DNA of 39,258 bases from an uncultured Bacteroidota bacterium (GTDB lineage: Bacteria > Bacteroidota > Bacteroidia > Chitinophagales > LD1), in NCBI GenBank assembly GCA_903919075.1, contig CAIXGR010000041.1, positions 1-39,258 of the forward strand. Reading direction: 5' to 3'. Shown here one piece after another: positions 1 through 39,258 of the stretch; positions within the stretch are counted from its first letter, which is position 1, and each line of letters starts with the position of its first letter. A program made the translations under genes and the position numbers. The notes under the pieces are model-generated. The model saw only the letters and a list, made by a program, of their open reading frames with translations, searched no databases and was not told where the DNA came from.

Positions 1-78
1 CACTACCATTTTTTTGAAAGATTCGCTATAACTCTTTCCGGGAAAAGTATTATTGCCCTTAATCCTTTTGCTCTCCAT
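1..78 (-). CDS. IS3-type transposase OrfA, N-terminal fragment
   Basis: A minus-strand frame begins with ATG at 78-76 and stays open to the window edge, giving 26 residues that start MESKRIKGNNTF and include YSESFKKMVV. That second stretch matches the opening of the helix-turn-helix region of IS3 OrfA proteins, where a Y-S-x-x-F-K-x-x-V-V pattern is usual. OrfA binds the IS ends and is fused to the DDE domain of OrfB by programmed frameshifting. The rest lies outside the window. Confidence 0.65.
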   Translation of the reverse strand, partial: MESKRIKGNNTFPGKSYSESFKKMVV

Positions 79-119
79 AATCTTGACTTTTTATAGTCAA
101 CTTTTTCTGGGACGAGACA
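1..119 (-). mobile_element. IS3-family insertion sequence, terminal part (cut by window edge)
   Basis: On the minus strand a terminus starts at 119 with TGTCTCGTCCCAGAAAAAG and continues TTGAC to 96. This resembles IS150-group IS3 ends, which start with TGT and carry a CC-A-rich-AAAGTT-GAC core. An OrfA-like reading frame starts 18 bp inside it at 78. Only the left end of the element is in the window, so the second inverted repeat and the target duplication cannot be seen. The family assignment rests on the terminus and on 26 residues of OrfA. Confidence 0.7.
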
Positions 120-122
120 GAC

Positions 123-270
123 CATGAAAAAGGCCTAAAATTTTCTCGCTGCGCGCAACAAAACGAACTCGCTTTTTTCGTGGTCCTAATTTTTTTAGAT
201 TGGGTTATGCTCGAACAGCGTTTTGTTCTCTTGCTCTGCTGCGAGAAAATTTCTTAACGGCATTTTCATG
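123..270. repeat. Long imperfect palindrome beside the IS end
   Basis: Three nested inverted pairs are visible: CATGAAAA (123-130) with TTTTCATG (263-270), AAATTTTCTCGC (138-149) with GCGAGAAAATTT (241-252), and AACAAAACG (157-165) with CGTTTTGTT (219-227). All three are exact. The central 53 bp is not obviously paired. No gene lies here. It could be a non-autonomous mobile element (MITE), a REP-like element, or a long terminator for the minus-strand gene ending at 291. Confidence 0.6.
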
Positions 271-290
271 AAGGGCGTTTTTGAATGCAA

Positions 291-2312
291 TTACAGTTTT
301 ACTAACTTTCTAACAGCTATACCGGTACCGGTGGTAATACGCAGCAAGTAAACGCCACCGGCAAATGGTGTCGCAATTTCGGAATGTGTGGTTTTGATTT
401 CGGATTTGTAAACTATTCTTCCGTTATCGTCGAGTATTTCTACTTGTGCGCCGATTAAATTATTGCCAACTGACAATTGAAAATTGCCAACTGATAAAGG
501 ATTGGGGTAGATGGAAATGTTTTCGTAATTGCTAATGTCTTGTATGCCGGTGATTGTTGTGGGTAAAGAAAATGAGGTGCAGCCATTGCTATCGGTAACT
601 GAAACGGTGTAATTGCCAAAGGTGTGTGCTATGTAAATATTTTGTGTGGCGTTTTGTATTGGGTTATTGTTCAAATACCATTGTACATTGGTTTCGTTAT
701 ATACTCTCAAAGTATCGCCGCTTTGCGAAATACTTACTGCTGGCGATGGAAAGGCGGTAATGCTTACATGATTCGATTCGGCAGTGCAGCCAGAATTATC
801 GGTTACGGTTACGTAGTAGTTGCCTGCATTTTTGGCTTGTATACACTTACCGGTGCCGTTGTTGTTGTTCCAGGTGTATGATGCAAAGTTTGCTGGGGCG
901 CATATTTGGGCGCTATCGGTGGGGCAGATGGCTGTGGCGGTTGGGGTTATTGTGGGGGAGGCGAGATTGCAGGCTTGGTTGCAAGATAAACTGCCAACGC
1001 ATGTGGTGTCTAATACAAATTTCCAAACATCGTTATAGCGCAGGTTGGCGCTCCAGTCCATTCCTCCAAATAGCCAAAGATTATTTTTTTTATCAATAAA
1101 ACTGCACGAGCCTATTCTACCGGTGGGGTAATTTTGTGCCGATGCGAATCCCTGCAATCCATAATCGCCGGTAATGGAATGTTCGTTAATTTCCATCCAT
1201 TCTTTTTGTTGTGGTAAAAATGCCCAAAGGTCGTTGTTGATATTGTAATGAGTATTGTTATAATTGGCGCCGCCGTAATTAATAATCAGGTTATCGCAAA
1301 CCTTCCACACAGCTCTGTTTTCGTACCGGCCTCCTTCTTTATTGGTTGTATTGGCTTGGCAATTACCGGAGGAAAAATTTACAGTATCGGGAGTAGGCGA
1401 GCCTTTTACCAATGTCCATTCCAATGTTGATGGGTTAAATTTCCAGACATCGACAAAACATGTATCGGTGCTAAAACTGCCTCCGCCTGCCAGCCAAAAG
1501 TTACCTTGGCTATCCTGCCAGTGTAAATTACAAACGCGGCCAGATGGGTAATAATTTACAGATGGCGAGTCTATAGGGCCATAATGGCCTGCATCGCCTG
1601 CAATATTACTTCCGCTCATCCATGCCCACCTACCGGTGGCAATATCGTATTTCCACATATCGTTAAGATAGTTGCCATTGTACCCGCCAAACAGCCATAA
1701 GTTACCGGCGGTGTCGGTCCAGGCGGTATTCGATTCATATCTGCTTCCCGGTGTGTTCGTTGGGCTTTCAATTCCTTTAGTGCCAAAAACTATATCATCT
1801 ACACCGGATAAATCCTGCGGCCCATTCATGTGGGCCCACTGATTAATTACGGGGTTATATTGCCAAAGTTCGCAACTAAGCCTAGAATTGCCCGAACCTC
1901 CGTACATCCACAAATGATTTTGCTTATCGGTCCAGGTAAACATGCCAAATATTAAACACCCGGGGCTATTTGCCGAGTCATAAACACCTACCGGTGCTGC
2001 ATAATTGGGTATGGCACCCGACGACATATCGCCATTCATCCAGGTCCAGAGTACGGTATTAGGGTCGAATTTCCATAAAGCTTCTTTTTCTTCGTAAGCC
2101 AGCCCACCGTACACCCATAAATTGCCAGCAGTATCTGTCCAAAATCCGGGGGCGTACATTCCGGGGGGAGTATTATAAAAGTATGGCACACCCTTGGTTC
2201 CATAACTACCGTTAGTATTGGGTGTGTTGTCTCCTTTCATCCAAATCCAATCACCAGCCTGGCTGCAAGCAAATAAGGGAAATAGAAATAATATATAAAA
2301 GAAAAATTTCAT
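291..2312 (-). CDS. Secreted Kelch-propeller protein with T9SS sorting domain (copy 1)
   Basis: A 673-residue protein, probably exported by Sec and then delivered to the surface or outside by T9SS. Residues 1-17 are a signal peptide; the Cys in FACSQ could make it a lipoprotein, but the paralogues have Tyr there. Six Kelch-like blades follow to about residue 445, each with a core like NLWLFGG, an N-D-x-W-K-Y strand and a closing W-x-W-M-x-G. Blade six lacks the closing strand, and an N-terminal DWIWMKG can supply it. Then come two Ig-like units (starting near ICPTDSAQICAP) and a type A sorting domain (ISIYPNP to RKLVKL). It is the first of four adjacent genes sharing this C-terminal cassette. 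The ligand is unknown; binding or adhesion is inferred. Confidence 0.85.
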   Translation of the reverse strand: MKFFFYILFLFPLFACSQAGDWIWMKGDNTPNTNGSYGTKGVPYFYNTPPGMYAPGFWTDTAGNLWVYGGLAYEEKEALWKFDPNTVLWTWMNGDMSSGAIPNYAAPVGVYDSANSPGCLIFGMFTWTDKQNHLWMYGGSGNSRLSCELWQYNPVINQWAHMNGPQDLSGVDDIVFGTKGIESPTNTPGSRYESNTAWTDTAGNLWLFGGYNGNYLNDMWKYDIATGRWAWMSGSNIAGDAGHYGPIDSPSVNYYPSGRVCNLHWQDSQGNFWLAGGGSFSTDTCFVDVWKFNPSTLEWTLVKGSPTPDTVNFSSGNCQANTTNKEGGRYENRAVWKVCDNLIINYGGANYNNTHYNINNDLWAFLPQQKEWMEINEHSITGDYGLQGFASAQNYPTGRIGSCSFIDKKNNLWLFGGMDWSANLRYNDVWKFVLDTTCVGSLSCNQACNLASPTITPTATAICPTDSAQICAPANFASYTWNNNNGTGKCIQAKNAGNYYVTVTDNSGCTAESNHVSITAFPSPAVSISQSGDTLRVYNETNVQWYLNNNPIQNATQNIYIAHTFGNYTVSVTDSNGCTSFSLPTTITGIQDISNYENISIYPNPLSVGNFQLSVGNNLIGAQVEILDDNGRIVYKSEIKTTHSEIATPFAGGVYLLRITTGTGIAVRKLVKL

Positions 2313-2392
2313 GTATATCCGGTAATTTTTTACTGATAAATACTGAAGTGAAGTTGGCTGATAGTTTTGATACCAGCAAAAAAATTATTTCC

Positions 2393-2442
2393 GAATTATC
2401 GGATTTCTAAATGTTTATATTCTTATTAAGATGCGGGCATTA
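2393..2442. repeat. Intergenic repeat, copy A (partner at 9051-9131)
   Basis: Two exact blocks, GAATTATCGGATTTCTAAA (2393-2411) and GATGCGGGCATTA (2430-2442), recur in the same order and orientation at 9051-9069 and 9119-9131. Both copies lie upstream of minus-strand propeller genes (starts at 2312 and 8928). The last bases of the second block here overlap the stop codon of the next gene. They may be leftovers of a duplicated upstream region or shared control sites. Confidence 0.6.
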
Positions 2443-4461
2443 TAGCTTCACCAACTTTTTAACTGCTATACCGGTACCGGTAGTAACACGCAGCAAATAA
2501 ACGCCACCGGCAAATTGAGCAGCAATTTCGGTGTGCGTATTTCGTATTTCGGTTTTGTAAACTATTCTTCCATTATCGTCGAGTATTTCAAGTTGTGCGC
2601 CAATTAAATTATTGCCGATTGATAATTGCCAATTGCCAACTGATAGAGGGTTGGGGTAGATGGAAATGTTTTCGTAATCGCTAATATCGTGTATACCGGT
2701 GATTCTTGTAGGTAAGGAAAATGAGGTGCAGCCGTTACTATCGGTAACTGAAACGGTGTAATTGCCAAAGGTATGTGCTATGTATATATTTTGTGTAGCA
2801 CCCGGTATGGGGTTATCGTTGAGGTACCATTGTACATTGGTTTCGTTATATACACGCAGTGTATCGCCGCTTAGCGAAATACTTACCGGTGGCGATTGGT
2901 GCACAATAATACCAATATGGTTCGATTCGGCGGTACAACCGCTGTTATCGGTTACGGTTACGTAATAGTTGCCCGCGCTTTTAGCTTCGATGCACTTACC
3001 GGTGCTGTTGTTGTTCCAGGTGTAGCTTGAAAAACCGGATGGGGCGCAAATTTGAGTGCTGTCGGTAGGGCAAACGGTGGTTACATTTGTGGTTATCACT
3101 GGTGTGCTGAGATTGCAATTTACCGAGCAAAATGAATTACCAAAACAGGCGGGGTTTAATACATATTTCCAGAGGTCGTTGTAAGTAAAAAAACTGCTAT
3201 CTATTCCTCCAAACATCCAGAGATTATGGTTTTTGTCGGTAAAGGCACATGAGCCACAGCGTCCTGTGGGGTAGTTTTGAGCCGAGGCCACTCCCTGGGT
3301 TCCGTAACTACCGGTAAGCGGGTATTCGTTTATTTCTAACCATTCATTTTCCTGGGGTAAAAAGCCCCAAAGGTCGTTTTGTATAAATTCAGGCCAGTTT
3401 CCGGTAAAGCCTCCGTAGTTAACAATCAGGCCGTCGCAAACTTTCCAGGTAGCCCGGTTCTCGCACCGGCCACCTTCCTGGTTGCTCATATTGGCCTGGC
3501 AATTGGCCGAAGCTACATTGACGGAATCGAGCGCTGATGAACCTTTTACCAGGGTCCATTCGAGCAATGCCGGGTCAAATTTCCATACGTCAATAAAGAA
3601 ATTATCGAGGAAAAAAATACCGCCTCCTGCCATCCAGAAAATGTCCGAATCGTCCTGCCAGTGCAAATTGGACGAGCGCGACGAAGGGTAATAATTTAAA
3701 GACGAAACCCCCAGCGGCCCGTACGAGCCGGGGTCGTTGGCGTTTTTACTGCCACTCATCCAAGCCCAATTGCCGGTGGTAACATTATAGCGCCACATAT
3801 CATTATAAGTAAATAAATTATCATCAAGGCCGCCAAAAAGCCAAAGGTTACCGCTGTTATCTATCCATGAAGCGTTGGTTTCCCACCGGCCACCGGGTGT
3901 ATTTGCAGCATTGCCCACCAACTTGGTGCCGTATACAGGAGGTGCATAAGCCCCTTGCGGCCCGTTCATCCACGCCCATTGATTAATTGCCGGATCATAT
4001 TGCCAAAGATCGCTGCTTGCCGATAAATCAGAGGCGCCACCATACATCCATAAATGATTTTTTTTATCTACCCAGGTAAAAATACCATACTCCAGTCCAC
4101 CGGGGTCGTTTAACGGATCAAAAACCCCTGAAGCATTTGCAAAATACGGAGGTGAATCCAAGGTATCACCATTCATCCAGGTCCACATCATTATATTGGG
4201 GTCAAATTTCCATAAAGTTCCTATAGCGTAGCCACTCATGGTTGCACCACCATACATCCATAAATTACCGGCAGTATCGGTCCAAAATCCGGGAGCATAA
4301 AGAGCAGGTGGGGTATTAGAGGGCGAGGGCACGCCTTCAATACCGAACGAGCCGGTGCTATTTACTGTGCTATCCCCTTTCACCCATGTCCATTCACCGG
4401 CTTGGCTGTAAGCGAGTGATGGAAGTAAGAGAAGGAGAAAAAGATGGGGGTATAATTTCAT
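2440..4461 (-). CDS. Secreted Kelch-propeller protein with T9SS sorting domain (copy 2)
   Basis: A 673-residue paralogue of its neighbours on both sides. The signal peptide ends near LAYSQ, and mature protein begins QAGEWTWVKG, which resembles the last strand of a Kelch blade. Six blades follow (cores NLWMYGG, HLWMYGG, NLWLFGG, IFWMAGG, IVNYGG, NLWMFGG), then the shared cassette of two Ig-like units and a T9SS type A domain ending KKLVKL. The N-terminal propeller differs more from copies 1 and 3 than the cassette does. Its cassette carries LSVGNWQLSIGNNLIGAQ, closer to copy 1 than to copies 3 and 4. It has its own upstream gap of 112 bp, so it may be transcribed alone. Confidence 0.85.
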   Translation of the reverse strand: MKLYPHLFLLLLLPSLAYSQAGEWTWVKGDSTVNSTGSFGIEGVPSPSNTPPALYAPGFWTDTAGNLWMYGGATMSGYAIGTLWKFDPNIMMWTWMNGDTLDSPPYFANASGVFDPLNDPGGLEYGIFTWVDKKNHLWMYGGASDLSASSDLWQYDPAINQWAWMNGPQGAYAPPVYGTKLVGNAANTPGGRWETNASWIDNSGNLWLFGGLDDNLFTYNDMWRYNVTTGNWAWMSGSKNANDPGSYGPLGVSSLNYYPSSRSSNLHWQDDSDIFWMAGGGIFFLDNFFIDVWKFDPALLEWTLVKGSSALDSVNVASANCQANMSNQEGGRCENRATWKVCDGLIVNYGGFTGNWPEFIQNDLWGFLPQENEWLEINEYPLTGSYGTQGVASAQNYPTGRCGSCAFTDKNHNLWMFGGIDSSFFTYNDLWKYVLNPACFGNSFCSVNCNLSTPVITTNVTTVCPTDSTQICAPSGFSSYTWNNNSTGKCIEAKSAGNYYVTVTDNSGCTAESNHIGIIVHQSPPVSISLSGDTLRVYNETNVQWYLNDNPIPGATQNIYIAHTFGNYTVSVTDSNGCTSFSLPTRITGIHDISDYENISIYPNPLSVGNWQLSIGNNLIGAQLEILDDNGRIVYKTEIRNTHTEIAAQFAGGVYLLRVTTGTGIAVKKLVKL

Positions 4462-4490
4462 TTAATAAATATACGAAAAAGTTTAAGGTT

Positions 4491-4530
4491 GGCTCCCCGC
4501 ACCCTCTAACTCCCTAAAGGGAGAACCGCT
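4491..4530. repeat. 40-bp intergenic repeat, copy A
   Basis: The block from GGCTCCCCGCACCCTCTAAC to GAACCGCT recurs at 6796-6835 in the same orientation with one difference (GGGAGAA here, GGGCGAA there). Each copy lies upstream of a Kelch gene start (4461 and 6592). An internal CTCCCTAAAGGGAG is itself a short palindrome. Repeats of this C-rich/AAAGGG type are often scattered between genes in Bacteroidota. Confidence 0.75.
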
Positions 4531-4573
4531 GCCCTGCATCCCCCTACATTTTTAAATTTCTTGATTCGTGGTT

Positions 4574-6592
4574 CTATAACTTCACTAACTTTCTAACTGC
4601 CATACCGGTACCGGTAGTAATACGCAGCAAGTAAACGCCGCCCGAAAAGTGTGTGGCAATTTCGGAATGTGTGTTTCGTATTTCTGATTTGTAAACTATT
4701 CTTCCGTTGTCGTCGAGTACTTCCAGTTGTGCGCCGATTAAATTATTATCAACTGATAATTGCCATTTGCCCGCTGATAAGGGGTTGGGGTAGATGGAAA
4801 TGTTTTCGTATTCGCTAATGTCTTGTATACCGGTGATTGTTGTGGGTAGAGAAGAGGAGGTGCAGCCATTACTATCAGTAACCTGAACAGTGTAGCTGCC
4901 AAAGTTGCGGGCTATATAAATATTTTGAGTAGCGTTTTGTATTGGGTTATCGTTCAAATACCATTGCACATTGGTTTCGTTATACACCCGCAAAGTATCG
5001 CCGCTTTGCGAAATGCTTACCGCTGGCGATTGAAAAGCTGTAATGCTTACGTGGTTCGATTCGGCGGTGCAGCCGTTGTTGTCGGTTACGGTTAGGTAGT
5101 AGTTGCCGGCGGTTTTGGCTTGTATGCACTTACCGGTGCCGTTGTTGTTGTTCCAGGAGTATGATGCAAAGTTTGAGGGGGCGCAAATTTGGGCGCTATC
5201 GGTGGGGCAGATGGTGGGGGTGGATGAGGTGATTGTGGGTGAGCTGAGGTTGCAGCTAGTTACGGATGGAGAACAATACAAACTGCCGAGACAGCTGGTG
5301 TCTAATACGTATTTCCACAAGGTGTTATAAACATCTCCAATGCTATCCATTCCACCAAACATCCAAATATTATTGTTTTTATCTTTAAGGCCAACAGCGC
5401 CCGATCGGGGTGGTGGAAAATTGTTTGGGCTGCTTATGCCCAGAGTGCCATAGTAACCACCAGGAGGCCCGTCTGAAATTTTTTCAAAACTGTTTTGTGA
5501 GGGGGAATATGCCCATAAATCGTTCCGAGCATATAATTTTGATCCGAAGCCATCCAAACCCGAAAGGCCGCCAAAATTAAGAATGACTTCATCGCAAATT
5601 TTCCAAATGGCTCTGTTTTCGTATCGTAATCCCTCGCTATTTGAAATATTAATATTGCAAAGTGTGCCTCGGGCAGCACTTGAATCAGGAAATTGTGATC
5701 CTTTTACCCAAGTCCAGGCTAATGTTTGCGGATTGAAATTCCAAACATCCTGAACAAAGGCGGAAGTAGCCCATTGGAATCCTCCGGCCAACCAAAATTT
5801 CCCCATGCTGTCTATCCAAAAAACATTGGTGTTTCTACCGGATGGATAATTATTAACCGAGGCGACCCCTTGCGTACCATATATACCCGGGTCATCGGCG
5901 TTATTTGAGCCGCTCATCCAGGTCCATATGCCAGTGGTCACATCATATTTCCACACATCATTATTATCGCCAAATGACGCATTCCCGCCAAACAACCAAA
6001 GATTTCCCTGGTTGTCAGTCCAGGCGGCATTACCTTCTAACCTGGCACCCGGCATGGTAGTAATATTGCCTATCCCCATAGTTCCATAATTAACGGGGTC
6101 AAAGTTTCCCATCCACGCCCATTGGTTTACATCAGGGTTATATTGCCATAAATTGGCGTTAGGGCTATAGTAAGAGCTGCCGCCAAACAACCAAAGATGA
6201 TTATCGAGTGTTACCCAGGTAAACATGCCATACGCTATATAGCCGGGGGTGTTTAAAGAGTTGTATATGCCTTTAGCAGCGGCAATGTTTTCGTCACCTA
6301 CTAAAGAATCTCCGTTCATCCAAGTCCACTCTGTAGTCAGGGGATCAAATTTCCACAGGTCGCCAATACCACCCACTCCTCCGTAAATCCATAAATTGCC
6401 TTGTAGATCATTCCAATAGCCACAAGCATAACGTGATGGTGGTTGATTAGTTGGCGCAGGTACGCCCATTATGCCGAAGTTACCATAGTTGTTAGGCGTA
6501 CTATCTCCCTTCATCCAAGTCCACTCACCGGCTTGGCTGTATGCGATTGAAGGAAGAAGGAAAAGAAGAAATAAATGGGGGAACAATTTCAT
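4574..6592 (-). CDS. Secreted Kelch-propeller protein with T9SS sorting domain (copy 3)
   Basis: A 672-residue third Kelch paralogue. The signal peptide ends near IAYSQ; mature protein starts QAGEWTWMKG, the likely strand that closes the propeller. Six blades are visible (NLWIYGG, HLWLFGG, NLWLFGG, KFWLAGG, ILNFGG, NIWMFGG). The C-terminal cassette includes ICPTDSAQICAP, then the sorting domain ISIYPNPLSAGKWQLS to RKLVKL. The stretch LSAGKWQLSVDNNLIGAQ is shared exactly with the next gene (SBBP type) but not with copies 1 and 2, a mosaic pattern that suggests gene conversion or stepwise duplication. Location is probably the cell surface or exterior; the ligand is unknown. Confidence 0.85.
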   Translation of the reverse strand: MKLFPHLFLLFLLPSIAYSQAGEWTWMKGDSTPNNYGNFGIMGVPAPTNQPPSRYACGYWNDLQGNLWIYGGVGGIGDLWKFDPLTTEWTWMNGDSLVGDENIAAAKGIYNSLNTPGYIAYGMFTWVTLDNHLWLFGGSSYYSPNANLWQYNPDVNQWAWMGNFDPVNYGTMGIGNITTMPGARLEGNAAWTDNQGNLWLFGGNASFGDNNDVWKYDVTTGIWTWMSGSNNADDPGIYGTQGVASVNNYPSGRNTNVFWIDSMGKFWLAGGFQWATSAFVQDVWNFNPQTLAWTWVKGSQFPDSSAARGTLCNINISNSEGLRYENRAIWKICDEVILNFGGLSGLDGFGSKLYARNDLWAYSPSQNSFEKISDGPPGGYYGTLGISSPNNFPPPRSGAVGLKDKNNNIWMFGGMDSIGDVYNTLWKYVLDTSCLGSLYCSPSVTSCNLSSPTITSSTPTICPTDSAQICAPSNFASYSWNNNNGTGKCIQAKTAGNYYLTVTDNNGCTAESNHVSITAFQSPAVSISQSGDTLRVYNETNVQWYLNDNPIQNATQNIYIARNFGSYTVQVTDSNGCTSSSLPTTITGIQDISEYENISIYPNPLSAGKWQLSVDNNLIGAQLEVLDDNGRIVYKSEIRNTHSEIATHFSGGVYLLRITTGTGMAVRKLVKL

Positions 6593-6728
6593 TTAATAAA
6601 TATAGGAAAGTTTTAAAGGTTCGAGTTTCAAGTCGGTTTTTAGCACCCTTTTTCAAAGCACTTAATTGATAAGCAGAAGTTTTGCATGTTGCTGCCCGTA
6701 GCCTCACCCCGTCTCGCTGCGCTCGCCA

Positions 6729-6753
6729 CCCCTCTCCATTGCATGGAGAAGGG
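6729..6753. repeat. Intergenic hairpin
   Basis: CCCCTCTCCAT (6729-6739) pairs with ATGGAGAAGGG (6743-6753) across a TGC loop, an 11-bp stem with one mismatch. There is no T-run on either side. It lies in the 266-bp gap upstream of the gene starting at 6592. This kind of CCTCTCC/GGAGAGG hairpin is a common dispersed intergenic motif; no function is proposed. Confidence 0.6.
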
Positions 6754-6795
6754 AATACAAGGGTGATGCCTTCGGCACGATGTTGAGAGGACGAC

Positions 6796-6835
6796 GGCTC
6801 CCCGCACCCTCTAACTCCCTAAAGGGCGAACCGCT
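6796..6835. repeat. 40-bp intergenic repeat, copy B
   Basis: Same 40-bp unit as at 4491-4530, with a single base difference. It lies 24 bp beyond the stop codon of the SBBP gene (6859) and 204 bp upstream of the Kelch gene starting at 6592. The placement supports duplication of gene plus flanking DNA. Confidence 0.75.
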
Positions 6836-6858
6836 CCCCGTATACCTGCATTTACATG

Positions 6859-8928
6859 TTACAACTTTACCAGCTTTCTGACAGCGGTGCGGGCACCGGT
6901 GGTGATTCGTAGCAAATAAATCCCATTTTCAAACTGTGTGGCAATTTCGGAATGGGTGGTTTTTATTTCTGATTTGTAAACTATTCTGCCGTTGTCGTCG
7001 AGTATTTCTATTTGGGCGCCGATTAAATTATTATCAACTGATAATTGCCATTTGCCCGCTGATAAGGGGTTGGGGTAGATGGAAATGTTTTCGTATTCGC
7101 TAATGTCTTGTATACCGGTGATTCGGGTGGGTAGGGAAAAGGAGGTGCAGCCGTTGGTATCGGTAACTGAAACGGTGTAATTGCCAAAGGTGTGTGCTAT
7201 GTAAATATTTTGTGTGGCGTTCGGTATGGGGTTATTGTTCAAATACCATTGTACATTAGTTTCGTTATACACCCGCAAGGTATCGCCGCTTTGCGAGATG
7301 CTTACCGGTGGGGATGGAAAGGCTGTAATGCTTACATGGTTCGATTCGGCAGTGCAGCCGTTGTTATCGGTTACGGTTAGGTAGTAGTTGCCTGCGGTTT
7401 TGGCTTGTATGCATTTACCGGTGCCGTTGTTGTTGTTCCAGGTGTAGGAAGCAAAGTTTGCGGGGGCGCAAATTTGGGCGCTATCGGTGGGGCAAATGGA
7501 GGTGGTGGTTGGGGTTATGTTGGGGGAGGCGAGATTGCAGGTTTGATTGCATGCGGGCAAATTGGTAAAATTGAATTTGGCAACAAAGGCATTTTCGATA
7601 CCTTGGTTGAAGATGTAATTGTTGCCAAGCGCAAAGGTATCGGGCATAAAATCACCGCCAAGATATAAATCGCAGGTTCTACTGATACTGATACCACTTT
7701 GGTCGTCGCCGCCACTTGGCAGCGCGGTTCCGCAAAGGGCTTTTCCGTTTGAATCGAAAACCATAATAAACATGGGGTCGGTGTTTACGGGTGGCAGGTA
7801 TAAAGTAACCGAGTCGAAAGTGACAGTGTTGGAGGTAAAGCCTGCTGATACATATATGTTATTATCGCCATCTGACGTGAGGCCGTAGCCGGCATTTCGG
7901 CGGTTAAGTTGCCCCGAGCGTTTGCCCCATATGGCATTTCCGCCGGTGTCGCATTTTAGAAGAAAAAAATCTGCGCCGAGGTTGCTGTTGTTTGCCCCAA
8001 TGAGCGTAACAGACCCAAAATTCAGCGTGTTGTCAAATTCGCCTGTAATATACAGATGGTTGTTTTTGTCGGTTTCAATAGCCATAGGTGTTACCCAACC
8101 GGTGATAGATTTTACCCATTGCAATTGGCCGGATGAATCGTACTTAGCTAAAAAGCCATCATTATCGCCAAGAGCGAGAGCACCAGTTACGTAAACATTA
8201 TTGAAATCATCTGTGGTTACTGCCATTGCCACCCAGGTAAGGGTATCGGCCCATAAAACATTTCCCGAGCCGCTGTATTTGACAACAAAACCCGCCGTGC
8301 TGCCGGGCCCATTGGGTGTGGGAACCGGCAGGGTAATATTTCCAAAAGAAATATTGTTGCCGTAGGCGGTACCCGCACATATCACATTCCCGCTATTATC
8401 GGTTGTAACACTTTTGCCTTCAGTGCCGTTATTGCCTCCGCCGGTTTCGGCAGATGCCTCGGCCCTGGCCCAAATGATTTGGCCGGAGGTATCATATTTA
8501 CAGACAAAAAAAGTCCAGTTTCCGCCTGTGTTTGCGGTAAGTGTGATGGTATCCATTGATATGTAACCACCGGCAAAGGTGCCGGTAACATATATATTAC
8601 TGTGGCCATCTATTGCCAGCCCTGTACCGGATGAAGTACTGCCTGAGCTTAAAATAGGGGCCTTTACCCAGCGGAATGCACCGGAAGGGGAATAAGAGGC
8701 TAAAAAATAATCCGGCAATGGGTTTTGAAAATTAGTGTTGTTAAACTGTACCCCATTTTGAAATTCGCCGGTTAGGTAAACATTACTATTCCAGTCGACT
8801 GCAGTAGCTACCCCTTCCTGCTGGTGGCCGGTGGCTTGTGTGGCCCACTGCCAATTTACCGATTGGCTGAAAGTAAAGGCAGACAACAGTAACATACAAA
8901 GGAGACAGTAAATAGTTTTGGGGATCAT
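6859..8928 (-). CDS. Secreted SBBP-repeat propeller protein with T9SS sorting domain
   Basis: A 689-residue protein with a signal peptide ending near TFSQS. About seven SBBP-type repeats run to residue 455, with cores such as NVYLTGEF, NIYVTGTF, NVYVTGAL, HLYITGEF and NIYVSAGF, each followed by a K-Y-x-x-x-G-x-x-x-W strand. The N-terminal VNWQWA looks like the strand that closes the propeller. From about residue 460 the protein changes to the same cassette as the three Kelch genes, about nine residues in ten identical by eye. The cassette thus joins two unrelated propeller types. Its upstream region carries the blocks also found before Kelch copy 1. Surface location by T9SS is well supported; function is unknown. 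Confidence 0.85.
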   Translation of the reverse strand: MIPKTIYCLLCMLLLSAFTFSQSVNWQWATQATGHQQEGVATAVDWNSNVYLTGEFQNGVQFNNTNFQNPLPDYFLASYSPSGAFRWVKAPILSSGSTSSGTGLAIDGHSNIYVTGTFAGGYISMDTITLTANTGGNWTFFVCKYDTSGQIIWARAEASAETGGGNNGTEGKSVTTDNSGNVICAGTAYGNNISFGNITLPVPTPNGPGSTAGFVVKYSGSGNVLWADTLTWVAMAVTTDDFNNVYVTGALALGDNDGFLAKYDSSGQLQWVKSITGWVTPMAIETDKNNHLYITGEFDNTLNFGSVTLIGANNSNLGADFFLLKCDTGGNAIWGKRSGQLNRRNAGYGLTSDGDNNIYVSAGFTSNTVTFDSVTLYLPPVNTDPMFIMVFDSNGKALCGTALPSGGDDQSGISISRTCDLYLGGDFMPDTFALGNNYIFNQGIENAFVAKFNFTNLPACNQTCNLASPNITPTTTSICPTDSAQICAPANFASYTWNNNNGTGKCIQAKTAGNYYLTVTDNNGCTAESNHVSITAFPSPPVSISQSGDTLRVYNETNVQWYLNNNPIPNATQNIYIAHTFGNYTVSVTDTNGCTSFSLPTRITGIQDISEYENISIYPNPLSAGKWQLSVDNNLIGAQIEILDDNGRIVYKSEIKTTHSEIATQFENGIYLLRITTGARTAVRKLVKL

Positions 8929-9050
8929 AGATTATTTATTGATATTGTAAAGCGAAGGCCAGATATTAATATATGAAAAAATTAATATGTGTATACTGTA
9001 ACAATGTAAAGTTGGGTTATAATTATAAAACTGTCAAATCATTTATTTTA

Positions 9051-9131
9051 GAATTATCGGATTTCTAAAGTGTTATTGCGTAAAGTTTTGATGCTTGATT
9101 AGTTGCTATTTCTGAACGATGCGGGCATTAA
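9051..9131. repeat. Intergenic repeat, copy B (partner at 2393-2442)
   Basis: GAATTATCGGATTTCTAAA (9051-9069) and GATGCGGGCATTA (9119-9131) match the blocks at 2393-2411 and 2430-2442, but are 49 bp apart here instead of 18. The region lies between divergent genes (SBBP gene start 8928, rsmA start 9206). The rest of this gap is AT-rich with no clear promoter consensus. Confidence 0.6.
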
Positions 9132-9205
9132 TGATACATGAAGTGGAAATTAGGCCCGCCACTACCCAAAAAATTCGCAAATTGCTGCCGATTGTATTTT
9201 AAAAT

Positions 9206-9976
9206 ATGGCTCAACACTTAAAAAAATCGCTAGGTCAACACTTTTTGAAAGATGAAGGTGTGTTGCAGCAAATTGCCGCAGCTATTGGCGATATGAGCCG
9301 GTTTAAAACAGTAGTTGAAATTGGTCCCGGGGCCGGTGCACTCACCAAGTATTTATTGAAAGATAAACCCACTAACTTTTATGTGGTGGAGCTTGACGAC
9401 CGGTGGGCTGCTTTTTTGGAAACTACTTTCCCGCTATTAAGAGGCAAGGTAATTCACGAAGATTTTTTGCAAACGGACTTGGATTTTATGCAACACCCCA
9501 CACATATAGTGGGCAATTTCCCCTATAATATTTCAACCCAAATTGTATTTAGAATTATTGATTATAAAGAAGTGGTAGATGAAATGACGGGTATGTTTCA
9601 AAAAGAAGTAGCCCTGCGCATTGCCGCTAAGCCCGGAAGTAAAGATTACGGGGTAATGAGTGTGCTGGCGCAAGCCTGGTACCATTGCGAATATTTATTT
9701 GATGTGCCGCCCGAAAGTTTTAATCCGCCACCTAGAGTAATGTCGGGTATAATACATTTGAAGAGAAAAGAAAATAAAACCTTGAATTGCGATGAAGTGC
9801 TTTTTAAGCAGGTAGTAAAAGCAGCTTTTAACCAACGGCGTAAAACTATGCGCAATAGTTTAAAGAGTATGGTAAACGACACTAAACTTTTAGCCGGCGA
9901 TGTTTTTAACCTGCGCCCCGAGCAACTTTCGGTGCAGCAATTTGAGGATTTGGTGAATTTAATTGGGCGTGTTTAA
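9206..9976 (+). CDS. rsmA: 16S rRNA dimethyladenosine transferase RsmA/KsgA
   Basis: A 256-residue protein of the usual length. It dimethylates two adjacent adenines in the 3'-terminal hairpin of 16S rRNA (A1518 and A1519 in E. coli) using S-adenosylmethionine during late 30S assembly. Residues 7-14 (KSLGQHFL) are the family opening. VEIGPGAGALT (37-47) is the SAM-binding motif I. VELDD (61-65) holds the acidic residue that binds the ribose, and NFPYNIS (104-110) is the catalytic N-[LF]-P-Y motif. The C-terminal helical part includes FNQRRKTMRNSLK. It is followed after 25 bp by a dehydrogenase gene, probably co-transcribed. Confidence 0.95.
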   Translation: MAQHLKKSLGQHFLKDEGVLQQIAAAIGDMSRFKTVVEIGPGAGALTKYLLKDKPTNFYVVELDDRWAAFLETTFPLLRGKVIHEDFLQTDLDFMQHPTHIVGNFPYNISTQIVFRIIDYKEVVDEMTGMFQKEVALRIAAKPGSKDYGVMSVLAQAWYHCEYLFDVPPESFNPPPRVMSGIIHLKRKENKTLNCDEVLFKQVVKAAFNQRRKTMRNSLKSMVNDTKLLAGDVFNLRPEQLSVQQFEDLVNLIGRV

Positions 9977-10001
9977 AACACTAAAACACAGAGTGACTGC
10001 C

Positions 10002-10937
10002 ATGAAAAAAATACTAATAACCGACGATGTTCACCCCTTACTATACGAAGGCTTGCAGCAAGCGGGCTTTGAGGTGCACTATAAACCCACCATTAAACCG
10101 GCCGAAGTGCTTGACGGTATAAATGAATACGAAGGTTTAATAGTAAACAGCAAAGTATATGTAGGTAAAGAAATGCTTGACAAGGGCACGCAACTTAAAT
10201 TTATTTGCCGCGCAGGTTCGGGGTTAGAGGTGTTTGATTTGGATTATGCCCAGCAAAAAAATGTAATAGCATTTAACTCGCCCGAGGGCAACCGGTTGGC
10301 AGTGGCTGAGTTTTGCCTGGGTGCATTGCTTAATTTAATGAGAAACATAAGCAAAGCCGATGGCGAAGTAAAAAACCGCGAGTGGAAACGCGAAGAAAAC
10401 CGAGGCTTTGAGCTAACCGGTAAAACTATAGGCATGATTGCCTTTGGCCACACGGGCCAAACATTTGCCCGCCTGCTTCGCGGGTTTGATGTAGAGATAT
10501 TGGCATACGATAAATACTACCACAACTTTACCGATAAACATGTTTCGCAGGCATCGCTGGATGAAATTTTTGGAAAGGCTGATGTGTTGAGCCTTCACCT
10601 GCCGCTAACTGCCGAAACCAATTACATGATTGACTACAAGTTTTTGAGCAGCTTTAAAAAGCCATACTGGTTAATCAACACATCGCGCGGAAAAGTTTTG
10701 CGAACTGAAGATTTATTGAAGTGCATTGCCGAGAAAAAAATACTAGGCGCAGCCCTTGATGTGCTGGAAAACGAAAAAATAAACCAATTAACCGAAGCCG
10801 AACAAGCCACTTTTGATAAATTGACAACAATCAGGCAAATTATTTTAAGCCCGCATATTGCTGGCTGGACCCATGAATCGAAAAGGAAAATAGCTGAGGT
10901 TTTGCTAGCCAAAATTCATAAGATTTATGCCGTATAA
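10002..10937 (+). CDS. D-isomer-specific 2-hydroxyacid dehydrogenase (phosphoglycerate dehydrogenase-like)
   Basis: The ATG at 10002 (MKKILITDD) is preferred over an in-frame TTG at 9963, which would overlap rsmA; it gives 311 residues. These NAD-dependent enzymes oxidise D-2-hydroxyacids to 2-oxoacids. The SerA-like substrate 3-phosphoglycerate is likely from overall similarity, but there is no ACT domain. The catalytic trio is present: Arg in NTSRGKVL (R229), Glu in LDVLENE (E256) and His in LSPHIAGW (H285). Asp170 ends the nucleotide fold and favours NAD over NADP. The glycine-rich loop reads AFGHTG (147-152), so the first Gly of GxGxxG is Ala, which is unusual. Substrate remains uncertain. 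Confidence 0.85.
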   Translation: MKKILITDDVHPLLYEGLQQAGFEVHYKPTIKPAEVLDGINEYEGLIVNSKVYVGKEMLDKGTQLKFICRAGSGLEVFDLDYAQQKNVIAFNSPEGNRLAVAEFCLGALLNLMRNISKADGEVKNREWKREENRGFELTGKTIGMIAFGHTGQTFARLLRGFDVEILAYDKYYHNFTDKHVSQASLDEIFGKADVLSLHLPLTAETNYMIDYKFLSSFKKPYWLINTSRGKVLRTEDLLKCIAEKKILGAALDVLENEKINQLTEAEQATFDKLTTIRQIILSPHIAGWTHESKRKIAEVLLAKIHKIYAV

Positions 10938-11134
10938 CGTGGATAAGTAGTCTGCTATCAGCATTCTCGCCCGTATTTTATGACATAAAAATGACGTCGA
11001 TTATTTGACGCAATAGGGTTACTGCACCTATTTTTATCCTGCGTTTAAGATAGGCGATAACCATAGTAAAAAAATAACGAGGAAAAAAAGTCGCTGACTT
11101 TAACAACTCGTTAACTATGTTTCCCAAAAAAATA

Positions 11135-11142
11135 TATTTTTG
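11135..11142 (+). promoter_or_regulatory. Possible -7 element for the TonB-receptor operon
   Basis: TATTTTTG fits the Bacteroidota -7 consensus TAnnTTTG, 72 bp before the receptor start. The matching -33 position has only TTA at 11111-11113 (spacer 21), so the assignment is weak. The rest of the 277-bp gap from 10938 shows no other clear signal. Confidence 0.3.
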
Positions 11143-11214
11143 ACGCCCTGTTAGCAAAGCCTGCAATTTGGCTTGCCGTGCAGTTTTTTTGATTAAACGG
11201 AACATAATCGGCGT

Positions 11215-14200
11215 ATGAAGAACATACTTACTTTAATTGGCTTTGTTTTACTTGCATTTGTAGCTAAGGCTCAAAATGGAGATATATCGGGAAAGGTAAT
11301 CGATGAAAACGGCGAAGGAGTTCCGTTTGCCAACGTGCAAATTGTTGACGCCAAGGGCGCTTCAACAGGCCGTGGGGTTACTACCGATATGGATGGCAAC
11401 TACTCTATTAAGCCTTTAACACCAGGTAAGTACAATGTGCAATATTCATATGTAGGCTATGCCACCCAAATGCAGCAAGGGGTTGTAGTAAGTGCCGATA
11501 AGTCGACATTTATGGATATTAAGCTTAAACAGGCCGGCAAAGATTTAAAGACCGTTGAGATTATAGCCTACAAAGTGCCTTTGATAGATCCGGGTCAAAC
11601 AGCCTCGCAAAATACAGTAACTGCCGAGGAAATTGCTGACATGAGCACCAAAAACATTACGGATATTGCGGCCACCACTTCAGGCGTTTTTCAGGGCGAT
11701 CAGGGTGCTTCTCTTAATATTAAAGGGGGCCGGGGCGATGCTACACAATATTATGTTGACGGTATAAAAGTAACGGGCGTTCCCACCATTCCGGCATCTT
11801 CAATTGAGCAATTGCAGGTAATTACTGGCGGTATACCTGCCAAATACGGCGACGTAACCGGTGGTATAGTAAACATTACATCTAAAGGCCCACAAAGCGA
11901 TTTTCATGGTGGTATTGAAGCGCAAACCACGCAAGGGTTAGATGCATATGGCTATAACCTGATTAACGCTAACGTTACAGGCCCAATTTGGAAAAACAAA
12001 AAGACCAAGAAAACATATATCGGATTTTTTGCAGCGTTCGAATACCTGCACCAAAACGACCCTATTCCCTCGGCTTTAGGTATATGGCAGGTGCGCCCTA
12101 ATGTTTTAGATTCATTACGCAGATTTCCTTTGTTGGCATCGCAAACATCGCAAGGCTTTAACCTGCGTGCAGCACAGGTAACTTATGCCGATATGTTTTT
12201 GCAAAAAACCAAACCTAATATCCCGGAAAGTAATTACCGCGGTAACGGCCGTTTAGATTTTAGACCGGCTGATAATATGACTATAGCAGTTGGGGGTTCA
12301 ATTTCACAAAAAGATTTTAAGAACTGGGTTCCGCAGTATACTTTATTTAATAACGATAACAACCCAACCAATAAGCAGTTAGACTGGAAAATATACGCCC
12401 GCTTTACCCACAACATTCAAGGCAAACAGCAGGAGAACGAAGAAAAAGACGGCAAAAAGAAAACAGCCTCAGCTTTTCAAAATGCATATTACTCCGTTCA
12501 AATCGATTTCGAAAAATATAAACAACAATTTGAAGGTGCCGGAGGGTTTAATCCTTTCAACTATGGATATATAGGGAAATTTGATACCAAAAGAACTCCG
12601 GTATTTGCCTATGATACATTTGGCGTAGGCAACCATACATTAACCGGCTGGAAACAGGTAGCATGGAAAGATTCTTCAGTTGTATTTACTCCGGGAAATA
12701 TCAATCCTAACTCTACTAATTTTACTAAAGAATATTACGAAATACTGGGCGCTACACCAGGCCCCGATGGAAGTTACGAAGTATACGGTAATAATAATAC
12801 GCAGTTTACTTCTAACATATTCCAAATTCAAAGTAACCAGGCTTTGATTAATGGCCAGCGTTCAACGCTTGTAAATAATATGTGGTACAATACCGGCCGT
12901 AGTTATGATGGCTTTGGTTATACCGATGTTAACGATGTGCGAGCGGGTGGAAATAACGACCAATACCGTGTGCGATTAGAAGGTGCTTTTGATATTTTGA
13001 AACCCGGTGCCCCAAGCCGAAACAAGCATTCATTCGAATTTGGTATTGAATATGAGCAAAGAATTGAGAGATACTTCGAAGCATCGCCCCTTGAGTTTTG
13101 GCAGCGTGCCCGCGATTTGGTTAACCTTCAGCTTACATCGTACGATAGAAACAATCCCACATTGCTTATTAACGGCAAGCAATACGCTTACAACGACCCT
13201 AACAGGCCTAACTTTTATTTAACCGATACTATTCTTTTCAACTATGCATATAATGCACCGCAGCAATCGTGGTTTGATAAACAGTTGAGAAAAGAATTAG
13301 GTATGGCCGAAAACAGCACCAACCTTATTACTATTGATAACTTAAGCCCTAACCTGCTTAATATAAAAATGTTTTCGCCCGATAACTTGTTGGGTAATGG
13401 AGCGCCTGTAGTATTTTACCGTGGCTATGACCCTTATGGAAATGTATTAACCACACAACCGGCTTTCAACGATTTTTTTACCAAAAAAGATGCTAACGGA
13501 AATTATGTAAGAGGTATTCCTGCATACATGCCAATATATACTGCAGCATATATATCAGACAGGTTTTATTTCAAGGACCTTACCTTTAACGTAGGCTTGC
13601 GTATTGACCGCTTTGATGCTAACCAGGAAGTACTAAAAGATCCTTACACCCTTTACCCTATTAATACAGTAGGCGAATATCAGGCACAGGTACAAAAGGG
13701 AACCATACAACCTATGGGTAATGTTCCTTCAGATATAGGTAGCAATTATTCAGTATACGTTAACAATTCAAAAGCGCCAAGTGCTATTGTTGGTTATCGT
13801 AACGGAAGCACCTGGTACGACCAATATGGTAATGCATTGGCTACAGGAACAGCAATTGCTGCAGCTTCAAGCTCGGGAACTATACAGCCGTTTTTGCAAA
13901 ACAAAAATTCGGATATTGCCAACGGCAGTACTTTCGATCCGAGCGGAACTTTCCAGCAGTATAAACCCAAAATTATTGCAATGCCCCGCTTGCAGTTTTC
14001 GTTTAACCTAACCGACCGTGCTTTATTCTTTGCGCACTATGATATATTGGCACAAAGGCCAAGTTCATCACAGGTGGCTATGGACCCTACGCAGTATTTG
14101 TTCTTTTCGCAAACTACCGGTGCCGTACTTAACAACCCCAACCTGCAACCGCAAAAAACTATTGACTATGAGTTAGGCTTTAAACAAAAAGTAAGCAACT

Positions 14201-15096
14201 CGGCCGCATTTACTATTTCAGCTTTCTACCGCGAATTTAGAGATGAGGTACAGATTACTAAAATTGTAAATGCCTACCCGAAAGACTACATTACCTATGG
14301 CAACGTTGACTTTGGAACTACCAAAGGCTTTTCGCTTGATTTTGATATGCGCCGTACCGGCAATTTTAGCTTAAAAGCAAACTATACCTTACAGTTTGCC
14401 GATGGTACCGGTTCGGACCCTACAACGCAGTTGAATTTGGTTAACTCTAACCAACCTAACTTTTTAACCATTTCGCCGCTTGATTACGATGCGCGCCACT
14501 TGATTAACGTAAATGTTGCTTACAGTTACGGCAGCGGCAAAGATTATAATGGCCCTACAATTAAAAACGCACAAATTTTATCTCAGGCGGGTATTAGCCT
14601 TCAGCTTACAGGCCGCTCAGGAACACCTTATACCGCACAGCAAAACGTTACAGCCCAGGGCTTAATTGGCCAGCCTGAAAAACCAGTGTCTGAAGGTTCA
14701 ATAAACGGCTCGCGATTGCCTTGGTATTTTAGAGCAAACCTTAAGGTATGGAAAGACTTTGAATTTATGATTGGCAAGAAAAGTGAAAAGAAGGACGACA
14801 AACGCCGCGTAGGATTAGAAATATACTTAGATGTGCAGAATTTATTAAATACCAAAAACATTGTTTCGGTTTACCGCTTTACCGGTACCCCTAACAGCGA
14901 TGGTTATTTGAATAACCCTGCAAGTATAGCTGCCATTCAATCGGCATTAAACCCGCAGGCTTTTAAAGATCAGTATGCTGCTGTTCTTAATACGGTGCCT
15001 ATCAGCGCAGCAAATAACTCTACAGTTAACGGGGCTTATGCCGGCAACTATGGTTTGCCACGCAGAATTTATTTGGGTGCAGTATTTAGCTTTTAA
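11215..15096 (+). CDS. TonB-dependent receptor with N-terminal CarboxypepD-like domain
   Basis: A 1293-residue outer-membrane receptor. Residues 1-19 are a signal peptide ending AKAQ. A CarboxypepD_reg-like Ig domain follows (GDISGKVIDENGEGVPFANV, about 22-108). Next is the plug (about 125-225) with NTVTAEEIADM, ITDIAATTSGV, NIKGGRGDATQYYVDGIKV and GGIPAKYGDVTGGIVN. The rest is a 22-strand-type barrel ending in Phe (LGAVFSF), as expected for BAM insertion. It would import a ligand using TonB energy. It is not followed by a SusD gene; instead a huge secreted protein and a PorV-like gene follow, suggesting a role in handling a T9SS-exported product. Substrate unknown. Confidence 0.9.
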   Translation: MKNILTLIGFVLLAFVAKAQNGDISGKVIDENGEGVPFANVQIVDAKGASTGRGVTTDMDGNYSIKPLTPGKYNVQYSYVGYATQMQQGVVVSADKSTFMDIKLKQAGKDLKTVEIIAYKVPLIDPGQTASQNTVTAEEIADMSTKNITDIAATTSGVFQGDQGASLNIKGGRGDATQYYVDGIKVTGVPTIPASSIEQLQVITGGIPAKYGDVTGGIVNITSKGPQSDFHGGIEAQTTQGLDAYGYNLINANVTGPIWKNKKTKKTYIGFFAAFEYLHQNDPIPSALGIWQVRPNVLDSLRRFPLLASQTSQGFNLRAAQVTYADMFLQKTKPNIPESNYRGNGRLDFRPADNMTIAVGGSISQKDFKNWVPQYTLFNNDNNPTNKQLDWKIYARFTHNIQGKQQENEEKDGKKKTASAFQNAYYSVQIDFEKYKQQFEGAGGFNPFNYGYIGKFDTKRTPVFAYDTFGVGNHTLTGWKQVAWKDSSVVFTPGNINPNSTNFTKEYYEILGATPGPDGSYEVYGNNNTQFTSNIFQIQSNQALINGQRSTLVNNMWYNTGRSYDGFGYTDVNDVRAGGNNDQYRVRLEGAFDILKPGAPSRNKHSFEFGIEYEQRIERYFEASPLEFWQRARDLVNLQLTSYDRNNPTLLINGKQYAYNDPNRPNFYLTDTILFNYAYNAPQQSWFDKQLRKELGMAENSTNLITIDNLSPNLLNIKMFSPDNLLGNGAPVVFYRGYDPYGNVLTTQPAFNDFFTKKDANGNYVRGIPAYMPIYTAAYISDRFYFKDLTFNVGLRIDRFDANQEVLKDPYTLYPINTVGEYQAQVQKGTIQPMGNVPSDIGSNYSVYVNNSKAPSAIVGYRNGSTWYDQYGNALATGTAIAAASSSGTIQPFLQNKNSDIANGSTFDPSGTFQQYKPKIIAMPRLQFSFNLTDRALFFAHYDILAQRPSSSQVAMDPTQYLFFSQTTGAVLNNPNLQPQKTIDYELGFKQKVSNSAAFTISAFYREFRDEVQITKIVNAYPKDYITYGNVDFGTTKGFSLDFDMRRTGNFSLKANYTLQFADGTGSDPTTQLNLVNSNQPNFLTISPLDYDARHLINVNVAYSYGSGKDYNGPTIKNAQILSQAGISLQLTGRSGTPYTAQQNVTAQGLIGQPEKPVSEGSINGSRLPWYFRANLKVWKDFEFMIGKKSEKKDDKRRVGLEIYLDVQNLLNTKNIVSVYRFTGTPNSDGYLNNPASIAAIQSALNPQAFKDQYAAVLNTVPISAANNSTVNGAYAGNYGLPRRIYLGAVFSF

Positions 15097-15168
15097 TTGA
15101 ACAACACTATATAGTTTTTATTAACGCAACAAGAACCTAAGAAAACATTAATCAATAAAACTTATAAT

Positions 15169-18100
15169 ATGAAAACGGTATTTATAAATATTACAGTCTG
15201 CTGGGCATTGTTGCTGGCGGGTGTTTTTGCAAACGCACGCGAAACTGTAAATGTATCGGGCCACCCCAACACAAGCCAGGTACATGCTTCGTATAAAACA
15301 GATGCCGGTGATTGTAGTGCCTCAACCGATGAGTTTGATATTAACATAAATCAAGTGCGCGCTATGTTACTTGGCGGCGGCGATTTATGGTGGAATTTTA
15401 GTGAGCCCAAGTACGAAGTGCCTAAAGGAGCAGTAAACCCATTGTCGCCTATTTTTGCAGGGGCTATTTGGATTTCGGGTCTTGATGCTGGTGGTAACCT
15501 AAAGTGCGCCGCGCAAACCTACCGCCAGGGAGGTAACGATTTTTGGCCGGGCCCGCTTTCAACAGATGGTACTGTTGATCAGGCAACCTGCACCAAATTC
15601 GATCATCACTTCAATGTATTACGTACAGAGATTGATTCGGGCCGTACTAACTTTGCTTTGAAGGGGCCGGCAACTACATCGGGCGATATACCTAACAGCG
15701 TGTTGGCTTGGCCGGCTATGGGCAACCAGTTTTTGGCATCGAACCCTAACTTAATAGGCCAAACTTATGATATTAATACCCCGCTGGCGCCGTTTTTTGA
15801 TAACGACGGCGATGGAACTTACGACCCGACAAAAGGCGATTACCCTGTTATTCCGTGCCATGGTGGCCCGGGTACAGCTTATGGCGACCAAATGGTTTTT
15901 TGGGTGTTTAATGATGTAGGAAACATACATACCCAAACTAACGGCCAGGCAATAGGTGTGCAAATAAATGCGCTTGCCTTTGCATTTGCCACCACCGATG
16001 ATATTAATAGTATGACTTTTTATAACTATCAAATTACTAATAAGTCATCAAATAAACTTTTTCAAACATATGTATCGCAGTGGGTGGATCCTGATAACGG
16101 ATGTTTTTCGAACGACCGTGTGGGTTGCGATACATCGCGCAAGCTGGGCTTTTGCTATAACGGTAGCACACCCGATCTTGACTGCCAAAACGAATTTGGT
16201 TACGGCGCCCAATTGCCAACCGTTGGCGTGTGCTTTTTCGAAGGGCCAACCAGCGATACCAATGCCAATGTGCAAATTGGCTTAACATCGTTTGTTTATT
16301 TTACAAATGGTGCCAATGCACCGCAGGCCGATCCTAACACGGCGCCACAGTACAGAAATTACCAAACCGGCTTTTGGGCCGATGGAAATCCGTTTACTGA
16401 AGGCGGAACTGGTTATGGCGGTTCCACACCAACTAAATTTTTATTCCCCGGCAATCCGAGCGATCAATCATCTTGGAGTGAGTGTTCTGTTTCAGGACAA
16501 TTACCGGCCGGCGATAGAAGGTTTGTTGAGTCATCGGGCCCCTTTACCCTTAAATCAGGAATTTCAGAATACATTACTGTAGGTGTTCCATTTATTCGCC
16601 CTAATACTACAGGCGGTGTGGGGCTTTGTCCTAATACCAATACTTCAATAGGCCCTGTTTCAGATGAAGCTCAGGCATTGTTCAATACTTGCTTTAAAGT
16701 ACTTAATGGGCCCGATGCGCCTACTTTGCAAATACGCGAGCTAAATGAAGAGGTGATTATAAACTTACTTAATCTACCAGGTTCGAATAATATTGGCGAA
16801 AGCTATGACCAGGTAAGTGGAACCACAGCGCAAGCGGTTGACCGCTATTTGGGTGGGCATGGCGATTCAGCATACCACTTTCAGGGGTATAAGCTATATC
16901 AAGTTAACAGCCCGGGGGTAAGTGCAACCGATTTATCTGATGCTACAAAAGCCGTACTTATTGCCGAATGCGATGTTGAAGATGGTGTATCAACAATTAT
17001 CAACTATATAAAGGATGCCACATTAGGTTATGTGCCTACCCTTGAAATTAGTGGCAACGATGCCGGCGTAGTAAATTCATTCGATATTAAAACCGATCAG
17101 TTTGCTAAAGGAACCAGCAATTTGCTTATAAACCATATGACCTATTATTATGCGGCAGTTGCTTTTGCATATAATAATTGGTCTACGTATACACCGGGTG
17201 CACCTTACGGGCAGCTGTTGCCTTACTTACAAGGTCGTAATAATTTTAAAGTATACTCTGCTATTCCGCATATGACTGATTCGCGAGATAACGGAACAGT
17301 GCTTCATTCAAAATGGGGTGATGGCGTTGAAGTGAAAAGAATAGAAGGCCAGGGCAATGGTGGCAACAACCTTCAACTTACACCCGAAACTGTATCGCAA
17401 ATATTGGCATCGGGCTTGTACGGCTTTGCTGATACCCTTACTTATGCCAAAGGATTTGACCCGCTGGGATTTCAGGTAACCGACCCTATTAATTTAAAAG
17501 AGGCCGATTTTGAATTGCAATTTTATGATACCTTGCCAACAACCGATGTTAGCGCCGGTACTATTTGGCGGTTAATTGATTTTACTAACAGCGATACCAT
17601 TTATTCAGACAGAAGTATTGACAGGCCATACCAGCAGCAAATTGTACACAACGGTGTTGATTATGGTTTTTCAATTAAGTTAGGAACACCCGTTGCGGCC
17701 TATACTATTCCCGGTGCTTATTTAAGTGCACCTAATGCGCCTGCAAGATATGTGTATGGTGCAAATTCTTCACAGTCGTCGCTTATCTATGCCGATTCAA
17801 CAAAACCATGGCTTAGCTTTGTGCAGGATGCGGGTACTAATTCAGTTACCAACTGGATTCGTTCAGGTACCTACTCTATATGCTCATCTCAGCAAAACCC
17901 TAATGCATTGGCGGGCGTATTTGATGACAACTGGTATTTTCTTGGAAACACGGCTCCTACATGCACTAATACCAATTACTCATTTGATGATCCGAAGCAT
18001 ATTTACGACCAGATTTTGAACGGCACTTGGGGGCCATATTGTTTGTCGGCTAATTTTTCAGTTAGCAGCCCTCCAAATGGTACACCACCTTATGTTTATG

Positions 18101-19353
18101 GCCCGGGCTTTAAATGGCAATATTACGGCGGTTCATCAGTTGCACCTCCGCAAAATACGCTCGACCGTTTAGCCAGTGTTGATATTGTAATTACAAAGGA
18201 TACAAAGGACTGGTCGCGTTGTGTAGTATTTGAAACCGGCGAAGATGCGGGTATTAATGAAGGAGATGCTTTATTCCACCGTTCAAATTATAATAATGCT
18301 ATAGTTGGGAAGGGAGCATTTAAAGGACAAATAAGAATGCACTATTCTATGGATTGGCACGACGCCAATGCAAAAGATTACCTGGTGGAAAACACAGCCG
18401 ATACCGGTCGTTCATGGTTCCCCGGCTATGCTATTAATGTTGAAACCGGAGAAAGGCTGAACATAGCTTTTGGTGAAAGCTCGGATATGGGCAACCAAAA
18501 TGGTAGAGATATGTTATGGGACCCTACCGGTAATTTGTATAACCCAATTGTATTCCCTAACAGCACCATACAGCAGTTACCATATTTTGGCGGCAAGCAT
18601 TTTATATACGTAATGGACACCAAGTATGATGAAGGTGACTCAATACAAAAAATACTTTTGAGTTGTTACGACAGTATAAAAAATGTACAGGGCGGGGTGG
18701 TGCCTAAACAGGCGGCACCGGTATATCGCGATTTGATGTGGACCTGTATTCCATACCTTACCCAGGGCTATACATTTAATAAAGATGCATCCAATAGTAA
18801 TAACACGGCATACGTACCACCTTCTGATGTAACTATCAGGTTAAGAGTTCAAAAGCCATACAACCGGTTAGCTACAACAGCTACTGTAGGTACCGATACT
18901 ATGCCACGCTACCAATTTAGCACTGTAGGGTTAGGCTCTACTCAAAATAATGCCACAGTTGCAAAAAGCGCATTAGATGAAATAAAAATTGTGCCTAATC
19001 CTTACCTGGCATACTCGGTTTACGAAACAAGCCAGAATTCGCGGCACGTAAAAGTTACTAATTTACCTAATACGTGTACCATTTCAATTTACTCATTAGA
19101 CGGGCAATTGATAAAGGTAATTAACAGGGCCATTGGTTTAAACCAGGCAACCAACTTGCCAATTGAAACTACTTCGGGCACCGATGTGAATAGTGTAAAT
19201 GTTGAAAACAGCGTTTCGTGGGATTTAACTAATACAGCGGGTGTTCCTATTGCCAGTGGTATTTATCTGTTCCATATTTCGGCACCGGGTATAGGCGAAA
19301 AAACTTTAAAATGGTTCGGCGCCGTAAGGCCTGCCGATACTTCTAACTTCTAA
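15169..19353 (+). CDS. Very large secreted protein with FlgD-like/T9SS-type C-terminus
   Basis: A 1394-residue protein with a signal peptide (cleavage near FANAR). The early region contains GAIWISGLDAGGN and QTYRQGGNDFWPGPLS, a signature I recognise from large uncharacterised Bacteroidota proteins that end in this type of C-terminus. DNDGDGTYDPTKGDYP (about 204-219) is a calcium-binding-type acidic loop. The C-terminus (from about 1265) reads IVPNPYLAYSVYE, then CTISIYSLDGQL, SWDLTNTAGVPIASGIYL and GEKTLKWFGAVRPADTSNF, a FlgD-like Ig domain of the kind used for T9SS sorting. It sits 72 bp after the TonB receptor and 18 bp before a PorV-like gene, so an operon is likely. Biochemical function unknown. 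Confidence 0.8.
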   Translation: MKTVFINITVCWALLLAGVFANARETVNVSGHPNTSQVHASYKTDAGDCSASTDEFDININQVRAMLLGGGDLWWNFSEPKYEVPKGAVNPLSPIFAGAIWISGLDAGGNLKCAAQTYRQGGNDFWPGPLSTDGTVDQATCTKFDHHFNVLRTEIDSGRTNFALKGPATTSGDIPNSVLAWPAMGNQFLASNPNLIGQTYDINTPLAPFFDNDGDGTYDPTKGDYPVIPCHGGPGTAYGDQMVFWVFNDVGNIHTQTNGQAIGVQINALAFAFATTDDINSMTFYNYQITNKSSNKLFQTYVSQWVDPDNGCFSNDRVGCDTSRKLGFCYNGSTPDLDCQNEFGYGAQLPTVGVCFFEGPTSDTNANVQIGLTSFVYFTNGANAPQADPNTAPQYRNYQTGFWADGNPFTEGGTGYGGSTPTKFLFPGNPSDQSSWSECSVSGQLPAGDRRFVESSGPFTLKSGISEYITVGVPFIRPNTTGGVGLCPNTNTSIGPVSDEAQALFNTCFKVLNGPDAPTLQIRELNEEVIINLLNLPGSNNIGESYDQVSGTTAQAVDRYLGGHGDSAYHFQGYKLYQVNSPGVSATDLSDATKAVLIAECDVEDGVSTIINYIKDATLGYVPTLEISGNDAGVVNSFDIKTDQFAKGTSNLLINHMTYYYAAVAFAYNNWSTYTPGAPYGQLLPYLQGRNNFKVYSAIPHMTDSRDNGTVLHSKWGDGVEVKRIEGQGNGGNNLQLTPETVSQILASGLYGFADTLTYAKGFDPLGFQVTDPINLKEADFELQFYDTLPTTDVSAGTIWRLIDFTNSDTIYSDRSIDRPYQQQIVHNGVDYGFSIKLGTPVAAYTIPGAYLSAPNAPARYVYGANSSQSSLIYADSTKPWLSFVQDAGTNSVTNWIRSGTYSICSSQQNPNALAGVFDDNWYFLGNTAPTCTNTNYSFDDPKHIYDQILNGTWGPYCLSANFSVSSPPNGTPPYVYGPGFKWQYYGGSSVAPPQNTLDRLASVDIVITKDTKDWSRCVVFETGEDAGINEGDALFHRSNYNNAIVGKGAFKGQIRMHYSMDWHDANAKDYLVENTADTGRSWFPGYAINVETGERLNIAFGESSDMGNQNGRDMLWDPTGNLYNPIVFPNSTIQQLPYFGGKHFIYVMDTKYDEGDSIQKILLSCYDSIKNVQGGVVPKQAAPVYRDLMWTCIPYLTQGYTFNKDASNSNNTAYVPPSDVTIRLRVQKPYNRLATTATVGTDTMPRYQFSTVGLGSTQNNATVAKSALDEIKIVPNPYLAYSVYETSQNSRHVKVTNLPNTCTISIYSLDGQLIKVINRAIGLNQATNLPIETTSGTDVNSVNVENSVSWDLTNTAGVPIASGIYLFHISAPGIGEKTLKWFGAVRPADTSNF

Positions 19354-19371
19354 AATGCTTAAAGAAAACAT

Positions 19372-20448
19372 ATGAAGAGAATTATAGCAATTATTATAGG
19401 TGCTAGTCTTGCAAGCAGTGTTGCTTTTGCCGGTAACCCCGATAGAAGGGGCGAAGCCGGAGCTTATGAACTGGTTATGAACGGTTGGGCAGGCTCATCT
19501 GGTTTCTGGAGCATGAACTCGGCCAACATTTCGGGTTTGGAGTCGGAGAGGGTTAACATTGCGGGGCTTGCGTTTGTTCCTAAAACCGAAGTAGCAGCAT
19601 CATATACACTATGGTTGCAAGGTGCGGGTGTGGGCATTGCACATGCCGGTGTTGCTCAAAATATAAAAAATGGTAATGTAATTGGTTTAACCATACAGGC
19701 ACTTAGCCTTGGCGAAATTGAAAAAACCACCACCGCAAATCCTGAAGGCGGAATAGGTACTTACAAACCTTCGTTTATTAATATTGGTATATCGTACTCA
19801 CGTAAATTCTCGAATAGTATTTCCGGCGGTTTTACTGCAAGGTTGATTAACGAAGGAATAGGAAGCCTGAATGCCTTTGGTATATGTGTTGATGGAGGCT
19901 TACAGTATGTTACCGGCCCTAAAGATAATATTCACTTTGGCGTATCGCTGCGTAATGTTGGTACACCTATGAAATTTGGTGGCGATGCATTAACCACTTC
20001 GGTAAGTATTATTTCTAGCAGCACCTACCAGTTATCTGAATCAAGCAAAACCAATACTTTCGAATTACCCACGCAGTTAAACATTGGCGGTGCTTACGAT
20101 TTTTGGTTTGGCAGAAAAATTGAAACAAAACCTAAAGTTTATAAACAAGATTTCAGACTTACCGCATTAGCCGATTTTACATCTAATGCCTTCGGGTACG
20201 ATTACTACGGCGTTGGTGCCGAGTTTGGATGGAAAGAAATATTGATGCTACGCGCTGCTATGCGTTTCGAAAACGGCATGTTCAATCCCGCAAAGCGCTT
20301 AGATGTGTACACAGGCCCAGCAGCGGGCTTTACAGTTAACATTCCTTTTAACAAAGATGGGGGCCCGCGCTTGGCTATTGATTACTCATTCCGTGCTACA
20401 TCACCTTTTCAGGGAACGCACAGTTTTGGTTTGCGCTTTAATTTGTAA
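19372..20448 (+). CDS. PorV/PorQ family outer-membrane protein
   Basis: A 358-residue beta-barrel protein with a signal peptide (MKRIIAIIIGASLA, cleavage near AFAG). The mature start GNPDRRGEAGAYELVMNGWA and the alternating strands with regular GISYSRKF and GVSLRNVG patterns resemble the PorV/PorQ (UPF0164) family; it ends in a barrel-type strand (THSFGLRFNL). PorV (LptO) shuttles T9SS substrates from the translocon to the attachment complex. This copy starts 18 bp after the gene for a large secreted protein, so it may be a dedicated partner for that protein. It is followed by a strong hairpin with a T-run. Housekeeping porV is usually elsewhere, so this is probably a paralogue. Confidence 0.75.
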   Translation: MKRIIAIIIGASLASSVAFAGNPDRRGEAGAYELVMNGWAGSSGFWSMNSANISGLESERVNIAGLAFVPKTEVAASYTLWLQGAGVGIAHAGVAQNIKNGNVIGLTIQALSLGEIEKTTTANPEGGIGTYKPSFINIGISYSRKFSNSISGGFTARLINEGIGSLNAFGICVDGGLQYVTGPKDNIHFGVSLRNVGTPMKFGGDALTTSVSIISSSTYQLSESSKTNTFELPTQLNIGGAYDFWFGRKIETKPKVYKQDFRLTALADFTSNAFGYDYYGVGAEFGWKEILMLRAAMRFENGMFNPAKRLDVYTGPAAGFTVNIPFNKDGGPRLAIDYSFRATSPFQGTHSFGLRFNL

Positions 20449-20460
20449 TTCTTAACTTTG
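20431..20460 (+). promoter_or_regulatory. Candidate promoter for greA-HIT
   Basis: TTG (20431-20433), 19 bp, then TAACTTTG (20453-20460) fits the Bacteroidota promoter consensus exactly. It overlaps the last codons of the PorV-like gene. A transcript starting about 7 bp further would run straight into the hairpin at 20477, so either the match is chance or the leader is attenuated. Confidence 0.45.
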
Positions 20461-20476
20461 TATTAATAAATAGCGT

Positions 20477-20515
20477 AAGACGTCTCTAATTTATATGGAG
20501 ACGTCTTTCGTTTTT
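20477..20515 (+). terminator. Rho-independent terminator after the PorV-like gene
   Basis: AAGACGTCTC (20477-20486) pairs perfectly with GAGACGTCTT (20498-20507) around an 11-base AT-rich loop. The stem is followed by TCGTTTTT. It lies 28 bp after the PorV-like stop codon and would end the receptor/secreted protein/PorV operon. It may also act as a leader terminator for greA. Confidence 0.85.
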
Positions 20516-20597
20516 CATGGTTCATTCAATTTAACAAACAATTTTCCGGTGCCATTAATATAATGCAGGGTGCCGCCACTAATTTAACTTTACTATT

Positions 20598-21071
20598 ATG
20601 TCGGATATTTTTTATATGACCAAAGAAGGGCTTGAAAAACTACAGGAAGACCTGAAGTATTTAAAGCAGGTAAAGCGCAAAGAAATTGCCAAAGCCATTG
20701 CCGAAGCACGTGAAAAAGGTGACCTAAGCGAGAACGCCGAATACCATGCAGCTAAAGAAGAGCAAGGGCACCTTGAAGCACGCATATCCAACATGGAAAC
20801 GCAAATGGTAAACGCACGCCAGATTGACGAGAGCAAATTGGATATTTCAAAAGCTATGATACTTTCTAAAGTAGAGGTGCTGAACACTAAGATGAATAAA
20901 AAAATGACCTTTACATTAGTAAGCGAAGCCGAGGCGAACATGAAAGAAAATAAACTCTCGGTTACTTCACCCATTGGCAAGGCATTACTGGGCAACAAAG
21001 TAGGCGCAAAAGTAAATGCCCACACACCAGGCGGCGAAATTGAATTTCAGATTCTGAATATTTCTTTATAA
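20598..21071 (+). CDS. greA: Transcription elongation factor GreA
   Basis: A 157-residue protein, the standard GreA length. It enters the RNA polymerase secondary channel and stimulates cleavage of backtracked RNA. The N-terminal coiled coil is clear: MTKEGLEKLQEDLKYL, then AKAIAEAREKGDLSENAEYH (about 34-53), whose tip acidic pair D-x-x-E is the catalytic part that coordinates Mg. The C-terminal FKBP-like domain ends with SPIGKALLGNKVGAKV and PGGEIEFQIL. The HIT gene starts 4 bp after its stop codon, so the two are co-transcribed. Confidence 0.96.
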   Translation: MSDIFYMTKEGLEKLQEDLKYLKQVKRKEIAKAIAEAREKGDLSENAEYHAAKEEQGHLEARISNMETQMVNARQIDESKLDISKAMILSKVEVLNTKMNKKMTFTLVSEAEANMKENKLSVTSPIGKALLGNKVGAKVNAHTPGGEIEFQILNISL

Positions 21072-21075
21072 TAAC

Positions 21076-21477
21076 ATGGCCTCGCTTTTTACCAAAATAA
21101 TTAATGGCGAAATACCCTGCTACAAAATAGCCGAGGACGAAAACTACTTTGCCTTTCTCGATATTTTTCCGCTATCAAAAGGGCATACGCTGGTAGTGCC
21201 TAAAAAAGAGATTGATTACATTTTTGATATTGATGATACCACGCTAAGCGGCTTAATGCTATTTGCAAAAAAAGTAGCACTGGCTATTGATAAGTCGGTA
21301 AAATGCACCCGTGTGGGTGTGGCGGTAGTAGGCTTAGAAGTGCCACACGCGCACATTCATCTTGTCCCACTTCACTCATTACACGATATTGACTTTAGCC
21401 GCCCCAAATTGAAACTTGAAAAAGAGGAGATGGAAAAAATTGCTGCAACTATTAGAGAGAATATTTCTAAAGCATAA
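21076..21477 (+). CDS. HIT family protein (histidine triad nucleotide hydrolase)
   Basis: A 133-residue cytoplasmic protein. The opening SLFTKIINGEIPCYKI and the triad HAHIHLVP (H91, H93, H95) define the HIT family, whose members hydrolyse nucleoside phosphoramidates or dinucleoside polyphosphates through a nucleotidylated central His. FPLSKGHTLVVPK is the usual strand-turn before the active site. It follows greA after only 4 bp and is convergent with ruvC, whose stop is 11 bp away. The physiological substrate cannot be read from sequence. Confidence 0.93.
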   Translation: MASLFTKIINGEIPCYKIAEDENYFAFLDIFPLSKGHTLVVPKKEIDYIFDIDDTTLSGLMLFAKKVALAIDKSVKCTRVGVAVVGLEVPHAHIHLVPLHSLHDIDFSRPKLKLEKEEMEKIAATIRENISKA

Positions 21478-21487
21478 TAGCTCGCCC

Positions 21488-22051
21488 TTATTTCAACCGC
21501 TCAGGATTTTGCTTTACAAAATCGGCCCAGCCGCTCGATTTTTTGCCACCGGTAGCAGCCACCGGCACTTTATTTTGAAAATGATGGCATATAGCGGCAG
21601 CCAGCCCGTCGGTAGCATCTAAAAATTTGGGCTGCAATTCAAACGCGCATAAACGTTGCAGCATAGAGGCTACCTGCTCTTTCGATGCATTACCATTACC
21701 GGTAACCGATTGCTTTATCTTTTTAGGATAATACTCAAACACCGGTACATTATTAGTAAGGGCTGAGGCAATAGCTACGCCCTGTGCCCTGCCCAGCTTT
21801 AACATACTCTGCACGTTTTTGCCGTAAAAAGGAGTTTCAATAGCACAGGCGCTGGGGTGGTAATTTTCAATAAGCCCTTCAATTTTTTCGTAAATAATTT
21901 TCAGCTTAGTAAGTGCGTCTTTATATTTCGAGAGATGGATTACACCCATACTCAGCAACGTTATCTTTTGCCCCTCCACTTCAATAATACCATACCCCAA
22001 CACAATAGTTCCGGGGTCGATGCCAAGTATAATTTGCTTTTTATCTGCCAC
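21488..22051 (-). CDS. ruvC: Holliday junction resolvase RuvC
   Basis: A 187-residue endonuclease that cuts four-way junctions with RuvAB. The four metal-binding acids are in place: D12 (GIDPGT), E72 (AIETPF), D145 and D148 (LDATDGLA). The helix GKNVQSMLKLGRAQGVA is typical. The start is a GTG (plus-strand CAC at 22049-22051) because no ATG lies near the conserved IILGIDPG motif. A short extension after residue 160 is Lys/Gly-rich (AATGGKKSSGW). It converges on the HIT gene. No clear promoter was found in the 95-bp divergent gap to the sigma-factor gene. Confidence 0.95.
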   Translation of the reverse strand: MADKKQIILGIDPGTIVLGYGIIEVEGQKITLLSMGVIHLSKYKDALTKLKIIYEKIEGLIENYHPSACAIETPFYGKNVQSMLKLGRAQGVAIASALTNNVPVFEYYPKKIKQSVTGNGNASKEQVASMLQRLCAFELQPKFLDATDGLAAAICHHFQNKVPVAATGGKKSSGWADFVKQNPERLK

Positions 22052-22146
22052 TTTTCAAAAATAGTATTTTGGAGGTGAAGGAAAGAGGGGAAATTGAGTT
22101 TTGTTATATTCACTTTGCACAAAACAAACTTCTAATATAGCCAATC

Positions 22147-22932
22147 ATGACCACTGAACTCTTTACCCAAGAATTTGAAACCAACCGCCCGCAACTAAAA
22201 TCGTACCTACTGCGCATAACTGCCAGCATTGCCGATACGGAGGATATTGTGCAGGATACATATATTAAGGCACTGGAGAAGTTGAGCACTTTTAGAGGCG
22301 AATCTTCGTTAAAAACATGGCTGTTTGCAATTGCATCAAATTTGGCGAAAGACAATTTGCGCGCACAAAAACGCTGGGTGGAGAACGTAACCGATATTAC
22401 TAAACAAGCGGCCTTATCCAATCAGCAATTTTTTCAGGAGGCCATGCACATTCGTGCCACCTCGCCACAGGGGCAGTTTGAGGTAAAGGAGCACATTGCC
22501 TTTTGTTTTACCTGCATATCTAAATCGCTGCCGCTGGAACAACAGCTTTGCATTTTTTTAAAAGAGGTGTACGATTTTAAGGTTTCGGAAATTACTACCA
22601 TACTGAACACCACCGAAGCAATGGTGAAATATTATCTGCACACCGGTAGAAGTAAAATGATTTCGGTTTTTGATGGCCGGTGCGCTTTAATTAATAAAGA
22701 GGGTGTTTGCCACCAGTGCTCCGAGTTGAATGGCATATTTAACCCCAAGCAAAACACACAACAGGAAATAATGAAAATTGAAATTGCACGCGAAGCCGAA
22801 AGCGGAAATAAGGAACATTTATTCGACCTGCGGATGAAGATATTAAAAGAGCTAGACCCATTTCAGTCGAAAGCGGCTGAGCTGCAACTGCATCATTTAG
22901 AGCATAATAGGCAAGTAATGGAAAAATATTAG
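22147..22932 (+). CDS. ECF-type RNA polymerase sigma factor with Cys-containing C-terminal extension
   Basis: A 261-residue protein. Region 2 is at about 12-77 (DTEDIVQDTYIKAL, SSLKTWLFAIASNLAKD) and region 4 at about 128-172 (LEQQLCIFLKEVYDFKVSEI, MVKYYLHTGRSKM). It would direct RNA polymerase to a specific promoter set. Beyond region 4 are some 90 extra residues, opening with Cys179, Cys188 and Cys191 (RCALINKEGVCHQCSEL), a possible metal- or redox-sensing site, then a helical, charged tail. No anti-sigma gene is adjacent, so the tail might control activity. It is followed by an SRPBCC gene after 76 bp, perhaps a target. Extension function is inferred. Confidence 0.85.
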   Translation: MTTELFTQEFETNRPQLKSYLLRITASIADTEDIVQDTYIKALEKLSTFRGESSLKTWLFAIASNLAKDNLRAQKRWVENVTDITKQAALSNQQFFQEAMHIRATSPQGQFEVKEHIAFCFTCISKSLPLEQQLCIFLKEVYDFKVSEITTILNTTEAMVKYYLHTGRSKMISVFDGRCALINKEGVCHQCSELNGIFNPKQNTQQEIMKIEIAREAESGNKEHLFDLRMKILKELDPFQSKAAELQLHHLEHNRQVMEKY

Positions 22933-23008
22933 AAAGAAATTTTTCGTTAACCCTATCGTTTTGTTTTGCTCAATCGTCAAAATATTATAAAACAAAAAAT
23001 TAACCAGT

Positions 23009-23476
23009 ATGGCAGCAGCAGCACAAAGTGGCAAGGCCACAACAGTAAAAACAACCTTCAGTCGCGAAACATCAGTAAGTATTGATATTAAAGCCGATGC
23101 GGCTATTGTATGGGCACTGTTAACCAAAGCGCAGGATTACCCCCGGTGGAACAGCACTGTAACTTCAATTGAGGGTAACATTGCACTGGGCGGAAAAATT
23201 AAACTGAAATCGGTTTTAGATGCCAAGCGCACTTTTAAACTAACCGTGAAAGAATTTGTACCCGAAAAAAGATTGGTTTGGGGCGATGGGCAGGGCAACC
23301 GGGTTTACACCATCTCGAAAAATGAAAACGGAACGGTAACATTTACTATGACCGAAAAAATTGGTGGGTTAATGTTCCCCATGTATGCCAGTATGATTCC
23401 TTCTTTCGATCAATCGTTCGAGCAATTTGCACGCGATTTGAAAGGAGAAGCCGAAACTATTATGAATTCGAAATAA
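23009..23476 (+). CDS. SRPBCC (START/Bet v1-like) family protein
   Basis: A 155-residue cytoplasmic protein with the polyketide-cyclase-like fold: SVSIDIKADAAIVWALLTKA (strand plus helix), YPRWNSTVTSIEG, a curved sheet, VPEKRLVWGDGQG, and a long C-terminal helix (SFEQFARDLKGEAETIM). Members bind hydrophobic ligands in a deep cavity; no catalytic residue can be named. It lies between the ECF sigma gene and a small ABM-like gene 23 bp downstream, and probably forms a pair with the latter. Confidence 0.8.
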   Translation: MAAAAQSGKATTVKTTFSRETSVSIDIKADAAIVWALLTKAQDYPRWNSTVTSIEGNIALGGKIKLKSVLDAKRTFKLTVKEFVPEKRLVWGDGQGNRVYTISKNENGTVTFTMTEKIGGLMFPMYASMIPSFDQSFEQFARDLKGEAETIMNSK

Positions 23477-23499
23477 TTGACGTAACAAAATAATGTAAT

Positions 23500-23808
23500 A
23501 TGAAAATTGTAAGAGTGGTATATACCACCAAAGCCGAGTACGCTGCGCAAAATCAGCAAAACATAAAAAATGTAATGGCCGATTTGCAGAAGCTAAACCA
23601 CCCAGGCATTAACTATAACTCGTGCTTAAGCGCCGATGGAAAAACATTCATTCATACTGCTTTTTGTAAAGCCGATGAAGACCAGAAGGTATTGAATGAT
23701 TTACCATCGTTTAAATATTTTCAGGAACAACTTAAAGCCAGTGGGCCCGAGGCGCCACCTAAACAAGAACTGCTGACTTTGGTGGGCACATCGAAGGATA
23801 TTTTTTAG
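23500..23808 (+). CDS. Small ABM-like (dimeric alpha-beta barrel) protein, function unknown
   Basis: A 102-residue protein. The opening strand IVRVVYTTK, a helix (YAAQNQQNIKNVMADLQ), a strand pair ending in KTFIHTAFCKAD, and then an acidic helix (DQKVLNDLPSFKYFQEQL) fit the antibiotic-biosynthesis-monooxygenase-like barrel, but this is pattern recognition and not a firm family match. It starts 23 bp after the SRPBCC stop, so the two are likely co-expressed. It is convergent with the M23 gene, whose stop is 2 bp away. Confidence 0.6.
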   Translation: MKIVRVVYTTKAEYAAQNQQNIKNVMADLQKLNHPGINYNSCLSADGKTFIHTAFCKADEDQKVLNDLPSFKYFQEQLKASGPEAPPKQELLTLVGTSKDIF

Positions 23809-23810
23809 GG

Positions 23811-24797
23811 TTACTTTTTTATATTTTCTATCCGGTCTTCTTTACGCGGCGAGTAGTCGGTTTTTATAGCCCCGTCCACCAATATTTTTTCGAAATAGCA
23901 TTTAACACCGGTTGCCAGTTCCATATCTTCAATATTTTCAATATGAAAATGTAAATGGGGTTCGGTTGAGTTGCCACTGTTGCCGCAAAGGCCCAGCAAT
24001 GTGCCAAGCTTAATTTTTTGCCCTTGTCGCACTTTTATGGTATGCGGTTTAAAATGCATGAACACCAAATATTCGTTGTTTTTTGTTTTTATAATAATAA
24101 CATTTCCGGTAGCAAAAACAGTGTTCCGTTCGCCGGGTATATTGTCTTTAATGCCATCAACAGCTAAAACTACTTCGCCATCGCATGGGGCAATAATTTT
24201 TTGCCCATAAGCATAATAGTCTTCATTGTTTTTTCCATCATTTTTGTACGACTTACCATTTCTATTTTTAATTATTATATCAAACGCACTTTTTTGTGCC
24301 TGCACGCCAATATGGTGGTTCGAGCCTTTATTATCACCGCCCCACAATACTGTCCATGCTCCATTAAAAGGCAGCTGCATTGGGGTAATGTTCCGCGCCA
24401 TTATGGGCAGGGTATCGGGAACATAAGGGCGAATATTATACCCTATAAGTTTTCCTTGTGTGTCGATACACATAAATATGCTGAAAAGGGAGTTTTCGAA
24501 TTTTGCTTTGTATACTGCACAGTCTGATTCAGATTTTTCCAAATCTTTTGTAACAATAGCACCGGCATCCATTCTTAAATTCGACAAATACATATTAGCA
24601 TTTCCACGGCTAACCGTGTTTTTCATGTCGGTTGAATACATACTATAAACGCTATCAAATTGCCCTTTGTTGTAGAAGTTTTCAAACCGGGCAATAACGG
24701 CTTTATGGTCTGCCAGGGTTATTTGGGCATTAATACTAGATGAGCTAAACAGTAATACCAGAAGGATGCAATTTATTAATGGCACGCGTATTTTCAT
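23811..24797 (-). CDS. M23 family metallopeptidase with N-terminal DUF3887-like domain (copy 1)
   Basis: A 328-residue exported protein with a signal peptide ending INAQ. Residues about 28-120 form an NTF2/DUF3887-like domain (VIARFENFYNKGQFDSVYSM). The M23 endopeptidase domain follows with zinc ligands and catalytic residues: H161/H162 and D173 (HHIGVQAQKSAFD), H248 (FMHFKPH) and H281-x-H283-x-H285 (HLHFHIEN). GEVVLAVDGIKDNIPG and GNVIIIKT are typical of LytM folds. Such enzymes cut peptide cross-links in peptidoglycan or other Gly-rich peptides. The active site looks intact. It is a tandem paralogue of the gene at 24841-25830 on the same strand, 43 bp away. Confidence 0.88.
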   Translation of the reverse strand: MKIRVPLINCILLVLLFSSSSINAQITLADHKAVIARFENFYNKGQFDSVYSMYSTDMKNTVSRGNANMYLSNLRMDAGAIVTKDLEKSESDCAVYKAKFENSLFSIFMCIDTQGKLIGYNIRPYVPDTLPIMARNITPMQLPFNGAWTVLWGGDNKGSNHHIGVQAQKSAFDIIIKNRNGKSYKNDGKNNEDYYAYGQKIIAPCDGEVVLAVDGIKDNIPGERNTVFATGNVIIIKTKNNEYLVFMHFKPHTIKVRQGQKIKLGTLLGLCGNSGNSTEPHLHFHIENIEDMELATGVKCYFEKILVDGAIKTDYSPRKEDRIENIKK

Positions 24798-24840
24798 GTT
24801 TCACATTTGTACGAGTGTAAAATAAAGCTTCTATAACCAA

Positions 24841-25830
24841 TTATTGGATGTTTTCTAAGTTATCACCTTTAACCGGTGAATAATCGGTTCTTACGTTCCC
24901 GTTAAGTAAAATTTTACTGAAGTAGCACTTTACACCGGTAGCATTATTTATATATTCAATATTTTGAATATGAAAATGAATATGCGGCTCGGTTGAATTT
25001 CCGCTATTTCCGCAAAGGCCCAATACTTCGCCTTGTTTAATTTTTTGCCCTTCAGTTACTTTTATGGTGTGTTGCTTAAAATGGCAAAGAACTAAATGTT
25101 CGTTATTTGCGGTTTTTATAATTACTGTATTTCCGGGAGAAAAATAAGTGTTCTGTTCTCCAGGTATATTGTCTTTTATACCATCTACCGCCAAAACAAC
25201 TTCGCCGGCGGCAGGGGCAACAATTTCCTGGCCAAAGGCATAATAATCTTCGTTGGTGGTTCCATTGGTTTTGTATGTTTTGCCAATTTTATCTCTAACA
25301 ACCACATCGAAAGCGTTTTTTTGTGCCGGTACATTCAAATGATGATTCATCTCTCTAGTATCCCCTCCCCACAAAACCGACCATTTGCCGTTAAAAGGTA
25401 GTTTTAAAGAAGTTATGTTCCGCTCAATGTAAGGAAAAGTATCGGGTGAATAGGGGCGTACGTAATAAGTGGAAATTCTTCCGCTAGTATCATTGCAAAG
25501 GTTGATGCTAAATAGGGCGTTTTCAAATTTTGTTTTATAGTATGCGCAGCCGGCATCAAATTTTTCAAAATCGAGTGTAACTATTCGCCCTACGTCGTTT
25601 CTTAAATTGATTAGAAAAGTAGTTACGTTCAGTCGCGGAATACTCGACTGTAAATCGAGTGAAAACATATTGTAAATGCTATCGTGCCTTCCGTTGTTAT
25701 AATAATGTTCAAATTTTTCCGCAATCGCTTTATTGTCCTCTGCGGTTGATTGTGCATTACTATTAAGCGAACAAACCGAAAAAAGTAAAAGGGAATGAAA
25801 AATTAAAAAAGGGGGAACCTTTATTTTCAT
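24841..25830 (-). CDS. M23 family metallopeptidase with N-terminal DUF3887-like domain (copy 2)
   Basis: The start at 25830 (MKIKVPPFLIF, a signal peptide ending NAQS) is chosen because the longer in-frame start at 25974 would run through the marR promoter and into marR. This gives 329 residues. The layout matches copy 1: an NTF2/DUF3887-like domain with KFEHYYNNGRHDSIYNMF, then M23 with HHLNVPAQKNAFD, a central H in LCHFKQH, and HIHFHIQN. All expected zinc and catalytic positions are kept, so both copies could be active. Divergence is spread along the protein. It is transcribed divergently from marR. Confidence 0.87.
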   Translation of the reverse strand: MKIKVPPFLIFHSLLLFSVCSLNSNAQSTAEDNKAIAEKFEHYYNNGRHDSIYNMFSLDLQSSIPRLNVTTFLINLRNDVGRIVTLDFEKFDAGCAYYKTKFENALFSINLCNDTSGRISTYYVRPYSPDTFPYIERNITSLKLPFNGKWSVLWGGDTREMNHHLNVPAQKNAFDVVVRDKIGKTYKTNGTTNEDYYAFGQEIVAPAAGEVVLAVDGIKDNIPGEQNTYFSPGNTVIIKTANNEHLVLCHFKQHTIKVTEGQKIKQGEVLGLCGNSGNSTEPHIHFHIQNIEYINNATGVKCYFSKILLNGNVRTDYSPVKGDNLENIQ

Positions 25831-25908
25831 GTTTGCTGAGTATTGGAATGTAAAATAGGACTTTTCGGGCCAAATTTTGCTGTAAAGTGTAACATTTCCA
25901 TTATCAAT

Positions 25909-25940
25909 AGTTGTATATACAACTATGTTTAGTATCTTTG
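25909..25940 (+). promoter_or_regulatory. marR promoter with overlapping palindromic operator
   Basis: AGTTGTATATACAACT (25909-25924) is a perfect 16-bp palindrome. Its TTG (25911-25913) is also the -33 box, followed after 19 bp by TATCTTTG (25933-25940), an exact Bacteroidota -7 element, 4 bp before the marR start codon. A regulator bound here would block the promoter. The core TTGTATATACAA recurs before the next two genes. Confidence 0.85.
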
Positions 25941-25944
25941 CGGT

Positions 25945-26397
25945 ATGAGTTTGGAAGAAGATATAAAACAACAAAAGAAATTTGCCAACGAGTTTGAAAA
26001 AGCTGCCGTTAATATTTTATACACCAGCAACTGGCTATATAATATTAATGCAGGGCACCTTAAAAAACACGACATAACGCCTGAGCAATATAACGTGTTG
26101 CGCATATTGCGCGGCTCGTTCCCCAAGCCGCTGATGTTGGGTGAGGTTAGTTGCAGAATGCTTGATAAATCAAGCAATTCCACACGTTTGGTAGAAAAAT
26201 TGAGACAAAAAGGATGGGTTAAAAGAGAGGTATGCGAGAACAGCCGCCGCCAGGTAGATATTATGATAACCGATAAGGGTTTGGCTATACTTACAAAGAT
26301 TGATAATGATGAGAATGTGCTGCTTGATGCTGTTAAATCAATAAGCAAACAAGAGGCAGAAGAGCTGAACCGTATATTAGATAAGTTAAGAAAATAA
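25945..26397 (+). CDS. MarR family transcriptional regulator
   Basis: A 150-residue winged-helix repressor. The dimerisation helices lie at both ends; the DNA-binding core runs about 45-110 with HDITPEQYNVLRILRG, GEVSCRMLDKSSNSTRLVEK (recognition region) and the wing with RRQVDIMITDKGLAIL. It starts 4 bp after its -7 element, so its transcript has almost no leader. The palindrome in its own promoter and the same core before pirin and yceI suggest it represses itself and its neighbours. No Cys is obvious in the N-terminal sensing position of OhrR types, so a small ligand (quinone, phenolic) is more likely than a thiol switch; this is inference. Confidence 0.9.
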   Translation: MSLEEDIKQQKKFANEFEKAAVNILYTSNWLYNINAGHLKKHDITPEQYNVLRILRGSFPKPLMLGEVSCRMLDKSSNSTRLVEKLRQKGWVKREVCENSRRQVDIMITDKGLAILTKIDNDENVLLDAVKSISKQEAEELNRILDKLRK

Positions 26398-26415
26398 AAA
26401 AAGGTTCAATAATAT

Positions 26416-26445
26416 TTGTATATACAACAATTGTTATTACCTTTG
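26416..26445 (+). promoter_or_regulatory. pirin promoter with MarR-type operator
   Basis: The palindrome TTGTATATACAA (26416-26427) supplies the -33 TTG; after 19 bp comes TACCTTTG (26438-26445), an exact -7 element. Geometry is identical to the marR promoter. The start codon of the pirin gene lies 25 bp further. Confidence 0.85.
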
Positions 26446-26469
26446 TTGTGAAATTAAAAAGGAGCATTT

Positions 26470-27180
26470 ATGAAAAAGTTAGTTTACAGGGCGGAAGACA
26501 GGGGTGCCGCTAACCACGGATGGCTGAATGCAAAACATTCATTCAGCTTTGCCAATTATCACGACCCTGAAAAAGTTCACTTTGGTTTATTACGCGTGTT
26601 GAATGACGACACCATAGCACCGGCAATGGGTTTTGGAATGCACCCGCACGATAACATGGAAATTGTAACCATTCCGCTTGAAGGAGCAATAAAGCACCGC
26701 GATAGTATGGGCAACGAAGGTATTATTAAAGCAGGTGATGTGCAGATAATGAGCGCCGGTAAAGGAATTGTGCATTCGGAAGTTAATGCATCAACTACTG
26801 AGCCTTTAAAGCTATTTCAAATATGGGTGTTTCCGAAAGAGCATAATATTCAACCGCGCTACGGACAAAAAACTTTTTTGCCCGAAGCGCGCAAAGGAAA
26901 ATTTCAAACCCTGGTTTCGCCAAATGCTGAAGATGGTTCGTTAGCCGTAAATCAGGATGTATGGTTTACCATGGGCGATTTTGCAGCGGGCCAAAAGGTT
27001 TCATATACTGCTAAATTAGCTACTAATGGGGCTTATTTAATGGTAGTAAAGGGCGATGTAAAAGTTGCAGGTGAAACACTAAAGGAAAGAGATGCCATTG
27101 GTATTTCAGATATAGCGCAAATTGATATTGAAACAATTAGCGATGCCGAGTTGTTAGTTATTGATGTTCCAATGGATTAA
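26470..27180 (+). CDS. Pirin family protein (quercetinase-like bicupin)
   Basis: A 236-residue cytoplasmic cupin. The metal-binding set is complete: H58 and H60 (MHPHDNMEIV), H102 and E104 (GIVHSEVN), as in YhhW/pirin proteins that oxidise quercetin or act as redox-responsive regulators. Opening residues GAANHGWLNAKHSFSFANY are typical. Gap of 72 bp from marR carries its own promoter and operator, so it can be expressed separately from marR. Together with YceI, FMN reductase and OsmC it suggests a role in the response to aromatic or quinone-like electrophiles. The natural substrate is unknown. Confidence 0.93.
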   Translation: MKKLVYRAEDRGAANHGWLNAKHSFSFANYHDPEKVHFGLLRVLNDDTIAPAMGFGMHPHDNMEIVTIPLEGAIKHRDSMGNEGIIKAGDVQIMSAGKGIVHSEVNASTTEPLKLFQIWVFPKEHNIQPRYGQKTFLPEARKGKFQTLVSPNAEDGSLAVNQDVWFTMGDFAAGQKVSYTAKLATNGAYLMVVKGDVKVAGETLKERDAIGISDIAQIDIETISDAELLVIDVPMD

Positions 27181-27211
27181 GTAGGGCCGGAACATTTTTT
27201 TGAACCAATAC

Positions 27212-27223
27212 TTGTATATACAA
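27212..27223 (+). promoter_or_regulatory. MarR-type operator before yceI
   Basis: A third copy of the palindrome TTGTATATACAA, 48 bp before the YceI start codon. Unlike the other two copies, no TAnnTTTG lies at the expected distance (the bases there are TAACAAAT), so the promoter is weaker or differently placed. Confidence 0.75.
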
Positions 27224-27271
27224 TAATATTAATAACAAATATTTTTTCACCAATCATAAAAACAAAAAATT

Positions 27272-27808
27272 ATGTCAACTAATGCAGCAACAAAATGGGC
27301 GATTGATCCAGCTCACTCAGAAATAGGATTTAAAGCAAAACACCTGATGATAACTAACGTATCGGGAAAATTTGACAAATTCAGTTCAACTGTTGAAACT
27401 GATGGAGATGATTTTACAACGGCGCAGGTAACTTTTACTGCTGAGGCCGCTTCGATAAACACCGGTAGCGAACAGCGTGACGGGCACATTAAGGGCCCCG
27501 ATTTTTTTGATGCGGAAAAATACCCGCAACTGAAGTTCGTTTCTACAAAGTGGGAAAAGGTAAAAGACAATCAATTCCGTTTAACCGGAGATCTTACCAT
27601 TCGCGATGTGACCAAAGCGGTAACTTTAGATGTTGAAGCCGGGGGTTCTGCTAAAGACCCTTGGGGAAATACAAAAGCAGGTTTTTCTATTGCCGGTAAA
27701 ATAAACCGTAAAGACTGGGGTTTAAATATGAATATGTCGCTTGAAACTGGCGGTGTATTAGTAAGCGAAGAAATAAAAATTCATTGCGAAGTTCAGTTTG
27801 CAAAATAA
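27272..27808 (+). CDS. YceI family protein
   Basis: A 178-residue lipocalin-like beta-barrel. WAIDPAHSEIGFKAKHLMIT and VSGKFDKFS at the start, RDGHIKGPDFFDAEKYPQLKF split over two strands, and GFSIAGKINRKDWGLN near the end are the family landmarks. YceI proteins bind polyisoprenoids such as quinone precursors. No signal peptide is present, so this copy is cytoplasmic, unlike periplasmic E. coli YceI. The upstream palindrome ties it to the MarR regulator; a strong hairpin follows its stop by 47 bp. Confidence 0.92.
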   Translation: MSTNAATKWAIDPAHSEIGFKAKHLMITNVSGKFDKFSSTVETDGDDFTTAQVTFTAEAASINTGSEQRDGHIKGPDFFDAEKYPQLKFVSTKWEKVKDNQFRLTGDLTIRDVTKAVTLDVEAGGSAKDPWGNTKAGFSIAGKINRKDWGLNMNMSLETGGVLVSEEIKIHCEVQFAK

Positions 27809-27855
27809 GCTTAATTATAAGTGTGGTTTATGTTTTAAGTGAGTGAATGATGGTG

Positions 27856-27895
27856 AAGAGCCTCCGTGGCCCCGTGCGTCACGGAGGACTCTTTT
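27856..27895 (+). terminator. Rho-independent terminator after yceI
   Basis: AAGAGCCTCCGTG (27856-27868) pairs with CACGGAGG plus CTCTT (27880-27887, 27889-27893), with one bulged A, followed by TTCCTT. It separates yceI from the FMN reductase gene. Two ATG codons at 27847 and 27850 lie on the 5' side of this stem, which argues against them as starts of the next gene. Confidence 0.85.
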
Positions 27896-27921
27896 CCTTA
27901 TTACGATTAAAAAAGAAGAAA

Positions 27922-28497
27922 ATGAAAATTGCAATCTTATCGGGCAGTATACGTAAGGGTAGAAGAAGCCACAAAATTGCCGTTGAATTACAAAACCGGT
28001 TTATCAGGGCCGGTTTTGGTGCAACAGATGTGATTGATTTAGGCGAAACCGCACTGCCTTTACTAGAAGATGAAAGATTCCATTTAAATTCATCGCCAAC
28101 ACCGGCTATGTCAGATATACACCACCGGTTGAACGATGCTGATGCTATTATATTTCTTTCGCCAGAGTACCATGGCAGTTACACCGGCACTTTAAAAAAT
28201 GCCATTGATTATTTTTGGAGTGAGTTTACCAAAAAGCCTATTGGCGTTGTGGCAGTCTCGGCCGGTAAGTTTGGTGGCATTAATACATCAACACTATTGC
28301 AGCAGTTGGTGCTTTCACTCGGGGCTTTTCCTATGCCCACTAAGTTGTTGGTGCCAATGGTGGAAAATGCTTTTAATGAAAATGATGTGGTAATTGATGA
28401 ACCACTTTCGAAAAGCATTGATAAATTTGTTTCGGAATTTACCTGGTTTGCCGATGCCATTATCAGCAAAAAAACAGGCCGGCGGCAACAACGCTGA
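27922..28497 (+). CDS. NADPH-dependent FMN reductase / azoreductase-like flavoprotein
   Basis: The ATG at 27922 (MKIAILSGSIRKGRRS) is chosen, since the longer in-frame start at 27847 lies in the terminator and adds 25 unlike residues. This gives 191 residues. GSIRKGRRS (8-16) is the FMN phosphate loop, and SPEYHGSYTGTLKNAIDY is the hallmark second flavin motif. Enzymes of this group reduce FMN, quinones or azo compounds with NAD(P)H. The OsmC gene starts 21 bp after its stop, so the two form a unit. No copy of the MarR-type palindrome lies directly before it; it may depend on read-through of the terminator or an unseen promoter. Confidence 0.9.
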   Translation: MKIAILSGSIRKGRRSHKIAVELQNRFIRAGFGATDVIDLGETALPLLEDERFHLNSSPTPAMSDIHHRLNDADAIIFLSPEYHGSYTGTLKNAIDYFWSEFTKKPIGVVAVSAGKFGGINTSTLLQQLVLSLGAFPMPTKLLVPMVENAFNENDVVIDEPLSKSIDKFVSEFTWFADAIISKKTGRRQQR

Positions 28498-28518
28498 ATT
28501 CCGCAAACTAAAATCAAT

Positions 28519-28917
28519 ATGCCTGCAACCGCAAAAGCCCATATTGGGCGCAACCACTATCACATTAATATTACATCTGGCGGCAACAACACTCTTATTG
28601 CAGATGAACCCGAAGAAAATGGTGGTAAAAATAAAGGCTTTAGCCCATCTGAACTATTAATTTCGGCATTGGGTGCCTGTACCTGTGCCACCCTGCGCAT
28701 GTATGCCGACCGCAAGGAAATGAAACTTGAAGAAGTAAAGGTTGACCTTAGTTTTACACGCGACGAAGAAAACAATATCACCCACATTTCCCGTCACATC
28801 GAACTTATTGGCCAACTGAGTACTGACGAAAAACACAAGCTGCTGCAAATAGCTAATAAATGCCCCATCCATAAAGCACTCAGTAATCCTATACATATTG
28901 AAACTAAGATTGTTTGA
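28519..28917 (+). CDS. OsmC family protein (organic hydroperoxide-type)
   Basis: A 132-residue cytoplasmic protein. The two conserved Cys regions are LGACTCATLRMYA (C54, C56) and NKCPIHKAL (C115), as in OsmC/YhfA proteins that reduce organic hydroperoxides by a Cys pair. SPSELLISALGAC is the family signature helix. It is shorter than Ohr and nearer the YhfA-like subgroup. It is co-oriented and 21 bp from the FMN reductase gene, completing a set of stress-type redox genes downstream of marR. Confidence 0.92.
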   Translation: MPATAKAHIGRNHYHINITSGGNNTLIADEPEENGGKNKGFSPSELLISALGACTCATLRMYADRKEMKLEEVKVDLSFTRDEENNITHISRHIELIGQLSTDEKHKLLQIANKCPIHKALSNPIHIETKIV

Positions 28918-28950
28918 GGAAGTTGGGCTTTTGCGATGGATATAGAGAGC

Positions 28951-29298
28951 CTAGTTTTTATAAAAGGTAACTATTATACCGCCGGTAACTATAAACAGCC
29001 CGCCTATAAGAGTAGGCAAAGTAGGTGTTGTTTGAAAGGCAATAAAATTAATAAACTGCCAAACAATAAATAAGGTGGCTATATACAGTCCTACAACTTG
29101 TCCAAACCCCACCGGTGCTAAATTGAGCGAAAATCCATACACAAATAACAATATCATGCCCAACAACATCAAGCCTATTCGAATAAGGCCCGTGTGTTTA
29201 TAAATAGCCATCCGCACAATGGCATCTCCGCTAACTTCAAAAATTGTAGCAATAAGAATAAAAAATATGGGGTGAAAATTTTGAGTGCTTTTTAGCAT
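28951..29298 (-). CDS. Small multidrug resistance (SMR/EmrE-like) membrane protein
   Basis: A 115-residue protein with four hydrophobic segments (about 10-30, 36-56, 66-88, 93-113). Glu21 in ATIFEVSGDAIVR sits in the first segment at the place of EmrE Glu14, the proton and drug-binding residue. The last helices read GLYIATLFIVWQFINF and PTLIGGLFIVTGGIIV, as in SMR or DMT family members. Such proteins work as dimers exchanging protons for cations. It faces the OsmC gene in convergent orientation. The divergence is considerable, so a different small DMT-type function is possible. Confidence 0.7.
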   Translation of the reverse strand: MLKSTQNFHPIFFILIATIFEVSGDAIVRMAIYKHTGLIRIGLMLLGMILLFVYGFSLNLAPVGFGQVVGLYIATLFIVWQFINFIAFQTTPTLPTLIGGLFIVTGGIIVTFYKN

Positions 29299-29346
29299 AA
29301 GAATTATTTCTTAGCTAAGTTAACCATATCTTTAATATTACCGGTG

Positions 29347-30144
29347 CTAGGGATAATAAGTTATATAGCTGGAATCCAACAGTTCGCCGCTTTGGTTGCG
29401 GGTTACGCACATGGTTGCTTTACCATGTTCATCAAAAGTATATTTAAAAAGGCTTACTTCAATTGTATCTCCTTCAGGCGAAATTTGCACGGTTCTTTTT
29501 TCAATATTTTTAGCCCCCTCTCCAAATTCGGGTGAACCATAATTTTGGAAAGCAAGTGTTTTTATTTTATCGGTAAAGTATTCGCTGTAAACGGTGTATT
29601 CTTTACCGGTGGTAGTAATTGAAACGGTGTCGTTCGTTTTCGTAACTGGGTTATAAGTAATTTTAGCAACGTAAGGTTCAACATGCATTACGATGTATGA
29701 AATTACGTTGCCATTGCCCAAGGTTTTTCGGGTTATGGTATATGCCTGCCCCGGCTTGCTTTCGTGTTCTTCTATGGCAAATCCATTAGCATCGTAAATA
29801 AATTTTTTGGTAGCTGTAATTTTTGTGCTGTCACTTTTTACCAGGCTGTCAACAAGCCCTCTTTTATTTAAAAAGCATATCCAGGTGCTGGTAACTTTTT
29901 CTGATTTATCGGAAGTTTTACCAGTTACTAAATTATCAGTATAGGTAATAATTGTTTTGCTTCCTTTAGTAGTACTAATTTCGGTAAGTATTCCCTCCTG
30001 ATTATAAGTGTAAGTAGAGGTGTAACCCCGCAACGCGTTATAAACAGTTTTTACGCGAAGGTGCGAGGTGCACTGGTGTCGCCTTACACATGCAGGAATA
30101 AATACAATCAACAATAATACGGCAAAACACCCCAACGTTTTCAT
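29347..30144 (-). CDS. Putative lipoprotein with YD-like strand repeats
   Basis: A 265-residue protein whose N-terminus (hydrophobic 7-18, then FIPAC with Cys19) suggests a lipoprotein; Pro at the -2 position is not standard. The mature part has repeated strands such as YTSTYTYNQEGILTEI, KKFIYDANGFAIEEHE and SLFKYTFDEHGKATMC, each a Y-x-Y/F-x-x-x-G pattern like Rhs/YD or MORN-like strand repeats. Many Bacteroidota have such small surface lipoproteins without known role. A near-perfect promoter lies directly upstream (30159-30187). Confidence 0.6.
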   Translation of the reverse strand: MKTLGCFAVLLLIVFIPACVRRHQCTSHLRVKTVYNALRGYTSTYTYNQEGILTEISTTKGSKTIITYTDNLVTGKTSDKSEKVTSTWICFLNKRGLVDSLVKSDSTKITATKKFIYDANGFAIEEHESKPGQAYTITRKTLGNGNVISYIVMHVEPYVAKITYNPVTKTNDTVSITTTGKEYTVYSEYFTDKIKTLAFQNYGSPEFGEGAKNIEKRTVQISPEGDTIEVSLFKYTFDEHGKATMCVTRNQSGELLDSSYITYYP

Positions 30145-30158
30145 AATAGCAAGTTGCG

Positions 30159-30187
30159 CAAATCTAAATCTTCATAAAGGTACGCAA
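30159..30187 (-). promoter_or_regulatory. Promoter for the lipoprotein gene
   Basis: On the minus strand TTG (30187-30185), an 18-bp spacer and TAGATTTG (30166-30159) match the Bacteroidota consensus. The -7 box ends 15 bp before the start codon, so the leader is very short. Confidence 0.6.
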
Positions 30188-30279
30188 ACCTTGCACCGCC
30201 AATTGTTAAAGCAGGCTATTTTAAGTGTTATTACCAATTTTACACGCCGAAAGAGGTAGGTTGGGACTTGTATATATTA

Positions 30280-30304
30280 GTCTGACGGCCATTGGCCGCC
30301 AGAC
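30280..30304. other. Intergenic hairpin without T-run
   Basis: GTCTGACGGCC (30280-30290) pairs with GGCCGCCAGAC (30294-30304) around ATT, an 11-bp stem with a single A-C mismatch. It lies 73 bp past the stop of the minus-strand gene at 30377-30655 and upstream of the next minus-strand gene. It may terminate the former without a U-tract, or be a dispersed repeat. Confidence 0.55.
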
Positions 30305-30376
30305 AATTGACACCGAATAATAAGCACCCAGCCTATATCACCGGGTCAATAAAACATGAGGTGCTGGTAAATTCTT

Positions 30377-30655
30377 CTACACTTCCATCAGATATATTAC
30401 CTTAACGTGCACCGGTGTTTTTGGCTCATAATTTTTTATAATAATTGTTTTTCCATTAGGCGCAAGTTTACCATTAACCGGTTGATGGGTGCTGGTATAA
30501 TATAATTCAGTTACCTCTTTTACCTCTTTGGTATTTTGAGGCATGTATATCTGATAATCCCATTTGGGGTTTGAACCGGTGTTTTCAGAAGTTTGCGCAA
30601 AGCTAATGAGCGAAGCCAGAAGCATAATAGCGCAAGGAAAAATATTGCGAATCAT
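30377..30655 (-). CDS. Small secreted protein, function unknown
   Basis: The start at 30655 (MIRNIFPCAIMLLASLISFA) gives a clean signal peptide with cleavage near FAQTS and 92 residues; the longer in-frame start at 30739 adds 28 residues that break this up. The mature part is short and polar with an all-beta look (KTIIIKNYEPKTPVHVKVIY). I do not recognise a family. It is divergent from the CarboxypepD membrane protein gene. Confidence 0.55.
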   Translation of the reverse strand: MIRNIFPCAIMLLASLISFAQTSENTGSNPKWDYQIYMPQNTKEVKEVTELYYTSTHQPVNGKLAPNGKTIIIKNYEPKTPVHVKVIYLMEV

Positions 30656-30796
30656 AATGCTTGATTTACCCTTATAACGTTTTAAAAATTTGCTTATTGC
30701 TATACTAACCGCAAAAGATTGCAGAAAGATTACTGACAAAAAGAGGATTGGATTATGGAAACAGGTAGTTTTAGAATCTTAATGATTAAAAGCTCT

Positions 30797-31576
30797 ATGA
30801 AACAAAGCAGTTATAAACTTAAAATAGAGAATCCATGCAGCGAAGACTGGGGTTTAATGGCCAAGTGTGATGATGGAAAATTTTGCTCACATTGCTCGAA
30901 AATGGTAATTGATTTTACGCGGCTTACTGATGATGAGATTCTAAAAATGCTATCTAAAAATTCGGGAAATGTTTGCGGAAGATTAGATGAAAGCCAAATG
31001 AACCGGATTTTAGTGCCAAGCCAGCAGCCCAGCCAATCAAGAATTTATAGAATACTTGCAGGTTTATTGTTGTTAGCATCTTCTGGCAAATTATCCGCAG
31101 CAGGTGGACGGCCACAAACGGAAATGGTTTCGAAAGTGGATGAGGCAGATACTGTTAGTAAAATAGTTGATGATAATGTAAAGAAAAGTGAAGATAAAAG
31201 CTGTGAAAAAAATATTCTACATGGAAGAGTTATTGATGCCCAGGATAAAGAACCCATTTCGTTTGCTAATGTAATCATCAAGGATACTAAGGATGCTGTC
31301 ACAACAGATGTTGATGGTAAATTTCAGTTGGTTGTTCCCGATAGTTTGCTGTCGGAAAGAATTATCCTGAATGTAAGTTATCTTGGATATGAAAGAGCAG
31401 AGCTCACAATAAATAAAGAAGATTTATCAAAGCCAAGTGAGATTTTAATTAATCTGGTTTCACAGATTTATACAATGGGATTAGTGGGCGAGATTGCAAT
31501 TATTCAAAAAGAGAATGTATGGCAGAAGGTGAAGAGAAAAAGCCATAAGATATTTAGCAAACATACCGGTAAATAG
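30797..31576 (+). CDS. Membrane protein with Cys-rich N-terminus and CarboxypepD_reg-like domain
   Basis: The ATG at 30797 gives MKQSSYKLKIENPCSEDW, which puts the conserved P-C-x-E-D-W motif near the N-terminus; an upstream ATG at 30755 is also in frame. With this start the protein has 259 residues. Cys14, Cys24, Cys30 and Cys33 (PCSEDW, KFCSHC) look like a metal site. A single membrane helix is at about 84-101 (YRILAGLLLLASSG). A CarboxypepD_reg-like Ig domain follows (about 137-215: LHGRVIDAQDKEPISFANVI, DVDGKFQL, SYLGYERA). This layout, a cytoplasmic Cys-rich head and periplasmic Ig domain, recurs in Bacteroidota; its function is not known to me. Confidence 0.75.
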   Translation: MKQSSYKLKIENPCSEDWGLMAKCDDGKFCSHCSKMVIDFTRLTDDEILKMLSKNSGNVCGRLDESQMNRILVPSQQPSQSRIYRILAGLLLLASSGKLSAAGGRPQTEMVSKVDEADTVSKIVDDNVKKSEDKSCEKNILHGRVIDAQDKEPISFANVIIKDTKDAVTTDVDGKFQLVVPDSLLSERIILNVSYLGYERAELTINKEDLSKPSEILINLVSQIYTMGLVGEIAIIQKENVWQKVKRKSHKIFSKHTGK

Positions 31577-31587
31577 AAATTTATTTT

Positions 31588-32271
31588 CTACTCTGAAATA
31601 ATGTGCACCTCAGTTCTTCTGTTTTTTTGTTTACCGGCGGCTGTGCTGTTGTCGCCAATGGGTTTAGTATCGCCGTATCCTTTAGCGGTTACTCTTTCGG
31701 GCGCAATGCCTTTTTTCTCTAAATATTTTTTTACTGCTGTCGCTCTGTCTTCCGATAGTTTTTGATTCGATTCGGCAGTGCCTACGTTATCGGTGTGGCC
31801 GGCAATTTCAATTACCAATGTTTTTTTCAGGTTCATATATTCTGCCAACTGGTTCAGCTCTTTATCTGATTCAGGACGAAGTGTTGATTTGCCGGAATCG
31901 AAAAACACATTATTAAGTGTAAAAGTTTTTGGATGCGAGGCCGTAATAGTATAAGTAAAAGTAAGCGGGCCATCGGCTGAGGGTATATCTAAATCGGTAT
32001 CGTTGTTATCAAAATTAAAAACCTTGTATTTAACCTTGTACTTTTGCGCCGGGGGAATAAGTATTGAAAATTTGCCATCGGCATTGGTAGTGCCGCTATA
32101 CTCTTTTTTGTCTTTTACAGATATAAACGTTACCGGCAGTCCTTCTTGAGGTTTGTTTTTCTCATCTATAACCACCACTTTAAGCAATGCCTGTGTGGCA
32201 GTAGGTTTAAGCTCCTGTGCATTAAGTTGAGTGCCGATGAATACAATGGTTAAAAAGAATAAATTTTTCAT
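31588..32271 (-). CDS. OmpA family protein with N-terminal Ig-like domain
   Basis: A 227-residue envelope protein. The signal peptide ends LNAQ. Residues about 25-105 form an Ig/CarboxypepD-like domain (LKVVVIDEKNKPQEGLPVTF, TNADGKFSILIPP). The OmpA C-terminal domain (about 115-225) carries FDSGKSTLRPES, IEIAGHTDNVG, LSEDRATAVKKYL, and AKGYGDTKPIGDN ending NRRTEVHI; its Asp and Arg in TD and NRR bind diaminopimelate of peptidoglycan. It is thus a periplasmic protein anchored to the cell wall, without a beta-barrel. It converges with the CarboxypepD membrane gene, whose stop is 11 bp away. Confidence 0.9.
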   Translation of the reverse strand: MKNLFFLTIVFIGTQLNAQELKPTATQALLKVVVIDEKNKPQEGLPVTFISVKDKKEYSGTTNADGKFSILIPPAQKYKVKYKVFNFDNNDTDLDIPSADGPLTFTYTITASHPKTFTLNNVFFDSGKSTLRPESDKELNQLAEYMNLKKTLVIEIAGHTDNVGTAESNQKLSEDRATAVKKYLEKKGIAPERVTAKGYGDTKPIGDNSTAAGKQKNRRTEVHIISE

Positions 32272-32741
32272 AGGTCAGATTAATATGCGGAATTGGGTAT
32301 AAGTTGAATGCTAATTTACTTTATAACTAACAAAGATGGCTAATAATATTTTACCAGCCATGTTAAATCAAACTAGCCAAAGACCATAAAATGTTTGTGT
32401 ACACACAGCATTTTCAAAGAATTATAAGGCTTGCTAATGGCGGCTGATTTTAATCATTTTTTGCGCTGACTTAGTTCATGGCATATGAGCATAACGTGTA
32501 GCATATTTGTTCCGTATATGATAATAATACGGACACGGATTAATATATAATTTATTTTAATGATTAATACGGAGCAGCTTTAAAACTTTATTGGCTAATA
32601 TCTGTTTTTATAGTAGCAAATAACATTGCATAAAATATTGACCTACCAGTCGGCGAGGGGCCCGGGCGACGAAGAGATTCTTCGATATAACAGCGCCGGG
32701 CCAATTTTTTTACATTTATGAGTATTGATTAGTAAGCGCAT
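32272..32741. other. 470-bp gap without a gene; several hairpins
   Basis: No credible open frame is present on either strand. Visible items are TGTGTACACA (32396-32405, palindrome), TCCGTAT paired with ATACGGA near 32511-32533, an AT-rich stretch with repeated TTAATA/TACGGA words, and a strong nested hairpin at 32659-32702. The OmpA-like gene promoter should lie here, but no exact TTG-N19-TAnnTTTG was found. A small RNA is possible. Confidence 0.5.
32659..32711 (+). terminator. Terminator-like nested hairpin (plus strand) not explained by a gene
   Basis: GGCCCGG (32659-32665) pairs with CCGGGCC (32696-32702); inside it CGAAGA (32670-32675) pairs with TCTTCG (32679-32684). AATTTTTTT follows directly on the plus strand, as in intrinsic terminators. 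The nearest plus-strand gene ends at 31576, more than 1 kb upstream. On the minus strand it lies 40 bp after the SUMF1-like stop but has no U-tract in that direction. Confidence 0.65.
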
Positions 32742-33560
32742 TTATTCGCCATCAGGCACTAGCATAATGGGCCTAAAGCCTATTGTTGGGGCGCTGTGAG
32801 CCTTGTCGGGGTAATCTTCATGCGATGCAATGGTTATTTTATCGTAGGTGGTTACCCAACTTCCGCCTTTGGTGTAACTGGCACCGACAATTATTTCTGC
32901 TACGTTTCCAGCCATGTTATAAATGCCATACGCATTAGGCGTATATGAAAGCGAAGGTGCGGTGATATCTGCTTTTTCGTTATTGCTATAGGTTTTACCG
33001 GTAATGGCCTGATGTTTGTAATTGCATATATCTACCTGCTCCGATGAGCGTGTTTCAATAGTTAACGAATTTCCTTTCCAAGGATAAAGGGCATGGGTGT
33101 CTCCGCCTTGGGCCGCTGTGGTCCATTGGTCCTCATTGGGTAATGTAAAGCGCACTTTTATTTTGGCAGCCAAGTTATATTTTTCAGTTAGCCAATCGCA
33201 GTAAAGCAAAGCGCCTTCTTCGGTAACATTTACTACCGGGTAGTTGTTTTTAGCAGATGAAAAAAAATAATCGGCAACCGAAGGCGACACGTTGGGTAAA
33301 AATGTTTTTTGGATTGAAGTATCAATCATGGCACGTTTCAATTTGTCATTTTCGCCCTTTGCTTTAAGGTCGTTCAAAAAATCGCGGTATTGTTTATTGG
33401 TAATTTCGATACTTGAAATATAAAAGCCTTTGTGGGTAGCATCTTTAGCCGGAACATGAACGTAAGTTTTTGTAATCTCTTTATTTTCGGTTTTAAAACC
33501 GGTAGACTTACCTGCTATTAGCAAAATGGATAGGCCTATTAGGGTAAATGTTTTTTGCAT
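32742..33560 (-). CDS. SUMF1/FGE-sulfatase-domain protein (GldK/GldJ-like)
   Basis: A 272-residue exported protein. The fold markers are ISSIEITNKQYRDFLNDL, YPVVNVTEEGALLYCDWL, FTLPNEDQWTTAAQGG, NAYGIYNMAGNVAEI and GGSWVTTYDKI, ending IGFRPIM. True formylglycine-generating enzymes have a catalytic Cys pair near the GGS motif; none is present here, so it should not be a sulfatase activator. This matches the GldK/GldJ type, used structurally in gliding and T9SS, but it is smaller and stands alone, not in a gldKLMN operon. A scaffold role in the periplasm is inferred. Confidence 0.8.
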   Translation of the reverse strand: MQKTFTLIGLSILLIAGKSTGFKTENKEITKTYVHVPAKDATHKGFYISSIEITNKQYRDFLNDLKAKGENDKLKRAMIDTSIQKTFLPNVSPSVADYFFSSAKNNYPVVNVTEEGALLYCDWLTEKYNLAAKIKVRFTLPNEDQWTTAAQGGDTHALYPWKGNSLTIETRSSEQVDICNYKHQAITGKTYSNNEKADITAPSLSYTPNAYGIYNMAGNVAEIIVGASYTKGGSWVTTYDKITIASHEDYPDKAHSAPTIGFRPIMLVPDGE

Positions 33561-33744
33561 GTATTTTTTTGTTTATGGTAACGAATTTAAGCATAATAAT
33601 ATTGTGGTATTGTGTGGCAAGGCGCGTAGTTTAGCTTGTGTATACTATAATAAATCTATTGTTTTTAAATACATTTGGTAAAGTTTCCACATTAAATAAT
33701 AGCTGGTTGGTATTCAATGCTATTCGAAAAACAAAAATTATATT

Positions 33745-34128
33745 ATGAAAAAATCATTTTTACTAATAGCCCTTTTGGTGATTGGTTATTTAATTAATGC
33801 ACAAGGCACCTTGCAATTTAACCAAGTGATAAGAGTTAAAAATACTTCTGTTTCATCGGGTAATGTTACCACTATAACGGTGCCTGCGGGTAAGGTTTGG
33901 AAAATAGAATCAGGTACCGGCCCTGATGGATATGAATTAAGCATTGATGGCCAGCTTGTTTATGCCAGCACTGCCGAAAATTTTGCCGTGAACCAATACT
34001 TTTATATTAAAACTATTCCATTGCCTATTTGGCTACCAGCAGGTAGCTACGCAGTTACGGTTAGCAATAGCTTAAACGGAAATTATACAACTGTATTAAG
34101 CGGGATTGAGTTTAATGTGTTGCAGTAG
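33745..34128 (+). CDS. Small secreted beta-rich protein, function unknown
   Basis: A 127-residue protein with signal peptide MKKSFLLIALLVIGYLINAQ. The mature part is a single beta-sandwich-like unit: VTTITVPAGKVWKIESG, YELSIDGQLVYAS, PIWLPAGSYAVTVSNS. The pattern T-V-P-A-G-K-x-W and W-L-P-A-G is seen in small Bacteroidota surface proteins and some phage-like head fibres, but I cannot name a family. It is followed after 51 bp by a small membrane protein gene. Confidence 0.65.
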   Translation: MKKSFLLIALLVIGYLINAQGTLQFNQVIRVKNTSVSSGNVTTITVPAGKVWKIESGTGPDGYELSIDGQLVYASTAENFAVNQYFYIKTIPLPIWLPAGSYAVTVSNSLNGNYTTVLSGIEFNVLQ

Positions 34129-34179
34129 AAAGGCGGCTAAAAAAAGAAAGATGAAAATATTGAATAAGAAATAAGAGGC

Positions 34180-34506
34180 ATGAAAATATTTTTTGTGTTA
34201 AGAAGATTTCCTGGACTATTTGTGTTGTTATTGGGTATTGGCCTTTACAATTTTGATACTGTTTACAAAACGGAAACCAGGACGGCTTACGTAACGATGC
34301 CGCAAGGACGATTCAGTCCTTTTCCGGGTTACGAAAGCACGTTTAGCGCTAGCCTAAGTGAATTTTGGGGAACAACAATTATGTGTTTGAGTTTTGGCCT
34401 CTTTTGTGCTGTCGACTTTTTTACACTTCGGGGAATATTAACTGGAAAGAAAGCGAATAGAGCTAAACATAATGAACATAGCGGTCATCGCGAAAGGTTA
34501 CATTAG
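34180..34506 (+). CDS. Small membrane protein, function unknown
   Basis: A 108-residue protein with two hydrophobic segments (about 8-25, FPGLFVLLLGIGLYNF, and 62-83, FWGTTIMCLSFGLFCAVDFF), an extracytoplasmic loop between them (YKTETRTAYVTMPQGRFSPF) and a short basic, His-containing tail. No family is recognised. It lies close behind the small secreted protein gene and is convergent with the glycine-rich protein gene. Confidence 0.5.
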   Translation: MKIFFVLRRFPGLFVLLLGIGLYNFDTVYKTETRTAYVTMPQGRFSPFPGYESTFSASLSEFWGTTIMCLSFGLFCAVDFFTLRGILTGKKANRAKHNEHSGHRERLH

Positions 34507-34545
34507 AAATGTTTCAATTAGCTTCGGATTTCTTCTTTTAAATAT

Positions 34546-36372
34546 TTAATACGTAATAACCACCTGCCCATTGCCCGCATGTGTGCCTGAAGTACCGCCT
34601 GTATTTGTGGCTGTGTTAATAATATAAGAACCACCACCACCGCCGCCGCCGCTATAGGTGCTATCCCATCCGTTTCCACCACCGCCGCCATTGTAACCAC
34701 CACCACCGCCGCCCGATACTGATGCACCCCCACCGCCACCATAACCACCCGGGCCGGGATTTTCGCAACTACATTTATAGCCGCCTGTACCGCCGTTTAA
34801 AGGTGTAGCGCCACCACCACCACCGGGGCAACCACTTCCGTTTTGGCCGGCAGCACCGTTGCTAAACCAACCGGCACCGGCACCACCGCCCCCGTACGAT
34901 GTGGTAAGATTTCCACCGCCACTACCACCATTGCCACCGGTTCCGCCAGTTGCTGTACCGGGGCCGGGTGTTCCACCCAAAGTAGTAGCTGTAGTAGCTG
35001 AACCTACACCACCGGGTATGTGGCTGCTGCCGCCACCGCCACCTGCGGCAATCCATAATGTATTTGAGTTATCCCAAACAAAACTTCCGCCGCCGCCGCC
35101 GCCGCCCCAATTTTGGTCGTTTTGCGCTTCGGCATATCCTTGTTGGCCAACCATTATATTAACTATGCTGCCGGGCGTTACCGTAAAATTTGCGTTAACA
35201 TAAGCGCCATTGGCACCCGGTATAGCATTGCTGGTGCCGCCCTGTGCGCCATAAGCCTGAATGGTAATGCTATCAACACCGGCGGGTACAGTGAAAGTTT
35301 GAATGCTACTGGTGTAAGAAAATGTTAACACAGTATGATTAATGGTAACAGGTATACTGCTGGTAGCACCTGGTCCGCAGGCATTAGCCGGGTTAGCCGC
35401 TGCAACTGTAATTGTTCCACTGCCTATTCCGGCAAATGAAACAGTTATTGAAGTGCTATCAGTACCACCGGTAATTGATGCACCTGCAGGCACTGTCCAT
35501 ATATAATAAGCTGCGCCGCTTACCGGGCTTATAGAGTAAGTGTTGCCGGTAGAATAATCATTAACACTGGTTTGACCCGAAATGTTACCGGGTGTTGAAA
35601 TGGATGTGTTTACCGTAACGTTAGTTATGCCTGCATTCGATGAGCAACCGGTTACCGAAGCCACAACACTGTAAGTTCCTGAGTCAGCTAATTGAATGTT
35701 GCTAAGTGTGGGGTTTTCGGTATTGGCGGTAAAGCTGTTGGGGCCGGTCCAGAAATAACTGGCACCTGCTACGGTGCTGGCTGTAAGGCTAAGGTTACTG
35801 CCTAAGCATACGGGGCTATTGCTACCTGCCGCCGGTGTGTTGGGTGTAGCATTTACTGTTGCCACAGTGCTTTGTGGTGCCGATGCACAACCATTTAAAG
35901 TAGCCACTACGGAATACGAGCCACTGGCACCAGGTGTAGCATTTGTAATAGAGGGGTTTTGCTGATTGGATGTAAAGCCATTGGGGCCGGTCCACTGGTA
36001 GGTAGCCCCATTGCCTACACCGGTTGAAGTAAGATATAGGGTGCCACCTTCGCAAATGGGGCCGCTATTACCCGGCACCGGATTGGAAAAATCGCAATCG
36101 CCGCATAGTTGTTTCCAGTAAGCACCGGTCCACATATTAAAGCAGGCAGTAGAGGTATTAAATATCAGCAAGCCAAAAGCCGGGTTGGCAATCGAGTCGC
36201 GCTGGGCTTTTGTCATACGGGTTACCAGTGTGCCTTTGGTGGTGCTACTAATATCTAAAGCTGCAGAAGGATCGGGAAGAGAGCCGGTAGCGCTGATGGA
36301 TACTCCGCCTGATTGAGAATTAGCAAGCAAGCAGTTTAAAAGAAAACAACTACAAAGTATTAGTGCTTTCAT
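34546..36372 (-). CDS. Secreted Ig-like protein with large glycine-rich C-terminal domain
   Basis: A 608-residue exported protein with signal peptide ending LANSQ. Residues about 20-95 carry ALDISSTTKGTLVTRMT and AFGLLIFNTS, a leader common in Bacteroidota tail-fibre-like and surface proteins. Two Ig-like units follow (ICEGGTLYLTSTG and VCLGSNLSLTAST, each ending near GSYSVVA or GTYSVVA), then a PKD-like unit (to about 345). From about 350 the protein has a Gly_rich (ALK-type, PF12810-like) domain: YTSSIQTFTVPAGVDSITI, IVNIMVGQQG, many Gly runs, and GNGQVVITY at the end. No T9SS type A sorting domain is present. The Gly runs explain the GC-rich repeats at 34630-35110. Adhesive or matrix role inferred. 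Confidence 0.8.
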   Translation of the reverse strand: MKALILCSCFLLNCLLANSQSGGVSISATGSLPDPSAALDISSTTKGTLVTRMTKAQRDSIANPAFGLLIFNTSTACFNMWTGAYWKQLCGDCDFSNPVPGNSGPICEGGTLYLTSTGVGNGATYQWTGPNGFTSNQQNPSITNATPGASGSYSVVATLNGCASAPQSTVATVNATPNTPAAGSNSPVCLGSNLSLTASTVAGASYFWTGPNSFTANTENPTLSNIQLADSGTYSVVASVTGCSSNAGITNVTVNTSISTPGNISGQTSVNDYSTGNTYSISPVSGAAYYIWTVPAGASITGGTDSTSITVSFAGIGSGTITVAAANPANACGPGATSSIPVTINHTVLTFSYTSSIQTFTVPAGVDSITIQAYGAQGGTSNAIPGANGAYVNANFTVTPGSIVNIMVGQQGYAEAQNDQNWGGGGGGGSFVWDNSNTLWIAAGGGGGSSHIPGGVGSATTATTLGGTPGPGTATGGTGGNGGSGGGNLTTSYGGGGAGAGWFSNGAAGQNGSGCPGGGGGATPLNGGTGGYKCSCENPGPGGYGGGGGASVSGGGGGGYNGGGGGNGWDSTYSGGGGGGGSYIINTATNTGGTSGTHAGNGQVVITY

Positions 36373-36660
36373 ATTTATGTTTTTTTGAATTTACTATAAC
36401 ATAGATAATTATTATTTTCCGTTAGGACAAGTTGATTCTTGCTATTGACAAATGTCTGAATTTCAATATATTGAATTAAGGGGTTAGCATTTAGGAAGTG
36501 TTTTTTTAGTATATAGGTTTTACAGGCATGAATTAGTGGGGCATATTTCGATGCCAGAACAGAGATTTAAATGGCAAGAATAAAAACAGTAACCATTTGT
36601 TTATCTAATATTTTTTTAAGATTTTTAAATAAAGGGTAAGAAATTAAAATATACCGGGGC

Positions 36661-38139
36661 ATGAATGATTTGAAAAACGGGGTTTACGAATTAATAAAAG
36701 CGGATAACAGTATTTTTGATTTTATTCAAGAGGCTTCGCTTGATGGTATTGGATACTGGAATAGTGAAAACCGGGAAAGCATATGGATGAACCCGAAATT
36801 TTGTGCCACACTTGGCTATCAGCCCGATGAAATACCAGATAATACATCGGCGTGGCAAAATATTATACACCCCGATGATTTAAAATCTTTTACAAACAAT
36901 TTTAATAAGTATTGCGAAAAGCCAAGCAATACATACCATGAGGTAGTTAGGTATATTCATAAAAACAGCTCTACTGTTTGGATGCGTTGCCGCGGCACAG
37001 CTATAAAAAATAATGAAGGTAAGGCCAGCCGTATGTTGGTTACCTGCATAGATATTACCAAGGAAAAAACGGGAGAAGAAAACCATAGAATACTTTTCGA
37101 TTCGATAGATGAAGGCTTTTGCATTATTGAAATGATTTTTGATGAGAACAAAAAACCCGTTGACTATAGGTTTTTGGCAATCAATGCATCGTTTGAAAGG
37201 CAAACCGGTATGCACAATGCTGTTGGTAAGCGAATGCGCGAGTTTGCACCTAACCATGAGGAGCATTGGTTTGAAACCTATGGAAAAATTGCGCTAACCG
37301 GTGAATCGATAAGGTTTGAGAACCGGGCCGAGGAGCTGCACCGGTGGTATGATGTTTATGCATTTAGGTTCGGTGAGGCTAAGAATATGCAGGTGGGAAT
37401 TTTATTTAATGACGTTAGCCAGCGCAAACAAGCAGAAGAACAATTAGTGGCCGCTAATAAGGAATTGGAAGCATTTTCATACTCGGTAGCGCATGATTTG
37501 CGGGCGCCTTTGCGCTCTGTACACGGTTATGCCGAAATGCTGAACGAGGATTATGAGAAAGTACTGGACAGCGACGGGAAACGGGTTATAGAAAACATAA
37601 AACGCAATGCCTCGAAGATGGGGCGGTTAATTGATGACTTGCTGGCTTTCTCGCGCTTGGGTAGAAAGGAAATGCAGTTGAATAAAATTAATATGAACGA
37701 CCTTACGCAAGATGTGCTTATAGAAATGAACAAATCAGGTGTTCATCAGGCAAAAATAGAGGTGGGCAAGCTGCCTGATGTAATGGGTGATTATAGTTTA
37801 TTATATCAAGTACTTTTTAATCTTATTTCGAATGCGGTTAAATATTCATCGAAAAAAGAACAACCGGTTGTTGAAGTAGCTTCCGAAACAAAAGGTAATG
37901 AAATATTGTTTTATGTAAAAGATAACGGGGCAGGGTTTGATATGAAGTACGTGAATAAGTTGTTTGGTGTGTTTCAGAGGTTGCACATGGAAACGGAATT
38001 TGAAGGAACCGGAATTGGCCTGGCTATTGTATCAAGAATTATCAATAAACATAAAGGAACAATATGGGCCGAAGCAAAAGTAGGCGAGGGCGCAACTTTT
38101 TATTTTACATTACCAAAGCTTAGTGCTGACAAGCAATAA
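36661..38139 (+). CDS. PAS-domain sensor histidine kinase
   Basis: A 492-residue soluble kinase without membrane segments. PAS 1 is at about 15-135 (LDGIGYWNSENRE, LGYQPDEIPD, ending CIDITKEKTGEE) and PAS 2 at about 143-256 (DSIDEGFCIIEMIF, ending FNDVSQRKQAEE). HisKA has His278 in FSYSVAHDLRAPL. HATPase_c shows the N box (LFNLISNAVKYSS), DNGAGFD and GTGIGLAIV, so it should be active. It is of the phytochrome/Rcp1-type HK group, here with PAS input only. The response regulator gene follows after 6 bp. The signal is not evident. Confidence 0.93.
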   Translation: MNDLKNGVYELIKADNSIFDFIQEASLDGIGYWNSENRESIWMNPKFCATLGYQPDEIPDNTSAWQNIIHPDDLKSFTNNFNKYCEKPSNTYHEVVRYIHKNSSTVWMRCRGTAIKNNEGKASRMLVTCIDITKEKTGEENHRILFDSIDEGFCIIEMIFDENKKPVDYRFLAINASFERQTGMHNAVGKRMREFAPNHEEHWFETYGKIALTGESIRFENRAEELHRWYDVYAFRFGEAKNMQVGILFNDVSQRKQAEEQLVAANKELEAFSYSVAHDLRAPLRSVHGYAEMLNEDYEKVLDSDGKRVIENIKRNASKMGRLIDDLLAFSRLGRKEMQLNKINMNDLTQDVLIEMNKSGVHQAKIEVGKLPDVMGDYSLLYQVLFNLISNAVKYSSKKEQPVVEVASETKGNEILFYVKDNGAGFDMKYVNKLFGVFQRLHMETEFEGTGIGLAIVSRIINKHKGTIWAEAKVGEGATFYFTLPKLSADKQ

Positions 38140-38145
38140 AACCAA

Positions 38146-38595
38146 ATGATTATGAGAAACGGAGAAGTGGAAATTTTACTTGTTGAAGATAATATGGGGG
38201 ACGCAGAACTTACCATGCGTGCCTTGAAGAAAGACAACCTTACTAACAAACTTGTGCATGTAGAAAATGGAGCGGAAGCCCTTGATTACATTTTTGCAAA
38301 AGGAGCATATATTGATAGAAACGAAAAAAACCTGCCTCAAATAATTGTATTGGATTTGAAAATGCCTAAAGTAAACGGCATTGAAGTGTTACAAAAAATT
38401 AAGGCGAATGAGCGGACAAGAAAAATTCCTGTTATTGTACTTACCTCCTCGAAGGAAGACCCGGATATAGAAAAATGCTACAGCTTGGGTGTAAATAGTT
38501 ACGTAGTAAAACCGGTTGAATTTGGAAAGTTTGTAAAGGCCGTTAACGACCTGGGTTTATACTGGTTGAAGCTAAACCAAACTCCGGTAGTTTAA
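38146..38595 (+). CDS. Single-domain response regulator (Rcp1/CheY-like)
   Basis: A 149-residue receiver with no output domain. The phosphorylation set is complete: E14/D15 (LLVEDN), D70 (IVLDLKMPK), T100 ([10 protein letters not shown]) and K122 (YVVKPV). The insertion [18 protein letters not shown] and the end GLYWLKLNQ are typical of the Rcp1-like group that partners phytochrome-type kinases. Start may be 38146 or the in-frame ATG at 38152. It lies 6 bp after the kinase gene, so the pair is one transcription unit; downstream output is probably by protein-protein contact. Confidence 0.93.
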
Positions 38596-38637
38596 TTGAA
38601 AGTCTAACGCAGGTTGAGTTTCTACTTCTACGTTTCT

Positions 38638-39141
38638 TTATAAATTAATATTGTATTTATATAATTGCGGTGCAAAGGTTAAAGTTGCAGTGTTATCTCC
38701 GTTAAATACAATATTGCCTGTAAGATTAAGATAACCATTATTGTTGTCGAGCAGTACATCTATTACCACTGTGCCGGTGCCGCCGGTTATTTGTTTGGTA
38801 GATTTATTTACGGTTGTATTGGTTAGGGTAACTGTTATATTACTTGTATTAGAACATACTGAGCCACTCTTATATAGTTGCGTGACTTTACGAGTATATG
38901 TGCCATTGAAAATGTATTCGGCAGAAGTATTGTTGTCAAGGCCGGTAAGGGAATAGCTTCGGGTACCGGTACACGATGAGGTGACAGAACTAGTATTGTA
39001 ATTGCCGGTATAGCTACCCGTAATGCTAACCATTAGCGCTGTGGCACCGCTGCATTTAGATGAGTAAGCCCAGGGCGAACTAAAGTTAAAAGTGCCACCA
39101 GTGGCAGAGAAATTTTTGTTGGCTGTAGTATTTTGAGCAAC
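38638..39141 (-). pseudogene. Secreted protein gene cut by an insertion sequence after its signal-peptide region
   Basis: The minus-strand frame runs from 39141 to the stop at 38638 (167 codons) and is uninterrupted up to the IS terminus at 39142, where foreign sequence begins (next stop at 39151-39153). The first codons read VAQNTTANKNF, which looks like a signal-peptidase site (V-A-Q), so the missing part is the signal peptide. The rest is beta-rich with four Cys (YSSKCSGATAL, VTSSCTGTRSY, GSVCSNTSN). An internal ATG at 39031-39033 would give 131 residues without a signal, so a functional product is unlikely. The protein resembles small lipocalin-like Bacteroidota proteins, family not recognised. 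Confidence 0.65.
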
Positions 39142-39258
39142 TGTAAACCTTCAGAACAAAGTGGACTAATAGAGGGTTAAAATAAAGAGAGTGTTTACTA
39201 ACTTTATTAACCTAAAAACTTAGACCATGTCAGAAGAAAAAGAATCAAAACAAAGCGC
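39142..39258 (+). mobile_element. IS3-family insertion sequence, left end (cut by window edge)
   Basis: The terminus TGTAAACCTTCAGAACAAAG at 39142 continues TGGACTA. IS3-type ends often begin with TG and carry an AGTGGAC core. A reading frame starts 85 bp inside at 39227. It is related to, but not the same as, the terminus at 119-96 (both have CAGAA, AAAGT and GAC in order). Direct evidence of insertion is the reading frame on the left that is broken exactly at this base. Confidence 0.65.
39227..39258 (+). CDS. Start of a putative transposase gene
   Basis: ATG at 39227 opens a frame that reads MSEEKESKQS to the window edge. The position, 85 bp inside an IS3-like terminus, is right for OrfA. 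Ten residues alone do not define a family. Confidence 0.5.
   Translation, partial: MSEEKESKQS

Follow-up and report, generated by a model that had tools for sequence, protein, structure and literature searches.

A predicted autoregulated MarR-family switch with palindromic operators at the marR and pirin promoters of an uncultured Bacteroidota bacterium

The window, by which is meant the whole stretch of 39,258 nucleotides under analysis, contains a plus-strand gene row that begins with a MarR-family regulator and continues through pirin and yceI to two further genes (Table 1). Three exact copies of the 12-bp palindrome TTGTATATACAA lie in it within 1.3 kb, before marR, pirin and yceI, just where the preliminary description had located them. 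The hairpin behind yceI has an MFE of -31.7 kcal/mol (27840-27915; z -5.5), with 0/200 shuffles as stable, and is the only terminator-like site in 25800-29000, a scan that expects 3.3 by chance. The FMN reductase and OsmC genes had been listed as targets together with pirin and yceI. The latter two do have operators; the former have none of their own, and no further copy of the TTG-type operator word, TTGTANNTACAA, with one mismatch or fewer occurs in 24000-30999 beyond the three operators. With the hairpin in front of them as well, these two genes are the less certain members, even though an FMN reductase gene does follow within the same gene row in relatives. Upstream of marR, 23811-25830 holds two adjacent minus-strand ORFs that are alike in sequence, the second bearing Peptidase_M23 and DUF3887 domains (Pfam); this divergent M23 gene was matched at none of the other loci compared with the window locus. 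Elsewhere in the window, 28951-29298 is a small ORF that resembles a membrane protein and whose UPF0060 match stays below threshold (20.1 bits, cut-off 24.9), and 291-8928 comprises four tandem minus-strand ORFs of 672-689 aa, whose last ~200 residues are, by eye, nearly the same.

Table 1. Genes, operators and promoter elements of the marR locus, in window positions.
Feature	Positions	Strand	Description
operator 1	25907-25926		perfect 20-bp palindrome ATAGTTGTATATACAACTAT; core TTGTATATACAA at 25911-25922; its TTG is the -33 box
-7 box of marR promoter	25933-25940	+	TATCTTTG; 19 bp after TTG
marR	25945-26397	+	150-aa MarR-family winged-helix regulator (Pfam, AlphaFold, orthologues)
operator 2	26416-26427		TTGTATATACAA, before pirin; its TTG is the -33 box
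-7 box of pirin promoter	26438-26445	+	TACCTTTG; 19 bp after TTG
pirin	26470-27180	+	Pfam Pirin 122.3 bits, Pirin_C_2 91 bits; quercetinase-type C-terminal cupin
operator 3	27212-27223		TTGTATATACAA, before yceI
yceI	27272-27808	+	Pfam YceI 175.6 bits
terminator-like hairpin	27855-27894	+	separates yceI from the FMN reductase gene; T-rich tail
NADPH-dependent FMN reductase	27922-28497	+	Pfam FMN_red 112.4 bits
OsmC-family protein	28519-28917	+	Pfam OsmC 77.9 bits

The regulator is placed in its family by a Pfam MarR match (PF01047) of 30.5 bits, above the cut-off of 24.6; no NCBIfam model's cut-off is reached. The Pirin, Pirin_C_2, YceI, FMN_red and OsmC matches in Table 1 likewise exceed their Pfam cut-offs. 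Its predicted fold matches solved MarR-family structures in Foldseek, including 22oz (HpaR), 8ylg (MftR-DNA), and 3vod and 5h3r (MarR), at 18-30% identity among the 50 matches listed. In the AlphaFold model (mean pLDDT 78.9), the recognition helix spans residues ~79-88 and its start reads S77-N78-S79-T80-R81, while the wing consists of two strands, 92-96 and 104-108, and Cys97 lies in the stretch that joins these. Cys97 and Cys70 are the only cysteines, and none lies before residue 70. A paralogue with 40% identity is located behind a YceI gene (G000:C1:43320-43751, L070); its 7-kb locus has one site with no more than one mismatch, inside the paralogue gene itself, and no operator outside that coding sequence.

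Operator 1 had been described as a perfect 16-bp palindrome; it is indeed perfect, over a length of 20 bp. MarR-family operators are (pseudo)palindromes of 16-20 bp, according to the available portion of PMC6798810, and this one is a perfect 20-bp palindrome that covers the -33 region and whose core is kept, with one mismatch or fewer, in 17/17 genus loci. Promoters of Bacteroidota have a -33/-7 consensus of TTTG/TAnnTTTG with a G at -5, in the part of PMC6847099 consulted. Both elements are in place at sites 1 and 2, the -33 element reading GTTG at the former and TTTG at the latter. The TTG-19 bp-TAnnTTTG arrangement, which had been claimed for these two sites only, is exact at both, and site 3 has no TAnnTTTG at a 19-bp spacing from its TTG. 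Worked out from the -7 box of marR, the predicted +1 is the A of its own ATG, such that the transcript would be leaderless. The marR stop codon begins 21 bp ahead of operator 2.

This arrangement is retained within the genus. A marR orthologue occurs in 17 of the 18 genus genomes (57-77% identity outside the window), and the single genome that lacks a match is 82% complete. The preliminary description had suggested looking for the motif at orthologues in related genomes, and there operators 1 and 2 are both kept in 17/17 loci with one mismatch or fewer to TTGTANNTACAA, exactly so in 8 and in 16 loci, respectively. The -7 box lies at offset 22 from the start of operator 1 in 17/17 loci (last base G or A) and from the start of operator 2 in 15/17, and the marR start codon begins at the predicted +1 in 10/17, the window included. 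A promoter-coupled pattern, allowing one mismatch, matches in 17/18 genus genomes, where reversed controls yield 0-2 per genome. Operators 1 and 2 persist although the gene after marR varies, encoding pirin, YceI, a pirin-family protein of 290 aa or a DUF6069-like protein (26.8 bits, just below the cut-off of 27.2), and longer gene rows add FMN reductase, Haem_bd, DoxX and a LigB-type dioxygenase. Operator 3 is present in just 2/17 loci, namely the window, where it is exact, and its closest relative, which has it at the same place with one mismatch (TTGTATAGACAA).

Within its own genome, the predicted regulon looks local. Genome-wide, TTGTANNTACAA has 14 sites (control, 7), and of the 11 beyond the window's three, 10 lie inside ORFs, one of which is only 91 aa long. 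A wider regulon was considered and rejected on this distribution. The sole other intergenic TTGTANNTACAA found in the genome stands before an ftsQ-like gene (G000:C81:16177-16188, L161) and matches the promoter-coupled pattern with one mismatch. The preliminary interpretation is partly supported: conservation strongly favors the reading of the motif as a MarR operator, and two points are corrected, namely the extent of the regulon, which looks local, and the inclusion of FMN reductase and OsmC among its targets.

Judged by sequence comparison, loci from across the class show that operator type follows the MarR clade. An order search matched 151/298 genomes and a class search 194/395, and part of these were compared, giving 187 loci: 118 first, which include ones from genus-level searches as well as from the order search, and then 69, made up of 29 taken directly from the class search and 40 fetched with the best scores first, some being skipped. 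Dropped as copies of other loci were L018, L048 and L071-L083; L053 and some paralogue or family loci (e.g., L037-L039, L042, L043, L045, L047) are not among the 118. Grouping followed the identities of residues 78 and 80, located where the recognition helix begins, and a site was taken to be beside marR if it fell within 150 bp before the gene or after its stop. Beside marR, TTG-type TTGTANNTACAA is found in 23/35 Asn78/Thr80, 0/86 Asn78/Ser80, 1/61 Asp78/Ser80 and 0/5 Asp78/Thr80 loci, and a sister word, ATG-type ATGTANNTACAT, in 0/35, 37/86, 0/61 and 0/5, respectively. Many loci have no exact site there (12/35 Asn78/Thr80, 49/86 Asn78/Ser80), and nine carry mixed half-sites (3/35 Thr80, 6/86 Ser80), which count toward neither type. 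Apart from the one Asp78/Ser80 locus with a TTG-type site beside marR, another has an ATG-type site 1312 bp upstream. A prediction drawn from the first 118 loci and written down before the 69 new sequences were read mostly held on these: 4/7 Thr80 loci have the TTG type and 27/46 Ser80 loci the ATG type, with none crossed beside marR under the 150-bp rule, which was set when the new loci were read and was not in the prediction made beforehand. Without that rule, the TTG type occurs in 4/7 Thr80 and 4/46 Ser80 loci and the ATG type in 0/7 and 28/46. The predicted "never" was therefore broken by four new Ser80 loci with TTGTANNTACAA 610-667 bp upstream of marR (L234, L237, L239 and L252, all of one family).

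It is tempting to see in Thr80/Ser80 the specificity residue itself, a candidate that was rejected. Fisher tests on the residue-group counts ignore kinship, and in a 65-row tree the Thr80/TTG group amounts to one change (support 68/74), a single independent pair; the operator thus follows the regulator's clade, without the reading residue being named. TTG sites also occur outside the Thr80 group, at the four Ser80 loci already mentioned, at one Asp78/Ser80 locus and at two Ser-Arg proteins of a second MarR lineage considered below (L298 and L299, the former with an ATG-type site as well). Cys97 as a thiol switch likewise remains speculation: it is kept in 26/35 Asn78/Thr80, 65/86 Asn78/Ser80, 43/61 Asp78/Ser80 and 5/5 Asp78/Thr80 proteins, in all four groups alike, operator or not, and so does not go with the operator. 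The placement of the sites, too, differs by type. For TTG operators, the -7 box lies at offset 22 in 9/13 cases before marR and 15/19 after it, and in 16/19 the marR stop codon begins 20-22 bp ahead of the downstream operator. ATG operators before marR mostly have the -7 box at offset 11 (9) or 26 (13), of 33 sites; those downstream start 20-49 bp past the beginning of the stop codon (9/15 at 20-21), and since none of the 15 has TAnnTTTG within 52 bp, the occlusion geometry proposed below does not carry over to the ATG group.

To count gene linkage, up to seven ORFs downstream of marR were clustered by BLAST, and each cluster was named by Pfam on one representative or on its window member; with loci between 2.4 and 10.5 kb long, the counts are lower bounds. 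On this reckoning, YceI lies downstream in at least 59/121 Asn78 Thr/Ser80, 1/61 Asp78/Ser80 and 3/5 Asp78/Thr80 loci, and pirin in at least 39/121, 0/61 and 1/5. Among all 187 loci, FMN reductase is linked in 15, LigB and Haem_bd in 9 each, nitroreductase in 7, DoxX in 5 and OsmC in 4, with a muconolactone-isomerase-like gene and a 4Fe-4S gene in 4 apiece. Such gene content suits aromatic or quinone electrophile stress as the putative inducer class, and this reading gains from the LigB dioxygenase, DoxX, nitroreductase and muconolactone-isomerase-like genes linked in relatives.

With a probability of about 0.8, the locus encodes an autoregulated MarR repressor whose operators sit on the -33 boxes of marR and pirin; operators, geometry, conservation and linkage are read directly from the DNA, and from these we infer the dimer, its binding, the sign of regulation and the inducer. 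The 150-aa protein would act as a dimeric repressor on the palindrome (AT)AGTTGTA-NN-TACAACT(AT). Bound to operators 1 and 2, it would cover the TTG of the -33 element and bar RNA polymerase from the marR and pirin promoters, an occlusion by which the protein would repress its own gene and the pirin-yceI genes alike. As for operator 3, it probably either puts yceI under additional control or acts as a block to elongation. Release of the repressor would be brought about by a small inducer, aromatic, quinone-like or electrophilic in some other way. Among the points against this model are the many class loci that have no exact site beside marR, the exceptions to the predicted "never", the mixed half-sites, the lack of promoter geometry at operator 3, the presence of the same word at a second MarR lineage and the different geometry of downstream ATG-type operators.

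Could the operators be chance AT-rich palindromes? The word is AT-rich, and its inexact copies are without clear enrichment: sites with up to two mismatches in the window number 9 versus 4.4 expected (5/100 shuffles as high), and those with up to one mismatch in the genome number 30 versus 19 for the reversed control. The exact word behaves otherwise. As had been asserted from the start, three copies are not chance, 400 Markov-1 windows averaging 0.015 exact copies with no window above 1. In the 3,529,374-bp genome (97 contigs) there are six exact copies versus none of the reversed control word, which makes it anything but equally common at random places, and random placement brings 3/6 copies inside 1301 bp in only 2/400,000 draws. 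Of the three copies outside the window, all within ORFs, one falls in a norC-like cytochrome c gene and the other two in ORFs that look phage-like or structural. Taken with conservation, which in effect refutes a chance origin, such counts leave it a vanishingly small probability. A different question is whether the window's own MarR reads the operators, or another regulator does, be it of the GntR/TreR type or the second MarR; TreR is a GntR-family protein. That TTGTATATACAA is letter for letter the B. licheniformis TreR box at the trehalose operon, as given in the accessible part of PMC11356801, speaks for such a reader, but the GntR family has 0 matches at E 0.001 in the window's genome (99.6% complete), the same search matching 12/14 controls. 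The second MarR, too, has the word beside it. In three genus genomes TTGTATATACAA also lies before this other MarR gene, and it recurs before the following NmrA-like gene in the two stretches that are long enough (L114, L116). The lineage occurs in 3/18 genus genomes (E 1e-8) and 15/395 class genomes (E 1e-15), and 13 of its 18 loci (L114, L116, L117, L294-L308) have TTGTANNTACAA within 120 bp upstream or 110 bp downstream of the gene, the later site starting, in 10 loci, 16-27 bp past the beginning of the stop codon. The word alone, then, does not name its reader. The lineage is distantly related rather than unrelated, given its weak match to the window's MarR (32% over 77 residues, E 7e-4 in a single comparison). 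It has no match in the window's genome at E 1e-8, however, and operator type tracks subgroups of the window-type MarR across the class, so that reading by another regulator appears quite improbable.

Should the window's MarR be the reader, the standing of operator 3 is still debatable. It may be a relic, or a roadblock with no promoter of its own, the working unit being the marR-pirin pair only; the absence of TAnnTTTG at 19 bp and the rarity of the site (2/17 genus loci) point that way, while its exactness in the window, the one-mismatch copy at the same place in the closest relative and the linkage of YceI in 59/121 class loci count against this, and we would give the relic or roadblock somewhat less than an even chance. 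Comparable doubt attaches to the inducer. The repressor might respond not to a quinone or electrophile but to a phenolic or flavonoid, an antibiotic-like compound, an organic peroxide, or a membrane or isoprenoid signal. Phenolics are frequent ligands of MarR proteins, pirin can act as a quercetinase and YceI is an isoprenoid-binding protein, all of which would fit. Moreover, a thiol switch is not required, as Cys97 is not invariant (26/35 even in the Thr80 group) and Cys70 is rare, occurring in just 12/72 alignment rows, some of them duplicates. Conversely, the LigB dioxygenase, DoxX, FMN reductase, nitroreductase and muconolactone-isomerase-like genes linked in relatives partly resemble the MhqR and QsrR/YodB quinone regulons in their content of reductases, nitroreductase and dioxygenases, and a non-electrophile inducer, plausible as it is, has the odds slightly against it.

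The preferred reading, an autoregulated MarR repressor, predicts the operator, the promoter geometry and the targets of a MarR subfamily that is present in about half of the sampled class genomes (194/395 at E <=1e-30, a count that takes in the Asp78 group, where the operator is almost always lacking), and makes possible a concrete inducer search for the pirin/YceI cassette. More tentatively, and just short of even odds, one might propose that Bacteroidia share a MarR operator word, TGTA-NN-TACA, and a two-operator layout, with one operator before the regulator and another ~21 bp past the point where its stop codon begins. Two distantly related lineages would use them, and one of the two would have undergone a clade-wide switch between TTG..CAA and ATG..CAT. 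In genomes that harbor both, the lineages may then cross-regulate, the pirin/YceI and NmrA-like cassettes forming a single electrophile network. A literature search found no paper that joins MarR with pirin and YceI, nor with DoxX, pirin and quinone; text matches for TTGTATATACAA returned the TreR box only, and those for ATGTATATACAT four papers, among which no title points to a MarR study. The kind of switch is known, a MarR repressor, and no description of its operator, layout and target set was found in the literature, part of which was available as partial text. Because the same or the sister word recurs beside many related switches in the class, the find is real but of a familiar kind.

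Compared with known systems, the regulator shares the winged-helix MarR fold of HpaR, MftR and E. coli MarR (Foldseek), and at 18-30% identity among the matches listed the likeness seen here is one of fold. OhrR peroxide sensors have an N-terminal reactive Cys; here no Cys precedes residue 70, and the NCBIfam OhrR model (the Vibrio-type model listed) scores 19.4 bits against a cut-off of 200. The TreR box of Bacillus is the identical 12-bp word TTGTATATACAA in what is available of PMC11356801, but it serves trehalose genes, and no GntR-family protein was found in the window's genome. The QsrR/YodB regulons, with their quinone reductases, nitroreductase and ring-cleavage dioxygenases (PMC6798810, in the portion available), are partly similar in content. 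Their regulators, however, are of the DUF24 type with an N-terminal sensor Cys at position 4-7, whereas Pfam lists MarR models and no HxlR for the present protein, whose first Cys is residue 70. Another close system is MhqR of S. aureus and B. subtilis, a MarR repressor of mhqRED and related quinone genes in the available text of PMC6798810 and PMC12893000. It has the same MarR fold (PDB 9qdr is among the Foldseek matches listed), and, as those partial texts describe, it lies inside the operon that it represses, as is predicted here, with a palindromic operator at the promoter and, in S. aureus, a small local regulon. The operators differ, that of MhqR being a 9-9 bp element, TATCTCGAA-ATCGAAATA (PMC12893000, partial text), and the present one TTGTA-NN-TACAA, which sets the regulator apart from MhqR proper. 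So do the targets, MhqE/MhqD there and pirin/YceI here, and the placement: according to the same partial sources, the S. aureus operator extends from -6 to +12, whereas here the sites fall on the -33 boxes before both the regulator and the next gene.
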